Of a stretch of DNA of 64,000 bases, positions 1 through 64,000 are shown piece after piece. Under the pieces are notes generated by a model. That model did not search any database. It was not told the origin of the DNA and saw only the letters and a program-made list of their open reading frames with translations. The stretch is from Bryobacter aggregatus MPL3 (GTDB lineage Bacteria > Acidobacteriota > Terriglobia > Bryobacterales > Bryobacteraceae), in NCBI RefSeq assembly GCF_000702445.1, contig NZ_JNIF01000003.1, forward strand, positions 434,001 through 498,000. The letters are read 5' to 3'. The position numbers and the translations under genes are program-made. Position 1 is the stretch's first letter; each line of letters opens with the position of its first letter.

Positions 1-440
1 CCGGCCAGGATGTAGGAGGCGATGGAGGAGATTTCGAGGCCAATGAAGACCATCATCAGTTCATTCGCCGACACCATCACGGACTGGCCGAGAATCGAAA
101 GCAGCATCAGCGAGTAGAACTCGCCGCCTTCGGCTTTGCGCTGGCGCAGGAAAGGGCTGGCGACAAGTACACACAGCGCACCGATTCCGATCACCAGAAC
201 ACGGAAGTAGGTGGCAAAGGAATCGACCACCAGCATCTTATGAAAGGCGAGTCCTTCTGCCTGTCCGGCCACCAGGCTGGCGACTGCCGCCAGGGCAAGG
301 CCGATGAGGGCCAGAAGAGGCATTCCCGGACGGGCATCGTGCTCGTCGTAGGCAGACTCCCAAAGCATGATCAGGGTGGCAAAGACGGCGAGGATCATCT
401 CGGGCAGGAAGCGGAGGAGTTCCTCACCCGAAGGCATCAT
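1..440 (-). CDS. nuoN: NADH-quinone oxidoreductase subunit N, 3' end missing
   Basis: This is the last gene of the complex I operon, an antiporter-like proton-pumping membrane subunit. About 146 N-terminal residues are in the window and the rest lies beyond base 1. It starts with a double Met (MMPSGEELLRFLP) one base after the nuoM stop. Several hydrophobic helices follow, including a segment ending in ELMMVFIGLEISSIASYILA, whose Glu is typical of the family. The start could equally be the second Met, 3 bases on. The identification rests on sequence and on its place after nuoM. Confidence 0.93.
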   Translation of the reverse strand, partial: MMPSGEELLRFLPEMILAVFATLIMLWESAYDEHDARPGMPLLALIGLALAAVASLVAGQAEGLAFHKMLVVDSFATYFRVLVIGIGALCVLVASPFLRQRKAEGGEFYSLMLLSILGQSVMVSANELMMVFIGLEISSIASYILA

Positions 441-441
441 G

Positions 442-1950
442 TTAGTTCCCATGAGCAACCTCGGCGTTGGTGTTTGCAGGAGTCGTTTGGACCCGGAATT
501 CGACGTTCATTTTCGATTGCTGAAGGATCTTTGCATTGACCGCCGATTGGAGCGGCAGGAAACTGGTGGACCAGACGCCCATGGCAATCATCAGCAGAAG
601 AAGCGGAGTGATTGCGATGGCTTCGGTATTGGATAAATCGGGGGTATCGCTGTCGGGCTTCGGCCCGAGGAAGGTGCGCTGGTAGGCCCAGAGCAGATAC
701 ACCGCCGACAGAATGACGCCCACCGCAGCAGCGGCGGCATAGGGGAAGCCGGTGAAGGCAGCGCCCTGGAGGATCAGGTATTCGCCGACGAAGTTGTTCA
801 GCGAGGGCAGGCCAGCCGAGGCCAGCGCGGCGATGAGGAAGGTGGTCGCAAGCCACGGCGTCCTGGTAGCCAGACCGCCAAAGCTTGCAATCAGCGTGTT
901 GCCCTTGCGCTCTTCGAGGTAACCAGCCAACAGGAAGAGTCCGCCGGTGGTGACCGCATGGCAGACCATCTGGTAAGCCGCGCCATCGAGGCCATTGATA
1001 TGGAAGGAGAAGATGCCGAGGATGATGAAGCCCAAGTGACTCAGTGAGGAGAAGGCCAGCATCCGCTTGATGTCGGTTTGGACGATCGCCACCAATGCGC
1101 CGTAGAGGATTGCGATGATCGCCAGCGCATTGATCCAGTGGGCACAATCGCGCGCCGCATTCGGGAAGAGCGGCAGGCAGAAGCGCAGCAAACCGTAGGT
1201 GCCCAACTTGCCCATTAGGCCCGCCATGACCACGCCGAGCGGCGACGGCGCAGAAGCGTAAGCATCGGCCTGCCAGGAGTGGAAGGGGAAGAGCGGCGTC
1301 TTCACCGCAAAGGCGAGGAAGAAGGCGAGAAAGAGCGGCAACTGCTCGGCCGGCGACAAGCGGAAGGAACCGGCGGCAATCTGCAGCGAGATGTTTTGGA
1401 AGTCAAAGGAGCCAGACTTCAAGAACAGATAGACGATGGCGGCCAACATCAGAATGGAGCCGGCAAAGGTGTAGATGAAGAACTTCACTGTCGCGGCCGT
1501 ACTCTTGCCGTATTGCCCCATCAGGAAAAGGACGGGGACGAGCGTGAGTTCAAAGCAGACGTAGAACAGGAACAGATCCTGCGCCACGAAGACGCCGATG
1601 ATCGCCGCTTCAAGCAACAGCAGCCAGCCGAGGAAGTTGGCATCGCGGCGGCTGGAAGTAACAATGGCAAGCAGGCTGAGCAAGGCAGTGGCGGCAACGA
1701 GCCAGATGGAGAGGCCATCGACACCGATCGAGAAGTGGATCGGCGGATAGGGAATCCAGTTGAGGTCCAAAGCCTGCGCCAGCTTCGTCGGGTCCTGAGC
1801 AACTTCAGGCACCATCGCCAGAGTGGCCAGGAAGGCAACGCCCGATGTTGCGAGCGCAGCGAGATAAGCAGTTTGCGCGGCACGGCGGAAGATCGTCATG
1901 CAGGCAGCGAAACCGAGGAGCGGAAGAAGAATCGCGAGAAGAAGAAACAT
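442..1950 (-). CDS. nuoM: NADH-quinone oxidoreductase subunit M
   Basis: A 502-residue inner-membrane antiporter-like subunit of complex I with about 14 hydrophobic helices. It carries family hallmarks: FFIYTFAGSILMLAAIVYL, the region around KTPLFPFHSWQADAYASAP, and the TDIKRMLAFSSLSHLGFI segment with its conserved Lys. Its start codon shares one base with the nuoL stop (TAATG), indicating translational coupling. Length is normal for the family. It works with NuoL and NuoN to move protons as electrons pass from NADH to quinone. Confidence 0.97.
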   Translation of the reverse strand: MFLLLAILLPLLGFAACMTIFRRAAQTAYLAALATSGVAFLATLAMVPEVAQDPTKLAQALDLNWIPYPPIHFSIGVDGLSIWLVAATALLSLLAIVTSSRRDANFLGWLLLLEAAIIGVFVAQDLFLFYVCFELTLVPVLFLMGQYGKSTAATVKFFIYTFAGSILMLAAIVYLFLKSGSFDFQNISLQIAAGSFRLSPAEQLPLFLAFFLAFAVKTPLFPFHSWQADAYASAPSPLGVVMAGLMGKLGTYGLLRFCLPLFPNAARDCAHWINALAIIAILYGALVAIVQTDIKRMLAFSSLSHLGFIILGIFSFHINGLDGAAYQMVCHAVTTGGLFLLAGYLEERKGNTLIASFGGLATRTPWLATTFLIAALASAGLPSLNNFVGEYLILQGAAFTGFPYAAAAAVGVILSAVYLLWAYQRTFLGPKPDSDTPDLSNTEAIAITPLLLLMIAMGVWSTSFLPLQSAVNAKILQQSKMNVEFRVQTTPANTNAEVAHGN

Positions 1951-3815
1951 TAGCGGACACCTCCATTGGCGACCATGATGCCGAGGAAGAGGACCGCACC
2001 GAGCAACACATAGACAGCGTAGCTGCGGATATTTCCAGCTTGGAGCAAGCGGAAGGCTCCGCCAAACCAGCGACTCATCGAGACGACCGAGCCAACACCA
2101 CCGCTGATCACCACCTGTTCAACACCCTCATCGAGAACGTGGCGTGAGCCTTGTTCCAAGGGATGGACGATGGCGGCGTCATAGATCTCGTCGACATAGA
2201 ACTTGTTGGCAATCGTACGATAGACAGAGCCGAAGCTCTTCGCGTAGCCATCCGCCGAACCGGGGTTCAAAACGTAGACATAGTAGGCAACGAAAATGCC
2301 AAAGAAAGCGAAGCCCAGCGAAGTGGCGATCAGCCAGACCGCGTGCAGTTCCGCGTGTTCGGGGAAGAGTGGCTCCAGCCATTCCATCACCGGCAGATAA
2401 CCACCGGCAACGCTGAGCAGCGCCAGAATCACAAGCGGCATGTACATGATGGCGGGAGACTCGTGCGGATGCGCCTTGCCACGATACTCGCCAAAGAAGC
2501 AGAGGAAGATCGCGCGGAAGACATAGAAGGCAGTGAGGCCAGCCGTCACCACACCCACCCAGTACATCCAGGGGGCATGCGCGTAAGCAGCCAACAGAAT
2601 CGCGTCCTTCGAATGGAAACCGGCAAAGGGCCAGACGCCGGAAATGGCGATGGCGGCAATGAGCAGGGTCCAATAGGTGATCGGAATCTTCGAGCGGAGC
2701 CCGCCCATCTTATTGAGGTCTTGTTCACCATGCAGCGCGTGGATCACGCTTCCGGCGCCCAAGAAGAGCAGCGCCTTGAAGAAGGCATGAGTGACAACGT
2801 GGAAGATGCCAGCCGAAAAGGCGCCGACGCCTAAGGCAAGGAACATGTAGCCAAGCTGCGAGACCGTCGAGTAAGCAAAGACCTTCTTGATGTCGTTCTG
2901 CGCCATGCCGATCAGCGCAGCAAGCACCGCGGTGATCAGGCCAACGATAGCGACCGTCTCCATCGCGATTGGCGCGCGTAGATAGACTTCGCTCGAGCGG
3001 GCCACGACATAAACGCCCGCGGTGACCATGGTGGCGGCATGGATGAGGGCCGAGACCGGCGTGGGACCAGCCATCGCGTCCGGAAGCCAGACATAAAGCG
3101 GAAACTGAGCAGACTTACCAGCCGCACCAACGAGTAGCAACAACGCAACCGTCGTCAGGGTGCCGGCGGATTGCTCGATTGGCATCTTCTTGACCGCATC
3201 AAAGACGGTGGTCATATCGAGCGAACCAAACTTCACCACCAGCAGGAGCATGGCCAGCGAGAAGCCAAAGTCGCCGATTCGATTGACAATGAAGGCTTTC
3301 TTCGCCGCATCGCCGGCAAACTTCTCGAGGAAGTAAAAGCCGATCAGCAAGTAGGAGCAGAGACCAACACCTTCCCAACCAACAAAGAGCAGCAGGAAGT
3401 TCTGCGCCAGCACCAGAATCAGCATGAAGAACATGAACAGATTCAGGTAGGAGAAGAAGCGCCAGAAGCCTTCCTCATGATCCATGTAGCCGACAGCGTA
3501 GATGTGGATCAGCAGGCCAACGCCGGTGACCACCAGCAGCATGATCGAGGAGAGGCGGTCGATCGACAGATCGAAGCCAACCTTCAGATCGCCCGAGGCG
3601 ATCCAGGTGAAGTAGCGCTCGATGTGCGCGGTTTCCAATTGACCGAGATCAGAGAGACTTTTGAGAACCCAAAGCAGAGAGAGGGCAACAGAGCCGATGG
3701 CGACGGCGGAGATGACAGGCTTGGACAGGCGGCGTCCGATGGTGCCGTTGATCAAGGCCCCCAACAGGGGGAAAAAGAGGATGAGCCAGAGATGGAGGTC
3801 GGGTGGATTGGGCAT
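1950..3815 (-). CDS. nuoL: NADH-quinone oxidoreductase subunit L
   Basis: A 621-residue complex I subunit, the distal proton-pumping antiporter-like protein with the long lateral C-terminal helix. Visible hallmarks are FFSYLNLFMFFMLILVLAQN, the LFVGWEGVGLCSYLLIGFY segment, KSAQFPLYVWLPDAMAGPTP with the conserved Lys, and VSALIHAATMVTAGVY. The C-terminal third ends in hydrophobic helices, as expected. The start lies 2 bases after the nuoK stop. Normal length, no anomalies seen. Confidence 0.97.
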   Translation of the reverse strand: MPNPPDLHLWLILFFPLLGALINGTIGRRLSKPVISAVAIGSVALSLLWVLKSLSDLGQLETAHIERYFTWIASGDLKVGFDLSIDRLSSIMLLVVTGVGLLIHIYAVGYMDHEEGFWRFFSYLNLFMFFMLILVLAQNFLLLFVGWEGVGLCSYLLIGFYFLEKFAGDAAKKAFIVNRIGDFGFSLAMLLLVVKFGSLDMTTVFDAVKKMPIEQSAGTLTTVALLLLVGAAGKSAQFPLYVWLPDAMAGPTPVSALIHAATMVTAGVYVVARSSEVYLRAPIAMETVAIVGLITAVLAALIGMAQNDIKKVFAYSTVSQLGYMFLALGVGAFSAGIFHVVTHAFFKALLFLGAGSVIHALHGEQDLNKMGGLRSKIPITYWTLLIAAIAISGVWPFAGFHSKDAILLAAYAHAPWMYWVGVVTAGLTAFYVFRAIFLCFFGEYRGKAHPHESPAIMYMPLVILALLSVAGGYLPVMEWLEPLFPEHAELHAVWLIATSLGFAFFGIFVAYYVYVLNPGSADGYAKSFGSVYRTIANKFYVDEIYDAAIVHPLEQGSRHVLDEGVEQVVISGGVGSVVSMSRWFGGAFRLLQAGNIRSYAVYVLLGAVLFLGIMVANGGVR

Positions 3816-3817
3816 CG

Positions 3818-4135
3818 TTAGTTTTTGAGCGAGCTGACCTCGTCGATGGAAAGGGTTTGGCGGTTCTTAAAGACCGTCAGGATGATGGCAAGGCCAACTG
3901 CGGCTTCTGCGGCAGCAACCACCATCACAAAGAAGGTGAAGATCTGGCCGTCCACCTGCCGGAGCTGGTGGGAGAAGGCAACGAAGCTGAGATTCACCGC
4001 ATTGAGCATCAGCTCGATGGACATGAAGACCGTGATGATGTTGCGGCGGAAGAGGAATCCAGCAACGCCAAGGGAAAAGAGAATCGCGCTCAGAATCAGG
4101 TACCAGGACAGAGGAACGGCGTTCAATTGCGGCAT
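3818..4135 (-). CDS. nuoK: NADH-quinone oxidoreductase subunit K
   Basis: A 105-residue, three-helix membrane subunit of complex I. The second helix carries the family signature around [17 protein letters not shown], with the functionally important Glu. The third helix region [17 protein letters not shown] carries the second conserved Glu. The start codon overlaps the nuoJ stop by one base. Length and order J-K-L are standard. Confidence 0.97.
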
Positions 4136-4632
4136 TAGTCGATTTCCTTACGGGCGAGAACGATGGCGCCCAGAATCGCGATCAGCACCAGCACACTGGT
4201 GACTTCAAAGGGAAGCAGGTAGTTGGTAAAGAGGCTGCGTCCGATCTCCCGCGCGCCGGTGTTGAAGGCGCCAAAGCTGACCGTGCCCAGCGTCGGAGCC
4301 ATGCGCTGCAGCAGGTAGGCAAGCAGGCCAAGGAAAACAGTGAGCAGCGGGATGCCCAGCAGGCGCGAGGGCCAGGAGCGGCCGGTCGACGTCTCTGTGC
4401 CTGCGTTCAGCAACATGATGACAAAGACAAAGAGCACCATGATGGCGCCCGCGTAGACGATCATCTGCACGGCGGCAATGAACTCCGCGCCAAGCAACAG
4501 ATAGAGAACGGCAATCGAACCCATCACGCCGATGAGCGAGAGCGCGCTGCCGATGGGGTGCTTCTGCACCACCAGCGAGACGGCGCAGACAACAGCGAGA
4601 GTGGCGAAAATCAGAAAGAGAATCAGGTCCAT
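4135..4632 (-). CDS. nuoJ: NADH-quinone oxidoreductase subunit J
   Basis: A membrane subunit of complex I of about 165 residues beginning [11 protein letters not shown] longer frame opens upstream at 4698, but it lies inside nuoH and adds a hydrophilic tail foreign to the family. The Met at 4632, 5 bases after the nuoH stop, is therefore taken as the start. Hydrophobic segments and the [19 protein letters not shown] signature of NuoJ are present. nuoI normally sits between nuoH and nuoJ; here there is no room for it. Confidence 0.95.
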
Positions 4633-4636
4633 GGTG

Positions 4637-5845
4637 TCAGTTCTTTGCCCCCTGGAGAGCCACTGCAAAGGCAGTGATGAGGAGGTTGAGGATGGCAACC
4701 GGGAAGAGGAACTTCCAAGTGAAGTTCATCAACTGATCGTAGCGGAAACGCGGCAGCGTGCCACGCACCCAGATGAAGAGGAAGAGCAAAGTCCCGGTCT
4801 TGGCGACAAACCAGAAGAGCGGAATCAGCACCGGCTTCAACACCGGCACCAGGAACAAGAGTGCCAGGCCCCCGAAGGCAAGGCCAAAGAAGGGGAGCGA
4901 GAAGCGATCCCAGGGGCGGCCCTTGATCGGCTGGAACAAGCCGTGATACAGCAGCACCGCAGAACCGGCAAGAAGCAGCAGCACCGGCACATAATCGCTG
5001 CCATATTCGGCAGGCCACAGCGGATGCCAACCACCGAGGTAGAGCACCGTCGCCATCGAGGTGACCGTGATCATGTTGGCGTATTCGGCCATGAAGAAGG
5101 CGGCAAAGCTCAGCGAACTGTATTCGGTATGGAAGCCGCCGACCAGTTCGTTTTCGGCTTCCGGCAAATCGAAGGGAACGCGATTGGTTTCGGCAAAGGC
5201 AGAGATCAGGAAGATGAAGAAGCTGAAGATCTGCGGAAAGGGCATCTGGAAGATGGACCAGCGCGGAATGAAGTTCAGGTAGTAGCCCGCCTGTTCGCCG
5301 ACGATGGCGCGCAGCGACAGATCGTTCAGCAACAGCAAGGGAGCGGCCAGAGCAATCGCCATTGGCAACTCGTAGCTGATCATCTGCGCAGAACTGCGCA
5401 AGCCGCCAAGCAGCGAGTATTTATTGTTTGAAGCCCAACCGCCAAGCGCGATGCCATAGACGCCGACGCTTGAAATCGCCAGGACAAAGAGGACGCCAAT
5501 GTTGATGTCGGTCAGGCCAAGATCGGTGCGGACGCCGAAGATCTCAACGCTGGGGCCAAAAGGAATCACGCAAATCGAAATCAGCGCAAACAGCACCGCC
5601 AGAAACGGCGCAATGACATAGAAGAAGGTGCTGACATGGGAAGGCACAAAGCCTTCTTTGGTGGTGAGCTTGATGACGTCGGCCAGCGGCTGCAAGAGAC
5701 CGTGGAACCCAACGCGGTAAGGACCGAGGCGCAACTGGATATGAGCCAGAACTTTGCGCTCGATCCATTGGAGATAGGCGAGGGTCGTCATAAAAGCGCC
5801 GGCGACGATCCCCGTTTTGATCAGACTAAGGAGGAAGAAGTTCAT
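4637..5845 (-). CDS. nuoH: NADH-quinone oxidoreductase subunit H
   Basis: A 402-residue membrane subunit forming much of the quinone-binding cavity of complex I. Hallmarks are the WIERKVLAHIQLRLGP loop, the LQPLADVIKLTTKE segment with its acidic residues, and AETNRVPFDLPEAENELVGG, the E-rich loop facing the quinone tunnel. The start overlaps the nuoG stop by 4 bases (ATGA). It is somewhat longer than the roughly 325-residue enterobacterial form because of extra C-terminal hydrophobic segments. Confidence 0.97.
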   Translation of the reverse strand: MNFFLLSLIKTGIVAGAFMTTLAYLQWIERKVLAHIQLRLGPYRVGFHGLLQPLADVIKLTTKEGFVPSHVSTFFYVIAPFLAVLFALISICVIPFGPSVEIFGVRTDLGLTDINIGVLFVLAISSVGVYGIALGGWASNNKYSLLGGLRSSAQMISYELPMAIALAAPLLLLNDLSLRAIVGEQAGYYLNFIPRWSIFQMPFPQIFSFFIFLISAFAETNRVPFDLPEAENELVGGFHTEYSSLSFAAFFMAEYANMITVTSMATVLYLGGWHPLWPAEYGSDYVPVLLLLAGSAVLLYHGLFQPIKGRPWDRFSLPFFGLAFGGLALLFLVPVLKPVLIPLFWFVAKTGTLLFLFIWVRGTLPRFRYDQLMNFTWKFLFPVAILNLLITAFAVALQGAKN

Positions 5846-7947
5846 CGTTGGTACAGGGCGCCCGGGAACTCAGGAACGCTTGTCAACAGTTTCGAATAAC
5901 GGCCCAGGGAGCCGGAGGTAAAGAGGGTGTCACCCACAGACCGGATTTCGTCGATGCGGACATCCACCTTGACCCCGCCATTCACCGGCGAAGTGCGTGC
6001 CGCGCCACCCGTGATGAGGACAGGCAGCGGTACATTGTAGCCGTGGACGGAAGCGTGGATTTCTTTAAAGACCGCGTCGTGCGACCAGACGCCCACCGTC
6101 GTCGCCAGACCCATTTCTTTGGCAATCAGACCCATGATCTCCAGATCCGTCTTGGTGCCCATCGTCTTGATGGCCGCCTTCAGACGCTGCACTTCACCGG
6201 TGACGCTGGTGACGGTGCCGTTCTTCTCGTACGCCGAAGCGGAAGGGAACAGAATATCGGCGCGGCTGGCCGTTTCATCGAGGAACATGGTGTGCGCAAC
6301 GACGAAGGTCTTTGCGGAGGCAAGCTTCTGATCCCGCAGGGGGTTGGCGCCAACGATCCAGAGCACATCGAGATCGTCCGCCAGCATCTGCGAGGTTGCC
6401 AGCCCCGGGTGTGGGTCGGCATGATAACCAGGGAGCAGATTGGGCACGCAGCCCATGTCGGCGGCGCCGCGAGAGTTGGAATCGTCCACCAGGCAAACAA
6501 ACTTCACCGGGATGCCCAGGCTATCGGACCAAGCCACCAGATCACGAACCCGCTGGCCCTTGATCGAATCGCCAAACAGAATGACCAGATCTTTTTCAGC
6601 CTTCAGCGTCTCGGTGAGTTGTTGCAACTCTGCGAACTCTTCGCCCACAGGCACGGTGACCGAAGAGGCGGAATACTTTGCTTCGCGCACCGGGCCCGGC
6701 GTCACCGTATAGATCTTTGTCTTGTTGTGACGGACGCCCGCGCGCAGTTGGAAGGCCAGCAATGGATGCTGTTGCGACAGGTCAGAACCGATGACCAGGG
6801 CAGCCTTTGCCTTGTACAGATCGTCGGTGGTGGCCAGCGCATCGGTGCGGCCCGCCAGCGCGTCAAACAACGTGACGACGTCGCCCGAATGCGCGTGGTC
6901 GATGTTTGAACTTTGCAGACCGGCGCGCACAAACTTCTGCAGATAGAAGAACTCTTCGTTCGTCAGATGGGTGTCGGCGATGGCGCCAAACTTGCCACCC
7001 ACGGCTTGTACTGTTCTGAACTTCTCGGCTACAAAGCCCAGAGCCTTCGACCAGGAGACCGCCTCCAGTTTGCCGTTGATGCGGATCATCGGCGTGGTCA
7101 GGCGATCGGGGTGATTGGTGAAATCAAAAGCATAGCGGCCCTTGATGCAAAGGAACTCGCCGTTAATGCCGCTGCGGTCGCGATTGTTGCCGCGCATGAT
7201 TTCATCGTTGCGCACGCCGAGCGTTGTCTTGCAGCCGTTTGAGCAATGCGTGCAAACGGTGCCGACATGCTGCATCTCCCAGGGACGGGTCTTATAGCGA
7301 TAGGTGTCCGAGGTGAGCGCGCCCACCGGGCAAATGTCGATGCAAGCGCCGCACTCGTCGCAATCGAGATGATCTTCCTTGTTCGGCGCAATCTCAGAGA
7401 GCACGCCGCGATTGGTGACCCCCAACGCTCCAACGCCCATGCCCTCATTGCAGGCACGAACGCAGCGGTAGCAGAGGATGCAACGCGCGGGATCGTAGAA
7501 CACCACCGGCGACCATTGCCGTTCCGGCTGGTGATTTTTGACTTCCGTAAAACGTGATTCGCCGGCGCCGTAGCGGAAGACCATATCCTGCAGTTCGCAC
7601 TCGCCGCCCTTGTCGCAAACCGGACAATCGAGCGGGTGGTTGGTCAGGAGAAATTCAAGCGTACCCTTGCGGGCCTTGGCGAGTTGTTCCGTCTCGCTAC
7701 GGACGATCATCCCTTCCATTACGGGAAGGGTGCAGGCCGTCTGCAGCTTTGGCATCTTCTCCACTTCCACCAGGCACATGCGGCAAGCGGCTTGCAGCGA
7801 GTAGCCTTCGTAATAGCAGAAGGCGGGGATTTCGATCCCAGAGCGTTTGCAGGCGTCGATCAGCAGCGTTCCCGGAGGAGCCGAGAGCTGGCGGCCGTCG
7901 ACGGTGAAATTCACGAGAGTGGGTGGTGCAACAGCAGGGGTCGACAT
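5842..7947 (-). CDS. nuoG: NADH-quinone oxidoreductase subunit G
   Basis: A 701-residue peripheral-arm iron-sulfur subunit. Domain order is: an N-terminal ferredoxin-like [2Fe-2S] domain with Cys residues near CYYEGYSLQAACRMC; the His/Cys N5 site in HPLDCPVCDKGGEC; two further clusters in CILCYRCVRAC and CDECGACIDICP; then a molybdopterin-oxidoreductase-like domain. CTHCSNGC followed by a later Cys in FLCIKG suggests the extra N7 cluster is retained. It relays electrons from NuoF/NuoE towards NuoI and NuoB, which are not encoded here. Confidence 0.96.
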   Translation of the reverse strand: MSTPAVAPPTLVNFTVDGRQLSAPPGTLLIDACKRSGIEIPAFCYYEGYSLQAACRMCLVEVEKMPKLQTACTLPVMEGMIVRSETEQLAKARKGTLEFLLTNHPLDCPVCDKGGECELQDMVFRYGAGESRFTEVKNHQPERQWSPVVFYDPARCILCYRCVRACNEGMGVGALGVTNRGVLSEIAPNKEDHLDCDECGACIDICPVGALTSDTYRYKTRPWEMQHVGTVCTHCSNGCKTTLGVRNDEIMRGNNRDRSGINGEFLCIKGRYAFDFTNHPDRLTTPMIRINGKLEAVSWSKALGFVAEKFRTVQAVGGKFGAIADTHLTNEEFFYLQKFVRAGLQSSNIDHAHSGDVVTLFDALAGRTDALATTDDLYKAKAALVIGSDLSQQHPLLAFQLRAGVRHNKTKIYTVTPGPVREAKYSASSVTVPVGEEFAELQQLTETLKAEKDLVILFGDSIKGQRVRDLVAWSDSLGIPVKFVCLVDDSNSRGAADMGCVPNLLPGYHADPHPGLATSQMLADDLDVLWIVGANPLRDQKLASAKTFVVAHTMFLDETASRADILFPSASAYEKNGTVTSVTGEVQRLKAAIKTMGTKTDLEIMGLIAKEMGLATTVGVWSHDAVFKEIHASVHGYNVPLPVLITGGAARTSPVNGGVKVDVRIDEIRSVGDTLFTSGSLGRYSKLLTSVPEFPGALYQR

Positions 7948-7949
7948 AG

Positions 7950-9260
7950 TTAGCTTATGGAGATCAACTGATCCGGCGAGACAACGGGCACAGTAGTCTC
8001 ACGCAGACGGGCTTCAAATTCTTCGCGGAACTTTTCGACGAACCCAATGGTAGGCATCGCCGCCGCATCGCCAAGCGGACAGAAGGTACGGCCCAACATG
8101 TTCTTCGCCAGTTCATGGATCAGATCGATGTCGGCACGGCGTCCGGTGCCTTCATCCATGCGGGTTAAAATCTTGCGCAGCCAGGTTGTGCCTTCGCGGC
8201 AAGGAATGCACCAGCCACAGGACTCATGGGCGTAAAAGCGCATGGTACGAAGAGCCACCTTCACGATGTCTGTATCTTCGTCCATCACCATCATGCCGCC
8301 GGAGCCGGCCATGGTCTTCATGCGCGCGTAGTTGTCATAATCCATCGGGAAATCGCACTCCTCGGCCCGCAGGACGGGCGAAGAGGATCCACCGGGGATG
8401 ACCGCCTTCAACTTCTTGCCATTGCGAATGCCGCCGCAGACCTCGTAGATCATCTTGTGCATCGGGAAGCCAAGCGGCACTTCATAGACACCAGGACGAT
8501 TCACATGACCAGAAACACACAACATGCGCGTGCCGCCATTCTTCGGCGTACCCAGATCGGCATAAGCCTGGCCGCCCATGCGGAGCACGGCAGGAACGGT
8601 GGCAAAGGTTTCGACATTGTTCAGCACGGTGGGCGAGGCGTAGAGCCCGGCAACCGCAGGGAAGGGCGGACGGATGCGCGGTACGCCGCGCTTGCCTTCG
8701 AGCGATTCCAGCAGCGCAGACTCTTCGCCGCACTCATAGGCGCCAGCGCCGGTGTGCGTATAGAGATCGAAATCGAGACCAGAGCCCTTGATGTTCTTGC
8801 CCAGGTAGCCATGCGCGTAGGCTTCCGCCAGCGCCTTGTCCATGATGTCGATCAGATAACGATACTCGCCACGGATGTAGATGTAGCCCTTTTTGCAGCC
8901 GATCGTACGGGCCGCGATGAGGCAGCCTTCGATCAACTGGTGCGGGTCGTTCTCGATCAGCAGGCGATCTTTGCAGGTGCCCGGTTCGGACTCATCGGCA
9001 TTGACGACAACGTACTTTGGCTTCGGGTTATCGCGCGGAATGAAGCTCCACTTCATTCCGGTGGGGAAGCCCGCACCGCCGCGGCCGCGCAGGCTGGAAA
9101 TCTTGAGTTCATCGATGATCTGCTCGGGCGACATCTCAATCGCCTTCATCAAGGCGACATAGCCTTCGTTGGCGAGATAGGTGTCGATGCTCGCCGAATT
9201 CGGCAGGCCGAAGCGCTTGGATATGACTCGGACTTCGTCCGGATGGGGATCGTTGAACAT
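7950..9260 (-). CDS. nuoF: NADH-quinone oxidoreductase subunit F
   Basis: A 436-residue NADH- and FMN-binding subunit of complex I. The glycine-rich GRGGAGFPTGMKW nucleotide site is present. The GAGAYECGEESALLESLEG stretch for flavin binding follows, and the [4Fe-4S] N3 motif SCGWCIPCREGT with a later FCPLGD Cys lies near the C-terminus. Standard length. It sits between nuoE (upstream) and nuoG (downstream) with almost no spacing. Confidence 0.97.
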   Translation of the reverse strand: MFNDPHPDEVRVISKRFGLPNSASIDTYLANEGYVALMKAIEMSPEQIIDELKISSLRGRGGAGFPTGMKWSFIPRDNPKPKYVVVNADESEPGTCKDRLLIENDPHQLIEGCLIAARTIGCKKGYIYIRGEYRYLIDIMDKALAEAYAHGYLGKNIKGSGLDFDLYTHTGAGAYECGEESALLESLEGKRGVPRIRPPFPAVAGLYASPTVLNNVETFATVPAVLRMGGQAYADLGTPKNGGTRMLCVSGHVNRPGVYEVPLGFPMHKMIYEVCGGIRNGKKLKAVIPGGSSSPVLRAEECDFPMDYDNYARMKTMAGSGGMMVMDEDTDIVKVALRTMRFYAHESCGWCIPCREGTTWLRKILTRMDEGTGRRADIDLIHELAKNMLGRTFCPLGDAAAMPTIGFVEKFREEFEARLRETTVPVVSPDQLISIS

Positions 9261-9743
9261 CTAGTTGACCTTTTGGATCGAATCGAGCAGGCGATCCAGC
9301 TTTTCAATCGTCGCGTGGTGGTGGTATTCGTAGCCATCGACTACGCAGGGGGCCCAGGAGCAGGCGCCGGCACATTCGACTTCTTCCAGCGAGATCAGAC
9401 CATCGGCAGTCACCTGCTTATGTCCGATACCCAGGCGCTTGGTGGCGTGATTCCAGAGTTCTTCGCCGCCCATCAGCAGGCAGGCAATGTTGGTGCAGAT
9501 CTGGACATGGTGCTTGCCCATCCGCTCCTTGTTCAGCATCGAATAGTAGCCAACCACTTCTTCGACCTGCAACGGCGTCACTTCGCAACGCTTGGCAACT
9601 TCGGCAACCAGCTCGGAGGTGACCTGGCCCACTTCGTCCTGTGCGTACATCAGCATCGGAATCACGGCAGAGCGCTTGCGCCCCTCGGGGTAGCGGGCCC
9701 AGATTTCCTGGAGTTTATTCTCGGTGGCGGTGCTAAAGGTCAT
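9261..9743 (-). CDS. nuoE: NADH-quinone oxidoreductase subunit E
   Basis: A 160-residue thioredoxin-fold [2Fe-2S] subunit that docks on NuoF. The four cluster Cys are in ICTNIACLLMG and ECAGACSWAPCV. The N-terminal helical region (LQEIWARYPEGRKRSAVIPM) is typical of NuoE. The stop abuts the nuoF start directly. Normal length and position. Confidence 0.97.
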   Translation of the reverse strand: MTFSTATENKLQEIWARYPEGRKRSAVIPMLMYAQDEVGQVTSELVAEVAKRCEVTPLQVEEVVGYYSMLNKERMGKHHVQICTNIACLLMGGEELWNHATKRLGIGHKQVTADGLISLEEVECAGACSWAPCVVDGYEYHHHATIEKLDRLLDSIQKVN

Positions 9744-9745
9744 GG

Positions 9746-10972
9746 CTAGCGGTCTGTATCTCCAAGGACGAAATCCATTGAGCCCATGCTGGCGATAGTG
9801 TCGGCGATCAAGCCGCCTTCACACATCACGCCGAGGGTCTGGATGTTGCCGAAACTGGGGGTGCGCATGTGCACGCGATAGGGCTTGGAAGTGCCGTCCG
9901 ACACGATGTAATATCCCAACTCTCCACGGGGCGATTCGATCACCTGGTAGACTTCGCCGGCTGGCACCCGGACGCCTTCGGTGACGATCTTGAAGTGATA
10001 GATGAGCGCTTCCATCTGCGTCTTCATCTTTTCACGCTGCGGCAGGACAACCTTTGGCGCATCGGCCTGGAAGGGTCCGTCGGGCATGCCTTCAAGCGCC
10101 TGCGTCATGATGCGCAGCGACTGGCGCATCTCTTCCATCCGCACACGGTAGCGGGCGTAAACATCGTTCTCGGTGCGAGTGGGAACGTCAAATTCAAAGT
10201 GCTGGTAGCCCGAATACGGCTCGTCCTTACGCGCGTCCCACGGAATGCCGGCGGCGCGGATCATCGGGCCCGTGGCGCCCAGCGCAAGCAGCGTCTCAAC
10301 AGGGACAGTGCCGACGCCGATCGTGCGGCTCTTCCAGATCGGGTTGTTGTCGAGCAGCGTTTCGTACTCGTCGATCTTCGACGGGAACATCTGCACAAAC
10401 TTCCGGCAGGCTTCGAGACCACCGCGCGGGTGATCGAGCGCCAAGCCGCCAATGCGGAAGTAGCTCGTCATCAGGCGCTGGCCGCTGAACATCTCAAAGA
10501 TCTTCAGCAGCTCTTCGCGGTCGCGAGCGCAATAAAAGAACATCGACATCGCGCCCATGTCGAGGGCGTGCGTGCCCAGCCAGACCAGATGCGAGTTGAT
10601 GCGCGTCAGCTCGGTGAGCAGAACGCGAGTCCAAACCGCGCGTGGCGGCACTTCGATGTTCAGAAGCTTTTCGACGCCCAGGCAGTAGCAGAGATTGTTT
10701 GAAAGATTCGCGAGATAGTCGACGCGATCGGTGAGCGGAATCACCTGTTGGAAGGTGAGCGCCTCACACTGTTTCTCGATTCCGGTGTGGAGAAAACCGA
10801 TTTCGGGTTGGGCCTTGGTGATGGTCTCGCCATCGAGTTCGAGGACGATGCGCAGCACACCGTGCGTCGACGGATGCTGCGGACCCATGTTCAGGGTCAT
10901 CTTGCGATTACTGCCGGCGTCTGAGATCGGCTCGACGGTAGTGGTAATGCTCGGAGTGAAACTCTCGCTCAT
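9746..10972 (-). CDS. nuoD: NADH-quinone oxidoreductase subunit D
   Basis: A 408-residue quinone-site subunit of the connecting arm. The signature MGPQHPSTHGVLRIVLELDG is near the N-terminus, followed by GFLHTGIEKQCE. The C-terminus ends with the typical ASMGSMDFVLGDTDR. It normally pairs with NuoB around the quinone pocket, yet nuoB is absent from this operon. It is separate from nuoC, not fused as in enterobacteria. Confidence 0.97.
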   Translation of the reverse strand: MSESFTPSITTTVEPISDAGSNRKMTLNMGPQHPSTHGVLRIVLELDGETITKAQPEIGFLHTGIEKQCEALTFQQVIPLTDRVDYLANLSNNLCYCLGVEKLLNIEVPPRAVWTRVLLTELTRINSHLVWLGTHALDMGAMSMFFYCARDREELLKIFEMFSGQRLMTSYFRIGGLALDHPRGGLEACRKFVQMFPSKIDEYETLLDNNPIWKSRTIGVGTVPVETLLALGATGPMIRAAGIPWDARKDEPYSGYQHFEFDVPTRTENDVYARYRVRMEEMRQSLRIMTQALEGMPDGPFQADAPKVVLPQREKMKTQMEALIYHFKIVTEGVRVPAGEVYQVIESPRGELGYYIVSDGTSKPYRVHMRTPSFGNIQTLGVMCEGGLIADTIASMGSMDFVLGDTDR

Positions 10973-10977
10973 GCTGC

Positions 10978-11472
10978 TTAGTGCGTCCCTTCGCCGTAAT
11001 CGTATTTATGGCCGTGGACAGGGAAATCCTTGCGCAGAGGATGCCCCTCCCAGCCTTCAGGCATCATGATGCGGCGCAGGTCAGGATGGTTCAGGAACTG
11101 GATGCCAAACAGGTCAAAGACTTCGCGCTCGTACCAATTGGCGCCGGCCCAAACCGAACAAATGGAATCGATCGAAGGGTTCTCACCCGAGACGCGGCAT
11201 TTCAGACGGATTCGCAGATTGTGCTTGATCGAATGCAGCAGATAGACCACTTCAAAGCGCGGCTCCTGCGGATACCAGTCGAGCGCAGTGATACTGGAGG
11301 CGCGGATGAAGCCGTGCTCGTCGCGCAATACAGTGCATACCTCGACAATGTGGGCAGGGGTGATGTACAGAATCGTCTGGCCGTGCTGTTCGACGGCGGA
11401 TTCAATAATGCCAGGAAAACGTGCGTCCAGCACGGCAATCAGTGGGTTTTCCTGGAGTTGCTCAGAAATCAT
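10978..11472 (-). CDS. nuoC: NADH-quinone oxidoreductase subunit C
   Basis: A 30-kDa-type subunit of about 164 residues. The Met at 11472 (MISEQLQENP) is chosen because the longer frame from 11529 would run into nuoA and adds an Arg-rich tail. The family signature WYEREVFDLFGIQF and the C-terminal HPDLRRIMMPEGWEGHPLRKDFP are clear. It follows nuoA after 7 bases, the place where nuoB is expected in the usual order A-B-C-D. Confidence 0.95.
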   Translation of the reverse strand: MISEQLQENPLIAVLDARFPGIIESAVEQHGQTILYITPAHIVEVCTVLRDEHGFIRASSITALDWYPQEPRFEVVYLLHSIKHNLRIRLKCRVSGENPSIDSICSVWAGANWYEREVFDLFGIQFLNHPDLRRIMMPEGWEGHPLRKDFPVHGHKYDYGEGTH

Positions 11473-11479
11473 CGTAGTT

Positions 11480-11878
11480 CTAGCTGTCCTTCGCTTTGCG
11501 GATCGGCGTCGTGGTCCAGTCGAGGGCACCCTTTTTCCAGACGAAATAGAAGCCGCTCAATACAAGAACCATGAACAGGAGCATTTCGACAAAGCCGAAC
11601 ATGCCCAGTTCGCGATAGACCACGGCCCAGGGATAGAGGAACACGGCTTCAATGTCAAAAAGGATGAAGAGCATCGCGACAAGGTAGAACTTGACGGAGA
11701 ATCGCTCCCGGGCGTTGCCGACGGGCTTGACGCCGGACTCGTAAGGGGAATCTTTTGCGGCGTTTCGGTTGCGCTTCCCCAGGAACAGGCCAGCGAAGAC
11801 GAGACCACCAGCAACGGCAGCCGCGAATAGAATCTGGACGAGGACCGGGAAGTACAACTCGCTGTAATTTGTAGGCAT
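11480..11878 (-). CDS. nuoA: NADH-quinone oxidoreductase subunit A
   Basis: The first gene of the complex I operon, a 132-residue three-helix membrane subunit. Signatures are KDSPYESGVKPVGNARERFSV between helices 1 and 2 and MLFILFDIEAVFLYPWAVV in helix 2. The start is preceded by a 5' leader of about 50 bases and a strong promoter (11936-11965). No nuoB follows it. Confidence 0.96.
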   Translation of the reverse strand: MPTNYSELYFPVLVQILFAAAVAGGLVFAGLFLGKRNRNAAKDSPYESGVKPVGNARERFSVKFYLVAMLFILFDIEAVFLYPWAVVYRELGMFGFVEMLLFMVLVLSGFYFVWKKGALDWTTTPIRKAKDS

Positions 11879-11935
11879 TGGCGAGAGAGAGACAAACTAT
11901 CGATCGACTCGGAGTCGAAAGCTTGCCTTTACTTC

Positions 11936-11965
11936 ACTATACTTGTCGTTTCGGAGGGCGGTCAA
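11936..11965 (-). promoter_or_regulatory. Predicted sigma-70-type promoter of the nuo operon
   Basis: Read on the minus strand there is TTGACC (11965-11960), an 18-base spacer and TATAGT (11941-11936), both near consensus. Transcription would start near 11929, about 50 bases before nuoA. On the plus strand the overlapping bases 11938-11943 read TATACT, a possible -10 element for the divergent thiS, although no good -35 is visible for it. Confidence 0.65.
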
Positions 11966-11997
11966 ACGCTCATACGGAATAGTAGGAGGAAGAGAGC

Positions 11998-12201
11998 TTG
12001 ATTTGGGTGGTGATCAATGGGGAGCGGCGTGAAGTTCCCGAGGGTTTGGACGTACAGGGACTACTGGATTTCCTAGGAGTAGACTCCAGCCGGGTAGCGG
12101 TCGAATTGAACCGGTCGATTGTACGAAAATCCGACTGGAGTGCATCCAAGCTAGTAGACGGCGCGGAAGTGGAAGTGGTGATGTTTGTCGGTGGCGGCTA
12201 A
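11998..12201 (+). CDS. thiS: Sulfur carrier protein ThiS
   Basis: A 67-residue ubiquitin-fold sulfur carrier with the C-terminal Gly-Gly(-Gly) tail (VEVVMFVGGG) needed for adenylation and thiocarboxylate formation in thiamine thiazole synthesis. The N-terminus WVVINGERREVPEG is typical of ThiS. It starts with TTG, supported by AGGAGGA at 11984-11990, 7 bases upstream. No thiG or thiF follows. thiD is found far away at 28396, and an E1-like activator is encoded at 32657-33802, so thiamine genes are scattered. Confidence 0.88.
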   Translation: MIWVVINGERREVPEGLDVQGLLDFLGVDSSRVAVELNRSIVRKSDWSASKLVDGAEVEVVMFVGGG

Positions 12202-12257
12202 ATATCCCACAGAACTTCAAATTTCAATGAATCTGCCGTCAAAATGGAGGATGAATC

Positions 12258-12635
12258 ATGTTGAGCTCGCTCGTTTCCAATCTGTTCCTGGCAGCATTAC
12301 TTTCTGGGACTCCAGAGGCCAGCTTCCAGGACTCTTCTTCTCTCACCATCAAACAAACGAATCAATTGCGGAAAGATGCAACGACAGCCGCCGGGTTCTA
12401 TGCGCTCGCTGAGACCTCAGAACGCAAGGCGATCGCAGCACGGCTCAAGCAAGAAAAATGCGAGAAAGAACTACAGACCCTGCGGAGCGGCGTAATTCCT
12501 GGAGTTGCCTACAAGTTTCCATCCCGTTTCGATACGCTCAAGACGCTCATCGAGCGGCACCAGCAAGCGCATCAATACTGGAATGCGGTTGCGACCTTTT
12601 ATCGTGCTGAGGCCAAGCGGCTCGAGAGCGTCTAA
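12258..12635 (+). CDS. Small secreted protein of unknown function
   Basis: A 125-residue protein that I do not recognise. It has an N-terminal signal-like stretch (MLSSLVSNLFLAALLSGTPEAS) and then a largely helical, charged body rich in Lys, Glu and Gln, with two Cys-free halves around an LRSGVIPGVAYKFPS turn. A GGAGG sits 8 bases before the ATG. It is probably exported, possibly a helical periplasmic protein. Its stop codon overlaps that of the convergent helicase gene by 4 bases. Confidence 0.65.
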   Translation: MLSSLVSNLFLAALLSGTPEASFQDSSSLTIKQTNQLRKDATTAAGFYALAETSERKAIAARLKQEKCEKELQTLRSGVIPGVAYKFPSRFDTLKTLIERHQQAHQYWNAVATFYRAEAKRLESV

Positions 12636-15616
12636 GCGTCGAGCCCCACAGGACAGGCCCCTGCCAGATGGGGGCATCGTTGGCAATGCGTCCCGGCCGC
12701 GGTCGGATAGCTTAGGCCATCTGCAAATTTTCTGAGCAGAGAGAGATCGAGCGCCGCAACGGCCTCGACACAGGTGTCTGTGCGCAGAAAATGCAGGTAG
12801 GAGCGGATGGCTGCGTCCGGGAATAACTTTGCGATTGCTGCCCGGTAAATCGCCAGTTGCTGGTGGTAATGCTCAGAGACAGTGGCATCCGTCTTGTAAT
12901 CAACCACAGTGATCACCCCATCCGGCTCCTGGAACACCAGATCGATCTGACCCTCGATGACAAGGTCCGAGATCGCGACCACAAAATCGAATTCACGCTC
13001 CACCCATCGGGCTGATTTGAGCCGCGCGGCCAGCGGGCTCGCGAGAAAGACATCTGCCAATTGCTGTGCCTCCGCACTCGGTTGTTCGGGAAGCTGACCG
13101 GCCAGGATCTGATGCACCGCGGTGCCAAGCGCTGCCGCATCGCCATCTCCCCGTTGTTGCCAAGCGGAAAGCCCGGCCAGACGATCGAGATAGTAGCGGC
13201 GGGGACAGCGGGCAAACTTCGCCAGATCGGTTGGGGTGGTGGAGGATTGGCGTGACGGTTGCGGCGGCAGGGGCCGTAAGGGAATTCGTTCCAGCGCGGC
13301 AACAGGCGGCTCTGGCGCCGCCTCCACGGTCCTGTCAGGCTCGACAGGATGCGTATAGTCCTTATAGGGGTCGAGATGCTTGAGCCAGCCCGTACGCTTC
13401 TTGGCCGCCCAGGACACATAGAGCTTCTGCTCGGCGCGGGTGAGAGCGACAAAGAGCAGCCGTTGTGATTCGGCGTCCTCACGCTCAGCCGTCTTCGCCT
13501 TGATTCGTTCCGCCTCATAGTCGGCGACGTTCTTCCCAGTATTCGGGTTCAACCAGCGCACACCGATGCCGAAGTCCGGGTCATAGCTGAGGCTCCCGGG
13601 AATCTGCGACGCCTTCGAGGCCGCACTGGCAAGAAAGACTACTGGAAATTCCAGTCCTTTCGAAGCATGAACCGTTAGAATCTGCACCGCGTCCCCAGCA
13701 TCCACCAGTGGCGCGGCTTTCTCATTGGAAGCCTGTCGAATGGCCTGGATTTCCGTGACAAAGGCCCGGAGATTCCGTGCGCCGCGTTGCCACTCTTCCC
13801 GCACCAGGCGAAGGAATTTGGCGACATTGGCCTGCCCGTCCGGCGCCAGGCTGTCCAGGTACCCCGAAGCATCGATCGCCTCCGTCAAGAAGCGCTCCGG
13901 CCCCACCTCATCAATCTGCGCACGCTGGCGCGTGAGGCGGTCGGAATAAGCCCCCGGCCCTTCGCCGTTCAGAATCTCATCATCGCTCCAGCCAAACAGC
14001 GGACTGCGCCGGACGGCTACGCTCGCAATCTCATTCGTCTGATTCGCCAGCACCTCGAGATAACTGATCAGATCGCAGACTTCCTGCTTGTCGAAAAAGC
14101 TCTGTCCGCCGCTGAGCGTATAGGGAATGCCACGTGCCGCCAGGGCCTCGGCAATCTGTTCCCCGGAACGCGTTCGCCGCACCAGAATCGCGATGTCGCT
14201 GTAACGCAGAGCTCGCCCGGAATCCGTACCTTTCGGCTCCACAATGAACTGGTCCCGCAGCGCAAGGATCTCCTGCGCGATCCAATCCTGCTCCTCAGCC
14301 TCTTCCTCAAAGGGATGGAGAGAGACGGCCGTGTGGTCGGACTGAAACTGCCGCGCGGCCACCAGTTGGAACGGCTCGATACCAGGGAGCGAGGAGCAAA
14401 CGTCTTCCGTAAAGCTGAGAATGGCCGAACGGCTCCGGAAATTGCGATCGAGCAGATCGATCACGCCGCCACCCACACGAAGCGTTTCGCGGTACGCAAT
14501 GAACTGGGCCGGCGCCGCAAAGCGGAAGCCGTAGATACTCTGATTCACGTCGCCCACCGCAAAGAAGCTGCCAGGAGAACGCAGCAGATTCACCAGTTGC
14601 CACTGGATCGGGTTCGTATCCTGCACCTCATCCATCAGGATGTGTTCATAGCGGCGCTGCAGCTCCTCCCGGATTTGCGGCTGTGTCGCCAGGAGATGAA
14701 TGCTGGCATGCTCCAGGTCCTGAAAATCAACCCGTGCCGCGGCGCGCTTGCGCTGCGCATAGAGCGCAAAGATCCGCTCGAGCAAGCGTGTCAGATACGC
14801 TCGCTCGCCCTGCACGCAATTGGACACCAGCAGCGAAGGCAGCACCTCTGCCAACGTCCAGAGTGGCTCGGCCAGCGTCTTCAAGGCGCCCGGCAAACGC
14901 TTATTGGCCGGCATTGCAGCAATCGCGCCAATGGCCTCCCAATCCGGCCGGGCCAATCGCTCCGCCGCGCTCCCGAACCATTGCCGGAACTTGTCCATCC
15001 ACAGACGGGAAGCGTCGGTGGTGGCGTTGGCGGCAGCCAGCTCGCCAGCGATCGAGAGCATTTCCGCAAGCGCCGCGCGCAAGTCTTGCGGCGGCCGGGC
15101 CTGCGGAATCTCTGTCGTATAGGCGCGGATCTTCTGATGCAGATCGCAGAGTTCCCGCACCAGATTCGGGGAGTTCCAGGTGGTAAACAGCGCACGGATG
15201 GCAGGCTTCTCGTTGCGAGATGCCTCATTCAAAACCTGCTCCACGCTCGCGTACAGCTCCGCACTGGCGAGACGTTCATCCCACAAATCAAAAGCCGGAT
15301 CCAGGCCCGCGGCGATCGCATGCTCCTTGAGCAGCCGCACGCAGAAACCATGCATTGTCGAGATGGGAGCCAGTTCCAGATCAGTCGGGTCCACCGAAGA
15401 GCGGAGGCGCTTTGAGACGCGCTCGCGAATCTCGCGCGCCGCCTTCTCCGTGAAGGTGATCGCAAGGATATTGCGCGGATTGACGGAACGGGCCTCCACC
15501 AGCCAGGCAAAGCGCTCGGTCAGGACGCTTGTCTTGCCGCTGCCGGGACCGGCCAGCACGCAGACATCCTGGCCCACCCGTTCCACCGCTCCTTGTTGTG
15601 CCGGAGTCAACGCCAT
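12632..15616 (-). CDS. addA: AddA-like UvrD-family helicase with RecB-type nuclease domain
   Basis: A superfamily 1A helicase-nuclease of about 994 residues for double-strand break resection. Walker A GPGSGKT is at residues 23-29, with DEVQD (motif II) and GDVNQSIYGFRF (motif III) further on. Near the C-terminus is a PD-(D/E)XK core with IEGQIDLVF and VVDYKTD. A Cys in KFARCPRRYYLD plus C-x2-C-x5-C at the very end (HCQRCPHLAGAC) matches the iron-sulfur staple of RecB/Cas4-type nucleases. The Met at 15616 is chosen because its ATG shares a base with the addB stop; the frame upstream would lie within addB. Confidence 0.88.
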   Translation of the reverse strand: MALTPAQQGAVERVGQDVCVLAGPGSGKTSVLTERFAWLVEARSVNPRNILAITFTEKAAREIRERVSKRLRSSVDPTDLELAPISTMHGFCVRLLKEHAIAAGLDPAFDLWDERLASAELYASVEQVLNEASRNEKPAIRALFTTWNSPNLVRELCDLHQKIRAYTTEIPQARPPQDLRAALAEMLSIAGELAAANATTDASRLWMDKFRQWFGSAAERLARPDWEAIGAIAAMPANKRLPGALKTLAEPLWTLAEVLPSLLVSNCVQGERAYLTRLLERIFALYAQRKRAAARVDFQDLEHASIHLLATQPQIREELQRRYEHILMDEVQDTNPIQWQLVNLLRSPGSFFAVGDVNQSIYGFRFAAPAQFIAYRETLRVGGGVIDLLDRNFRSRSAILSFTEDVCSSLPGIEPFQLVAARQFQSDHTAVSLHPFEEEAEEQDWIAQEILALRDQFIVEPKGTDSGRALRYSDIAILVRRTRSGEQIAEALAARGIPYTLSGGQSFFDKQEVCDLISYLEVLANQTNEIASVAVRRSPLFGWSDDEILNGEGPGAYSDRLTRQRAQIDEVGPERFLTEAIDASGYLDSLAPDGQANVAKFLRLVREEWQRGARNLRAFVTEIQAIRQASNEKAAPLVDAGDAVQILTVHASKGLEFPVVFLASAASKASQIPGSLSYDPDFGIGVRWLNPNTGKNVADYEAERIKAKTAEREDAESQRLLFVALTRAEQKLYVSWAAKKRTGWLKHLDPYKDYTHPVEPDRTVEAAPEPPVAALERIPLRPLPPQPSRQSSTTPTDLAKFARCPRRYYLDRLAGLSAWQQRGDGDAAALGTAVHQILAGQLPEQPSAEAQQLADVFLASPLAARLKSARWVEREFDFVVAISDLVIEGQIDLVFQEPDGVITVVDYKTDATVSEHYHQQLAIYRAAIAKLFPDAAIRSYLHFLRTDTCVEAVAALDLSLLRKFADGLSYPTAAGTHCQRCPHLAGACPVGLDA

Positions 15617-18117
15617 CAGGAACTCGCCTCCATCTCTTCCCCGCCCTCTTGCTCCAGGCGGAGGGTCCGGATGCGGCAAGCATCGTGATAGTCGCAGTAC
15701 TTGCAGTGGTCCGGAGACGAGGGCTGCACCGGAATCATTCCGGAACGTACTTCATCGCGGACGCGCAGCATCTCGGCATGAGCAATCTGGATGGCGTCGC
15801 GCAGCACCTGCCCCTCCAGCGGAACCAGACGAGCCGCATCCCGCAGGCCGACGAAGGTAAAGCGGGAAACGCTCTGCCCCAGCACAATCGCATAGAGCGC
15901 ACTCTGAATAGGATTCTTCTCAGCGGCATGATCGGCCTTCGAATACTTGTAGTCGTAGGCGTGGATCTCCCCGCCTGGAGAACGGTCGTAGCGGTCAATC
16001 TGACCGCGTACCTCAATGCCGCTTTCGAGCGTATGCTGAAAGCGCTCTTCCGCATGAACTTCCCAGCCGGGCGGCACCGGCGGCGCATTCTCCGCATAGA
16101 GACGCAGGTTGCGCAGAAGATTGATCCGTTCGCGCTCCAGATGGTAACCACCCGGAATGCGAAGCTCGCGGCAACTCCGTTCCATCTCGCGGTCGGCCAG
16201 TGTCTCGATGTTCTGTTGCGGGTTCCGCGTCCAGTCGTCGATCACCTTGTGGGCAATGGTGCCGAGGCACATCATATCGAGACGCTCGGCGGGCAAGGGA
16301 GGCAAGCCCTGAAGCTGGAGTCCATAAGCGGCAAAGTGACGCCAGGGACAGGCAATGTAGGTTTCAAACTCGCTCGCACTCCAAGGACGGGCCTTGCGAT
16401 ACCCTTGCGCAAGTTGTCCTGAAGCAATCTTCGGAACCGGCGCAGCGCTTTCCAGGCGGAAGATCGGCGCCACTCTTGCCGTAGTTTTGAGGAAAATCGA
16501 AGGCGAGGTCGAGTCCCCTTTTTCATTCGCACGCGGATAGCTGAGGATCACTTCGCGATTCGCACGTGTCAGGAGCAGATCGAAAAGCTGATGCTCTTCG
16601 GCGTGACGGTCCTCGATCGTCTTCATCCCCAGATTCCGCTTCAATGCCTCACTGAGCAAGGGGTCGGGAGTGGAACGCTTCGGAAATTCTCCTTCGAGCA
16701 TCCCGGGGGCAAAGACGTAATCGAGCTCCCATTGGCGGCCTTCGAAAAGGTCCATGACATGCACTACATTGCGCCGGGCATCGCGCTCCCGCAGCATGCA
16801 ATCGAGAAACGCAGACTCGGCAAGACTCCAATAGTCAGAAAGCAACAACGATTCTGCCGCCGGCAGCGTATCGGCGACACGATCGAATTCCGTAAAAATG
16901 CTCTGCAGCGCCTCGGACTTTTGCTGCCAGCGCCAGGCATCCCCAGCAGAATCCGGAATCGCATGGGGAGGAGTCATCAGCCTTTGCAACTTCCGGATCT
17001 CAGTTTTCGCTTCGGCGGGAGTCCAGCGTTGCAATGGCCAAGCCGCAAATTCCGTCAGTTGGGGCGCCACACTCAGAAACGGAGTGAGCCCCGAGCCCGG
17101 CATCGCTTCAATGATTTGACGCTCCAGTGCATCTCCCTGCTGGGTGCCTCCCAGGCCGGTAAAGCGCCAGCGCAGGGCGTTGAGAACAGCCCCATAGTCC
17201 CAATCGGAAGCAACGGCAGCAATCACATCGCGGCAAAAAGCGGTGACCGGGTGCTGCGCCAGTTGGCTGCCTAGATAGGAACGGGAGGGGATGCCGAGCC
17301 GGGTCAAGGTGGATGCGAGAGCCGCTTCATAAGCGCCCGGGTGGCGCAGCAAAACCCCGATGCGCCGGAGTTCCACTCCATCCGCGGCCAGCTCAAGAAT
17401 TCGATGGGCGATGAGCAAGACCTCTTGGGCCCGGTCGGCAGCCTGGAACGTCGATCGTAGCGGAGTCCGCCAAATGGCTTCGTTCTGCGAGTTCACCACA
17501 CTCACGGTCACCGCGGTCTGCTCGCTCAGTGCTTCGAGAAAATACAGCTCTGCCTTGGCAAAGTCGAAGAAGCCATCGAGAAAAATGCGAGGCAGCTTCT
17601 GCGTGGAGCTACGGACCACCAGTGCCGCCTCCAGCAACCGTTGTCCGCGCAGGGCCAGCCCTCGCTCCTCGAGCATTGTCAGCGCCCGCCGGTAGAGCCC
17701 GGCCAGGCCCGCCTCCAGACGGCTCGCATCAACACAGGCCAGCGCCAGCGAATCGAGCGCCGACGCAAGATGCCGAACGAAGCCAGGAGTGTCGCGCACC
17801 TTTTCATACTCGGGCGGACAGAATTCGCTCAGGATCGTGAGGAGGATGCGTTCAAACTGCGCGCCAGAAATCGCCACCGAAGTCCCCCGATATTCCGCAA
17901 CAAAGTGGGAAAAAGTGGAGACCGTATTGCGCCGCAACAGAAAGCCTTCCCGGGCGAGTTGGTTACGCACATGCTCCGCCATGGTGGCAGAAGGCACCAG
18001 GAGGCGCGTATTCCAGTTGCCAGCCCGGAGATCGGCCTTGAGGGCCTCCAGGATGCGAGTGGACTTGCCGCTGGCCGGAGGACCAGCAATTCGCTCAATG
18101 CGCGGAGGAAGGGTCAA
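15616..18117 (-). CDS. addB: AddB-like helicase-nuclease subunit
   Basis: An 833-residue partner of the downstream AddA-like protein. It begins with an intact phosphate-binding loop (GPPASGKST). It ends with a RecB-type nuclease domain: SASEFETYIACPWRHFA, GTIAHKVIDDW, VRGQIDRYD and AYDYKYSK. The closing CKYCDYHDAC gives the C-x2-C-x5-C of an Fe-S cluster. It is shorter than classical AddB proteins (about 1150 residues). The middle part is helicase-like in fold but poorly conserved. The stop overlaps the addA start (TGATG), so the two are made together. Confidence 0.83.
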   Translation of the reverse strand: MTLPPRIERIAGPPASGKSTRILEALKADLRAGNWNTRLLVPSATMAEHVRNQLAREGFLLRRNTVSTFSHFVAEYRGTSVAISGAQFERILLTILSEFCPPEYEKVRDTPGFVRHLASALDSLALACVDASRLEAGLAGLYRRALTMLEERGLALRGQRLLEAALVVRSSTQKLPRIFLDGFFDFAKAELYFLEALSEQTAVTVSVVNSQNEAIWRTPLRSTFQAADRAQEVLLIAHRILELAADGVELRRIGVLLRHPGAYEAALASTLTRLGIPSRSYLGSQLAQHPVTAFCRDVIAAVASDWDYGAVLNALRWRFTGLGGTQQGDALERQIIEAMPGSGLTPFLSVAPQLTEFAAWPLQRWTPAEAKTEIRKLQRLMTPPHAIPDSAGDAWRWQQKSEALQSIFTEFDRVADTLPAAESLLLSDYWSLAESAFLDCMLRERDARRNVVHVMDLFEGRQWELDYVFAPGMLEGEFPKRSTPDPLLSEALKRNLGMKTIEDRHAEEHQLFDLLLTRANREVILSYPRANEKGDSTSPSIFLKTTARVAPIFRLESAAPVPKIASGQLAQGYRKARPWSASEFETYIACPWRHFAAYGLQLQGLPPLPAERLDMMCLGTIAHKVIDDWTRNPQQNIETLADREMERSCRELRIPGGYHLERERINLLRNLRLYAENAPPVPPGWEVHAEERFQHTLESGIEVRGQIDRYDRSPGGEIHAYDYKYSKADHAAEKNPIQSALYAIVLGQSVSRFTFVGLRDAARLVPLEGQVLRDAIQIAHAEMLRVRDEVRSGMIPVQPSSPDHCKYCDYHDACRIRTLRLEQEGGEEMEASS

Positions 18118-18126
18118 GAGACCAGT

Positions 18127-18432
18127 TTAGATGGCCTTGTCGTAGGAACGGCCGGAACCGCCTAGCGACCGGTTAATCTCCAGGAGATTGGGCGCAAAGC
18201 CAGAGGTGGCGAGTACATCGCGCAAGGTTGGAATTTGCGAATCGAGGACCTCGAAGCGAACGATCGTAAAGCCGACTCGGCTCCCGAGACTGGCATGGCG
18301 GATCTCCGGATTGATCGGGAAATCAGCCGAAGCCAGCGCTTCGAGTAAGTCTTCGAGAAGTCTTGGAGAGATTCGAATCTGAGCGGCAACAAGCTCGCCC
18401 ACGTGCGTCGAATGAAGGATGGCAGCAGACAT
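18127..18432 (-). CDS. Hypothetical protein upstream of addB
   Basis: A 101-residue soluble protein that I do not recognise, with no signal peptide or membrane segment. It begins MSAAILHSTHVGELVAAQ and alternates helices and strands (SRVGFTIVRFEVLD looks like a beta pair). It ends 9 bases before the addB start and so is likely the first gene of that operon. There is no motif to assign a job. The start at 18432 has no strong ribosome-binding site. Confidence 0.55.
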   Translation of the reverse strand: MSAAILHSTHVGELVAAQIRISPRLLEDLLEALASADFPINPEIRHASLGSRVGFTIVRFEVLDSQIPTLRDVLATSGFAPNLLEINRSLGGSGRSYDKAI

Positions 18433-18651
18433 GATGGATTCGCCTTTAGCAATTTTTTTCCCGTGGTTGCAAGTAGCCGGCGTGCGAACAGGGCAGGCCT
18501 AAAATGATCCACGTGGTCTGATAATCGTCTGGAAGCTCCCGGTTCAAGAGAGCCGCTTCAAAAATTAACGTTCTCAAATAATATAGATTCGCGCGCGACC
18601 TTTAAGTTTCAAGAGTCCTCGCCGAAACCTGGAAAAACCTGGACCGGCTGG
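18433..18651. other. Intergenic region, 219 bases
   Basis: The region separates the start of the addB operon from the stop of the Spy-like gene. It must hold the promoter for 18432 and perhaps a transcript end for the gene at 18652. It contains an AT-rich stretch around 18560-18590, but I cannot support a specific promoter, RNA gene or hairpin terminator in it. Confidence 0.4.
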
Positions 18652-19029
18652 CTAGCGCTGCGAACGCTGCCAGTCGAGCATCAATCTATCAAATTTTTGG
18701 CGCTGTGTGGTGTCGAGCAAGCGGGCAATACTTTCGCGGCCATGCACACGCACTTCTTCCATCTGGGCGCCCAGAGTCTGCAGGTATTTGAAATGATCGT
18801 CCAACAAAGATTCCACTTGTTGTTGCTGCTTATCGGACAACTTGAGTTCTTTGTTAAAGTATTCGAGCATCTCTCTGCGATCCATTTGGCGCATCGCGCG
18901 TGCGGCAGGAGAAAAAATTCCGCGAGAAGCCAGCTTCATCGTCAGGGCGCCGGTCGCGGAGCCTGCGAGAAAGACAGCGAGTAATGCGGTGATGACTTTA
19001 GGATGGGTCCAGGAGACGCGCTCAGTCAT
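18652..19029 (-). CDS. Spy/CpxP-like periplasmic stress protein
   Basis: A 125-residue protein with one N-terminal membrane anchor (VITALLAVFLAGSATGALTM) and a helical periplasmic part. The helices carry the pattern MDRREMLEYFNKELKLSDKQ and a second repeat-like helix around LLDTTQRQKFDRLMLDW, as in heavy-metal sensor and LTxxQ proteins (Spy, CpxP, CnrX). It is the third gene after an ECF sigma factor and an anti-sigma-like protein, with 14 bases from the latter. It probably senses or buffers envelope damage for that circuit; the link is inferred from order. Confidence 0.62.
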   Translation of the reverse strand: MTERVSWTHPKVITALLAVFLAGSATGALTMKLASRGIFSPAARAMRQMDRREMLEYFNKELKLSDKQQQQVESLLDDHFKYLQTLGAQMEEVRVHGRESIARLLDTTQRQKFDRLMLDWQRSQR

Positions 19030-19043
19030 GGTGACGATGCCGG

Positions 19044-19553
19044 CTACTGATTGTACGTCGTGAGTTGCACGAGGGTGGCGCCGCGGTCTTCGTCACGGCT
19101 ACTCGATTCCATAATGGGCAATCCGTCGCCATCGGAGGCGAGGATCGCGCCATGCACCACTCGTTCCACCGGAATGGTGGCAACGCTTGGAGGTTCGGGC
19201 GGAGCGGTATCAAGGAAAGTGGCGGCGAACAGCAGCCCCGCCAGCCCGAGCGACGCATAGACCAAGCGGCGCCCAAAAGGCTCCAGGAAGAAACTCCAAA
19301 AACTGGGGGGTCCATTTTCAGCTTCAATCCGGGCCAACACACGGGAGTAGAAGCCAGGTGCTGGCTCCAAGCTCTCGATCTCGTCCGGTGCAACGGACAG
19401 TGTTTCGCGGATGAAACGAGAAATTTCAATCATGGCAGTAACTTCTTCACGCGCAGCGGGGTTCCTTTTCAGGTAAGCCCCGGCCGTAGAGTGATCGTCC
19501 GGCAGTTCCCCGCTTTCGATCACACCTTCCAAGCCATCTTGTAGTGGCTCCAT
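19044..19553 (-). CDS. Membrane anti-sigma-like protein
   Basis: A 169-residue protein with a cytoplasmic N-terminal half, a single membrane helix (LVYASLGLAGLLFAATF) and a short periplasmic tail. It follows the ECF sigma gene at 19734 and precedes the Spy-like gene, the arrangement of a sigma/anti-sigma pair. It has no His/Cys zinc motif, so it is not a canonical ZAS-type factor. It could still bind the sigma factor through its acidic N-terminal helices. Function is inferred from position and topology. Confidence 0.6.
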   Translation of the reverse strand: MEPLQDGLEGVIESGELPDDHSTAGAYLKRNPAAREEVTAMIEISRFIRETLSVAPDEIESLEPAPGFYSRVLARIEAENGPPSFWSFFLEPFGRRLVYASLGLAGLLFAATFLDTAPPEPPSVATIPVERVVHGAILASDGDGLPIMESSSRDEDRGATLVQLTTYNQ

Positions 19554-19733
19554 ATTGTGCCTCTTCCCTCGAATTCAAGTGGATTGCTCTGGCTGCCCGT
19601 CAGTTGTCAGGAACTCTTACTCGTGGAGTTCTCCGCAACCCGGCATTCGATACCAGAACACGCCATGCCCTTTTCAACAGCCCCTATTTGCCGGCCTCAC
19701 CCGGCGGATACCAACAGCAAACAGCAAGACAAA

Positions 19734-20474
19734 CTACGGCGTCGATGCGCCCGGCCGCTTGAGCAGTCTTTGTGCCGCTTTGAGCAGTTTTTGCCGGGCC
19801 CGGAATAACTTTACTTTTACCGTATTTTCATTCATGCCGGTACGTTGGGCCAATTCCTCGACGGAATGTCCTTCCACTTCCTTTAAAAGGATGAGCGTCC
19901 GGTCTTCCTCGGAGATTTTTTCGAGCATCTTCAGGAGAAGATCCCGCTGCGCCAGCCGGACATCGGCGGCCACATTGGTATCCCGGGTGAACTCGGAATT
20001 CTCCATCAGCTTCGAATCGTCTTCGGAAATATCACTTTCGTAGACGAGCTTACGTACCCTCTTTTTGCGGAGGTAGTCGTAGCACTCGTTTACGGTGATC
20101 TTGTAGATCCAGGTCAGGAGAGAGCTGCGCGAGTCAAAGTTGCCGACCGAGGAATACACCTTGGTGAAAACCTGCTGAGCAATATCTTCGGCGTCGTTGC
20201 GATTGCGCAGGATGCCGTAGATGATCGAAAACACCTTGTTCTGGTAGCGTTCGACCAACTCACGAAACGCCAACTCGTCACGTTTTTGAACGCGTGCGAC
20301 GAGGAGCGCTTCTTCACTTTGGGATCGGTCCACAGCCTTAAAGGGACGTTGCTTCACCGCGACGGCTGGAATCGGAAGGACTTCTGTTAGCCCGCTCATG
20401 TCCTCATGGACGTAGCTGCTATTCCGCACGTTTCGACGATCTGCCTTTACCTCATGAAGATAGCAGACGGACAC
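19734..20474 (-). CDS. ECF RNA polymerase sigma factor
   Basis: An RpoE-like sigma factor of up to 246 residues. Region 2 is seen in AFRELVERYQNKVFSII, AEDIAQQVFTKVY and SSLLTWIYKITVNECYDYLR. Region 4 is in EEDRTLILLKEVEGHSVEELA and MNENTVKVKLFRARQKLLKA. The N-terminal extension is longer than usual; an internal Met at 20399 (MSGLTEVLP) may be the true start, giving 221 residues. A 180-base gap separates it from the anti-sigma-like gene. Confidence 0.9.
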   Translation of the reverse strand: MSVCYLHEVKADRRNVRNSSYVHEDMSGLTEVLPIPAVAVKQRPFKAVDRSQSEEALLVARVQKRDELAFRELVERYQNKVFSIIYGILRNRNDAEDIAQQVFTKVYSSVGNFDSRSSLLTWIYKITVNECYDYLRKKRVRKLVYESDISEDDSKLMENSEFTRDTNVAADVRLAQRDLLLKMLEKISEEDRTLILLKEVEGHSVEELAQRTGMNENTVKVKLFRARQKLLKAAQRLLKRPGASTP

Positions 20475-20553
20475 CTTAAGCTACAGAGTCTGCGACTTTT
20501 GGTGGACCGAACACATCCTATATCCTATATTGGTAGAGGAGAAGACCACGCAA

Positions 20554-20877
20554 ATGATTCAGCTGACAGAACGCGCCACGGAAAAAGTGAGTGAGATTTT
20601 GACCTCGCAGGACCCGCAGCCTTCGGGTTTGCGCATCGCCGTCGTAGGCGGCGGTTGCTCTGGATTTACCTATTCCATGGCGTTCGAGAATACGCCGGGA
20701 ATGCTCGATAAAACCTATGATTTCAAAGGCTTGAAGGTATTCGTCGACCAAGCCAGCATGCTCTACCTGGACGGCGTCGAAGTCGACTATGTCGAATCGC
20801 TCGAGGGTTCAGGATTCAAGTTCAATAACCCGAACGTAAAATCCACCTGCGGTTGCGGTTCCAGCTTCCAGGCCTAA
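20554..20877 (+). CDS. erpA: A-type iron-sulfur carrier protein (ErpA/IscA family)
   Basis: A 107-residue A-type carrier that delivers Fe-S clusters to apo-proteins. The three conserved Cys are present: Cys35 in GGGCSGF, and Cys99 and Cys101 in STCGCG. The ATG at 20554 is favoured over an in-frame TTG 24 bases upstream because GAGGAGAAG lies about 9 bases before it and the length fits. It is divergent from the ECF sigma gene. The choice between ErpA and IscA cannot be settled by eye. Clients in this window would include complex I and the Fe-S nucleases. Confidence 0.85.
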   Translation: MIQLTERATEKVSEILTSQDPQPSGLRIAVVGGGCSGFTYSMAFENTPGMLDKTYDFKGLKVFVDQASMLYLDGVEVDYVESLEGSGFKFNNPNVKSTCGCGSSFQA

Positions 20878-20945
20878 CGAAACGCTTCCCTGCCTCATCC
20901 GTCTCACGGAGTAGTGCAGCAGTAGAAGTTAAAAAACGCTTATAG

Positions 20946-20993
20946 AGAACGCCCGTTCTTGCTCTTCCCCCGAAGCATGAGAACGGGCGTTCT
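20946..20993 (+). terminator. Long hairpin downstream of erpA
   Basis: A 14-base perfect inverted repeat (AGAACGCCCGTTCT at 20946-20959 and AGAACGGGCGTTCT at 20980-20993) with a 20-base loop lies about 70 bases past the erpA stop and 30 bases before murQ. It has no long T-run after the stem, so it is a weak intrinsic terminator at best. A regulatory or mRNA-stabilising hairpin is the alternative. Confidence 0.5.
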
Positions 20994-21022
20994 TGCGTCT
21001 GCGGTGCGATCCTTGAATTGGC

Positions 21023-21913
21023 ATGAAGTTCGAGACGCTCCTCACCGAACAGGCAAACCCCGCCTCCGCGCACATTGATCGAGTGGACACCCTCGAGATG
21101 GTGCGCATCATCAATGAAGAAGATAAGAAGGTCGCCCTCGCCGTTGAGGCGGCGTTGCCGCAAATTGCGGCAGCCATTGACGCCATCGTGCCGAGGATGC
21201 GCGCGGGGGGAAGGCTGTTCTATACCGGCGCCGGCACCAGCGGCCGGCTTGGTGTCCTTGATGCGAGCGAATGCCCGCCCACCTATGATGTCTCCCCGGA
21301 ACTGGTGCAAGGCCTGATCGCCGGCGGCGACACCGCGCTGCGGAAAGCAGTGGAGGGAGCCGAAGATTCGCGGGAACTCGGCGCGCAGGAGCTTCTGGCC
21401 ACCGGCTTCCACAGCCAGGATACGCTCTGCGGCATTGCCGCTTCTGGCCGGACGCCTTATGTCCTGGGCGCGATGGCCGCGGCCCGGGAACTGGGCGCCC
21501 TCACCCTCGCACTCAGTTGCTCACCGAATTCCCCACTCAGCCAGGCGGCAGAAATTGCCATTGAAGTTCTGCCCGGACCAGAAGTCGTCACCGGTTCCAC
21601 CCGGATGAAGGCGGGCACGGCAACCAAGCTGGTGCTGAACATGCTCTCAACTGGGGTGCTGATCCGGCTCGGTTATGTGTTTGGGAACCTGATGGTGAAT
21701 GTGCAGCCCACCAACGAAAAGCTGGTGAATCGGGCACTGCGGATCATCATGCAAGCCACCGGAACGGACCGCGACGCAGCAGAGAAGTTATTTGAGGAGA
21801 GCGGACGTGTTGTGCGAACGGCAATTGTCATGGGACGCTTGAAAGTGACACGGGCGGAAGCCGAATCGCGACTGGCAAGAGCCGGCAATCGCGTGGCCGA
21901 CGCACTGCTGTAA
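21023..21913 (+). CDS. murQ: N-acetylmuramic acid 6-phosphate etherase
   Basis: A 296-residue SIS-domain lyase that splits the lactyl ether of MurNAc-6-phosphate to GlcNAc-6-phosphate during cell-wall recycling. Hallmarks are the N-terminal TEQANPAS, FYTGAGTSGRLGVLDASECP in the active site, and GPEVVTGSTRMKAGTATKL. Length is normal (about 298). It is followed after 14 bases by murA, so recycling and new synthesis of amino-sugar precursors are probably co-expressed. Confidence 0.95.
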   Translation: MKFETLLTEQANPASAHIDRVDTLEMVRIINEEDKKVALAVEAALPQIAAAIDAIVPRMRAGGRLFYTGAGTSGRLGVLDASECPPTYDVSPELVQGLIAGGDTALRKAVEGAEDSRELGAQELLATGFHSQDTLCGIAASGRTPYVLGAMAAARELGALTLALSCSPNSPLSQAAEIAIEVLPGPEVVTGSTRMKAGTATKLVLNMLSTGVLIRLGYVFGNLMVNVQPTNEKLVNRALRIIMQATGTDRDAAEKLFEESGRVVRTAIVMGRLKVTRAEAESRLARAGNRVADALL

Positions 21914-21927
21914 AAGCGCAAACCTAC

Positions 21928-23184
21928 ATGGACAAATTTCGGATCATCGGACGTACCCCACTGAGCGGCGCACTCGCAGTCAGCGGATCGAAAAACTCTT
22001 CCCTTCCCGCCATCGCGGCCTGCCTCCTCACGGAGGAACCAGTCACACTGCATCGCATCCCGGAGGTGCGCGACATCGGCACGATGTTGAAGCTGCTCGA
22101 ATACAACGGGGCCAGCGTCGAGCGGCTGCCCAGTGGCGCGATCCGCATTCATGCGGCGAAGATCACGAATCCCGAAGCCCCTTATGACATCGTCAAAACA
22201 ATGCGCGCTTCGTCTCTCGTGCTCGGTCCGCTGGCGGCACGAACCGGCGTGGCACGAGTTTCGATGCCCGGGGGATGCTCAATCGGAGCCCGTCCCATCA
22301 ATCTCCATATCAATGGGCTCGAGCATCTGGGCGCAACCGTCAATCAGGAACACGGCTATATCGAAGCAGCGGCGCCGGAGGGATTGCGCGGCAATACTGT
22401 ACATTTCGAGCGCATCACCGTCACAGGAACAGAAGACCTGATGATGGCAGCGGCGCTGGCAAAAGGAACGACGGTGCTCGAGAATGCCGCGCGCGAGCCG
22501 GAAGTCGTAGACCTGGCCCACCTGCTCACCAAAATGGGCGCCAACATCACAGGAGCCGGCACTTCGCGCATCGTGATTGAGGGCGTCACCAAGCTCCACG
22601 GCGCCGAGCATGAGATCATCCCGGACCGGATTGAAGCCGGCACCTTTGTCATCGCCGGCGTGATGACCAACTCTGAAATCATTGTCAGCAACTGCGTCCC
22701 GGAGCATTTCGCTTCGTTATTGACCAAGCTGCGGCAGGCGGGCGCCCGCGTGGAAGAATCGGCCGACGCGGTGCAGATCCGTCCCGTGGGCAAGCTGCGC
22801 GCGGTGGACATGACAACTGAAGAACACCCGGGCTTTGCCACCGATCTACAGGCGCAATTCATGGCCTTGATGACCGGAGCCACTGGCATCAGCTTTGTCA
22901 CCGAGAATATTTTCGAGAACCGCTTCATGCACGTCCCGGAACTCGCCCGCATGGGAGCCAACATTCGCATCGAGGGCAAGCAGGCCATTGTCGCCGGCCC
23001 CAGTACCCTCACCGGCGCACAGGTGATGTGTAGCGACCTGCGGGCCAGCGCATCGCTTGTACTGGCGGCGCTTGTCGCCGAAGGCGAATCGATTCTCGAT
23101 CGTGTGTATCACGTGGATCGTGGTTACGAGAAGATTGAGTCCAAGCTCGCCGCGGCGGGCGCAAATATCGAAAGGGTTGCCTAA
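21928..23184 (+). CDS. murA: UDP-N-acetylglucosamine 1-carboxyvinyltransferase
   Basis: A 418-residue enzyme that transfers enolpyruvate from PEP to UDP-GlcNAc, the first committed step of peptidoglycan synthesis. The N-terminal SGSKNSSLP (catalytic Lys) and the active-site loop MPGGCSIGARPI with Cys117 are present; a Cys there predicts fosfomycin sensitivity at the target. DLRASASLVLAALVAEG near the C-terminus carries the conserved Asp-Leu-Arg. The stop overlaps the rhodanese start by one base. Confidence 0.96.
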   Translation: MDKFRIIGRTPLSGALAVSGSKNSSLPAIAACLLTEEPVTLHRIPEVRDIGTMLKLLEYNGASVERLPSGAIRIHAAKITNPEAPYDIVKTMRASSLVLGPLAARTGVARVSMPGGCSIGARPINLHINGLEHLGATVNQEHGYIEAAAPEGLRGNTVHFERITVTGTEDLMMAAALAKGTTVLENAAREPEVVDLAHLLTKMGANITGAGTSRIVIEGVTKLHGAEHEIIPDRIEAGTFVIAGVMTNSEIIVSNCVPEHFASLLTKLRQAGARVEESADAVQIRPVGKLRAVDMTTEEHPGFATDLQAQFMALMTGATGISFVTENIFENRFMHVPELARMGANIRIEGKQAIVAGPSTLTGAQVMCSDLRASASLVLAALVAEGESILDRVYHVDRGYEKIESKLAAAGANIERVA

Positions 23185-23549
23185 TGAAACACAATTCTGG
23201 TTTTCTTGCCCTGGTGCAGGATGCGAAGTCCCGCGTTGCTGAAATCGACGTCGAACAGTACAAGAGCTTGGTTGCCTCGGGGGACCCGCATGTTCTGGTC
23301 GATGTTCGCGAAGAGAGTGAGTTCAACGCTGGCCATGTCAAAGGCGCGCTGCACCTCAGCAAAGGGGTCATCGAACGGGACGTCGAGACCAAAGTGCCGG
23401 ACAAGGGCACCAAGCTGGTGCTGTATTGTGGCGGAGGCTTCCGATCGGCGCTGGCCGCAGACAACTTGATGAAGATGGGTTATACACAACCCATCAGTCT
23501 CGACGGCGGCTGGCGGGCGCTCAAGGAATCTGGCCTTCCGCTCGACTAG
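23184..23549 (+). CDS. Rhodanese-like sulfurtransferase
   Basis: A 121-residue single-domain rhodanese. VLVDVREESEFNAGHVKGA is the CDC25/rhodanese entry motif, and the active-site loop is YCGGGFRS, with the Cys poised to carry persulfide. No signal peptide, so cytosolic. It is translationally coupled to murA (TAATG), a pairing with no obvious biochemical link. The stop overlaps the convergent gene at 23546 by 4 bases. Confidence 0.88.
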   Translation: MKHNSGFLALVQDAKSRVAEIDVEQYKSLVASGDPHVLVDVREESEFNAGHVKGALHLSKGVIERDVETKVPDKGTKLVLYCGGGFRSALAADNLMKMGYTQPISLDGGWRALKESGLPLD

Positions 23550-23851
23550 ACGAATAGAATGTCAAAGAGCCGGTAGGCCATGAAGAGCAGGCAGGCGTAC
23601 TCCATCACCTGGATGAGCTTTAAGATCCAACCGGACATGAATTCGAAACGCAACAGCAGCGCGCAGATAAAAGCGGTATAGACGACATTTGCATCCATAC
23701 CGTCTGGGTAGAGTTGCAGATGGAGCAAGACCAGACCGTAATAAACCATGGGCCAGTTCCCCTCATGCGTCCGCGAGGCATAGCGGAAGTAGACAACGCC
23801 GAGTGTCATCGCCAGAAGAATACAGGTGCTGAGCCAATAGCCATCAATCAT
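23546..23851 (-). CDS. Small integral membrane protein, unknown
   Basis: A 101-residue protein with three to four hydrophobic helices (STCILLAMTLGVVYF, WPMVYYGLVLLHLQLY, VVYTAFICALLLRFEF, MEYACLLFMAYRLFDILF). I do not recognise the family. It begins 6 bases after the stop of the outer-membrane barrel gene and is probably the last gene of the cytochrome/barrel operon. It could be a membrane partner of that system, but the sequence shows no heme or metal ligand pattern. Confidence 0.6.
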   Translation of the reverse strand: MIDGYWLSTCILLAMTLGVVYFRYASRTHEGNWPMVYYGLVLLHLQLYPDGMDANVVYTAFICALLLRFEFMSGWILKLIQVMEYACLLFMAYRLFDILFV

Positions 23852-23857
23852 GCAGTC

Positions 23858-25825
23858 TTAGAATGACCATAATACGCTGGCGTACGCAGTATGCGCCCGG
23901 TAATCCTGCTGGGACAGTACTTTCTCCGCGTAGTTGTAATATTGATACCCGAGATTCCAGCGCCACTTTTCCCGGAGCTGCACGCTCAGCCGCATTTGCG
24001 GCGATACAAAAGTGAGAGGAAAAGACTGCGCGGCGATCAAGGCTGGAAGCATCGTGTACTCCTCCCGAGCCCGCCCACCCCGATCTTTCGTGAGCGCATA
24101 GCCTCCATAAAGATCCACCTTCTTTAAGAGGGCCAGCCGGACGCCCGCATGAGAAGCGTGGAGATTGGAGACATAGTAGGAGCGATCTCCCGTCACAAGA
24201 ACAGAATCGCGAAAGTAGGCAAGCCCGCTGAGCGTGTCGAGATGCAGCTTCTGGTAGCCAAAATCCACAGCCAGGCGCGTGTTGGGTGTCCAACTCGCAT
24301 CGGCACTGTAGTTACGGCTCCGTGAGGACGCGTGGAAGAGGCTGGCGGAATTGAAATTGAGATTCGTCCGCGCCTGCGTGGCTAGCCGGAACAACTTCCG
24401 CTTGTACTCGATGCGAGCGCCAAACGCATGATAATCCTTCTCGCTCGTCGGGGCAAAGGGATGGTCCTGGCGGCCCAACTCCCCGTCCGCAACAATCGTC
24501 AACCCCTTGCGAGGACGAAGGCGAAAACCAGCTGTCACCGCGTGCAACCGGTTCGTCTGCTCCCCTTTGATCGCATCGAGAAGGTTCAGGTCCCCCACCG
24601 TTTCTGTCGAACGCACCCGCCGTTCGCTGAACTGATACCCGCCCTGGACCGAAAGCCAAGGCCGGATGGCATAGTCCAGCACGGTCGAGTTCGTCACCAT
24701 GCGGATCCCGAGAAACTGGAAGTTCAGCAAGGTCGAATCGAGCGAGTTATTGGTGAACTGCCGGATCTTGTTATCGCCATCCATCTTCGTCTGGTTGTAG
24801 GCGGTGGAGTTGGTGATGCTGAGACTTGCGGTGGGAAAGAGAGAAAGACTCCCATTTGCCGAGGTGATCGGACGCCGGGCATTGCCATAGACCAGAGTCT
24901 GGACATTCCGCGTGGTGCCCCGCAAAGTACCGGCACCAAAATCGTCATAGAGGAAGTGGCGTGCCCCAGCCGAGTGCGTGAAGCGCCCATTGACGGCGAA
25001 CCATTTTCCTTTCTCGGTGAAGAGATTCACCCGCCAGTGGGGTGTAATCCCGTGATACGGCTCGTCGCGGCGCAGCCTGGAGAGTGTCGTATTGGTGACG
25101 GTGGGATCCAGCGGGATCCCCGGAGTGGTGAGCAATCCGGTGCTGTCTTCTTTGAAAATCTCCCAGCCTCGTTGCCAGAACAACTTCATGCCGGCCGCCT
25201 GGACTTGCCCGCCGAGGCGATACTCCGTTTGCTCCCTGCGGATTTGCTCAAAGAACGGAAAGAGATTGCCGCGCGCATCAAAGAGATTTGCAGTCGACAG
25301 CGCAGGTCCATTCTGGACATTGCGCGAAAAGCCACCGTAGAACTGGAAGCGGGACTGGGGGAACAGGGTCAACTGATGGTCCTGCATGCGGCGTTGGAGA
25401 TTCTGCAGATGTTGCCCATAGGCGAGGGTCAGTCCTGGATTGAAGTAGTCGTTCAGACGCCAGTTCATCTCATAACGAAAGCGGCGATTCTTCTCCAGAC
25501 GAAGGTTGGCAAACTGATAGGGGTCGTTGCCCAGCCCCTGTGCATTCACCAGAAACTCGTCGAAGTACCTGCCCTTCCCATCGCGGGAATGGATCGAAAG
25601 TGAAGTCTGGAGCAGGCGCAGGCCGTTGCGAAAGTTCACATCGCTGCGGTACTTCTCCCGATTGCCCTCAATGCCTGCAAAGCGGTATCCCAGTTCAAAG
25701 GACTGCCGGATGTTGTAGCCGGAAAAGGAATCCCCACGCGAGTGGCCAACGTTTTCAGGAGTAGGAGCAACGGTAGGTTGCGCCAAGAGCGTCCATGGGA
25801 AGATCATCCACCAGCAGCGTTTCAT
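23858..25825 (-). CDS. MtrB/PioB-like outer-membrane beta-barrel of an electron conduit
   Basis: A 655-residue protein with a signal peptide (MKRCWWMIFPWTLLA, cleaved near AQP) and then repeated amphipathic beta-strands with alternating aromatic residues, ending in aromatic Phe (SVLWSF) as outer-membrane barrels do. It is made from a start overlapping the stop of a decaheme cytochrome gene by 4 bases. That pairing and size fit the barrel of porin-cytochrome complexes that hold a decaheme wire across the outer membrane. The CxxC near the mature N-terminus seen in Shewanella MtrB is not evident. The assignment relies mainly on context and topology. Confidence 0.7.
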   Translation of the reverse strand: MKRCWWMIFPWTLLAQPTVAPTPENVGHSRGDSFSGYNIRQSFELGYRFAGIEGNREKYRSDVNFRNGLRLLQTSLSIHSRDGKGRYFDEFLVNAQGLGNDPYQFANLRLEKNRRFRYEMNWRLNDYFNPGLTLAYGQHLQNLQRRMQDHQLTLFPQSRFQFYGGFSRNVQNGPALSTANLFDARGNLFPFFEQIRREQTEYRLGGQVQAAGMKLFWQRGWEIFKEDSTGLLTTPGIPLDPTVTNTTLSRLRRDEPYHGITPHWRVNLFTEKGKWFAVNGRFTHSAGARHFLYDDFGAGTLRGTTRNVQTLVYGNARRPITSANGSLSLFPTASLSITNSTAYNQTKMDGDNKIRQFTNNSLDSTLLNFQFLGIRMVTNSTVLDYAIRPWLSVQGGYQFSERRVRSTETVGDLNLLDAIKGEQTNRLHAVTAGFRLRPRKGLTIVADGELGRQDHPFAPTSEKDYHAFGARIEYKRKLFRLATQARTNLNFNSASLFHASSRSRNYSADASWTPNTRLAVDFGYQKLHLDTLSGLAYFRDSVLVTGDRSYYVSNLHASHAGVRLALLKKVDLYGGYALTKDRGGRAREEYTMLPALIAAQSFPLTFVSPQMRLSVQLREKWRWNLGYQYYNYAEKVLSQQDYRAHTAYASVLWSF

Positions 25826-26739
25826 CGCAGGAAACTCGGATTGGAATTCGAACCGTGGATGCGCGTATGGCAGGCAGTACAGTTCTGATACTTCGGATCG
25901 GTGAGGGAATGGGTCGCAGGAGTGAGCTGGATGCCATCGGCCTGACGCCCAAAACTCCCCGCGCCGTTATGGCACTCGAGACACATCGGAAAGACTTGTG
26001 GCCGCTTCAAGAGCCGGGCATTCATGCTGCCATGCGGCAGGTGGCAACTGCTACAACCGTCCACCCGCAGTACCGCGTGCTCGAATACAAAGGGCCCCCG
26101 TTTGTCGGTATGGCATTTCAGACAAGGCTCTTCATTCTGGAGACCTTGCGCCACCATGCGCGGACGAGCCGCCATCTTCCAGGTGGGCGTGTCCGCTCCA
26201 TGCGGGTTGTGGCAATCGGAACATTGCATAAAACCCTCATTGAGCCGATGCTTCACCGGCATGGAGAACTGCGCCCGTACGTTGGAATGGCAACTGTAGC
26301 AGAGCTCAGTCTGCGGCTTGGCGAGGAGGAGCTTCGGAGTCGCCGCCTTGTGAATGGAATGGCAGCGATTGCAGACGATGTCTGCCGTCGTGTGCGAACT
26401 GCGGCGAAGATTCGCGCGGCCCAACTGCTGTGCATGACAGCTCAGACACTGGTCGAGAACAGCTTTGGGTGCGAGGGTGGAAAAGGCGACAATTTTTGCC
26501 TTGTCGCCTCTGGCTTCGGCATGAGCTTTTCCCGGGCCATGGCAACTTTCACAACCCTTTTGCTCGAATTTCAGCTTGGCGTCAGACTGTGATTTGAAGT
26601 GCGCATTGCGGAAAAATCCAGCGGAGATATCGGGATGGCAAGCTTGGCAAACGGGAGTTCCGGCATAGCCCGCAGGCTGTCCGAACATCGGAATACATGT
26701 GGCAAAAATGACACACAGCCCGTGTAATAGTCGTTGCAA
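25822..26739 (-). CDS. Decaheme c-type cytochrome (DmsE/MtrA-like)
   Basis: A 305-residue periplasmic cytochrome with an N-terminal signal (MQRLLHGLCVIFATCIPMFG) and ten CxxCH heme-attachment sites: CQACH, CESCH, CLSCH, CNRCH, CYSCH, CSDCH, CLKCH, CSSCH, CLECH and CTACH. Size and heme number match MtrA/DmsE proteins, which sit inside an outer-membrane barrel and pass electrons between periplasm and exterior. The barrel gene follows with a 4-base overlap. No outer-surface cytochrome (MtrC/OmcA type) is encoded here. The direction of electron flow cannot be told from sequence. Confidence 0.9.
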   Translation of the reverse strand: MQRLLHGLCVIFATCIPMFGQPAGYAGTPVCQACHPDISAGFFRNAHFKSQSDAKLKFEQKGCESCHGPGKAHAEARGDKAKIVAFSTLAPKAVLDQCLSCHAQQLGRANLRRSSHTTADIVCNRCHSIHKAATPKLLLAKPQTELCYSCHSNVRAQFSMPVKHRLNEGFMQCSDCHNPHGADTPTWKMAARPRMVAQGLQNEEPCLKCHTDKRGPFVFEHAVLRVDGCSSCHLPHGSMNARLLKRPQVFPMCLECHNGAGSFGRQADGIQLTPATHSLTDPKYQNCTACHTRIHGSNSNPSFLR

Positions 26740-26760
26740 CAGAATCCCCCGCTTGCGGAA

Positions 26761-27003
26761 TTATACGGCAGGGGGCTTGGTTTCGCTCTCCTCTTTTTGC
26801 ACTGGGGCTTTCTCGCGCGCCGCTTTGGCCTTCGCCCAGGCAATCCATTTTTTTAGAAAGCGATCCAACCACGGAAATTCTTCCGCGAGTATCATCAGGC
26901 CTGGAATGAGGAAGATCCAGCCTGGCATGATCGGCAGGATCAATCCGATAATGCCCAGTATCACCAGGCCAATCCCCATGAGGTAACGAAGGAACTTCTT
27001 CAT
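26761..27003 (-). CDS. PGPGW-type small membrane protein
   Basis: An 80-residue protein with two closely spaced membrane helices (LMGIGLVILGIIGLILPIMP and WIFLIPGLMILA) joined by a PGW turn, then a basic amphipathic helix and a Glu/Lys-rich tail. This matches the PGPGW family of small transmembrane proteins, whose role is unknown. The Met at 27003 (MKKFLRYLMG) is chosen over a frame opening at 27063 because the extra 20 residues are not membrane-compatible. It may be the first gene of the cytochrome operon (21 bases before the cytochrome start). Confidence 0.68.
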   Translation of the reverse strand: MKKFLRYLMGIGLVILGIIGLILPIMPGWIFLIPGLMILAEEFPWLDRFLKKWIAWAKAKAAREKAPVQKEESETKPPAV

Positions 27004-27177
27004 TGCGAATCTATTTGACGTGTGGAGCGCAGCCTGCGGTCCAAAAACAGGAATCTGAAACAACTTTGCAACAAAATGTCTCCAACCACCTCGCCTATAG
27101 TACTAGTAGAAAGCGGTGTAACCACGCGAGCATTCTCCTTGACCTCTCTGAGACCCACCTGTAGATTGGAGGAGACA

Positions 27178-27519
27178 GTGATCGAACACCGAAAAAATCA
27201 ACGATTTGAGCTTCGGCTTCCATTCGAACTGATTCGAAGTGGGCACCGCTTTAATTATGTGCATGGACTCACTTTAAATCTATCTTCGAGTGGAGTACTT
27301 TTCGAAGCAGACGAACCGGTACCAGTCGGTGAAATCATTGAATACTTCATCACACTCCCGACAGGCCAGACCGCAGACGAGGACGTTCGTCTGCGTTGCA
27401 TGGGAAAAGTGATCCGCAGCCACGATCGCTATTCTGCTGCAACGATGGAACGCTATGAGTTTGTTCGAACTCGGCCTGTAACGACTGAAGCCTCTGCAGT
27501 TGCCACCGCCTCCAACTGA
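27178..27519 (+). CDS. PilZ-domain protein (c-di-GMP receptor)
   Basis: A single-domain PilZ protein of about 113 residues. The c-di-GMP ligands are visible as RKNQR near the N-terminus and LNLSSSGVLFEAD in the second part (the N/D-x-S-x-x-G motif). The GTG at 27178 is preferred, with GGAGGAG at 27168-27174 just before it; a longer frame from 27022 adds residues unlike the family. It stands alone, divergent from the PGPGW gene, so its effector is unknown. Confidence 0.82.
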   Translation: MIEHRKNQRFELRLPFELIRSGHRFNYVHGLTLNLSSSGVLFEADEPVPVGEIIEYFITLPTGQTADEDVRLRCMGKVIRSHDRYSAATMERYEFVRTRPVTTEASAVATASN

Positions 27520-27682
27520 AGTGCCACCAGCCTAAAAAAGCTACCTCTCCCTGCCCATCCTATACTCCGCAATATACTGAGAGAGCAATCGTGAAAAGTC
27601 TTGATCTTTTTTTCGCTGCGTTGACGCATTATGAGATAGAAAGATCTGATCTGTCTGGATGGTGTGTGGTGAACTATAACTC

Positions 27683-28399
27683 ATGATGCCGACGATGCAA
27701 AGCTACGGCCTCAGCGACCCAGGGCGCGTCCGGAAAAATAACGAAGACTTTCTTCTCGTCAATCGCGGGCAGAACCTCTATATCGTTGCCGATGGGATGG
27801 GTGGCGCACAGGCCGGGGAAACCGCTTCGCGATTGGCTGCCGAAACCGTTCTCGAGGTGATGGAGAAGCGCGGGCAATCGCTGCGCGATCTCGAAGAGGC
27901 CTTCATTGAGGCAAACGATCGCGTGAAGCGAACCGCCGCGAGCGATCTGACTCTCGAAGGCATGGGCACCACGCTCGTCGGTGTTCTCGAAGACCAGAAC
28001 GAACTCCACATTGCCAGCGTCGGTGACAGCCGTGTCTATTCTTACTACCAGGGCAAGCTCGAGTCGCTCATGGAAGACCAGACCTGGGTCAATGAAGTGG
28101 GCCGCCGTCTGGGCATCGATGAGGACACGCTCAAGCGGCATCCGATGCGCCATGTCCTGACCATGGCAATTGGCGTCGGCAATCCGCTCCGCGTCAACAC
28201 CAAAACCGTCCCCAAGCTTCCTGGCATGCAGTTGCTGCTGTGCAGCGATGGCTTGCACGGTGTGGTGGGCGCAGACGCGATCATTGCGGTGCTGGCTGAT
28301 CCCGATAAGGATCTCCCCTCGAAGGCCCAGACCCTGGTTGATGCGGCGCGCAATGCCGGTGGCCCGGACAACATCACGGTTCTGATCCTGCAGGTGTGA
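27683..28399 (+). CDS. PP2C-type Ser/Thr protein phosphatase (Stp1-like)
   Basis: A 238-residue metal-dependent phosphatase. Motifs are SDPGRVRKNNEDF (first metal Asp/Glu), VADGMGGAQAGE, GMGTTLVGV, ASVGDSRVY, LCSDGLHGVV and GGPDNITVLIL, the full PP2C set. No membrane helix. It would oppose Ser/Thr kinases such as the one at 49448, although the two are not adjacent. It is coupled to thiD by a 4-base overlap. The start could be any of three nearby Met codons. Confidence 0.93.
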   Translation: MMPTMQSYGLSDPGRVRKNNEDFLLVNRGQNLYIVADGMGGAQAGETASRLAAETVLEVMEKRGQSLRDLEEAFIEANDRVKRTAASDLTLEGMGTTLVGVLEDQNELHIASVGDSRVYSYYQGKLESLMEDQTWVNEVGRRLGIDEDTLKRHPMRHVLTMAIGVGNPLRVNTKTVPKLPGMQLLLCSDGLHGVVGADAIIAVLADPDKDLPSKAQTLVDAARNAGGPDNITVLILQV

Positions 28400-29193
28400 A
28401 GATTCCCGTTGCGCTGTCGATTGCCGGATCGGACCCCAGCGGCGGGGCAGGCATCCAGGCCGATCTCAAAAGCTTCCATCAATTTGGTGTCTATGGCGAA
28501 GCGGTGATCACACTGCTGACCGTGCAAAACACGGTTGCCGTCGAACAGGTGCGCGTCCTCGAGCCCGATTTTGTTGTCGCCCAGTTACGGGCGGTGCTCG
28601 AAGACATTCCGCCGCTGGCAGCAAAAACCGGAGCGCTAGGCAATGCCGCGCTCGTCGAAGCGATCGCCTTTGAGGCGACGGAGTTTCTCTTCCCGCTGGT
28701 TGTCGACCCGGTGATGGTCTCCAAACACGGCGCTCCGCTGATGGACGAAGCGGCACGCGAGAAGCTCATCGAATTGCTGCTGCCTGCCGCCAGCCTGGTG
28801 ACTCCGAATCTGCCCGAGGCGAGCGTCATCACCGGACGGGACATTGCAGATTTCGCGCAGATGCGGGACGCCGCTTTGGCGATTCTCGATCTCGGTGCTG
28901 GCGCTGTCTTATTGAAGGGCGGCCATCTGGCAGGCGATGCCATCGACCTGCTGCTGTGGCCTGGCGGCGAGCGGGTGCTGCCCGCGCCGCGCCTCACCAC
29001 ACCACACACGCATGGCACCGGCTGCAGCTATTCAGCAGCCATCACTGCACTGCTCGCCGCCGGAGTACCGCTCGAAGAGGCTGTCGCCCAGGCGAAGGAT
29101 TGGATTCATCGCGCAATCGATACGAATCCCGGGCTAGGCCGTGGCAATGGCCCGGTCAATCACTTCGCAAAACCCGGTCCATCGAGAAGCTGA
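28396..29193 (+). CDS. thiD: Hydroxymethylpyrimidine/phosphomethylpyrimidine kinase
   Basis: A 265-residue ribokinase-fold enzyme that phosphorylates HMP and HMP-P in thiamine synthesis. SIAGSDPSGGAGIQADLKSF at the N-terminus and HTHGTGCSYSAAITALLA near the C-terminus (anion hole and catalytic site) are diagnostic. It starts with GTG overlapping the phosphatase stop. The last 34 bases overlap the end of the convergent glycosyltransferase gene, so the C-terminal tail may be unusual. Confidence 0.94.
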   Translation: MKIPVALSIAGSDPSGGAGIQADLKSFHQFGVYGEAVITLLTVQNTVAVEQVRVLEPDFVVAQLRAVLEDIPPLAAKTGALGNAALVEAIAFEATEFLFPLVVDPVMVSKHGAPLMDEAAREKLIELLLPAASLVTPNLPEASVITGRDIADFAQMRDAALAILDLGAGAVLLKGGHLAGDAIDLLLWPGGERVLPAPRLTTPHTHGTGCSYSAAITALLAAGVPLEEAVAQAKDWIHRAIDTNPGLGRGNGPVNHFAKPGPSRS

Positions 29194-30638
29194 AAGCGAT
29201 TGGGCCTGGGGCCCGCCACGGGGTGGCGGCTCTTCAGCCTGATTTTCGTTGTCTCGACAATCACTTCATGCGGCACGGACATGGCAAGAGCGGCCCAAGC
29301 CTTGGGCGGCAAGAGAAAGTCCCGCTGCGGGCTCCCTGCAATGAGCAGACGGAGCGCATCGAGATCCTTCACCAGCACCGCATCGACCTGTGCCCCCGGG
29401 TCAGCCAGAAAGCGCTCGGTGCTCTTCGCGATGCCGCGCTGTTCAAAGTCGAGCGGCCCGTTGGGCGGCAAGTGTTCCAGTAGAAAGACATAGCGAAGCG
29501 TCGCATCGGGACTCAGGGCCGTGCGGAGCTGATCGTCCGCATCGAGATGCAGAACTTCGCGCTCTGCAAGGTCAGAGCCGATTGGCCGCAAGCCGGGAGA
29601 CGCCGGCCCGTTGCCCAGCCAGCCCACTAAGGCAAGCGGCGCCAACCATAACGGGAGCCAGCCGCGCGAACACAACAGAATCGCCGGCACCAAGGGAACC
29701 AGGTAACTCGCATTCTGATAGCTGTAGGCGGCGATGGCCAAGCTCAACACGCCACACCACACCAGCCAGACGGGGCTCCATCGGCGTAACAGCAAGGGAA
29801 CGAAGAGCGGCCAAAGCGTCTGGGCCCGCACCGCGTAGAAGTGCCAATGGCTTTCCTGCGTCGACTGCACCGGCGCGGCCACCGCGTAGCTGAGCAGTTC
29901 CACGCCCAGATACTCCGCCAGGAACCATTCGCGATTCGCAAAGAACTGATACGCATGCCAGGGCAAGGCGACCACTGCGGTGGCAACCGCAACCTCGACC
30001 CATCGCCGCCAGGGAGGCCGCCCCCAGAACAGCATCGCCAGTGGCAGAACACCGGCAAACCACTTCGTCATCACCGCCAGGCCCACCAGAGCGCCAAAGA
30101 CCCAGGCCGAGCCGCGGCCTTCGAGCTTGCGATCCTTCGCGATCCACAGCACCGCCAGCAAATACAGCAGCGTCAGCAGATCGTCCATCATCGCCAGCCC
30201 GGCCCGCGCACGCCAAAGATATTGGCTGAAGCAAAGCAGCCAGCCCACTGGGCCGAGCGTTGCATAGAGAAGAGTCAGGACGCCAGCCGCCGCAAGAATC
30301 CCCGGCAGCCGCAAAGCCCAAAGATGCGGGCCAAACAGACGAAGCGAGGCCGCCGACAGCCAATGGAAGAGGGGCGGCTTGACCAACGAGAGACGGCCGA
30401 GGAACTGCGGCGTGAGCGGCGTTTCTCCATTGGCGATACGCAGAATGCTGTGCGCATATAGAGCCTCGTCCTGGGCAAGGGTCCCCGCCGCCGGGTCCAC
30501 GAACGCGGCAGCAACGGGAGCACTGGGTTCGATGAGAAAGGCCGACAGGACAAAGACCAGCACCAGCGCGGGAAAACTACGGAGCCAGGGGACGGGCGTA
30601 GACAATTTCTCCAGATTCACGCTCTGGAAGATTAACAC
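29160..30638 (-). CDS. GT39/ArnT-like membrane glycosyltransferase
   Basis: A multi-pass protein of up to 492 residues with about ten hydrophobic helices. The first periplasmic loop carries the acidic AQDEALYAHSILRIANG motif and LVKPPLFHWLSA, as in lipid-linked sugar transferases of the PMT/ArnT type. The C-terminal 130 residues are soluble. It probably moves a sugar from polyprenyl phosphate to an envelope acceptor; the substrate is not visible. The GTG at 30638 lies 62 bases inside the galactosidase gene; a TTG at 30605 behind GGAG is an alternative start. Confidence 0.78.
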   Translation of the reverse strand: MLIFQSVNLEKLSTPVPWLRSFPALVLVFVLSAFLIEPSAPVAAAFVDPAAGTLAQDEALYAHSILRIANGETPLTPQFLGRLSLVKPPLFHWLSAASLRLFGPHLWALRLPGILAAAGVLTLLYATLGPVGWLLCFSQYLWRARAGLAMMDDLLTLLYLLAVLWIAKDRKLEGRGSAWVFGALVGLAVMTKWFAGVLPLAMLFWGRPPWRRWVEVAVATAVVALPWHAYQFFANREWFLAEYLGVELLSYAVAAPVQSTQESHWHFYAVRAQTLWPLFVPLLLRRWSPVWLVWCGVLSLAIAAYSYQNASYLVPLVPAILLCSRGWLPLWLAPLALVGWLGNGPASPGLRPIGSDLAEREVLHLDADDQLRTALSPDATLRYVFLLEHLPPNGPLDFEQRGIAKSTERFLADPGAQVDAVLVKDLDALRLLIAGSPQRDFLLPPKAWAALAMSVPHEVIVETTKIRLKSRHPVAGPRPNRFQLLDGPGFAK

Positions 30639-32691
30639 TAACGCCGTCGGCCATGAGTTGCTCGCCCGTCATCAGGTAGCTGCGCGTGTCGGTCTGGAAG
30701 CTCACCCGGTAGGTGTTCTCGGGCACCAGATCGCGAAAACGAAGCGTAAACACATCGTTGAGCGTCGCGTTGCGCACCACCACCGCAACCGCCTCATCAA
30801 GCCCCGCATGATAGGACTGGATTGCATCCGTCCGGCCATTGGCAGGCCGGGGTGTCAGATGCAGCACCTTGCTGTCGCGGATGGATTCACGAACCGTCTT
30901 ATAGGCATCGATCTCAGCGCGGAGGAAGGCGAGCGAATCCCCATCGAGTTCCGCCAACTGGTTCATCAAAATCCAAGGACCACCAAAGATAAAGCTGCGC
31001 GTGTTGTAATCGTTGATCGGCACACTTGGCATGTAGCGATCGGTATAGCGCAGAGGGAAAGGAAAGCTTGCACCGTATAGCCCTTGCCGCGAACCGAGCG
31101 AACCTGAAGCGTCATTGGTAATCGAGGTGACATAGTTGCGCAGCATGCGGAAGGTCATCATGTTGCCGCCGTTGGCGCAGTTTTCCCAAAGCGTGTTCGG
31201 CGTGCGGCCCTGGATCTCGGTCAGAATGCGGTTCAGGCCAAAGTCGCCGGCATAATTCCAATCGCGCGGGTCGTAGCTCAGATTCTCATTCGTGCATTCC
31301 TTGACCATGGTCTGGCCATCCTGCAGCACCCAATCCACCTTGTACTTCTGGATGACATTGACCGCTTGCTCGATCACCCAATCCTGCACCGCCGTATCGC
31401 CCAGCGCAAGCGAAACAGCACCATGGTAGTTGTAGTTTGTCGAGCAGGCCCATTCAGGATGTTCTTGCAGCACCTGAGAAGTCGCCATCGCCTCGCTGGG
31501 CACAAAATGCAGCCCGAACTTGAGACCCTTGGCATGGACATAGTCAGAGAAGCTGCGCAGGCCACTCGGGAACTTCTCTGGATCTTCTTCCCAATCGCCA
31601 ATCTGCTTCGCCCACCCAAGGTCGACAATGAACAGCTCGACACCTGCCTTTGCTGCGAGGTCCACCTCGCGCTTTAACTTCTCTTCGTTGATCTCCATGC
31701 CATAGCCCCAACTGTCCCAGGCCATGTAGGGGAACTTTGCATCGGCAACCGGCATGGCCAGCGCGGCCTCGGCATAGCGTTGCGTGCGATATCCGGCCTC
31801 GTCCCAATCGCCGTTGAAGATGCCGAGAAAGGCAGCGGGCGCTTCGTAGACGGCACTCGGCTCTACCGGATGCATCAGACTGCGCGGACTCACATTCAGG
31901 CTAAGCAGGTCCTCGCCGCGTTCGACGAACGCGTCTGCATGGCCATCAAACTCCCAGCCTGCAAACAGGCCGGAATTGTCGTTCTTGAGGATGGCGAGCC
32001 AGGCACATTGTTTGCCGCCCGCGCCGGTTTGCATGGCGACGCGCCGCATCGGTTTAGACAGCGTGGTGGTGACGGTTTCGAAATTGCGATCGGTGGGAAC
32101 GGTACTCCACTGGTTGACGCGAAAGACGCGATAGTCCGTGTCGTCGAGAACAGGAGCGTAGGAGAGGATGTTGTTGGCAGTGACAAAGATGCGCAGGCCC
32201 TTCAGATTCCGCACCCGCAATTGCTGGCGAAGTACCGGATGGCCGGGATACACCTGCAGGAGCAGCGAGATCTCATACCGTTCGGCAAAATCGCGAAAGA
32301 CAAGTTCCCAGCCCTTGCCCCCGTTGCCGAGTTCCGAGCCACGCTGGTTCACCAGGCGTAACTGAGTGTTGGCATTGATCTCGGCGCCATCAATCTTGAG
32401 ATCGATGGGACTGCCCGGATTCAGGTCCGGGGCGCGCCAAGACACCGCACCACTGGAGTCAGCCAGGCTGACCCAGTGGAAGGTGCTATCGCTTTCCTGA
32501 CGGAAGCGGGCACTGAACTGATTGTTACCCAACACCCACTCCGCGGCAGGCCAACCACCGAGTGGGGAGTATTGGAAATAGACGGAATCGTCAGTCTGCG
32601 CAGACGTGATCGACCAGGCGCCCAAGAGCAGCAGCAGCCCCGTAGCAAGACGGAGACTAGTACTTCGCGACGCTCGGATCGACGGTGTCAC
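30577..32691 (-). CDS. Secreted alpha-galactosidase-like glycoside hydrolase (GH36/GH27 clan)
   Basis: A 704-residue protein with a signal peptide (RLATGLLLLLGAWSITSAQ). An N-terminal beta-sandwich is followed by a TIM barrel carrying MAWDSWGYGMEINEE, VDLGWAKQIGDWEEDP and KFGLHFVPSEAM, then a small C-terminal beta domain. Candidate catalytic Asp residues are in YKVDWVLQDG (nucleophile position) and in the SITNDASGS stretch (acid/base position), by comparison with GH36 layout. Start is GTG, 35 bases inside the preceding gene. The substrate could be alpha-galactosides or related alpha-linked sugars. Confidence 0.8.
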   Translation of the reverse strand: MTPSIRASRSTSLRLATGLLLLLGAWSITSAQTDDSVYFQYSPLGGWPAAEWVLGNNQFSARFRQESDSTFHWVSLADSSGAVSWRAPDLNPGSPIDLKIDGAEINANTQLRLVNQRGSELGNGGKGWELVFRDFAERYEISLLLQVYPGHPVLRQQLRVRNLKGLRIFVTANNILSYAPVLDDTDYRVFRVNQWSTVPTDRNFETVTTTLSKPMRRVAMQTGAGGKQCAWLAILKNDNSGLFAGWEFDGHADAFVERGEDLLSLNVSPRSLMHPVEPSAVYEAPAAFLGIFNGDWDEAGYRTQRYAEAALAMPVADAKFPYMAWDSWGYGMEINEEKLKREVDLAAKAGVELFIVDLGWAKQIGDWEEDPEKFPSGLRSFSDYVHAKGLKFGLHFVPSEAMATSQVLQEHPEWACSTNYNYHGAVSLALGDTAVQDWVIEQAVNVIQKYKVDWVLQDGQTMVKECTNENLSYDPRDWNYAGDFGLNRILTEIQGRTPNTLWENCANGGNMMTFRMLRNYVTSITNDASGSLGSRQGLYGASFPFPLRYTDRYMPSVPINDYNTRSFIFGGPWILMNQLAELDGDSLAFLRAEIDAYKTVRESIRDSKVLHLTPRPANGRTDAIQSYHAGLDEAVAVVVRNATLNDVFTLRFRDLVPENTYRVSFQTDTRSYLMTGEQLMADGVSVNLPERESGEIVYARPLAP

Positions 32692-33802
32692 TCCAGGCTA
32701 AGATTCCTCCCTTCATGTTTTGAACCCGCTCGTATCCGTTGAGTTTCAACAGATCGACAGCTTTTGCGCTGCGCATGCCACTCTTGCAGTGGCAAACAAT
32801 GCGCGCGTTCTTCGGGATCTCGTTCAAGCGATTCGGCAACTGCCCCAGCGGGATCAGCGTCGCCTTGGCAATCGAGGCGATCTGATACTCGTGCGGCTCG
32901 CGCACGTCCACCAGTACGAAATCTTCGCCGGCATCAATGAGACCCTTCACTTCTTGCGCAGTCAACTCGCCGCCAGCCGGGACGGGCGCGGGCGCCGCAT
33001 CCACCACACCGCAGAACTGTTTGTAGTCGATCAGTTCCTTGACGACACTGCACTTGCCAGAAGGGCAATCAGGATTGCGCCGCAGCTTCATCTCGCGGAA
33101 CTTCATGTTCAGCGCATCGTAGAGCATCAGACGGCCATTCAGCGTCTGGCCCTTGCCGAGAATGAGCTTGACGACTTCCGTAGCCTGGATCAGGCCCACC
33201 ACGCCGGGGAGAATGCCCAGAACGCCACCTTCAGCGCAGCTTGGCACCAGACCGGGAGGAGGCGGTTCCGGATAGAGGCAGCGGTAGCAGGGACCGTCTT
33301 CGGTCGCAAAGACCGAAGCCTGGCCTTCAAAACGGAAGATCGAGCCATAGACGTTCGGCTTGTTCAATAGCACGCAGGCGTCGTTGACCAGATAGCGGGT
33401 GGGGAAGTTGTCGGTGCCATCGGCAACCAGATCGTATTGCTTGACGATCTCAAGCGCGTTGTCGCTAGTGAGCGCAACTTCATGCTTGATCACTTTCAGA
33501 TTCGGATTGATGTCGAGCATGCTTTCGGCAGCCGAATCGATCTTCTTCTTGCCGACGTCCTTGCTGCCGTGGATGACCTGGCGTTGCAGATTGGATTCAT
33601 CGACCACATCGAAATCCACCAGCCCGATCGTGCCCACACCAGCGGCGGCCAGATAGAGCGCCATCGGCGCGCCCAGGCCACCGGTGCCCACCAGCAATAC
33701 CTTCGCGTCCTTCAGCTTGATCTGGCCTTCCATGCCTACTTCCGGCAGGATCAGATGGCGCGAGTATCTTCCGATTTCCTCGTTTGTAAGAGTGGTAGCC
33801 AT
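32657..33802 (-). CDS. moeZ: MoeB/ThiF-type adenylyltransferase with C-terminal rhodanese domain (MoeZ-like)
   Basis: A 381-residue E1-like enzyme that adenylates the C-terminal Gly of a sulfur carrier and then supplies sulfur through its rhodanese domain. The nucleotide loop GTGGLG is at residues 39-44, followed by DFDVVDESNLQRQ. Zinc-type Cys pairs are PCYRC and DCPSGKC; the second is spaced C-x4-C rather than the usual C-x2-C. The rhodanese active site is VCHCKSGMRS. It starts 3 bases after the CysO-like gene, its likely substrate, and may also serve ThiS. Confidence 0.93.
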   Translation of the reverse strand: MATTLTNEEIGRYSRHLILPEVGMEGQIKLKDAKVLLVGTGGLGAPMALYLAAAGVGTIGLVDFDVVDESNLQRQVIHGSKDVGKKKIDSAAESMLDINPNLKVIKHEVALTSDNALEIVKQYDLVADGTDNFPTRYLVNDACVLLNKPNVYGSIFRFEGQASVFATEDGPCYRCLYPEPPPPGLVPSCAEGGVLGILPGVVGLIQATEVVKLILGKGQTLNGRLMLYDALNMKFREMKLRRNPDCPSGKCSVVKELIDYKQFCGVVDAAPAPVPAGGELTAQEVKGLIDAGEDFVLVDVREPHEYQIASIAKATLIPLGQLPNRLNEIPKNARIVCHCKSGMRSAKAVDLLKLNGYERVQNMKGGILAWSDTVDPSVAKY

Positions 33803-33805
33803 CGT

Positions 33806-34081
33806 CTAGCGGCCTCCGGCAATGCTCGGAATGATGGAAACGGTGTCGGCGGCGGCAACTTCGGTTGCTTCCTTCGACAAGTAGCGGATGTCTTCGTCGT
33901 TGACGTAGATGTTGACGAAGCTACGCAGCTTGCCTTCATCGTTGTAGAGATTCTTCTTGAGGTCAGGATGCGCGGTGGTAAGGGCGCCCAGCACTTCGCC
34001 AACAGTGGCTCCCACTGCTTCGACGCTGTCCGCGCCACCGGTAAACTGACGCAAAGGCGTCGGGATCAGGATTTTGGCCAT
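33806..34081 (-). CDS. cysO: CysO-like ubiquitin-fold sulfur carrier with masked GG tail
   Basis: A 91-residue ThiS/MoaD-family protein. The stretch LRSFVNIYVNDEDIRYL closely resembles the mycobacterial cysteine-synthesis carrier CysO. The C-terminus is IIPSIAGGR: one Arg follows the Gly-Gly, so the diglycine is not at the end as translated. A JAMM peptidase gene overlaps its start by 16 bases and the E1-like gene follows. The carrier would bring thiocarboxylate sulfur to CysM (34484). Confidence 0.9.
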   Translation of the reverse strand: MAKILIPTPLRQFTGGADSVEAVGATVGEVLGALTTAHPDLKKNLYNDEGKLRSFVNIYVNDEDIRYLSKEATEVAAADTVSIIPSIAGGR

Positions 34082-34491
34082 AACAATTCCTCTTCTTCAC
34101 TGGCAGTCTGGTCTACGTCGACGCGGAAGCACTTCGCATCGCGGACTTCGCCGCTGCGCACGCTCATGACGACGTTCGAGTAGAAGGGCCAGTGGTTTTT
34201 TAAATCGGTCTCAGAAAAATAAGCAGCTTCGTCCGGATGCGAATGGAAGAAGCCGAGAACACCCAAGCCCAGTTCGCGGCTCTTGCGTTCGGCAGCAATC
34301 TGGTCCTTGGGGTCGATCAGAAAGCGGTCTTTCTGCACTCCCTCATAGGCGTTGCGGCAGGCGATGGCGACACTTGCCTCACGCTTGCCGGACGTTTCGT
34401 TGCCGATCAGAATGCCACAGCACTCGTTGGGGTAATAGCTACGGGCGTGTTCGACCATCACGGCCCAAGCCTCAGCGGAAATTTCAATCAT
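34066..34491 (-). CDS. mec: JAMM/MPN+ metallopeptidase (Mec-like)
   Basis: A 141-residue zinc peptidase of the JAB1/MPN/Mov34 family. All JAMM ligands are present: Glu23 in YPNECCGILIG and His83-x-His85-x10-Asp96 in FFHSHPDEAAYFSETD. In mycobacteria the counterpart releases cysteine from CysO-cysteine. Here it may also trim the extra Arg from the carrier. It overlaps cysM by 8 bases and cysO by 16, consistent with tight coupling. Confidence 0.92.
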   Translation of the reverse strand: MIEISAEAWAVMVEHARSYYPNECCGILIGNETSGKREASVAIACRNAYEGVQKDRFLIDPKDQIAAERKSRELGLGVLGFFHSHPDEAAYFSETDLKNHWPFYSNVVMSVRSGEVRDAKCFRVDVDQTASEEEELLWPKS

Positions 34492-35425
34492 GCCAGAAGG
34501 GTTCGCTCAGATACTTGGCGGCGCCATCGCACAGAATCGTGACGATCACACCGGTCTCCCCATTTTCTACCAGGCGGGCTGCAATTTGCGTGGCCGCAAG
34601 AACATTTGCTCCGGCAGAGATGCCGACCAGCAATCCTTCCTCGCGCGCCATGCGCTTGGTCATCGCATAAGAACCCTCTGTGGAGATCCAGAGATTCTCG
34701 TCAGCCAGCGTTTCGTCGTAGATGCCAGGCACAATCGCTGTCGGCATGTGCTTGGTGCCCTCAATGCCATGGAAGCCCTGATCCGGCTGTGCCGAAAGAC
34801 ACTTTACAGTCGGAAGATCGCGCTTCAAGCGCCGCGCCGTGCCGGTAAAAGTACCGCTCGTGCCGAGCATCGCCACAAAGTGAGTGAGGCTGTAGTTGGT
34901 CTGGCTGAGGATCTCAGGCGCCGTCGTCTCAAAATGCGCTTTCCAGTTGGCGGGGTTGTTGTATTGGTCGGGGTAGAAGTACCGATTGGGGTCGTTCTCG
35001 TAGACTTCGCGGCACTTCACGATAGCGCCGTCGGAGCCCGCGCCCGGATCCGTCAGAATCAGATCGGCGCCATAGGCTTTCAGAATCTGCTTGCGCTCAG
35101 GGCTCGCGTTCTGCGGCAGGCAGAGACGCACTTGATAGCCCAGTGCGGCGCCAATCATCGCGTAAGCGATGCCGGTATTGCCGCTGGTCGCATCGAGAAT
35201 CGTGCGCGCTTTGGTGAGTTGACCGGTGCGTTCGCCTTCTCGCACCATGCTGAGGCCAGGACGATCCTTGACACTGCCACCAGGATTGAGAAATTCCGCC
35301 TTCGCCAGAATTTCGACGCCCGGAAAGGCAGACGAAATCGCCGGAAGACGCAGCAACGGAGTGTTGCCAATCGAGTTCAATAAAGACTCGCCGTTATTTC
35401 GCTTTTGTAAGGCTGCGGCCTGCAA
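34484..35425 (-). CDS. cysM: Cysteine synthase, CysM type
   Basis: A 313-residue PLP enzyme of the O-acetylserine sulfhydrylase family. The PLP Lys53 is in NPGGSVKDRPG, the substrate loop TSGNTG is at residues 80-85, and the PLP phosphate site is in GTSGTFTGTARR. Its neighbours (JAMM peptidase, CysO-like carrier, E1) point to a protein-thiocarboxylate sulfur donor rather than free sulfide, and O-phosphoserine as a possible acceptor. First gene of the cassette. Confidence 0.92.
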   Translation of the reverse strand: MQAAALQKRNNGESLLNSIGNTPLLRLPAISSAFPGVEILAKAEFLNPGGSVKDRPGLSMVREGERTGQLTKARTILDATSGNTGIAYAMIGAALGYQVRLCLPQNASPERKQILKAYGADLILTDPGAGSDGAIVKCREVYENDPNRYFYPDQYNNPANWKAHFETTAPEILSQTNYSLTHFVAMLGTSGTFTGTARRLKRDLPTVKCLSAQPDQGFHGIEGTKHMPTAIVPGIYDETLADENLWISTEGSYAMTKRMAREEGLLVGISAGANVLAATQIAARLVENGETGVIVTILCDGAAKYLSEPFWHD

Positions 35426-35481
35426 TGAGAGGGACCTCAGCCGAAGAATACCATAATCCCGCTAGAGATTAAGTGGATTCA

Positions 35482-37515
35482 CTAGCGCTGGAAGCCTTCC
35501 ACCTGCTGGATCAGGAATCCCATGTCCTCAAAAGGCGCCCCGCCCACGCGCCCCCAGCGCAGTTTGCCTGCCGTATCGATCAGCAGTGTCGCGTGTAGTT
35601 CCATCTCTTCAAAGTCGTCGAAAGCCAGAAAGCGCTTTGCGTTTGCGTGCGTCTCATCACCAAGAAAGCGGATGCCCTGATACGCCGCGTCGCCAAGCAG
35701 AGCCTTGTTTTGAGCCGCACTATTGCCGCTGACGGCGAGTACAACCGTGTCGAGCCGCTTCCAATCGTCGTTCCTCGATTTGAGGTCGCGCAGTTGCTTC
35801 AGACAATGCGGACATTCGCTGCCCAGGTAGAAGACCAGCACGACATTCTTCCCCTTGAGCTCGCTGAGTTGGACACGCTTGCCTTCCACGTCTGCGGCAT
35901 CCAGGACGGGGGCATCGATCGGCGTCCAGTTCTTGGGACCAAAGCGGGCAAGATCTGCCTTCAAATAGTCGCGCTCGGACGCGGGGAGAACCGGCTGCAC
36001 GGGCTTGCCCGCCCGAGCTAGCCCGGCGAGTGCAAAGCGATCGTTGCGAGTCAGCTGGAGCGCTTTCTCATAGGCGGCAATCGCCAGATTTTTGCTGCCG
36101 GCCTGCAGGTAGGCGTCGCCCAAAGCGTTTAGCAGCACTTGTGGATAGTGCGGCGGATCGTTATCACCGTTCTGCAATTCAAACTGTTTTTCCGCCGCCT
36201 CGGTCAAAAGCCCCAGACCGAGCAGCGTTTCATTCTGCGCCAAGGCCAACCGGGCCCGCAACTCCTTCGACATGATTGCGTAGTGCGACTCGACGCTTTT
36301 GTCTTTTTCAAACTTGTCGAGTTCGGCGATGGCCTTTTCTGCTTCTTCGAGATTCCCCAGGCCGAAATGTGCCCGCGCCTCGACATAGGCCTTCAGCAGT
36401 TTGTCAGAGGCTCCCTCACGCCACGGAAAACTCCGCGTGTCGAGCAGTTCCTTCCAACGCTCATACTTCACCAGTACGCGCGCGAGGCCATGAATGCCTT
36501 GGGAGTGAGGGCTGTAGGGCTTGTCTCCATTGAAGCTGGGGTCCTGCGGAGCCTGGATCAGTTCTTTGGCACCAGCGATGGCCAGATCGGGCAAGCCGAG
36601 TTGTTCCTGGATGTAAGTGAGATAGGCGCGGTTGTGCCCCCAATTCCAATAGTTGAACGGATAGACCTGCCGCTCGTGCATATGGCGCACCTCAGTGCGC
36701 GTGGCTGCATCCATCGCAATCGCCGCCTCATTCCACATCCCAACCGTCGAATAGATATGGCCGGGCATGTGCAGGCCATGTCCTACATTGGGAGCAATGG
36801 CGCCATAGCGTGCTGCGCTCTGCAGCGCCATCTCCGGCTCGTGGTAGTTCCAGTTGTGAATACGATAGTGGTGCACCGCGGGATGATTGGGCAACTTCGC
36901 CTCCACCTCCCGCAAAATCAGCTCCGTGCCGTATCGCGCATCGCCCATACCGGAGAGAGCAAGCAGTAACTTCGCCTCCATGTCATCGGGATAGCGGACG
37001 CAAAGCGTCTCGAGCTTCTTCTGGTAGTTCAAAGCGCGATCACGGTAATTGGGCCCATGGTCCCGCAGACGATCGATGCGCTCCCGCGCCTCCAGCGCTT
37101 CGATATAGAGACGCTCCCGATCGCTCACCCCAGCCTTGCGCTTGACAGCTTCTTTGAGGAAGGCAGCACTTCGCTCGTCACCGGCGGCGCGCGCCATGCC
37201 CCAGTAACACATCGCATTGTCCGGTTCGAGCTTGGCGCACCAACGGAAGCTACGCTCGGCCTCATATTCCCAGAAGGAATGCAGCAGCGCATTGCCTTGA
37301 TCGAACCACTTCTGCGTTTCCGGATTCTTGTGGGTGATCGGGAAATGCGCCTCACCAATCTCCGGAATCGCAACAGGCTTTGTTCTCGGCCCGCTATCAA
37401 AAACTTCGCCATGCTGCGAATGCCCGAGGCGCTTCTCAGCAGCGGCATACAGGCCGGAAAAGCACAACAGGGCGGCGACTGTTGCCAGTCGCCGCCCTGT
37501 TTGAAGAGTGATCAT
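35482..37515 (-). CDS. Secreted TPR protein with C-terminal thioredoxin-like (redoxin) domain
   Basis: A 677-residue exported protein with a signal peptide (TVAALLCFSGLYAAA). TPR-like helical repeats fill most of the body, for example NALLHSFWEYEAERSFRWCAKLEPDNAMCYWG in pieces and later NLAIAAYEKALQL. The last 150 residues form an AhpC/TlpA-like domain with a CPHC redox motif at residues 568-571. It begins directly after the stop of the TonB receptor gene (adjacent bases), so it is probably its operon partner. Role unknown; a thiol-disulfide or scaffold role in the envelope is plausible. Confidence 0.8.
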   Translation of the reverse strand: MITLQTGRRLATVAALLCFSGLYAAAEKRLGHSQHGEVFDSGPRTKPVAIPEIGEAHFPITHKNPETQKWFDQGNALLHSFWEYEAERSFRWCAKLEPDNAMCYWGMARAAGDERSAAFLKEAVKRKAGVSDRERLYIEALEARERIDRLRDHGPNYRDRALNYQKKLETLCVRYPDDMEAKLLLALSGMGDARYGTELILREVEAKLPNHPAVHHYRIHNWNYHEPEMALQSAARYGAIAPNVGHGLHMPGHIYSTVGMWNEAAIAMDAATRTEVRHMHERQVYPFNYWNWGHNRAYLTYIQEQLGLPDLAIAGAKELIQAPQDPSFNGDKPYSPHSQGIHGLARVLVKYERWKELLDTRSFPWREGASDKLLKAYVEARAHFGLGNLEEAEKAIAELDKFEKDKSVESHYAIMSKELRARLALAQNETLLGLGLLTEAAEKQFELQNGDNDPPHYPQVLLNALGDAYLQAGSKNLAIAAYEKALQLTRNDRFALAGLARAGKPVQPVLPASERDYLKADLARFGPKNWTPIDAPVLDAADVEGKRVQLSELKGKNVVLVFYLGSECPHCLKQLRDLKSRNDDWKRLDTVVLAVSGNSAAQNKALLGDAAYQGIRFLGDETHANAKRFLAFDDFEEMELHATLLIDTAGKLRWGRVGGAPFEDMGFLIQQVEGFQR

Positions 37516-40476
37516 CTAGAAAGTGATTCTAGCTGCAATCTGCAGGATGCGTGGATCAAAGGAGGCCGTGTTCGACAGATAGCTGGTCTGCGGTGTCAGC
37601 GTCCGGGTTGCGGCGACAAAGCTATAAGGCGAGGTCTGCAAGCCCGAGAAGTTGGCACGATTCAGCGCATTGAAGGCTTCTCCCATCAGACGCAGCCGCA
37701 CCTTTTCACGGAAGACCGGAATGTCTTTGGACACCCGCAGATCGAGGCTCGCAAAGTTGGGTCCGATGATCGTGTTGCGGCCAAAGCCGGGCGCACGATC
37801 GTTGCGCGAGTTCTGATCGTTGTTCAGATCCGTCGGAGCCGTCGCGTTAAACGGACGGCCGCTCTGGGCCTGGAAGATCACCGAAAGCTGCCAGCCGCCG
37901 AAGACCAGTTTCTTCGGGCCGGTCAGATGATTGAAGTAAGCAATGTCCCAAACGCCCGAGCCCACAAAGCGATGCTTGATATTCGCATCGCCGAGCCCGC
38001 GGTCTGCATTCGGGTTCAACGTGTCCTGCACCACCTTCGCATCGTCGCCGCCGCCCACCACAACGCTGGTGGCGTCCGGACGGCTATCGATCACCTTCGA
38101 GTAGGTATAGCTGCTCTGCAGTTGGAAGTTCTTGGAGTAGCGCTTGCTGAACTGCACGAAGCCACCATGATAGGAGGAATCGGCGCCGCTCTCAAACACC
38201 GTGATGCGCCCGAAGTTCGGGTTCGGACGAGCCGTGGACAGACGGGTGGCGTAAGGAATCTGCGCGCCTGTCGTCGACAAGGTTGCATTCACGACGACCG
38301 TGGGGAACAGATTGATGTCGCGGCTGCGCGAAAGGTGCAATCCCTTCACGCCCAGGTAGCCGAGCGTCATGGCGAAGTCACGCGCGAGTTGGCGTTCGTA
38401 GTTGAAGTTCCACTGGTAGGTCTGCGCGGTACGGAAGGTGGGGTCCATCACGTAGATGTCCGGTGTCCGGGCCAGCGCCGGAGGCGCGCTGAGAATGGCC
38501 GGATAGGCGGGGATGAGACCCGCTTGTGAAGGTACGGTCGAGCTCAGCGTATAGGTCTGCACCTGGACGCCGTTCTGCGAATGCGCCGTGCCGTACATGA
38601 TGGCCGGCGTGCGCTGCGCGAACATTCCGAAACCAGCACGGATCACGCTACGGCCCGTCTTGTCGAGACGATAGGCAAGACCGAAGCGGCCCAGGATGTT
38701 GTCCTTGTTGAAAGGCACCACGTCAGTGCGAAGGCCAAGCGCGGCAAGCCCTGGATCCGGATTCCGGAAGTCATTCGAAGCCAGCTTGAACAGGTCATAG
38801 CGAACGCCGTAGGTCAGAGTCAGACGGTCCACCACGCGCCAGGTGTCCTGGAAGAAGAGGCCAACTTCGCTAGCGTTCGGATAGGTGGTGGCGCCTCGGG
38901 TGCCAGGTCCAGCAAAGCCCTGCGTGAAGGACACCGGTCTGCCATTGGCAAAGTCAGCCAGCGAATTGAAGGTGTAGCTGCCGCCGAAGTTACCGGGGAA
39001 GTAATTCGCAATGCGTTCGATGTTGACATCGGCGCCAGCCTTCAGCGTATGCGTCGAACGGATTGCCGACACGGTGTTGATGAAGTTGTACTTCTTCGAG
39101 TTTGTATAGCGGGGCGAGAAGCTGTTGCGGCCGATGCTCAACATCGTCGTACCGCTCTGGCGAATCACCGCCTCGGGGCTGGTGCTGTTAGCCAGGCCCG
39201 GCTCGTCATCGCGCAGATAGACAAAACGGGAATCCCAGATGGTCGTCGAACCGAAGACCTTGTTATAGCCCACGGAGAGGTTATCGGAGCTGATATTCGA
39301 ATTGCCCGTATGCTCGGCAGCACTCTGATTGCCGGAGTTCTCGAAGTTCGTGCCCTGGAAGCGATGCGCGTTGAAGCGCACGTTCAACTGCTGCGTCGAG
39401 CTGATGTTGTAGTCGATACGGCCAGTGTAGATATTGTTGCGCTGCCCGGTCACATAAGGGCGCAGCAGCGGGGTGAGTGTGGCGACGGCGCGTTGGGAAT
39501 CGGCATCGGTCAGCGGCGCGATCGGGAAGAAGACCGGATTCGGGTTCGTGTTGCGCTGCCCGTCATAGTTAAAGAAGAAGAACAGCTTGTCCTTCTTGAT
39601 CGGGCCGCCCAGATTGCCACCAAACTGGTTGAAGTGATACGGCTGGCGTCCCACGCCGCGCGCCTTGTTGATCGGCGTATTCGCATTCAGTTCGCGATCA
39701 CGGAAGAACCAGAAGCCGGTGCCATGAAAGTCGTTGCCACCGCTCTTGGTCACCATGTTGATCACCCCGCCGCCGGCGCGGCCAATCTCGGGAGCATAGC
39801 CCGAGGTGTTCACCTGGAACTCCTGCACTGCGTCCTGCGAGAAGGTATAAGGATTGCGGCCCCCACCGGCGCGGCCGGAGCTTTGGCCAAAGAAGAGGTT
39901 GTTCGCATCGCCGCCATCGACAAGCACGCTATTCGCGGTGCCGCGCTGGCCGCCAAAGCTGAGGTCGCCGCCACGGGTCTGATCGCGGACAACGCCTGGC
40001 GTGAGAATCGTGAAATCAAGAAAATTGCGGCCGTTGATCGGCAGATCACGCACTTCCTTCTCGTTCACGGTCGTCGACGTCGAAACACGAGCAGTCTCCA
40101 CCACGGGAAGCTCGGCGGTCACCGAAGTCGTCTCGGTCATCGCACCGATCTCGAGCGTCGCATCGAAGCTGCGCACAGCGCCCACGGTCAGCTCAATGCC
40201 GCTTTTCTGATAGGATTTGAATCCATTTTTCTCGATACTGAGACGGTACAAGCCAACAGGAAGGCGCACGAAAGTGTAGACACCGGCATCGGAACTTTCC
40301 GTACTGCGGGTAAAGCCGGTGTTGGTATTGGTTGCGGTAACTTTGGCTTGCGACACCGTCGCGCCCGACGGGTCCAGGATGGTTCCATTCAGGCTGGCGC
40401 CACCGACCTCACTCTGCCCAAAGGCGATGAGGCAAGTCATGGCCACACCTATCACATAGCGTAAGACTAGAAGCAT
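37516..40476 (-). CDS. TonB-dependent receptor with carboxypeptidase-regulatory-like N-terminal domain
   Basis: A 986-residue outer-membrane protein of the Oar-like type frequent in acidobacteria. The signal peptide (VIGVAMTCLIAFGQS) is followed by a carboxypeptidase-regulatory beta domain (SLNGTILDPSGATVSQAKV). Then come a plug domain (LPINGRNFLDFTILTPG and SVLVDGGDANN) and a long C-terminal barrel (from about GGNLGGPIKKDKLFFFF), ending in aromatic strands. No SusD-like partner is nearby; the next gene is the TPR-redoxin protein. The ligand cannot be predicted. Confidence 0.9.
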   Translation of the reverse strand: MLLVLRYVIGVAMTCLIAFGQSEVGGASLNGTILDPSGATVSQAKVTATNTNTGFTRSTESSDAGVYTFVRLPVGLYRLSIEKNGFKSYQKSGIELTVGAVRSFDATLEIGAMTETTSVTAELPVVETARVSTSTTVNEKEVRDLPINGRNFLDFTILTPGVVRDQTRGGDLSFGGQRGTANSVLVDGGDANNLFFGQSSGRAGGGRNPYTFSQDAVQEFQVNTSGYAPEIGRAGGGVINMVTKSGGNDFHGTGFWFFRDRELNANTPINKARGVGRQPYHFNQFGGNLGGPIKKDKLFFFFNYDGQRNTNPNPVFFPIAPLTDADSQRAVATLTPLLRPYVTGQRNNIYTGRIDYNISSTQQLNVRFNAHRFQGTNFENSGNQSAAEHTGNSNISSDNLSVGYNKVFGSTTIWDSRFVYLRDDEPGLANSTSPEAVIRQSGTTMLSIGRNSFSPRYTNSKKYNFINTVSAIRSTHTLKAGADVNIERIANYFPGNFGGSYTFNSLADFANGRPVSFTQGFAGPGTRGATTYPNASEVGLFFQDTWRVVDRLTLTYGVRYDLFKLASNDFRNPDPGLAALGLRTDVVPFNKDNILGRFGLAYRLDKTGRSVIRAGFGMFAQRTPAIMYGTAHSQNGVQVQTYTLSSTVPSQAGLIPAYPAILSAPPALARTPDIYVMDPTFRTAQTYQWNFNYERQLARDFAMTLGYLGVKGLHLSRSRDINLFPTVVVNATLSTTGAQIPYATRLSTARPNPNFGRITVFESGADSSYHGGFVQFSKRYSKNFQLQSSYTYSKVIDSRPDATSVVVGGGDDAKVVQDTLNPNADRGLGDANIKHRFVGSGVWDIAYFNHLTGPKKLVFGGWQLSVIFQAQSGRPFNATAPTDLNNDQNSRNDRAPGFGRNTIIGPNFASLDLRVSKDIPVFREKVRLRLMGEAFNALNRANFSGLQTSPYSFVAATRTLTPQTSYLSNTASFDPRILQIAARITF

Positions 40477-40531
40477 ATGATCTTAGTCTACGGTTTTACT
40501 CGTTGAATTTCATGACAACCGGGTAAAAGGC

Positions 40532-41224
40532 TCAGTCCTCTGGGACAAAGCGGTAGCCAACGCCCGTTTCCGTCTTTAGATACCGGGGCCGGGCCGGATC
40601 GGCTTCGATCTTCCGGCGAAGTTGCGCCATATAGACGCGGAGATACTGCGCCTGATCGAGACTCTGGGGCCCCCACACAGCATTCAACAAAAAGCGCTGA
40701 GTCATCGCCTTACCCCGATGCTCGATCAGCGTCAACAACAACTTGAACTCCGTCGGCGTCAGGTGAATCTCTTCATCGTTGCGACGCAGAGACCGGCCTT
40801 CCAGATCGACACGCAAATTGCCAAACCGGAAAATGGGTTCCGCATAGGTGGCCTGCCGCTGTCTCCGCAAACCGGCACGGATGCGTGCCTGCACCTCACC
40901 GATGGAAAAGGGCTTCGCGACAAAGTCATCGGCGCCGAGATCGAGAGCCCGGATCTTATCTTCTTCCCTGCCTCGCGCACTCAGCACCACAATCGGAGCC
41001 ACGCTGAACTCGCGCAGTTGAGGAATCAAGCTCAGGCCATCTCCATCCGGTAAGCCAAGATCCAGCAGCACCAGGTCCGGCTGGCGGGACCGCGCTTCTC
41101 CGATGGCCGCACCCAGCGTCGCGGCCCATGCAACACGATACCCCGCTCCTTCCAACGAGGTCTGGAGCACCCTGGAAATCTGCACATCGTCCTCGACCAC
41201 TAGAATCAACGGTGCATTGGTCAT
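40532..41224 (-). CDS. kdpE: KdpE response regulator
   Basis: A 230-residue OmpR-type regulator. The receiver domain has the acidic pair EDD near the N-terminus and phospho-acceptor Asp in LVLLDLGLPDGDG. The winged-helix output domain carries HLTPTEFKLLLTLIEHRGK and TGVGYRFVPED. Its start overlaps the kdpD stop by 4 bases. Under K+ limitation it would activate the kdpFABC promoter. Confidence 0.94.
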   Translation of the reverse strand: MTNAPLILVVEDDVQISRVLQTSLEGAGYRVAWAATLGAAIGEARSRQPDLVLLDLGLPDGDGLSLIPQLREFSVAPIVVLSARGREEDKIRALDLGADDFVAKPFSIGEVQARIRAGLRRQRQATYAEPIFRFGNLRVDLEGRSLRRNDEEIHLTPTEFKLLLTLIEHRGKAMTQRFLLNAVWGPQSLDQAQYLRVYMAQLRRKIEADPARPRYLKTETGVGYRFVPED

Positions 41225-43797
41225 GGCTTGATCGCAGGCAGCACAATCTCAAAACAAGCTCCTCGCTTGGCGCGATTCTGCACACGCACGGTACCTCCAT
41301 GTGCCTCCACAATCGACTTCACAATCGTGAGTCCTAAGCCGACACCCCGAGCAGACGGCGACTCGTCCCCCCGGTAGAACTTTTCAAACACGCGCTCCTC
41401 GGTTCCAGCCGCAACGCCCGGCCCTTCATCGAGAACACGCACCCGCACTGTATCTCCCAACTTCTCTGCATTGATTTCGATCGGAGCATCTGGAGGCGAA
41501 TATTTCAGCGCGTTCTCGAGCAGGTTCTGCAGAGCCTGCGCCAACAATTGCGGGTCAGCGGCCACCTCCGGAAGATCCCGCGCCACGGTCGTTCGAATCT
41601 CGCGCCCCTTGAGAAGCCGCTCCATCGAATCGAGAACACTGCCCACCACCTCTTCCATCGAGCAAGGCACTTTGTGAAGCACTACCCGGCCATCCTCGAG
41701 CCGGGTCATCTCGAGCAAATTGGTCACCAGGCGATTCAACCGTTGGGACTCATCCTCGATCGCGTTCAGCAGTTCACTCCGCCGCTCGCCGGAGATGTGC
41801 AGAGCCGGATCCAGCAGCGTAGCCGCGGCAGCAGAGATGCTGGTGAGTGGCGTTCTGAGATCGTGCGAAACAGAACTCAAGAGCGAATTGCGAAGCCGTT
41901 CGCTTTCCGCGGCCAGCGCCGACTGCCTCGCCTCATCGAGCGCGGTAATCCGCTCCATCGCCTGGACCGTCTGATTGAGAAGAGCTTCGAGCAAAGCAGC
42001 CTGTCCTGAATCTTCCGGCGGCTCTTCCAGCGCAAGCACACCATAGGACTTCTCTCGCAGCCGCAACGGACGATAGTGCGTGAGCGCCCCCGGCAAACTG
42101 TCGGTCCCCTTGCCAGCAAGCTGTCCACGATCAAAGCACCACTGCGCAATCCCTTCCTCCTGCGAGTTGGGAACAAAGCCTTCGGCCACCCGGCGGCGGA
42201 AGCTGATCTTCTCTTCTGTGTCTGGCAGAAAGACATTCCCGCGCACGCGAAAAGCCGCGTGCACCATGAGCAGCAGAGCTTCGGCGGCCTCAAAAATTCT
42301 TTGCGTGCGCGCCAGCGATTTCGACAATCGATAGAGGTTCTGCGTTCGATGTTCCCGCTCAATGGCAAGTTGCGCCTGCTGCCGCAGTTTCACCGTCAGA
42401 CCACTGATCACCATGGACACCATCAGCATCACGCCGAAGGTCAACAGATACTCGGCATCCGACACGCCAAAGGTCATGTATGGCGGCACACAGAAGAAGT
42501 CGAAGCTTGCCACACTCAACACCGACGCGAACATTGCCGTCGTCTTCGAGTAACGCATCGCCACCGCCACCACGGCGAGCAGGTACACCATCACCAGGTT
42601 CGCCAGAGCGATGTACTCGCGAAAGAACATCCCGAAGGCCGTCGCCGCACAGATCCACAATGCAGCCTGCCCCAACTCCTGCCAGGGTGGCACCTCCACC
42701 CGGGTCGTGAACTTCTGTTCTACTTTGACGCCGCCATCCATGGCGATCACCGTGATCTCGCCGCTATTGGCAATCAGCGCCCCCACCAGCTTGGAGCCAG
42801 GCGACTTTCCCACCACAATTCGTGTGACGTTCTGGACCCGCGCAAAATGGAGCACCGCATCGGCGACACTGTCCCCCTGCAGGGTGACTGCCTCCGCGCC
42901 CAGACTCTCGGCGAGATGCAAAGCAGCGCGTAGATTCTGCCGGGCGGCTTCGCTGATGCCTGAAGAGTCACTTGGCTCCACAAACACGACGAACCACTCC
43001 GCCTCCCACCGGATGGCCATGCGCTTGGTGGCTCGAACCAGATTCTGGGCATAAGGGGTGGGACCGATCGCCAGCAGGATCCGTTCTGTAACCGGCCAGG
43101 TCTTCGCATTGCCATGACGGCCCCGGATGGCGTTGACGTCGAAGTCCACCCGATCGGCAGTATGCCGCAGAGCCATCTCGCGCAGTGCATTCAGATTGCC
43201 CGGCTTGAAGAAATTCTCAAGTGCCCGCGCCGCCTGCTCCGGAACATAGACCTTGCCCTCCTTCAGACGGCTGAGCAGTTCCTCGACGGGAAGATCGATC
43301 AGTTCAATCTCGTCCGCCAGTTCGAGCACCTTGTCCGGAATGGTCTCGCGCACCACCACTCCCGTGATCTGAGCCACCACATCATTCAGGCTCTCAATAT
43401 GTTGCACATTGAGCGTGCTGTACACGTCGATGCCGGCATCGAGCAATTCTTCGACGTCCTGCCACCGCTTGGGGTGCCGTGCGGACTTGGAATTGCTATG
43501 GGCCAGTTCATCCATCAGGATGAGATCTGGATGCCGCGCCAGAGCGGCGTCCAGATCAAATGTCCCATCGCCGGGCAGGCGTTCAAAACCAATCAGCCGC
43601 GCTGCCGTCTCGGAGCGTCCATGGGTTTCAACAACCCCGACAACCACATCCACGCCTGCATCCAGCTTTGTACGAGCCGATTCGAGCATCGAATAAGTCT
43701 TCCCGACACCAGGAGCCGCACCGAAGAAGATCTTCAGCTTGCCGCGAATTTTCTGTTCCTGCTCTACCAAGCGCCCTGCTTGCCTCCGAACCACCAA
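41221..43797 (-). CDS. kdpD: KdpD sensor histidine kinase
   Basis: An 858-residue K+ sensor kinase. The N-terminal KdpD domain has the P-loop FFGAAPGVGKTY and MDELAHSNSKSARHPKRWQD. A universal-stress-like domain (RILLAIGPTPYAQNLVRATK) follows, then four membrane helices around LVMVYLLAVVAVAMRYS, a GAF-like region, the phospho-acceptor SVSHDLRTPLTS and the ATPase domain (ALQNLLENALKYS). Start is uncertain: 43797 lies 34 bases inside the porin gene; a TTG at 43770 is an alternative. Confidence 0.94.
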   Translation of the reverse strand: MVVRRQAGRLVEQEQKIRGKLKIFFGAAPGVGKTYSMLESARTKLDAGVDVVVGVVETHGRSETAARLIGFERLPGDGTFDLDAALARHPDLILMDELAHSNSKSARHPKRWQDVEELLDAGIDVYSTLNVQHIESLNDVVAQITGVVVRETIPDKVLELADEIELIDLPVEELLSRLKEGKVYVPEQAARALENFFKPGNLNALREMALRHTADRVDFDVNAIRGRHGNAKTWPVTERILLAIGPTPYAQNLVRATKRMAIRWEAEWFVVFVEPSDSSGISEAARQNLRAALHLAESLGAEAVTLQGDSVADAVLHFARVQNVTRIVVGKSPGSKLVGALIANSGEITVIAMDGGVKVEQKFTTRVEVPPWQELGQAALWICAATAFGMFFREYIALANLVMVYLLAVVAVAMRYSKTTAMFASVLSVASFDFFCVPPYMTFGVSDAEYLLTFGVMLMVSMVISGLTVKLRQQAQLAIEREHRTQNLYRLSKSLARTQRIFEAAEALLLMVHAAFRVRGNVFLPDTEEKISFRRRVAEGFVPNSQEEGIAQWCFDRGQLAGKGTDSLPGALTHYRPLRLREKSYGVLALEEPPEDSGQAALLEALLNQTVQAMERITALDEARQSALAAESERLRNSLLSSVSHDLRTPLTSISAAAATLLDPALHISGERRSELLNAIEDESQRLNRLVTNLLEMTRLEDGRVVLHKVPCSMEEVVGSVLDSMERLLKGREIRTTVARDLPEVAADPQLLAQALQNLLENALKYSPPDAPIEINAEKLGDTVRVRVLDEGPGVAAGTEERVFEKFYRGDESPSARGVGLGLTIVKSIVEAHGGTVRVQNRAKRGACFEIVLPAIKP

Positions 43798-44984
43798 ACG
43801 AGTCCCAGCAGGGCTGTATCCATCTGCTTGCGGAACTCCCCAGGCGAATCGCTGCGGAAGTATCGATGATTCGACATGTCACGCCGGTACTCCCACCGCA
43901 TCTGGAAGCCTTCTGCCATTTCAAAAGTCGAGGTCAGTGTAAAGTCGCGTAAGTTCTGGGATTGGCCGCTGAACAAGCCGCCTTTGTCGTTCAAGAGCGT
44001 GTAACGGGAGGCAACAGACCATCGCGGATGAAAGCGATACCGTGCATAGACAGCGCCCCCGGTCACCCGCTTCGGCGCGTCGTTCGGCAGCAGACGATGG
44101 ATGACGTAGTCTGCTTCCGCCGCGAGAGTCCATTTTGAATTCACGTTCCAGTTCCAGTATGTGTCTAAAATCTGAAGCCGGCCAGAGCGTCCTCCAGGAG
44201 TCTCACGTCCCGCATAGTAGTTCAGATTCCCCCCGAGCTTCGCCGTCGGAGTAAAGCTCAAAATGACCGCCTGGCTCTTGAAGCGATTGAAGTCCTCTGT
44301 CTGATTCGCCCCATTCACCAACCAATAGGTCGCATTGATTTTCTCTGAGACTGGATAGCTGGTGCGCAGGCCCATGTGATAGTAAGGCAGAAAATTGAAG
44401 AAGTAACTCCGGGAATAGTTCATTTGATCTTTCGCATAATTCGTTTCGATCCCCAACGATGAAGCGAACTTGCCCATATCGACCGTGATCCCCTTCCCCA
44501 CCGGAGCGATCACAGTCCCATAAGCCTGAAAGATATTTCGATAGATCGCCGGACGTGGCTCATTCAAACGATTGCCCTGCAGCGTTTGGGTGGCCTGTCC
44601 AAACTGCAGGTCCAAGCGAGCCCCCAAGTAGCGCTTCGCGGCAAGCGAAGCCGCGCGCTCGATCACCACAGTACCCTGGCTGAGCGTGAACGAGTTGTGC
44701 GAAACATCATAGGCACGCAGCTCATTTTTTCCGTCCGCCGGGCGGTTGAAGTTGTATCCGTAATAGCCATCCAGATAAAAGTTCAAGGTAGTGGCAGGGG
44801 CCTGCTCGACCTCCGCCGCCTTCTTGACCTCAGGGAGGGGCGGCACGCTGAGCTTGGCGGCGGGCGCTGCTTCCAACGCAGCCAGCCTTCGCTCCAATTG
44901 TGCAATCTTCTCTAACAACAGCTTCTCCGTTGGGGTCTGCGCCAAGAGCACAGTCCCCCACATCATCAGAACAATGGTTCTCAC
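43764..44984 (-). CDS. Outer-membrane porin-like protein within the kdp operon
   Basis: A 406-residue protein with a signal peptide (TIVLMMWGTVLLAQ), a short coiled-coil (EKLLLEKIAQLERRLAALEA), a Pro-rich linker and a beta-barrel of about 320 residues with many aromatic girdle residues. It resembles the putative beta-barrel porin-2 family (NFYLDGYYGYNFNRP, YLGARLDLQFGQ). It sits between kdpC (2 bases upstream) and kdpD, so it is probably induced with the K+ pump and may admit cations through the outer membrane. Ion specificity is inference. Confidence 0.78.
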   Translation of the reverse strand: MRTIVLMMWGTVLLAQTPTEKLLLEKIAQLERRLAALEAAPAAKLSVPPLPEVKKAAEVEQAPATTLNFYLDGYYGYNFNRPADGKNELRAYDVSHNSFTLSQGTVVIERAASLAAKRYLGARLDLQFGQATQTLQGNRLNEPRPAIYRNIFQAYGTVIAPVGKGITVDMGKFASSLGIETNYAKDQMNYSRSYFFNFLPYYHMGLRTSYPVSEKINATYWLVNGANQTEDFNRFKSQAVILSFTPTAKLGGNLNYYAGRETPGGRSGRLQILDTYWNWNVNSKWTLAAEADYVIHRLLPNDAPKRVTGGAVYARYRFHPRWSVASRYTLLNDKGGLFSGQSQNLRDFTLTSTFEMAEGFQMRWEYRRDMSNHRYFRSDSPGEFRKQMDTALLGLVWWFGGKQGAW

Positions 44985-44986
44985 AG

Positions 44987-45571
44987 TTACAACACCCCAT
45001 CAAGAGCAAGATTCAGTTTCAGAACATTCACGCGCTCCTCTCCGAGAAAGCCGAGTTGGCGCCCTTGCGTAAAGCGGTCCACCACCTGCTGCACCTCATC
45101 AACGGACAAATGTCGGGCCCGCGCCACACGCGCAACTTGGTATCGGGCCGCCTCCGGGCTGATGTGCGGGTCGAGTCCCGAGCCTGAGGCGGTCAGCAGA
45201 TCCAGAGGCACAGGGCCGGAGGAATCCGGATTAGCCGCTTGCAAGGCCGCCTTGCGCTCGGCAAAAGCCTTTTTCAGATCCGGATGTAGCGGTCCAAAGT
45301 TCGATCCGGAACTCGCTTCTCCGTTGTAGGCTTTCGGCGAGGTGGCAGAAGGACGGGGCCAGAAGTACTGCTCCTGCTCGAAATTCTGCCCAATCCATTC
45401 CGAGCCCAGCACCGCGCCCTTGGCAGTGATCAGAGACCCTTGCGCCTGCGCGCGAAAACCCAGTTGTCCAATGAGTAAAACCAGAAACGGATATGCCAAT
45501 CCGGTGAGTAGCGTGAAAAGTACAAACGCACGCAGAGATACAAAAAGACCTTCCCTTATCATCTTCATCAC
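44987..45571 (-). CDS. kdpC: Potassium-transporting ATPase subunit C
   Basis: A 194-residue periplasm-facing subunit of the KdpFABC pump with one N-terminal membrane helix. The signature SGSGLDPHISPEAARYQVARVARAR (in part) and the VNVLKLNLALD C-terminus are typical. SGSNFGPLHPDL is also conserved. It follows kdpB by 3 bases. Normal length. Confidence 0.96.
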   Translation of the reverse strand: MMKMIREGLFVSLRAFVLFTLLTGLAYPFLVLLIGQLGFRAQAQGSLITAKGAVLGSEWIGQNFEQEQYFWPRPSATSPKAYNGEASSGSNFGPLHPDLKKAFAERKAALQAANPDSSGPVPLDLLTASGSGLDPHISPEAARYQVARVARARHLSVDEVQQVVDRFTQGRQLGFLGEERVNVLKLNLALDGVL

Positions 45572-45574
45572 TCC

Positions 45575-47614
45575 TTAAAACAGTCCCAGGAACAGATCAA
45601 TTGCTTTGATTCCAACGAAGGGGACAATCAGCCCCCCAACGCCGTAGAGAAGAATGTGCCGTTGGAGCAGCGCAGCAGCTCCCAGCGGCCGGTACTGAAC
45701 TCCTTTGAGCGCCAGAGGAATCAGGACAACGATGATCAGCGCGTTGAAGATCACAGCCGAAAGAATGGCGCTCTCCGGGGTTCGCAAGCCCATCACATTG
45801 AGGGCATTCAGCTCCGGGTAGGTCACGGCAAAGGCAGCCGGCAGAATGGCAAAGTACTTCGCCACGTCATTTGAAACCGAAAAGGTTGTCAACGCACCGC
45901 GAGTAATGAGCATCTGCTTGCCGATCTGCACGATCTCGATCAGCTTCGTTGGATTGGAATCCAGATCGATTAGATTTCCCGCTTCTTTTGCGGCCTGCGT
46001 GCCCGAGTTCATCGCAACAGCCACATCCGCTTGCGCAAGCGCCGGCGCGTCGTTGGTACCATCTCCGGTCATCGCCACAAGACGCCCTTCGCCCTGCTTC
46101 TCGCGAATCAGAAGCAGCTTGCGCTCAGGAGTGGCCTCGGCCAGAAACTCATCCACACCAGCTTCCGCCGCAATGGCAGCCGCGGTAAGAGGATTATCGC
46201 CGGTGATCATGATTGTGCGGATCCCAGCCGCGCGCAACTCACCGAAGCGCTCCTTGATGCCGCCCTTGACGATGTCCTTCAGGTGGATCACACCGACCGC
46301 GCGGCCATCGGAAGTCACCATCAGAGGAGTGCCGCCCCCTCGTGCGATCTCCTCCGCCGAACGGATCATCTCGACAGGCACTTCGCCGCCGCGAGCCTTC
46401 AGATAGGCAGAGATCGCATCGATGCTGCCTTTGCGAACCTCGCGGCCATTCAGATCGACGCCCGACATTCTGGTCTTGGCGCTGAAGGGAACAAAGTGGG
46501 CCCCGAGCGCATGGAGATCGCGCTCCCGCAGTCCATACTTTTCCTTGGCCAGCACCACGACACTCCGGCCTTCCGGTGTCTCGTCGGCAAGACTGGCGAG
46601 TTGCGCGACATCAGCCACCTCGGCCTCCGTCACCCCAGGAGCCGCAAGAAAAGCAACCGCCTGCCGGTTGCCGAGGGTGATGGTCCCGGTCTTATCGAGC
46701 AGGAGAACATCGACGTCACCTGCGGCTTCCACCGCACGGCCAGACATAGCGATCACGTTCGCTTGCAGCATGCGGTCCATACCGGCAATGCCGATCGAGG
46801 ACAGCAGCGCGCCGATCGTAGTTGGAATCAAGCAAACCAGCAGCGCCACCAACACGGTTACGGTTGCCGGCGCCCCCTTCCCTGCTTCGCTCACCGCAAA
46901 GGCAGAGAAGGGTTGCAGCGTCACCGTAGCAAGAAGGAACACAATGGTCAGCGACGCGAGCAGGATGGTGAGTGCAATCTCGTTCGGTGTCTTCTGCCGG
47001 GTAGCGCCTTCCACCAGCCCGATCATGCGATCGAGAAAAGTTTCACCGGGCATTGAGGTCACACGAATGACCAGCCAGTCACTCAGCACCCGGGTGCCAC
47101 CGGTGACGCTGGAACGATCGCCACCGCTCTCCCGGATCACGGGTGCGCTCTCTCCGGTGATCGCGCTCTCGTCCACCGTCGCCGCACCTTCGATCACCTC
47201 TCCGTCAATTGGAATGAAATCTCCCGCTTCCACCAGCAGGACATCGCCTCTGACCAATGCAGCGCTCGAAGTGGCGACAAAACTCGCTCCGTATTGTGGA
47301 ACGCTGAGCTTCTTCGCCATCACGTTACTGCGGGACTTGCGCAAGGTATCGGCCTGCGCCTTGCCACGGCCTTCCGCAATCGCTTCCGCGAAGTTCCCGA
47401 AAAGAACGGTGAACCACAGCCAGAGAGCAATCCAGGCACTGAAGGAGGACAAGTCTTTGATCGCGATTCCGGTCGTGAGGATACTCCCGACAAACACAAC
47501 AAACATCACCGGATTCTTCAGTTGGTGCCGGGGATGAAACTTGCGCAGGCTATCCATCACCGCGCCCCGGAGAATCTCGGGATTTGCAAACAGACTCTGA
47601 TGTTTCTTTGACAT
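45575..47614 (-). CDS. kdpB: Potassium-transporting P-type ATPase subunit B
   Basis: A 679-residue catalytic subunit that hydrolyses ATP to drive high-affinity K+ import. The phosphorylation motif [13 protein letters not shown], the TGES actuator loop ([11 protein letters not shown]), and the hinge [21 protein letters not shown] are intact. Ser in SITGES-type regulation is not resolvable, but SAITGESAP is canonical. Follows kdpA by 12 bases. Confidence 0.97.
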
Positions 47615-47626
47615 TTCGATTTGCTC

Positions 47627-49261
47627 CTAGCGCATCCTCAATTGCTCAACCACCGGGCCTAAAGCCAGCGCAGGCAGGAAGGCCAAGGCGCCGACGATGA
47701 TCACGGTGCCTGCCAGCAGGCCAATGAACAAAGGCGTATGCGTGGGCAGGGTGCCCAAGCCGGGCGGGACAGACTTCTTCGCCGCGAGACTGCCCGCGAT
47801 GGCCAGAACCGGAAGCGCCACCCCAAAGCGCGACAGCAACATAATCACGCCTCCCATCAGATTCACCAGCACCGTGTTCGCGCCATAACCGGCAAAGGCT
47901 GACCCGTTGTTGTTGCTCATCGAAGTGAAGGCATAGAGAATTTCGCTGAAGCCATGCGGCCCATGGTTCAACAAACCGCCCACACCTTGCGGATGCTCCA
48001 CCGCCACGGCGGTCCCCACCAGCACGCACATCGGCGGCACCAGAATCGCAATCGAAGCCATCTTCATCTCAAAAGATTCAATCTTCTTGCCCATGTACTC
48101 CGGCGTTCTCCCCACCATCAGCCCGGCGATAAACACCGTGATGATGGCGAAGACCACCATGCCGTAAAGGCCTGATCCCGCCCCGCCGAACACCACTTCG
48201 CCCAGCATCATGAGGAACATCGTGACGAACTGGCCCACAGGCAGGAAAGAGTCATGCATCGAATTGACGCTGCCGTTGGAGGCCGCCGTGGTGGCTGCCG
48301 CCCAGATGCCGGAATCGACAGTCCCGAAGCGCAGTTCTTTCCCTTCCAGGTTCGGAATCGGAACCGTCTCGCTCCAGACCGCAAGAATGAGCAGGGGAAC
48401 GAAAATCAGAAGCATCGTGGCAAGTAAGGCCCATCCTTGCCTCTTGTCTTTGATCAAGCGCCCAAAGCTGTAACAGAGGGCAGCCGGAATCAACAGAATC
48501 GAAACCACCTCAAATAGATTCGAGAGCGGAGTGGGATTCTCAAATGGGTGCGCGGAATTGGCATTGAAGAAGCCACCGCCATTGGTCCCGAGTTGCTTGA
48601 TAGCAATCTGTGAAGCGGCCGGGCCCATGGGAAGTACCTGACCTCCACTGGTTTTCACATAAGCGTCCAAGTTGTCGATGGTTCCCTGCTGGATCAGCAC
48701 CACGGAAAGCAACAGGGACAGCGGCAACAGGATGTAGAGAGTGGTGCGCGTCAGGTCAACCCAGAAATTGCCGAGTTGCTCCGTCGTCTTGCGCGTGAGA
48801 CCACGGGCCAGCGCCGCGATGATCACCATGCCCGCCGCCGCGGAAACGAAGTTCTGTACCGTCAGCGCAGCCATCTGGCTGAAGTAGCTGAGGGTGTTTT
48901 CGCCGCCGTAGTTCTGCCAGTTCGTGTTAGTTACAAAACTCGACGCGATATTAAACGCGGTGTGAAAGGGCAGATTCCCAAAACCCTGTGGATTCCAGGG
49001 ATGCCACTGTTGGGTCATCAGAATGCCAAGAACGACGAGAAGCCCCCACAGATGGAAGCACAGCCAGTGAATCGAATAACTACGCCAGTTCTGTTCTTCG
49101 TCGGGCCTCGCGTCGCAAAGGCGGAGGATCCAACGCTCCAACGGACCAAGCCAGCGCATCCGACCCTCGTAAACAGCAGCCATATAGGCGCCAAGTGGCC
49201 GGACAGCCGCCAGCAGAATCAAGAGAAATACCCCAATCTGAATCCACGCGTTGGGGGTCAT
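47627..49261 (-). CDS. kdpA: Potassium-transporting ATPase subunit A
   Basis: A 544-residue K+ channel-like subunit of the Kdp pump. Selectivity-filter segments are visible as ASSFVTNTNWQNYGGE, GTNGGGFFNANSAHPFENP, ATTAASNGSVNSMHDSF and TSMNNNGSAFAGYG (one deviation, TSMSNNNGS). Hydrophobic helices lie between them. The start overlaps the kdpF stop by 4 bases. Standard length. Confidence 0.97.
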   Translation of the reverse strand: MTPNAWIQIGVFLLILLAAVRPLGAYMAAVYEGRMRWLGPLERWILRLCDARPDEEQNWRSYSIHWLCFHLWGLLVVLGILMTQQWHPWNPQGFGNLPFHTAFNIASSFVTNTNWQNYGGENTLSYFSQMAALTVQNFVSAAAGMVIIAALARGLTRKTTEQLGNFWVDLTRTTLYILLPLSLLLSVVLIQQGTIDNLDAYVKTSGGQVLPMGPAASQIAIKQLGTNGGGFFNANSAHPFENPTPLSNLFEVVSILLIPAALCYSFGRLIKDKRQGWALLATMLLIFVPLLILAVWSETVPIPNLEGKELRFGTVDSGIWAAATTAASNGSVNSMHDSFLPVGQFVTMFLMMLGEVVFGGAGSGLYGMVVFAIITVFIAGLMVGRTPEYMGKKIESFEMKMASIAILVPPMCVLVGTAVAVEHPQGVGGLLNHGPHGFSEILYAFTSMSNNNGSAFAGYGANTVLVNLMGGVIMLLSRFGVALPVLAIAGSLAAKKSVPPGLGTLPTHTPLFIGLLAGTVIIVGALAFLPALALGPVVEQLRMR

Positions 49262-49341
49262 GAAAACCTCTCAGGATGAATCAGGGCGATCACGAGATAG
49301 ATCAGCAACCCGATCGAGAGGAACAGTCCAATCAGTTCCAT
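49258..49341 (-). CDS. kdpF: KdpF, small stabilising subunit of the Kdp pump
   Basis: A 27-residue single-helix peptide, reading MELIGLFLSIGLLIYLVIAL followed by IHPERFS. This is the classic KdpF form, with the LLIYLVIALIHPERF tail. Its TGA overlaps the kdpA ATG. It is the first gene of the operon and is too short for automatic gene callers. It stabilises the KdpABC complex in the inner membrane. Confidence 0.93.
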   Translation of the reverse strand: MELIGLFLSIGLLIYLVIALIHPERFS

Positions 49342-49447
49342 GCCCTGAGTGTGCTCCTCTTTGCATCAAGACCGAATAAATTTTTTGAGCCAACTGGCAG
49401 GGCTTTCGCCGCTTAATAGACGGTGGAACAATAGACTAGACGCGGCA

Positions 49448-51145
49448 ATGGACTCTCAAACTCAGGAATGGCTCAACCAGCTACTCGCATATAGCAATCA
49501 ACTGCCCGCCGAGCAACGGGAAGAAGCGCTCCGGCAGGCCTGCAGCGGGCGGGAAGACCTTTTTGACGTTGCGTTGCAGATGCTGAAGTCGGGCCAATCG
49601 CCCACCAAAACCATGGCGCCGGCCCGCAATGCTCAGATGATCGGCCCCTACCGGGTGTTACGCGAGCTCGGCAAAGGCGGCATGGGTGTCGTCTATCTGG
49701 CGGTGCGCGACGACGGGGCTTTCCGCAAGAATGTCGCCATCAAGCTGTTGCGCGGCGATGCCGTCACCGCAGAATTCATCGAGCGTTTCCGGAACGAGCG
49801 CCAGGTGCTGGCGAATTTCGACCATCCCAATATTGCGCGTATCCTTGATGGCGGCGACACCGCCGACGGGATGCCGTTCTATGTGATGGAGTACGTCGAA
49901 GGCCGTCCGATTGATCGCTATTGCGACGAAGACAAGCTGAGCCTCAACGATCGGCTCCATCTGTTCCAGAAGCTCTGCGGGGCCATCCACTACCTGCACC
50001 AGAACCAGGTGATCCACCGCGACCTCAAGCCGGCAAATATTTTGGTGTCCACCGAAGGCGTCGTCAAGTTGCTCGATTTTGGCATCGCTAAGCAACTCGG
50101 TCCCTCCAGCCTTGAACTCACCACCGCCGACGGCACGCCCTTAACCCCGGCCTATGCGAGCCCGGAACAATTCACCGGCCGCGCTGATGCCCGCAGCGAT
50201 ATCTATACTCTCGGCGTCATCCTCTATCTCATGCTCACCGGACGCCTTCCGGACCAGGCCACCATCAAGCCCCCGAGTGAGAGCATCCGCGAAGACTTCC
50301 AGCGTACCGTCGAGACGACTAAGCAGTTGAAGAAACGCATCATGGGCGATCTCGATGCGGTGGTGCTGAAGTCGATGCACCGCGAATCGCGGCAACGCTA
50401 TGGGTCGGCCCTCGAGTTCTCAGAAGATCTCGACCGCTTCCTGAGCGGCCAGCCTGTGCTGGCCCGCGGAGGCAGTGGACTGGGATCAAAAAAGCTCGCC
50501 ATCGCCGCCGTAGCGGCGATCACCGTTCTCGGCCTGGGCGGGGGCGGCTATTACTATACGACGAAGCATCAGCCAGAAGCCAAGGTGCAGAAGCCGGTTG
50601 TGGAGCAGCCCCCCCAGCAACAACCGCTACAGGAACAGCCCCGGCCGCAGGAACCGGGGAAGGAAGAGCCGCGCAAGCCGGAACCCGCCAATCTCAATCC
50701 TGCCAAGCAAGAACCGCTCAAGCAGGAACCTGTCAAGCACGAACCCGTTCGCAGCAGCACCGTGGCGGCCACCCAGGCCCCCCGGCAAGAAGCGATCGCG
50801 CAGCAACTGCCCTCGCAACGTCCGCCAGAAACGACACCCAAAACCACAACGCAATCCGCCCCCCCGGCCCCAATCCCGGAAGGTCTTGAGGAAGCAAGAG
50901 ACCGTTATGCCTCCATTGCAGGCCGCGTGGCAGCAACCGAACAGTTATTCAATAAATCGAAGTCCGATCTCGAAGCGAAAGGATTGTCGATCCGCGCCGA
51001 CACCCTTTCTCGCGTGACTTCGATGAAGCTCAATCTCGAACAGGCAAAACAGGATCTCGATCGAGGCAATGTCGCCGGCGCACTCAAGAATCTGACCGCG
51101 GCTGAAGCGCAGTCCGTTCGTGTCAGTCGAGAATTTGGCCGATAG
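49448..51145 (+). CDS. Transmembrane Ser/Thr protein kinase with extracytoplasmic helical module
   Basis: A 565-residue Hanks-type kinase. Residues 64-335 are the kinase domain: glycine loop GKGGMG 75-80, Lys99 in VAIK, catalytic HRDLKPAN from His190, DFG 210-212 and the APE-like ASPE near 237-240. One membrane helix (about 349-370) leads to a Pro/Glu/Lys-rich linker and a C-terminal helical module (about 485-565) outside the cytoplasm. There are no PASTA repeats. Start 49448 (MDSQTQEW) is preferred over a GTG at 49349 that lies in the kdpF promoter zone. Followed by a CsgG-like gene and a secreted protein with the same C-terminal module. Confidence 0.92.
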   Translation: MDSQTQEWLNQLLAYSNQLPAEQREEALRQACSGREDLFDVALQMLKSGQSPTKTMAPARNAQMIGPYRVLRELGKGGMGVVYLAVRDDGAFRKNVAIKLLRGDAVTAEFIERFRNERQVLANFDHPNIARILDGGDTADGMPFYVMEYVEGRPIDRYCDEDKLSLNDRLHLFQKLCGAIHYLHQNQVIHRDLKPANILVSTEGVVKLLDFGIAKQLGPSSLELTTADGTPLTPAYASPEQFTGRADARSDIYTLGVILYLMLTGRLPDQATIKPPSESIREDFQRTVETTKQLKKRIMGDLDAVVLKSMHRESRQRYGSALEFSEDLDRFLSGQPVLARGGSGLGSKKLAIAAVAAITVLGLGGGGYYYTTKHQPEAKVQKPVVEQPPQQQPLQEQPRPQEPGKEEPRKPEPANLNPAKQEPLKQEPVKHEPVRSSTVAATQAPRQEAIAQQLPSQRPPETTPKTTTQSAPPAPIPEGLEEARDRYASIAGRVAATEQLFNKSKSDLEAKGLSIRADTLSRVTSMKLNLEQAKQDLDRGNVAGALKNLTAAEAQSVRVSREFGR

Positions 51146-51177
51146 TGTTATTGAAGATAAGAAAGAGGAGATATTCC

Positions 51178-52494
51178 ATGCGCACTCAAATTGCACTCTT
51201 GGTCGTGCTCAGTTTGGTTCCCGCCAGCGCGCAACAGCCGGCGGGTGCTGTCAAGAAAACCCCTGCAAAACCGGCTGCGGTGCAAAGCCCGCTGGCCAAG
51301 ATCGTCCAAATGGTGGAGATGAAACTCCCGGAAGCCGCAGTCCTCAATGCGATCAAGAGTGCCGGTCCGCTCAACCCTTCTGCCGACGACTTCATTCGCC
51401 TGAAGAAGGCGGGCGCAAGCGACAACGTCATTGTGGCGCTCAGTGGCGGCGAAGTTCCTGCCGCAGCCGCGCCGGTACACACTCCGGCGCATGCGCCGTC
51501 CGCCGCCCCGGCAGCGTCCCCAAGCAGCATGAACACCGACTTTGCAACCGTCTCCTGCGCCCGGCCAGTCAGCTCCAGCAAGCGCGTCCTGGCCATTGAT
51601 GAATTCGATTACGGCACAGTCCGCAGCCAGATCTCCGCCATTTTCGGCACCAACGTCGATCTCGGCAAGGGCATCCTCGCGCTGCTCACCAAACGGCTGG
51701 CCGAGGACGGCAAATACCGGATTGTCGAGCGCAAGAATATCCAGAAGGTGATCTCCGAGCAGGACTTTGGCGCCTCCAATCGCGTCAAGCAGGGGACCAA
51801 TGCGAAGATCGGCCGCGTCCAGGGCGCAGACGCCATCCTGATGGGAACGATTACAGTCTTCGGGTCGGACACGCGGAAAAATAATGTCAATGCCGGAGCC
51901 ATCACCAATGGACGGCTTGGCGGAGTACTGGGCAGTGTCAATGTGGGCAATCGTTCTGACAAAGCGATCGTCGAAATCAGCTACCGCCTGATCGACGCCG
52001 AATCGAGTGAAGTCATTGCCGTCGGTGAGGCGCGCGGGGAATCCAAGCGCAAGTCCAACGGCTTCGGGATTGCGGGTTTCGGCAATGGCAACGGCGGAAA
52101 CGTCGGCACCAATATGACGAGTTCCAACTTCCAGGAAACGATCATCGGGGAAGCCACCGTCGATTGCATCAATAAGCTGGCCGCCGTGGCCAATTCCAAG
52201 GATCAGCAGGTCGCAGGCCGGAGCGTTGAGGTGGAGGCAAAGATTGCCGAGATCGCCGGCAACAAAGTCTATCTGGCGGCTGGAAGTAATGACGGCGTCC
52301 AAAATTGCGATCGATTTGAAATCTCTCGAGTGATCAAGGAGATCAAGGATCCATCGACCGGCGAAGTGCTCGATCTGCAGACTGAACGGATTGGCGACTT
52401 GCTGGTGGTCGAGGTGCGCGACAAGATCTCCATCGCAGTCTTCAACGGTTCTTCCAACCCGAAGGTGGGCTATGTTGCTAAGAAAATTATGTAG
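51178..52494 (+). CDS. CsgG-like secreted protein
   Basis: A 438-residue exported protein (signal MRTQIALLVVLSLVPASA). Residues from about 35-85 form a small helical domain (LPEAAVLNAIKSAGPLNPS and LKKAGASDNVIVALSGG). The centre matches the CsgG/curli-assembly fold: KRVLAIDEFDYG, LLTKRLAEDGKYRIVERKN and GADAILMGTITVFGSD, with a Gly/Asn-rich stretch near 300. The C-terminal 100 residues look like a beta domain. There is no lipobox Cys, unlike true CsgG. GAGGAG precedes the ATG at 51178. No curli subunit genes are present. Confidence 0.8.
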   Translation: MRTQIALLVVLSLVPASAQQPAGAVKKTPAKPAAVQSPLAKIVQMVEMKLPEAAVLNAIKSAGPLNPSADDFIRLKKAGASDNVIVALSGGEVPAAAAPVHTPAHAPSAAPAASPSSMNTDFATVSCARPVSSSKRVLAIDEFDYGTVRSQISAIFGTNVDLGKGILALLTKRLAEDGKYRIVERKNIQKVISEQDFGASNRVKQGTNAKIGRVQGADAILMGTITVFGSDTRKNNVNAGAITNGRLGGVLGSVNVGNRSDKAIVEISYRLIDAESSEVIAVGEARGESKRKSNGFGIAGFGNGNGGNVGTNMTSSNFQETIIGEATVDCINKLAAVANSKDQQVAGRSVEVEAKIAEIAGNKVYLAAGSNDGVQNCDRFEISRVIKEIKDPSTGEVLDLQTERIGDLLVVEVRDKISIAVFNGSSNPKVGYVAKKIM

Positions 52495-53230
52495 TCCGCT
52501 GTTGCTCGCGGCAGCGCTGCTGGCGCAGACAAACTTCGATGCGATGCTGTCGCAGTTCGAGAGTCAGATGGCCGGAGGGCAGGCCAATCCGGAGCAGATC
52601 CAACGGAATCTGACTTTGCTTGCCAGCGGTTTGCGGCAAGGCAATTGGAGCAGTGCCGAGCAGCGGATTCCAGCCACCAACCGGACACTCGGCTATCTGA
52701 ACAGCATCCGGGGCTATGGCAACCGCAATCGCAATCTTGGCCTCGCCATGTCTGGCATCTACCGCCAGATTGGAGGGCTCGAAACCAATCCCCAAAGCGC
52801 TTGGCTGAACTATCGCAATGCCTATCTGTTGTTGAATCCCTATGCGAACGATAGCCAGGTGCGCGGCGAGATGCAGCAGCTCCGCCGGAGTGTTGAGTTG
52901 ATTGAAGCGCGGCTGCCGGAGTTGCCGAAGCTCGACTGGTCGAGCCTGGACGCAGCGGGCCAAAAGGATTATGACAGTGTGATCGAACGCTTTATCAGCG
53001 TCAGCGCAACCGTCAGTTCGGCTGAGGTGACTGCGGAAACGATGCGCCGCTCGATGGCCGATCAGGGTTTGATCGTGCGTCCGGAAATCGTCAGCGGGAT
53101 GACCCGGATGAAATTGAAGCTGGAAGACGCCAAGCGACTCATCGAGCAGCGCAATTATTCCACCGCCAAAGACAGGTTGGCCTCGGCCGAAGCCGAGGCG
53201 CAAAAAGTCCTGAAGTCTTTTGGAGGCTAA
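52472..53230 (+). CDS. Secreted helical protein sharing the kinase C-terminal module
   Basis: A 252-residue exported protein (signal MLLRKLCSPLLLAAALLA). The body is helical, with QSAWLNYRNAYLLLNPYAND in the middle. The last 81 residues align without gaps with the extracytoplasmic end of the kinase two genes upstream, sharing the pattern T-x-MKL-x-LE-x-AK, then AEA and a terminal FG. Start 52472 lies 23 bases inside the CsgG-like gene. Function unknown; the shared module suggests it contacts the same ligand or the kinase itself. The stop directly abuts that of rpoD. Confidence 0.75.
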   Translation: MLLRKLCSPLLLAAALLAQTNFDAMLSQFESQMAGGQANPEQIQRNLTLLASGLRQGNWSSAEQRIPATNRTLGYLNSIRGYGNRNRNLGLAMSGIYRQIGGLETNPQSAWLNYRNAYLLLNPYANDSQVRGEMQQLRRSVELIEARLPELPKLDWSSLDAAGQKDYDSVIERFISVSATVSSAEVTAETMRRSMADQGLIVRPEIVSGMTRMKLKLEDAKRLIEQRNYSTAKDRLASAEAEAQKVLKSFGG

Positions 53231-54769
53231 CTAGCGGGCTGCGAGCAGTGCACGCAGATGGCGGGCCCGCTCCGGACTGCGGAGCTGGCGGAGTGCTTTG
53301 GCTTCGATTTGACGAATCCGCTCGCGCGTCACGTCAAACTCCTGACCAATCTCCTCTAAGGTGTGTTCGCGTTCGCAACCGATTCCGAAGCGCAGGCGAA
53401 TCACTTTTTCTTCCTTTGGTGACAAGGTCTTCAGGATGTTCGCTGTCTCTTCGCGAACATTCGCATCGATCACAGCATCCACCGGAGAACCCACCCAGCG
53501 GTCTTCGATCAAATCGCCCAGTGCGGACTCGCCATCGCGACCGACAGGAGTTTCAAGCGAAACCGGATCGCGGGAGATCGTCTTCAGCTTCTGGACCTTC
53601 TCCACCGGAATATCCATCCGGCGCGCGATTTCTTCGTTCGTCGGAGCACGGCCCAATTCCTTCTCGAGCTCACGAGTCGCTCGCAGGAATTTGTTCATGC
53701 TCTCGTTCATGTGAACGGGGATGCGGATGGTACGGCTCTGGTCGGCAATCGCGCGGGTGATAGCCTGGCGAATCCACCAGGTCGCATAGGTCGAGAATTT
53801 GTAGCCGCGGCGATATTCGAACTTGTCGGCGGCACGCATCAGACCGATGTTGCCTTCCTGGATCAAATCGAGCAGGTGCAGGCCACGGTTGACGTACTTT
53901 TTGGCGACACTGACCACAAGACGGAGGTTCGCCTCCACCAGATCTTTTTTCGCCCGTTCGGCTTCGCTTTCGCCATTGCGAATGTTGTGCAGCGAAATCC
54001 GCAGATCCGACAGCGAGGCGGCAGCAATCTGCTCGCGCTTCTTAATCTCACGCTTCAATTCGCGAACGCGGCTCTGGACATTCGGATTTTGTTTGCCGGT
54101 TTCGAGCTTTTCGTTCTCTGTCGCCAGATGATTCATCTCTTCGACAGCATGCTCGAGGCTCTTAGTGAACTGCTTCCACCGGGCCAGAGTCCACGGCACA
54201 GCACGGATTCCGATCGAGAGATCGACGCGAGCGCGGTTGTACTTGCCAAGCGCCTTCTTCTTGAGCTTTTTGTTGATCGCAGGAGCAGACTCCCACTTGT
54301 CAAAAAGCGGCTGCAGCTTGCGTTCGAGCAGAACCACCTGATTGAATTGCTCGAGAACGACCTTCGCCTTCCGCTCCTGAGCGGCGGTTCCTTCTTCAAT
54401 ATCCACGCCCAGATCGACCACCTCGTCGATATCGGTCTGCGCGCGTTTTACTTCCTCGATCAGATTCAGCACCATCTGGTGGACCAGCGGCGAGCGGCTC
54501 AGCGCTTTTTGCGCGCGAACCTTGCCTCGTTCCATCTTGCGGGCCAACGTCACTTCACCTTCACGAGTCAACAGCGGAACAGCGCCCATTTCGCGCAAGT
54601 AAACGCGAACGGGATCGTCGGTGTATATCGATTCCTCTTGCTGAGGCTGGCCTTCTTCTTCTTCGCTCTCTTCTTCTAGAGCTGCAAAAAAATTAGGATC
54701 CTCATCAAAGGACAGGCCAATGGCTTCCGGAGCCTCTTCTGGCTGAAATTGGTCGTCAAACGTATCCAC
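53231..54769 (-). CDS. rpoD: Primary sigma factor RpoD
   Basis: A 512-residue housekeeping sigma-70. Region 1.2 is in [22 protein letters not shown]. Region 2 has [37 protein letters not shown] and [19 protein letters not shown]. Region 3 follows IRIPVHMNE, and region 4 has [22 protein letters not shown]. The N-terminal part is short and acidic (EEESEEEEG). It starts with GTG, behind GAGGT about 8 bases upstream. Confidence 0.97.
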
Positions 54770-54832
54770 TCTGGATTACCTCACCCTCAAGACACACGTG
54801 TCTCAGAACCGACCCAATAGGGGGCCCCGGCT

Positions 54833-54850
54833 CCAAAAAATATTTTTTGG
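54833..54850. promoter_or_regulatory. Perfect 18-base palindrome upstream of rpoD
   Basis: CCAAAAAATATTTTTTGG is a perfect palindrome 64 bases before the rpoD start. It lies in the 254-base gap (54770-55023) between rpoD and nrdR. It could be a dimeric regulator site, or simply a bent A-tract region stimulating the promoter. The rest of the gap holds a weaker 7-base inverted repeat (54955-54961 and 54971-54977). I see no gene in it. Confidence 0.4.
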
Positions 54851-55023
54851 CAGTTTCTGGAAATATTTAGTTTTGAATCGCTTGCATGGTGGGTGGGTTC
54901 CCTGCCGGCTGCTGGAAGTGAGCTCGGCGCTTGGCAAGCGCATCCCGTTTAGTCTAACATTGAACTGCTGAATGTTAAACTCCTATTTCAATTGATGCTC
55001 GAGATCTCAAATAGTTACAGCTT

Positions 55024-55488
55024 CTAGAAGCGCCCCTTGTCCTTGATCAGCCGGCGGATTTCGTTGAAGAAGGCCTCTTCGTCCTGGAAATCCCGGTAAA
55101 CGCTGGCAAAGCGAACGTAGGCGATCTTGTCCAGTTGCTTCAAACTCCTCATCAACATTTCCCCGATTGCGGTAGAACTGAGTTCCCGCTCGGCTTCGTT
55201 CATCATCTGCGCTTCTACTTGATCGACAAGTTCGGCCAGTTTCGGTATAGGAATGGGCCGCTTTTCACAGGCCTTGAGCAATCCGCTCAGTACTTTCTGC
55301 CGATCGAAGCGTTCGCGGCGGCCGTCCTTTTTCACTACCATGAAGGGAATCTCTTCGATGCGTTCGTAGGTGGTGAAGCGTTTCTGGCAGGACAGGCATT
55401 CCCGCCGGCGGCGGATATTGCTGCCCTCCTTGGATTCCCGCGAATCGATCACTTTGTCTTCCAGATGAGCGCAAAATGGGCAAAGCAT
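55024..55488 (-). CDS. nrdR: Transcriptional repressor NrdR
   Basis: A 154-residue zinc-finger/ATP-cone repressor of ribonucleotide reductase genes. The zinc ribbon has CPFCAHLEDKVIDSRES and RRRECLSCQKRFTTYER. The ATP-cone has PFMVVKKDGRRERFDRQKVL. Length is normal. It follows the flippase-like membrane protein gene by 2 bases. No nrd genes are in the window. Confidence 0.96.
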   Translation of the reverse strand: MLCPFCAHLEDKVIDSRESKEGSNIRRRRECLSCQKRFTTYERIEEIPFMVVKKDGRRERFDRQKVLSGLLKACEKRPIPIPKLAELVDQVEAQMMNEAERELSSTAIGEMLMRSLKQLDKIAYVRFASVYRDFQDEEAFFNEIRRLIKDKGRF

Positions 55489-55490
55489 TT

Positions 55491-56585
55491 TTATCGAGTC
55501 TCCTCGGCAAGGTGGCGCATGGAACTCAGGCTCAAGCCTTCCTGCAGCGCAAACGCGATCCCAAACGGCAGAATCAGCATCGCAGAAGTAATCCAGATCA
55601 CAATTGCGAGCGACGTGGCGTCTTCAAAACCAAAGCCATACAGTTGGGTGAGCACCGCGATAGCCGCCATCTGCATGCCCCCGCCAATCCCGGGCAACTG
55701 CACAATGCTGCCAAAACTCACTAGCCCAACAAAAGCGACGATATCGCCCACACCCAATGCACTCGATACCGGAAAAGCCCGGAAAATTGCCCATACGCTC
55801 CCCGCAATCACCAACCATTCCATCGCCGTATAGAACAACACCAGCCACTGGAGCTTCGGATCGCTGCAAGCCGCTGCCCCGGCAATGAAGTTGCCGGCTA
55901 GAGGGCGCAACCGCTGCGCCAGCTTGTCCGGCAACCGATCGACAAGAGAAACAAGGCCCTCACGCTGCCTGGGATTGAGAAAACGGAGGGCAAAAATAAA
56001 AAGCAGGCAGAGACTCCCGGCCAGCAAGGCAAGCGCTCCACCGCTTGAAAAAACAAATTGTAACTCCGGCCCGGCCTTGGCGACAATTGCCGTCCCGGAA
56101 AGATGCACCAGGCCATAGCCGAAAAAAAGAATCACCACCAGCAGGTCATAAATGCGTTCAAAGAGCCAGACAGCCAATTGGGATGAGAAGGTAGTACGCG
56201 ACTCGCGTCCGATCCACCAAGGCCGGACAAACTCTCCCGGTCTGCCAAGCAGAACCACGGCGGTGAAGCCAATCGAGGTGCCCACGAAGAGCCGCCACAG
56301 GCTCGGCGTCGGCCCCAGTGGGCGAATCATTACCTCCCAGCGTACCGCTCTGCCTACATAACTGAGTATTATGAGTAAGATAGCCAGCGCGCCAAATCGC
56401 GGATCGAGGGACTCGAGAGTCGCACCAAAGCGTGCCCAATCGAAACCAGCCCCACCCGCAGCGGCCCGATACAGAACGACGCCGATGACAGCCAATACCA
56501 GTAGCGCACCCCAGGGGATCCCAGTCCCTTTTGCTGCCGGCTGCCCGTCGGTTGAAGAATTTGTTCCCACGTGTGAACTTATCAT
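55491..56585 (-). CDS. LPG synthase-type/UPF0104 flippase-like membrane protein
   Basis: A 364-residue integral membrane protein with about eight helices. The family signature VVLLGRPGEFVRPWWIGRES (Gly-Arg-Pro-Gly-Glu) and PGIGGGMQMAAIAVL near the C-terminus identify the lysylphosphatidylglycerol synthase membrane-domain family. It has no catalytic C-terminal synthase domain, so it is likely a lipid flippase-like or unknown transporter. The Met at 56585 behind GAGG is preferred; an upstream frame to 56744 would overlap the divergent sigma gene. Confidence 0.83.
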   Translation of the reverse strand: MISSHVGTNSSTDGQPAAKGTGIPWGALLVLAVIGVVLYRAAAGGAGFDWARFGATLESLDPRFGALAILLIILSYVGRAVRWEVMIRPLGPTPSLWRLFVGTSIGFTAVVLLGRPGEFVRPWWIGRESRTTFSSQLAVWLFERIYDLLVVILFFGYGLVHLSGTAIVAKAGPELQFVFSSGGALALLAGSLCLLFIFALRFLNPRQREGLVSLVDRLPDKLAQRLRPLAGNFIAGAAACSDPKLQWLVLFYTAMEWLVIAGSVWAIFRAFPVSSALGVGDIVAFVGLVSFGSIVQLPGIGGGMQMAAIAVLTQLYGFGFEDATSLAIVIWITSAMLILPFGIAFALQEGLSLSSMRHLAEETR

Positions 56586-56620
56586 GATAAAACCTCGTTT
56601 CTCTAATCGGAAGACAGCGA

Positions 56621-57295
56621 ATGATTCATCTCTCAAATGTCGCGGCACAGGCAGCCCCCACCGGAAACACCTGGGCAGCGCCTGTGTTTCAGTCCTCTCT
56701 CTCTCAAACATCTCCCTGGGGAATCGCATTGGACGCCGATTCAATACTGGTTGAGCGCTGCATTGCTGGCGATCAGGGATCCTGGGAAGATCTGATCAAA
56801 ATTCATACGCGGCGCGTATACGCGATTTGCTATCGCTTCGTCGGCAAGGACGAAGAAGCCCAGGATCTGACGCAGGAAGTTTTTCTGCGCATCTTCAAAA
56901 CACTGCATAGTTTCCGTGCCGGCGAAGGAAGCTTCACCGTCTGGCTCACACGCCTGACGCGCAACCTTCTGATTGATCACTACCGCAGAACCAAGGGGGA
57001 ACGGATGACGGACTCTCTCGAAAACCAACTGCCGATGATCGAAGAGACCTCGCTCGCCGGGGGACGCACCGACGGGCTGCTAGCTGGACGTGAGGCCAGC
57101 GAAATCCTGCAGGCTGCTTTGCAAAAACTTTCTCCCGAACTGCGGGAAGCCGTCATTCTGCGCGACCTCCAGGAAATGGAGTATCGCGAAATCGCAATCG
57201 CACTCAGCGTCCCGGAGGGCACAGTCAAGAGCCGGCTCAATCGGGGCCGGGCAGAATTGGCTCGCATCCTGAAGCGCCAGAAGGTGACGGTCTAA
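56621..57295 (+). CDS. ECF RNA polymerase sigma factor, second copy
   Basis: A 224-residue RpoE-like sigma factor. Region 2 is LIKIHTRRVYAICYRFVG, EEAQDLTQEVFLRIFK and SFTVWLTRLTRNLLIDHYRR. Region 4 is LSPELREAVILRDLQEMEYRE and VPEGTVKSRLNRGRAELARI. The first 35 residues are a non-conserved extension. The next gene, adjoining base to base, is its zinc anti-sigma factor. It probably drives its own operon through 60180. Confidence 0.94.
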   Translation: MIHLSNVAAQAAPTGNTWAAPVFQSSLSQTSPWGIALDADSILVERCIAGDQGSWEDLIKIHTRRVYAICYRFVGKDEEAQDLTQEVFLRIFKTLHSFRAGEGSFTVWLTRLTRNLLIDHYRRTKGERMTDSLENQLPMIEETSLAGGRTDGLLAGREASEILQAALQKLSPELREAVILRDLQEMEYREIAIALSVPEGTVKSRLNRGRAELARILKRQKVTV

Positions 57296-57874
57296 ATGAA
57301 CGAACTTCAGTGCCTCGGCATCGATGAACTTCTTTGCGATTACGTGGACGGGACGCTGAGTGCCGACCAGAAAAGCGCATTTGAGGCCCACACCCAGAGT
57401 TGCCCGGCTTGTGCCGAACTCGTCAGCGATGTGGTGGGTTCTGTCCATTTCATGGAGCGTGCGGCAACCGTCGAGGCGCCCAAGGAGCTCCTCACCCGAA
57501 TTCTCAATCAGACTCCCAAGCATGCGCCGCTCGTCGATGCCATCTCACGCATCGGCTGGGCCAGGCGCTTCATGGCGCCGCTGCTGCAGCCGCGCTTTGC
57601 CATGGGAATGGCGATGACGATTCTCAGCTTCTCTATGCTGGGCAAATTCGTTGCGCCCGTGCGGCAACTGAAGGCCAGCGATCTTGAACCCGCCAAAGTC
57701 TGGCGCAGCGTCGATGATTCCGCCCATCGCACCTGGAACCGTTTTGTAAAGTATTACGACAATCTCCGTTTGGTCTATGAAGTACAAACCGCGATCGATG
57801 ACATCAAAGGGGACACGGATGACCAACCGGGGAGCCCTAAATCCAACACCAAGAAGAGTGGAGAGTCAAAATGA
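57296..57874 (+). CDS. Zinc-binding anti-sigma factor
   Basis: A 192-residue anti-sigma factor. The ZAS motif is complete: Cys14 (ELLCDYVDGTL) and His32-x3-Cys36-x2-Cys39 (HTQSCPAC). A hydrophobic segment (FAMGMAMTILSFSMLG, about 100-116) may anchor it in the membrane, leaving a C-terminal tail outside. It begins right after the sigma stop and overlaps the next gene by 4 bases. It would hold the sigma factor inactive until an envelope or redox signal. Confidence 0.9.
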   Translation: MNELQCLGIDELLCDYVDGTLSADQKSAFEAHTQSCPACAELVSDVVGSVHFMERAATVEAPKELLTRILNQTPKHAPLVDAISRIGWARRFMAPLLQPRFAMGMAMTILSFSMLGKFVAPVRQLKASDLEPAKVWRSVDDSAHRTWNRFVKYYDNLRLVYEVQTAIDDIKGDTDDQPGSPKSNTKKSGESK

Positions 57875-58572
57875 ACCCCACCGAAAATGAACCCCTCTCC
57901 GGGAACGGGCAGCAACCGGAAGCTGCCGCCCCCATCGTCGGCTATTGCCGCGCGACCGGAAAGGCACTCACGGCAGAAGATGCAACTTATGTCGGCGGCA
58001 TCCTGTACTCGAAAGAGTACGCCGAAAAGACCAGGCTCACGCAGGAACCGCTCTCGCCCTATACCGCCCCTGTCATGGGAAACCCGAAAAACGACATCTC
58101 GCCCGGTTGGGCCTTTGTTCTTGGGTTGATCCCCGGCGTCGGCGCCATCTATAACCAGCAATACGCCAAGGGTCTCTTTCACATCGTCGTGTTCGCCTCT
58201 CTGATCTCGCTGCTCGACCGCGCCGGCAACGGCCACGTACTGCTGAGTTTGCTCCTGGCCGGGTGGGTCTTCTATATGCCGTTTGAGGCTTATCACACTG
58301 CACAGAAGCGGCAGAACGGCGAAGTCGTCGACGAGATGACAGGCTTGGTCAATCTCCCCCAAGGTCTGCGCAAGCTCCCGATCGGGCCCTTTGTGCTGAT
58401 TGCGTTCGGTTTTCTGTTTCTGCTCGACAATCTGGGACTGTTGCGAATTGATGAATTGATGCGTTTCTGGCCAGTGATCCTCATCGCGATCGGCGTACTG
58501 TTGCTGATGCAACGCATGCAGGAGGCAGAAGCCATCGCCTCCTCGCCGAAGGAACAACGCCATGCAGAATAG
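57871..58572 (+). CDS. Membrane protein with C-terminal LiaF-type helix pair
   Basis: A 233-residue protein. The cytosolic N-terminal part contains CRATGKALTAEDATYVGG. There are hydrophobic segments around GWAFVLGLIPGVGAIYNQQ (TM2-like) and LISLLDRAG. The end carries the LiaF/DUF5668 helix pair: PIGPFVLIAFGFLFLLDNLG and FWPVILIAIGVLLL. It overlaps the anti-sigma gene by 4 bases and the next gene by 11. It is a likely target of the ECF system. Specific function is unknown. Confidence 0.72.
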   Translation: MNPTENEPLSGNGQQPEAAAPIVGYCRATGKALTAEDATYVGGILYSKEYAEKTRLTQEPLSPYTAPVMGNPKNDISPGWAFVLGLIPGVGAIYNQQYAKGLFHIVVFASLISLLDRAGNGHVLLSLLLAGWVFYMPFEAYHTAQKRQNGEVVDEMTGLVNLPQGLRKLPIGPFVLIAFGFLFLLDNLGLLRIDELMRFWPVILIAIGVLLLMQRMQEAEAIASSPKEQRHAE

Positions 58573-58744
58573 CGTGAGCCTGCTCTGCGCCGTCCGCGGC
58601 CCGCTGATGTTGATCACGCTCGGAACCTTGATGGCTATCGATCATGCCGGGGGAGTTCGCTTTAGCCGCACCTGGCCGGTATTGATCATCATTTTCGGCC
58701 TGCTGAAACTTGGTGAATTCCTGAAAGGAGGACAGCCCCAATGA
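58562..58744 (+). CDS. Mini-protein consisting of one LiaF-type helix pair
   Basis: A 60-residue protein with nothing but two hydrophobic helices: AVRGPLMLITLGTLMAIDHA and RTWPVLIIIFGLLKLGEFL. This is the same helix-WP-helix module as in the genes on either side. It overlaps both neighbours (11 and 4 bases), which supports real expression. AAAGGAGG-like sequence near its end (GAAAGGAGG) serves the next gene. Confidence 0.75.
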   Translation: MQNSVSLLCAVRGPLMLITLGTLMAIDHAGGVRFSRTWPVLIIIFGLLKLGEFLKGGQPQ

Positions 58745-60180
58745 GACATTCTTTTGTCGGCCCGATCGTATTGATCGTCATCGGTGGAGTCTTCCTGGTC
58801 AACAACCTGCGTCCCGACATCTCAGCCTGGCGCCTGATTGGGGAGTACTGGCCTTATCTTCTGATCATCTGGGGCGTAATCCGTCTGGCGGAGATTGCCT
58901 TTCTCAGCTCGCGCAACCAGCCGCTGCCCCGCCGTGGCTTGGGCGGGGGCGAGTGGGCGCTCATTGTGCTGATCACTCTGGTGGCCAGCGGCGTCAACTT
59001 CGGCAATGACATGAGAGACCGGATCCGCACCGGACGTGTCAATATCCGCGGATTGCAGATGTTCGGAGAGAACTTCGAGTATCCGCTCTCGGCCCAGGCA
59101 TCCTGTTCAAAAACACCGCGCATTGTGGTGGAGAATCGCCGCGGCAATGTACGGCTGATCGGGTCGACAACGGACACCATCAATGTCACTGGACAGAAGA
59201 CGATCTTCGGTCTCGATCGCACCGAAGCAGACCGCATCAGTGAACGCATGAAGCTCGAGGTGTTGGTGCAGGGCGAACAGGTCGTGATCCGCACCAATCA
59301 GGAAAGCACCGGTAGTGACAACAAGGTGGAAGCCAATCTGGAAGTGCAGATCCCCAAAGGCTCGACCGTGGAATGCCGTGGCACCCGCGGTGATTTTGAT
59401 GTCAGCGAGATCACCGGCAACTTTGAAGTGAATTCCGACAATGCGGGCGTGCGCGGCCAGGACATCGGCGGCAATGTGCGCATCGATCTCCGCCGCAGCG
59501 ACATCATCCGGCTACAGCGCGTGAAGGGCAATGCCGACATCAAGGGCGGCCGCGCCGAAGATATCGAAATCGACGAGCTTGGTGGCCAGTTGATTGTCGA
59601 TGGGCAGTTCACTGGCAGCGTCGATTTCCGGCGGGTGGCCAAGCCCCTGCGCTTCACCAGCCAGGCGACGACGATGACCATCGAGCGGATTCTGGGACGG
59701 GTACACATGTCGGACGGAGATCTGGAAATTGAGGATGTCAGCGGCCCGCTCAAAGTCCGCTGCACGAAGTCGAAGGATGTACGCTTGAGCGGTTTTAACT
59801 CTTCCGCCGATATCGATCTCAACCGCGGGGATATTGAACTTTCTCCCGGCACCAACACGCCGGGCCCCATCGTCGCGAAAACAGAAAGCGGCGCAGTGAC
59901 GCTGCATCTGAACGAGAATGCGAAGTTCGACCTCGAGGCGACGGCACGGCGCGGCGAAGTGGAGAATCACTTTGGCGGCCCATTACACACTCGCGATGAA
60001 GGCCGGGGCGGCACCATTCGCGGCGGCAACGGCGGCGCCAAGATCTCCCTCGAATCCTATCGGGGACGGGTGAGTGTGATGCGTGGCGGAATCTTTGTGA
60101 GCAACAATCCGGAACCGCGGCCGCCCCTGCCACCCAAGCCTCCGGCCAGCCCGAAAATTCCGGCACTCGTCGACCGTTAA
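58741..60180 (+). CDS. LiaF-domain protein with large DUF4097-type beta-helix domain
   Basis: A 479-residue membrane protein. Residues 1-55 are the LiaF helix pair (GPIVLIVIGGVFLVNNL and YWPYLLIIWGVIRL). A third helix near 75 (WALIVLITLVASGV) leads to about 370 residues of short repeating beta-strands (GNVRLIGSTTDTINVTG, RGDFDVSEITGNFEV), typical of putative-adhesin DUF4097 proteins, outside the cytoplasm. The tail is Pro-rich. Last gene of the ECF operon, probably an envelope-stress effector or sensor. Confidence 0.82.
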   Translation: MRHSFVGPIVLIVIGGVFLVNNLRPDISAWRLIGEYWPYLLIIWGVIRLAEIAFLSSRNQPLPRRGLGGGEWALIVLITLVASGVNFGNDMRDRIRTGRVNIRGLQMFGENFEYPLSAQASCSKTPRIVVENRRGNVRLIGSTTDTINVTGQKTIFGLDRTEADRISERMKLEVLVQGEQVVIRTNQESTGSDNKVEANLEVQIPKGSTVECRGTRGDFDVSEITGNFEVNSDNAGVRGQDIGGNVRIDLRRSDIIRLQRVKGNADIKGGRAEDIEIDELGGQLIVDGQFTGSVDFRRVAKPLRFTSQATTMTIERILGRVHMSDGDLEIEDVSGPLKVRCTKSKDVRLSGFNSSADIDLNRGDIELSPGTNTPGPIVAKTESGAVTLHLNENAKFDLEATARRGEVENHFGGPLHTRDEGRGGTIRGGNGGAKISLESYRGRVSVMRGGIFVSNNPEPRPPLPPKPPASPKIPALVDR

Positions 60181-60193
60181 CGATACACTTGCA

Positions 60194-60234
60194 CTCCTTA
60201 TCGATATTCGATAATATCGATTACCGATAAGGAG
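60194..60234 (+). promoter_or_regulatory. Repeat-rich operator overlapping the ribosome-binding site of the DUF2975/HTH operon
   Basis: Outer arms CTCCTTATCG (60194-60203) and CGATAAGGAG (60225-60234) form a perfect 10-base inverted repeat. Inside are further CGATA/CGATT half-sites; the four start at 60202, 60209, 60218 and 60225 (spacings 7, 9, 7). TATCGATA at 60199-60206 is itself a palindrome. The right arm includes AAGGAG, the ribosome-binding site for 60243. It is likely bound by the operon's own HTH protein. Confidence 0.6.
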
Positions 60235-60242
60235 CTTCGCCT

Positions 60243-60869
60243 ATGAAAGCACTCGGCGACCGGTCCGTTGCATCCTGCATCCGGTTTGTCCTCGACGCAG
60301 CGTGGTGGTTGGTTGTCGTCTCCCTGGCCCTACTGACCGGACTGCTCGTATTCAGCTTCTTCGTCAAGCTGGAAGGCAATAATCTGACAATGAACCTGCC
60401 TGTCACCTTGGAGATGAACACTCCGGTTCATGACAACAGCGCGTCCCTCGACACTGGCGCACAGATCGAGAAGCTCCACGGGAATCTGCGGTTTCCGGTT
60501 CGGAATGGCGCCTTCTTTTCCGGAAGCATGGTCCTGATCGTGCTGTTCTGCGGTTCTTTGCTCTGGGCCTTGACCCAGCTTCGCCACATCTTCCGCTCGC
60601 TCAGCCGAGGTCTCCTGTTCCTCCCGGAGAATGCTCGCAGAATTCGTTGGGTGGGGTTCACCCTCATCTTCGGAGAACTTGCCCGCGCGGCGCTGGTCTA
60701 CTTCTGGAGCTACTACACGAGCCTGCATTTCACCGGGAATGGCCTCCACTTTGTGGCCTCGACAGACGTCAACGCCATCACGATTCTCGGCGGCTTCGCC
60801 ATCCTGGTCCTCGCCGAAGTCTTTCGGGAAGGCACGCGGCTGCACGAAGACCAATCGCTGACCATCTGA
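60243..60869 (+). CDS. DUF2975-type membrane protein
   Basis: A 208-residue protein with four membrane helices (WWLVVVSLALLTGLLVFSFF, MVLIVLFCGSLLWALTQL, VGFTLIFGELARAALVYF and ITILGGFAILVLAEVFREG) and an extracytoplasmic loop between the first two. This topology and the RGLLFLPENARRIRWVG loop fit DUF2975 proteins, which are usually paired with a short HTH protein, as here (gap 5 bases). Its job is unknown. Confidence 0.8.
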   Translation: MKALGDRSVASCIRFVLDAAWWLVVVSLALLTGLLVFSFFVKLEGNNLTMNLPVTLEMNTPVHDNSASLDTGAQIEKLHGNLRFPVRNGAFFSGSMVLIVLFCGSLLWALTQLRHIFRSLSRGLLFLPENARRIRWVGFTLIFGELARAALVYFWSYYTSLHFTGNGLHFVASTDVNAITILGGFAILVLAEVFREGTRLHEDQSLTI

Positions 60870-60874
60870 TCCTT

Positions 60875-61126
60875 ATGGCCATTCGGATCAGTCTGGACCG
60901 CCTGCTGCTCCAGCGCGGCATGACCCTCACCGACTTAGCCGAGCGCGTGGGGATCACCTTAGCGAACCTGTCGGTATTGAAGACGAATAAGGCGCGGGCC
61001 ATCCGCTTCTCCACTCTGGACGCCCTCTGCCGCGAACTGGACTGCCAGCCCGGCGATCTCCTCGAGTGGGTTCCCAGCGCTTGCGAAGACCCGGACACCG
61101 CCGAGTTGGAGGAACTGCTCTCATGA
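60875..61126 (+). CDS. Short Cro/CI-type HTH regulator
   Basis: An 83-residue DNA-binding protein beginning MAIRISLDRLLLQRGMTLTD. The helix-turn-helix is LTDLAERVGITLANLSVLKT, followed by IRFSTLDALCRELDCQPGDLLEW, the standard YozG-like arrangement. It is sandwiched between a DUF2975 gene and a metallopeptidase gene whose ATG overlaps its stop. It probably represses its own operon at 60194-60234. Confidence 0.88.
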   Translation: MAIRISLDRLLLQRGMTLTDLAERVGITLANLSVLKTNKARAIRFSTLDALCRELDCQPGDLLEWVPSACEDPDTAELEELLS

Positions 61127-62355
61127 ATCGAGGAATCCTCCCGCTGTTTTTATTGCCCCTGGCGGGCCTCGCCCAAATCGATCCGCAGCGTGCGACGGAG
61201 TTTTTCAACGAAGCGAAGACACTGTGCGAGCATGAGGGCGGCAAGCTGTGGAAGACCTCCTTGTGCGGTCCAATCGTGTTCGCCGACCCGGCCACCAAGA
61301 CAATCGCGACCAACCAGCCGGCTCCGGAAGGCCCACGGCCGAGGGTTCTCGGATTCGCCAATACGGCAATCGACTGGGGCGGCGTCCGCTGGACCACCAT
61401 TTCGTGGCCGTTCCTGACAGCCCTGCAAGGCGGACAGGGGCAGGTGATGATCCACGAACTGTTCCACAGAATTCAGCCGCAACTGGGTCTCTTCATTCCG
61501 GACTTGCCCAACGATCATCTGGACACGGCCGATGGCCGCTATTGGATGCAACTGGAGTGGAAGGCGCTGAGCCGGGCCCTTGACTCGTCCGGTGGGACAC
61601 GGTTGGCCGCGCTTCGAGCAGCGTTGGGCTTCCGTGCCGCGCGCAGGAGTCGCTTCTCCGGCGCAGCCGAGAGCGAGCGGACATTGGAGATCAACGAGGG
61701 TCTTGCAGAGTACACAGCCACAGTGGTGGCAGCCGCCTCCTCTCTAGAAGCGACGCGCCATGCCATCCAGCAACTCGCGAAGGCGCCCGCCGAGCCCACC
61801 TTTGTTCGCCAGTTTGCCTATCCGACAGGCGCCGCCTACGGCATCCTGCTCGATGCATATGCGCCGGGTTGGACGCACCGCATCCAACCCGGCGACGATC
61901 TGGGAAAGTTGCTCGAAGCGTCTGCGCACATCCGGCCTCAAAAGGATGTGGAAGCTGCCGCCGAGTCCTACGGCGGGCTGGAGATCCGGAACTGGGAAGC
62001 AAGGCGCGAGGTGGAGCAAAAGGCCTATGTTGCGGCATTGCGCCGCCGTTTTGTCGACGAGCCGGTCTTGATCCTGCCTCCCGGACGCAACTTTTCCTTC
62101 TCTTCCATCGGGATGACTCCCATCCCCGGCGAAGGCACGATTTATCCGTCGTTTCGGATCGCGGCGGCCTGGGGTACGCTCGAGGCCTCAGCGGTTCTCG
62201 TATCCCCGGATAGCAACAAGCTCAGCGTTCCGGCCCCGCCCGTGATCGAGGGAAAGACACTCAAAGGCGATGGCTGGAGCATGACGATTGCGGAGGGTTG
62301 GGTGCTCGGGCCTGGACCACGAGCAGGGGACTTCCAATTGCTTCGGGAACGCTAG
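61123..62355 (+). CDS. Secreted HExxH metallopeptidase-like protein
   Basis: A 410-residue exported protein (signal ILPLFLLPLAGLAQ). Zinc-site candidates are His111-Glu-Leu-Phe-His115 and, 77 residues on, Glu192 in INEGLAEYTA, an HExxH plus distant Glu pattern as in gluzincins. The C-terminal part is a beta-rich domain. It is not a recognised peptidase family by eye, so activity is inferred. It is coupled by ATGA to the HTH gene; the start at 61123 is chosen for that reason. It overlaps the convergent Rrf2 gene by 4 bases. Confidence 0.68.
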   Translation: MNRGILPLFLLPLAGLAQIDPQRATEFFNEAKTLCEHEGGKLWKTSLCGPIVFADPATKTIATNQPAPEGPRPRVLGFANTAIDWGGVRWTTISWPFLTALQGGQGQVMIHELFHRIQPQLGLFIPDLPNDHLDTADGRYWMQLEWKALSRALDSSGGTRLAALRAALGFRAARRSRFSGAAESERTLEINEGLAEYTATVVAAASSLEATRHAIQQLAKAPAEPTFVRQFAYPTGAAYGILLDAYAPGWTHRIQPGDDLGKLLEASAHIRPQKDVEAAAESYGGLEIRNWEARREVEQKAYVAALRRRFVDEPVLILPPGRNFSFSSIGMTPIPGEGTIYPSFRIAAAWGTLEASAVLVSPDSNKLSVPAPPVIEGKTLKGDGWSMTIAEGWVLGPGPRAGDFQLLRER

Positions 62356-62825
62356 ATGTAGTACATCAGGCCTTCGCCCTCTTCGGCTTCCACCTTGGCC
62401 GCATCCACTTTCCGGCAAACATCGGCGAGCGTGGTGCGGTCCAGAATATCGGCAGTAGCATCCCGCACCTGGCGCATCACAATGCGCGTGCCGCAGAAAC
62501 GGATGTCCGGACACTCATCACACTTGCGGAAGCTGTGTTCACTCGCGCAGGGCAATGGCGCGAGCGGCCCATCGATCATGCGGATAATGGAACCCACGGA
62601 AATCTTCTCGGGCTGTACGGCCAACACATAGCCGCCGTAGCGCCCTCTCCGGCTGTCCACCAAACCCTTTTGCTTCAGACTCAACAGGATCTGTTCGAGG
62701 AATTTCTTCGGGATTTCTTCGTCCCGGGACAGATCTCCAATCAGAGCCGGCTTGCCCACGCCTCGGCGCGCTAAGGCATAAAGCGCCCGGAGTGAATACT
62801 GGGTTCGTTTAGAGAGTGACCGCAT
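62352..62825 (-). CDS. Rrf2-family transcriptional regulator
   Basis: A 157-residue winged-helix regulator. The N-terminus SKRTQYSLRALYALAR and KKFLEQILLSLKQKGLVDSRRGRYGGY identify the Rrf2 family. Cys93, Cys102, Cys105 and Cys111 (C-x8-C-x2-C-x5-C) suit a redox- or Fe-S-sensing role like IscR or NsrR, but with different spacing. No iron-sulfur assembly operon adjoins it; the nearest Fe-S gene is the carrier at 20554. The C-terminus is acidic. Confidence 0.9.
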   Translation of the reverse strand: MRSLSKRTQYSLRALYALARRGVGKPALIGDLSRDEEIPKKFLEQILLSLKQKGLVDSRRGRYGGYVLAVQPEKISVGSIIRMIDGPLAPLPCASEHSFRKCDECPDIRFCGTRIVMRQVRDATADILDRTTLADVCRKVDAAKVEAEEGEGLMYYI

Positions 62826-62874
62826 AGGAACCGAACTGTTTTATTTTACTGCAGTGGACTCGACGCCTCTAATC

Positions 62875-62891
62875 TATATCACTTCGATATA
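62875..62891. promoter_or_regulatory. Inverted repeat upstream of the Rrf2 gene
   Basis: TATATC-N5-GATATA is a perfect 6-base inverted repeat centred about 58 bases before the Rrf2 start. It may be an autoregulatory site. It could also contribute AT-rich promoter elements. Confidence 0.4.
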
Positions 62892-62954
62892 CAAATGGTG
62901 TAAATGGGAAGGAGAAGTGCTCCTCAACCAAGGGCAGCCTTGACGGTTCCGTCT

Positions 62955-63230
62955 TCCAGTTGGAGTGGCCGCTACCAGAACAGCAGCTTTCTCTTGAGTC
63001 ACTTCTCCGGAGCACGTCCTGGTCTCCTCGAAGTGGCGACACAGTAGGACGGTAGCCTCGCCTTAAAGCTAAATGGGACAGACTACATCGCACGCCGTCC
63101 GGAGTTGGCCCGAGCCCAGGGACTCAGCGAGCTAGCGGACCCGGCCCACTTCACCACCGTCAAGAATGCGTCCAAACCTTTTCGCTTCGCCTTCCCCGAT
63201 CTGAACGGCTCGATGAAGAAGCAAAACGTG
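62955..63230 (+). pseudogene. Decayed TlpA/redoxin-like gene fragment
   Basis: One plus-strand frame reads, in order, SGRYQNSSFLLSHFSGARPG, LLEVATQ, an in-frame TAG at 63045, DGSLALKLNGTDYIARRPEL, then KPFRFAFPDLNG. SHFSGARP and FRFAFPDLNG resemble the middle of secreted TlpA-like thioredoxin-family proteins just before their CxxC domain, which is missing here. There is no start and no end, and upstream residues look frameshifted. It fills most of the 500-base gap 62826-63325. Recognised by eye only. Confidence 0.45.
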
Positions 63231-63249
63231 AGTTCACCAAAACCGTCGA

Positions 63250-63276
63250 GAAACTTCTCGCAGAACGAGAAGTTTC
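63250..63276. other. Hairpin before the tRNA-Asp promoter
   Basis: An 11-base perfect inverted repeat (GAAACTTCTCG, loop CAGAA, CGAGAAGTTTC) with a 5-base loop. There is no T-run after it. It may end the remnant transcript, or insulate the tRNA promoter that begins at 63278. Confidence 0.5.
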
Positions 63277-63277
63277 A

Positions 63278-63306
63278 TTGCGCTAAGTGGTTCAGCGTGC
63301 TACATT
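63278..63306 (+). promoter_or_regulatory. Possible promoter of tRNA-Asp
   Basis: TTGCGC (63278-63283), a 17-base spacer and TACATT (63301-63306), placed 20 bases before the tRNA. Each hexamer matches consensus only partly, but the spacing is ideal. Confidence 0.4.
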
Positions 63307-63325
63307 AAAAGTTCCGGCAGTTTGC

Positions 63326-63402
<77 letters not shown>

Positions 63403-63424
63403 TTCATCTTTTTCTTCCCATTTC

Positions 63425-63721
63425 ATGGTTCCCCCTCAAGCTCCGAAACTGAACATCGAGAACGCAGACGCTTACCGCGAGAGTTACTCGAATTCGGTAC
63501 AAGTGAGAGTGAACCTTTGGGACTTCTTCCTGATGTTTGGCACCATCTCGCAAACGCAACCGGATACCGTCAATATCAGCAATTTCCAGGGTGTCTATTT
63601 GAGCCCGCAACAGGCGAAGGCGCTCGCTAACCTGTTGAATCAGAACATTGCTCAATACGAAGGCACTTTCGGCGAAATCCGCCTGGAGCCTCTCGGTGGC
63701 GGCTCCGGCCCCGTTCAATAG
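63425..63721 (+). CDS. DUF3467-type protein
   Basis: A 98-residue cytosolic protein beginning MVPPQAPKLNIENADAY. Its core, YSNSVQVRVNLWDFFLMFG and ISNFQGVYLSPQQAKALANL, matches the widespread DUF3467 family of unknown function. It starts 22 bases after the tRNA, whose transcript may include it. No catalytic motif is visible. Confidence 0.82.
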   Translation: MVPPQAPKLNIENADAYRESYSNSVQVRVNLWDFFLMFGTISQTQPDTVNISNFQGVYLSPQQAKALANLLNQNIAQYEGTFGEIRLEPLGGGSGPVQ

Positions 63722-63732
63722 GCTCAACTCCC

Positions 63733-64000
63733 TTGGCTCGATCCCGCGCCAAATCTCTCCTCATCGTTTTTTCGTTCTTCGCGTTCGTCCTTTTCATCAC
63801 CCATTTCCGCTTGCTCGAGCTCCCCTATTTCTGGGATGAGGCGGGACAGTTTATTCCCCAAACACACGACCTCTGGAAGCACGGCCTGCTCGTCCCCCAG
63901 TCGACTTCTCCAAACTCGCATCCTCCCGGGCTGCCCATTTTGCTTGCCGGGTTTTGGACGCTCTTTGGCGATTCGATCGAGGGCACGCGAGCGTTCCTGC
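63733..64000 (+). CDS. GT39-type membrane glycosyltransferase, 3' part missing
   Basis: The first 89 residues are in the window, starting probably from TTG at 63733 just after the DUF3467 gene. A membrane helix (SLLIVFSFFAFVLFIT) is followed by LPYFWDEAGQFIPQTHDLW, with the acidic D-E pair of lipid-linked sugar transferases, then SHPPGLPILLAGFW. It resembles the start of the transferase at 29160-30638. The start codon is uncertain: there is no clear ribosome-binding site. Confidence 0.68.
   Translation, partial: MARSRAKSLLIVFSFFAFVLFITHFRLLELPYFWDEAGQFIPQTHDLWKHGLLVPQSTSPNSHPPGLPILLAGFWTLFGDSIEGTRAFL

Follow-up and report, generated by a model that had tools for sequence, protein, structure and literature searches.

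A helical module shared by Ser/Thr kinases and exported proteins usually accompanies CsgG-type genes in Acidobacteriota

Gene content of the locus

Three genes on the forward (+) strand occupy positions 49448-53230 of the window, the 64,000-nt stretch of Bryobacter aggregatus MPL3 that was analysed (GCF_000702445.1, contig NZ_JNIF01000003.1, 434,001-498,000 of the forward strand). All three open reading frames (ORFs) begin with ATG. The first (49448..51145) encodes a 565 aa Ser/Thr kinase with one transmembrane segment and a predicted periplasmic C-terminus. Its cytoplasmic catalytic domain (49649..50398; residues 68-317 by Pfam) matches Pkinase PF00069 (E 1.7e-43, 149.4 bits) and has the catalytic Lys, HRD and DFG motifs of a Hanks-type kinase. 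The transmembrane segment (50495..50551, residues 350-368, the Kyte-Doolittle maximum) is followed by a stretch of about 108 aa with a Pro/Gln/Glu-rich composition, the predicted periplasmic stalk (50552..50875), and by a C-terminal helical module of 81 aa (50900..51142). As the sequence-only reading had proposed, a Pro-rich stalk probably carries the module on the extracytoplasmic side of the membrane.

The same architecture recurs across the module-bearing kinases, for which motifs and topology were counted in 60 of 63 proteins (three ORFs of 450 aa or less were excluded). HRD and DFG patterns occur in all 60, the catalytic Lys column of the alignment is present in 59, and 59 have a hydrophobic segment (≥1.6) between kinase domain and module. 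The linker has a median length of 128 aa and a median Pro fraction of 0.17 (≥0.12 in 48/60). Like the PASTA kinases (PknB/Stk1), the window kinase is a Hanks kinase with one transmembrane segment and an extracytoplasmic C-terminus; however, it scores only 244.1 bits against NF033483 (cut-off 450), and the PASTA family is absent from the Pfam scan. In PADLOC it matches 37 families, and all matches listed (25 of the 37) lie over the kinase domain; the other two proteins match no PADLOC family.

The second gene (51178..52494) encodes a 438 aa CsgG-type protein (CsgG PF03783, E 4.3e-24; 85.4 bits, curated cut-off 20.8) whose family profile hits TsaP as well as PDB chains of CsgG. A signal-peptide-like start is followed by an extra N-terminal helical domain (51289..51441), a CsgG domain with two Gly-rich insertions (51571..52182, from Pfam and profile alignment) and a FlgT_C/TsaP-like C-terminal domain (52210..52467). 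The N-terminal domain has weak support from helices that AF2 places within residues 38-88 (pLDDT 71-78 in blocks over 41-90), as the model was built from five close sequences and has a mean pLDDT of 37.6. The tail matches a LysM-domain protein in the PDB (E 0.0017) and TsaP by profile (E 8.2e-8); FlgT_C PF16538 (cut-off 27) reaches 25.4, 27.3 and 22.3 bits in relatives and is not listed for the window protein. The envelope ring proteins FlgT and TsaP have a similar C-terminal domain, but here it is fused to a CsgG domain and adjoins a kinase, and the LysM family is absent from the Pfam scan.

The curli secretion channel CsgG carries an N-terminal lipobox Cys and two transmembrane beta-hairpins that form an outer-membrane barrel. 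The family profile of the window protein aligns to solved CsgG chains (E 5e-4), and the CsgG domain does so through what we take to be the stretch of the first hairpin. Unlike curli CsgG, however, the window protein has the extra N-terminal domain and the FlgT_C/TsaP-like tail, and it lacks a lipobox. The lipobox pattern is absent from 63 of the 68 CsgG proteins examined overall (the matches in the other five are at pattern level only), and CsgF and curlin repeats (PF10614, PF07012) were found in 0/11 genomes, with an E. coli positive control matched. A curli system was rejected on these grounds, and the export pore suggested by the sequence-only reading is therefore unlikely to be a canonical curli pore.

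The third gene (52472..53230) overlaps the end of csgG by 23 nt and encodes a predicted exported free ectodomain protein of 252 aa. Like the csgG-type protein it starts with a signal-peptide-like hydrophobic stretch, as judged from hydrophobicity alone. This start is the one sign of free secretion, and it fits a periplasmic as well as an extracellular destination. The protein consists of an N-terminal helical domain, perhaps TPR-like (52589..52912, from profile and AF2 helices), and the C-terminal helical module (52985..53227; AF2 helices 164-197, 204-225 and 229-249, block pLDDT 88-95 over residues 171-250).

The same sigma factor gene adjoins the locus in 8/8 loci of the window's genus. No RNA element at gathering threshold was identified within 44000-58000 of the window, promoter and terminator signals are no more frequent than in shuffles, and a plasmid search with the kinase module gave no match.

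The shared C-terminal module

Over their final 81 residues the kinase and the third protein show 25/81 identities in a gapless alignment. Their Smith-Waterman score of 119 is far above chance (5000 shuffles: mean 29.9, sd 5.5, maximum 62), and it is not reached in any of 5000 shuffles constrained to the hydrophobic/polar pattern (mean 34.4, maximum 86). BLASTP gives E 8e-10 for the pair, and within its own genome the sole second match of the third protein (E ≤ 10) is the C-terminus of the window kinase (E 2.5e-7). Profile searches across acidobacteria recovered one family on kinases and free proteins (hhalign of the kinase-side and free-side profiles: probability 99.8, E 2.4e-27), with the module at the C-terminus or a few residues from it. 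Cross scores of the two profiles are at least 49.3 bits, with some circularity, since the third protein served to recruit many of the kinases. Three further operon-linked members score 25.0-59.6 bits, and no ORF besides operon-linked members exceeds 9.2 bits among the 3,730 examined. The pattern-preserving shuffles and this gap in scores rule out a generic coiled-coil similarity.

Both modules represent a single, so far undescribed helical domain. The Pfam family shared most widely is YfdX, with no more than 7 of 35 members matched (best E 0.0014), and the best single match (E 1.7e-4) occurs in one member. The best match in a PDB sequence search has only E 0.011, and Foldseek with the whole third protein returned nothing at E ≤ 0.001. 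Identity with a known domain was rejected, as nothing convincing was found in Pfam, NCBIfam, PHROGs or PDB.

The third protein had been read as a secreted copy of the kinase sensor. The shared module bears this out in part, but the protein also contains an N-terminal domain that the window kinase lacks. This domain matches the periplasmic part of long kinases by profile (E 5.8e-19 at L047 and 1.8e-17 at L065). At profile level the third protein thus resembles the whole periplasmic half of a longer sister kinase type, and to call it a copy of the sensor of the window kinase would, on these comparisons, be too simple. A low-resolution tree does not show its module as a close copy of the window-kinase module; the two fall within a set of 42 rows that also contains clade-A kinases, long and short. 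The N-terminal link to the L047 kinase rests on the profile, as pairwise BLASTP is weak (E 0.037). Because the profile also touches a module-less kinase (L040:13024-15204, E 9.8e-5), the domain may be a helical type of wider occurrence; its likeness to TPR is limited to Foldseek matches of E 0.15 and worse. Some kinase-free module ORFs start at a contig edge (e.g., L047:3-455) and may be pieces of larger genes.

Linkage and divergence across Acidobacteriota

Eighty stretches were fetched (L036-L115), six of which have no match to the three profiles (L084, L085, L086, L107, L109, L111). A same-strand csgG lies within 1 kb, and mostly less than 60 nt away, for 46/63 module kinases and 28/31 kinase-free module genes. 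Gene order varies, with csgG upstream of 33 module kinases and downstream of 13, and the linkage occurs in families f1, f6, f7, f8, f11 and f41 with different kinase domains. In ten genomes chosen for having the module, 8/10 module kinases touch csgG, versus 0 of the other 171 kinase matches at 12 CsgG loci (Fisher p 1.8e-12); because the loci are related, neither this value nor the permutation value given below comes from independent trials. In the genome of B. aggregatus itself, 1/22 kinase-domain matches and 1/2 CsgG matches lie in this locus. The three-gene linkage is upheld. Neither coiled-coil bias nor rare co-occurrence, the two outcomes that the sequence-only reading had named as refuting its proposal, was found.

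Seventeen of the 63 module kinases have no csgG within 1 kb; two of these have one within 4 kb and five are near contig ends. For ten module kinases there is no csgG in the fetched stretch (L057, L061, L073, L077-L080, L089, L105, L106), and in family f11 csgG was found only at L081 among five profile-fetched loci (L077-L081). Conversely, none of the g8-type loci (n = 8) has a module kinase nearby. A weak profile search of the phylum, scoring only 13 candidates per genome, matched 12/396 genomes, including three (G537, G599 and G675; L084-L086) that a later profile search left unconfirmed. A second search with one clade-B module matched 6/396 and was insensitive, since the B. aggregatus genome was not recovered.

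The recurrent pair is module plus CsgG-type protein, and the third gene is optional. Of 60 loci, 57 were informative (three with truncated CsgG were excluded), and 35 of these consist of kinase and csgG alone. Free modules track the N-terminal domain of CsgG, occurring at 20/21 loci with it and 1/36 without.

The module is carried by kinase domains of at least three lineages, with module-less kinases among them in a kinase-domain tree (domains aligned over too few columns were excluded). It also occurs on kinase-cyclases, identified by a nucleotide cyclase domain at two loci (L087, L110), and at the end of an exported caspase-like protein encoded directly downstream of csgG (L104; PF00656 E 7.9e-37).

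Module divergence follows CsgG more than the module's own kinase domain. Across 45 loci, module and CsgG distances correlate at 0.84; the partial correlation given the kinase domain is 0.64 (0/999 permutations as high), compared with 0.11 for module and kinase domain given CsgG. Within clade B (32 loci) the module-CsgG partial is 0.54. The module distances rest on only 88 columns. With the module held constant, the CsgG-kinase partial is 0.55, which means that all parts of the locus vary together to a certain extent.

A possible envelope-sensing pathway

These genes point to an unstudied acidobacterial signalling pathway whose input may be the condition of the cell envelope. Because of the linkage, the exchange of effector domains and the tracking divergence, we infer that the module is the functional counterpart of the CsgG protein. 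The exported CsgG-domain protein, with its FlgT_C/TsaP-like tail, would probably oligomerise into an assembly located in the periplasm or at the outer membrane. The kinase, anchored in the inner membrane and reaching into the periplasm on its Pro-rich stalk, would dock at this assembly by its module, and docking or release would change kinase activity in the cytoplasm. The third protein would be an ectodomain that carries this module without a kinase. It is encoded with CsgG where the latter has the extra N-terminal domain, and there it probably fills the docking sites of the kinase, as a building block of the assembly or as a rival that controls the amount of docked kinase. That the kinase reads the CsgG assembly through the module, with the free ectodomain capping it or co-assembling, seems to us to have not quite an even chance of being correct.

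Contact across the periplasm by a Pro-rich stalk is known from LpoB and TonB. By analogy, the locus has such a stalk and, as candidate partner, a CsgG/LpoB-like fold (20.0 bits against LpoB PF13036, below the cut-off of 22.3). The difference is that here the stalk is on an inner-membrane kinase, and a penicillin-binding or energy-transducing partner is absent from the three genes.

A broader proposal, which we advance tentatively, is a new signalling class in which a CsgG-family assembly serves as receptor platform and the dedicated helical module is a docking plug by which one output or another can be connected to it. Judging from the carriers of the module, these outputs would be kinase-cyclases, a caspase-like protease and, from three lineages or more, Ser/Thr kinases, together with free ectodomains that either complete the platform or compete for it. 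If true, CsgG-type proteins would be extended from export towards signalling. Ten Acidobacteriota genomes contain 4 to 48 matches to the Ser/Thr kinase catalytic domain each, and the locus suggests with which partner one recurrent group of kinases might work. The undescribed domain has a clear sequence signature, and the different kinase domains, the caspase-like carrier and the free ectodomains are natural experiments on contact between module and CsgG. As the sequence-only reading had stated, no described system of this composition was found in the part of the literature that the search covers, where papers using the slashed form "serine/threonine" may be missed.

Alternatively, the modules of kinase and third protein may pair in a receptor hetero-oligomer in which the third protein tunes kinase dimerisation and CsgG is a separate export or scaffold protein. 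Homologous modules within one gene cluster fit this idea, and a helical module of this kind could pack with itself. We consider it unlikely, as 36/57 informative csgG loci lack any free module and the basic work of the module therefore needs no free partner.

Less probable still is that a CsgG pore recognises the module as a signal for export or docking, the free proteins being cargo and the kinase using this signal to sense channel occupancy. The C-terminal position of the module, the location of free module genes just downstream of csgG (28/31) and the alignment through the presumed first hairpin are consistent with this; the general lack of lipobox, CsgF and curlin repeats argues against it, and the FlgT_C/TsaP-like tail suggests a scaffold instead. 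That same domain is compatible with a structural role, in which the free ectodomain and CsgG build a FlgT/TsaP-like ring or scaffold whose synthesis, rather than sensing, involves the kinase as regulator. In its favour, there are loci (L053, L065, L056, L069) where csgG ORFs number at least two and free modules as many as three, but the kinase's own module points to contact or a common ligand, and we regard this role as similarly improbable. Co-inheritance of unconnected neighbours, with the module a generic helical tail, could draw on the one fixed chromosomal position of the locus within the window's genus and on the correlated CsgG and kinase-domain distances, but is very improbable given linkage in both gene orders and six families with different kinase domains, and module cross scores far above those of unrelated ORFs.

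A domain shared by the kinase and the third protein

The locus comprises three co-directional genes on the forward strand. The first (49448-51145) encodes a 565-aa kinase (Pfam Pkinase, E 1.7e-43) and is followed after 32 nt by a csgG-type gene (51178-52494; 438 aa; Pfam CsgG, E 4.3e-24), the end of which overlaps the start of the third gene (52472-53230; 252 aa). Membrane and export signals are present in the locus proteins, and the third protein matches no family above chance in Pfam or a further family scan. As the sequence-only reading had claimed, the last 81 residues of the kinase and the third protein align without a gap, with 25 identities (score 119 versus a shuffle mean of 29.9). Shuffles that preserve the hydrophobic/polar pattern reached 119 in 0/5000 cases, and a search of the own genome with the third protein returned the kinase C-terminus as the sole second match (E 2.5e-7). 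Thus, we conclude that this C-terminal module is real and that coiled-coil bias, named at the outset as grounds for abandoning the idea, is excluded; a profile scan of 3,730 ORFs found three further operon-linked ORFs at 25.0-59.6 bits, the next, unrelated ORF scoring 9.2.

Of 200 genomes in the order, 48 contain a match to the third protein (E <= 0.001). Full-length ones are found only in the genus (8, window counted), and nearly all the rest span the C-terminal module, some adding a weaker N-terminal piece. The kinase's last 108 residues, searched against 200 genomes in the class, match 45 at E <= 0.01 (families f1, f6, f7, f8 and f11). Kinase-side and free-side profiles align with an hhalign probability of 99.8 over 95 columns, and either gives at least 49.3 bits to every member of the opposite side, a value made partly circular by recruitment. 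The signature includes an invariant Gly in an inter-helix loop, followed in many members by an R-M position, and, towards the C-terminal end, the pattern A..L..A. AlphaFold (nine close sequences) predicts three helices for the module (residues 171-250 of the third protein, block pLDDT 88-95), and searches of Pfam, PDB and Foldseek returned no explanatory family.

Association of the module with CsgG

We profile-searched the ORFs of 80 stretches around matches (L036-L115), six of which contained none. The census, including the window, comprises 63 module kinases and 31 module genes without a kinase domain (free modules). For 46/63 and 28/31 of these, respectively, csgG is encoded on the same strand no more than 1 kb away, mostly at less than 60 nt. 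It precedes all 28 linked free-module genes; of the linked kinases, it precedes 33 and follows 13. Among the 17 module kinases without csgG within 1 kb, two have one within 4 kb and five lie near contig ends; ten module kinases have none in the stretch searched (L057, L061, L073, L077-L080, L089, L105, L106). In the own genome, the window locus accounts for one of 22 kinase-domain matches and one of 2 CsgG matches. Ten genomes, selected for containing the module (15 CsgG and 181 kinase matches), served as a within-genome control: 13 of the CsgG matches share a locus with a module gene, and csgG adjoins 8 of the 10 module kinases (kinase-csgG association, Fisher p 1.8e-12, the genomes being related). 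No other kinase was found at the 12 CsgG loci, judged from the CsgG side and covering 1.5 kb each side at two of them.

Divergence also tracks. Across 45 kinase-csgG loci, module distances correlate more strongly with those of CsgG (r 0.84) than with those of the module's own kinase domain (r 0.72). With the kinase domain held constant, module and CsgG keep a partial correlation of 0.64 (0/999 permutations as high), and of 0.54 within clade B, a kinase-domain lineage (32 loci); with CsgG held constant, that of module and own kinase domain is 0.11. CsgG and kinase domain retain 0.55 given the module, and therefore part of the signal is common to the whole locus.

The profile of this CsgG family matches solved CsgG (E 5e-4), the alignment running across the region of the first hairpin; the profile's tail aligns with TsaP (E 8.2e-8), and relatives score close to the FlgT_C cut-off. 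A role as curli channel is unlikely, because a lipobox pattern is absent from 63 of 68 CsgG proteins examined, and neither CsgF nor curlin repeats occur in any of 11 genomes (E. coli control positive). The protein probably forms a periplasmic or outer-membrane assembly. An additional N-terminal helical domain (51289-51441, +) belongs to no Pfam family, and its profile matches no non-csgG ORF at E < 1e-3 in the stretches searched.

Effectors and free ectodomains carrying the module

A kinase-domain tree (82 rows, 59 with the module and 23 without) places module kinases in separate lineages: clade A, which includes the window kinase (15 rows, nested in a 20-row set with five module-less kinases); clade B, which makes up 42 rows of a different supported set of 46; and L108/L110. 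Of the module kinases, 60 exceed 450 aa; among these, a TM segment is present in 59, HRD and DFG patterns in all 60 and the catalytic Lys in 59, and the stalks show medians of 128 aa in length and 17% in Pro content. In two module kinases, L087:6615-8870 (-) and L110:2842-5229 (-), a nucleotide cyclase domain (PF00211) separates the kinase domain from the membrane segment. L104:6086-7204 (-), directly downstream of csgG in a stretch without a module kinase, encodes a caspase-like protein (PF00656, E 7.9e-37) that looks exported and ends in the module.

The periplasmic part of the window kinase is stalk and module only. The N-terminal profile of the third protein hits long clade-A kinases in their periplasmic region (L047, E 5.8e-19; L065, 1.8e-17; L057, 2.6e-13; L061, 3e-13; weaker in L053, L056 and L059), and touches a module-less kinase, L040:13024-15204 (E 9.8e-5). 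Pairwise BLASTP of this part against L047 is weak (E 0.037); the module part matches L047 (E 1e-14) better than the window kinase (E 8e-10). Because both parts match long clade-A kinases, the third protein resembles, by profile, the entire ectodomain found in a sister type of kinase. A module tree groups 18 full-length free-protein rows with clade-A kinases in one 42-row set (95/96), although it has few columns and many unresolved forks.

Free modules accompany the extra CsgG N-terminal domain: among 57 informative loci of 60, they are present at 20 of 21 with this domain versus 1 of 36 without, the exception being the caspase-like case. The three genes do co-occur, together in the window, six genus relatives, L051 and L052, with the L038 genus locus truncated by a contig end. 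Eight loci (L043-L046, L048-L050, L054) have the order csgG-csgG-third gene, with no kinase in the stretches searched; L043 is a short contig showing one csgG piece only. L053, L065, L056 and L069 contain at least two csgG ORFs, with as many as three free modules. One L065 csgG copy (12616-13721, -) is divided between two overlapping frames, which may reflect a disrupted gene or a sequencing error.

Possible mechanism and genomic setting

The shared domain, its linkage to csgG, the membrane and export signals, the varied effectors on one module and the tracking divergence are directly supported, and the last two are the main reasons for reading the module as CsgG's partner. The module would bind CsgG, the kinase would report this docking, and the free ectodomain may occupy the same CsgG sites as the kinase module. 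We hold this mechanism as a whole tentatively, at slightly under an even chance. The earlier proposal of a secreted decoy thereby persists in narrower form, as a free ectodomain that may sit at the kinase's docking sites. No paper describing such a locus was found in searches of an open-access library, as represented by the starts of abstracts; with most subscription journals outside this scope and slash terms unsearchable, this is weak evidence of novelty.

The same sigma factor gene, convergent with the third gene and followed by nrdR, adjoins it at 8/8 genus loci that have the third gene, window counted; in the window, the two convergent genes end on adjacent bases (53230-53231) with zero gap. 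On the other side, kdpA was identified at 3/8 (window, L036 and L037); contig ends truncate some of the remaining loci. Just before kdpA in the window, an ORF of 27 aa (49258-49341, -), below the length limit of the ORF list, resembles kdpF.
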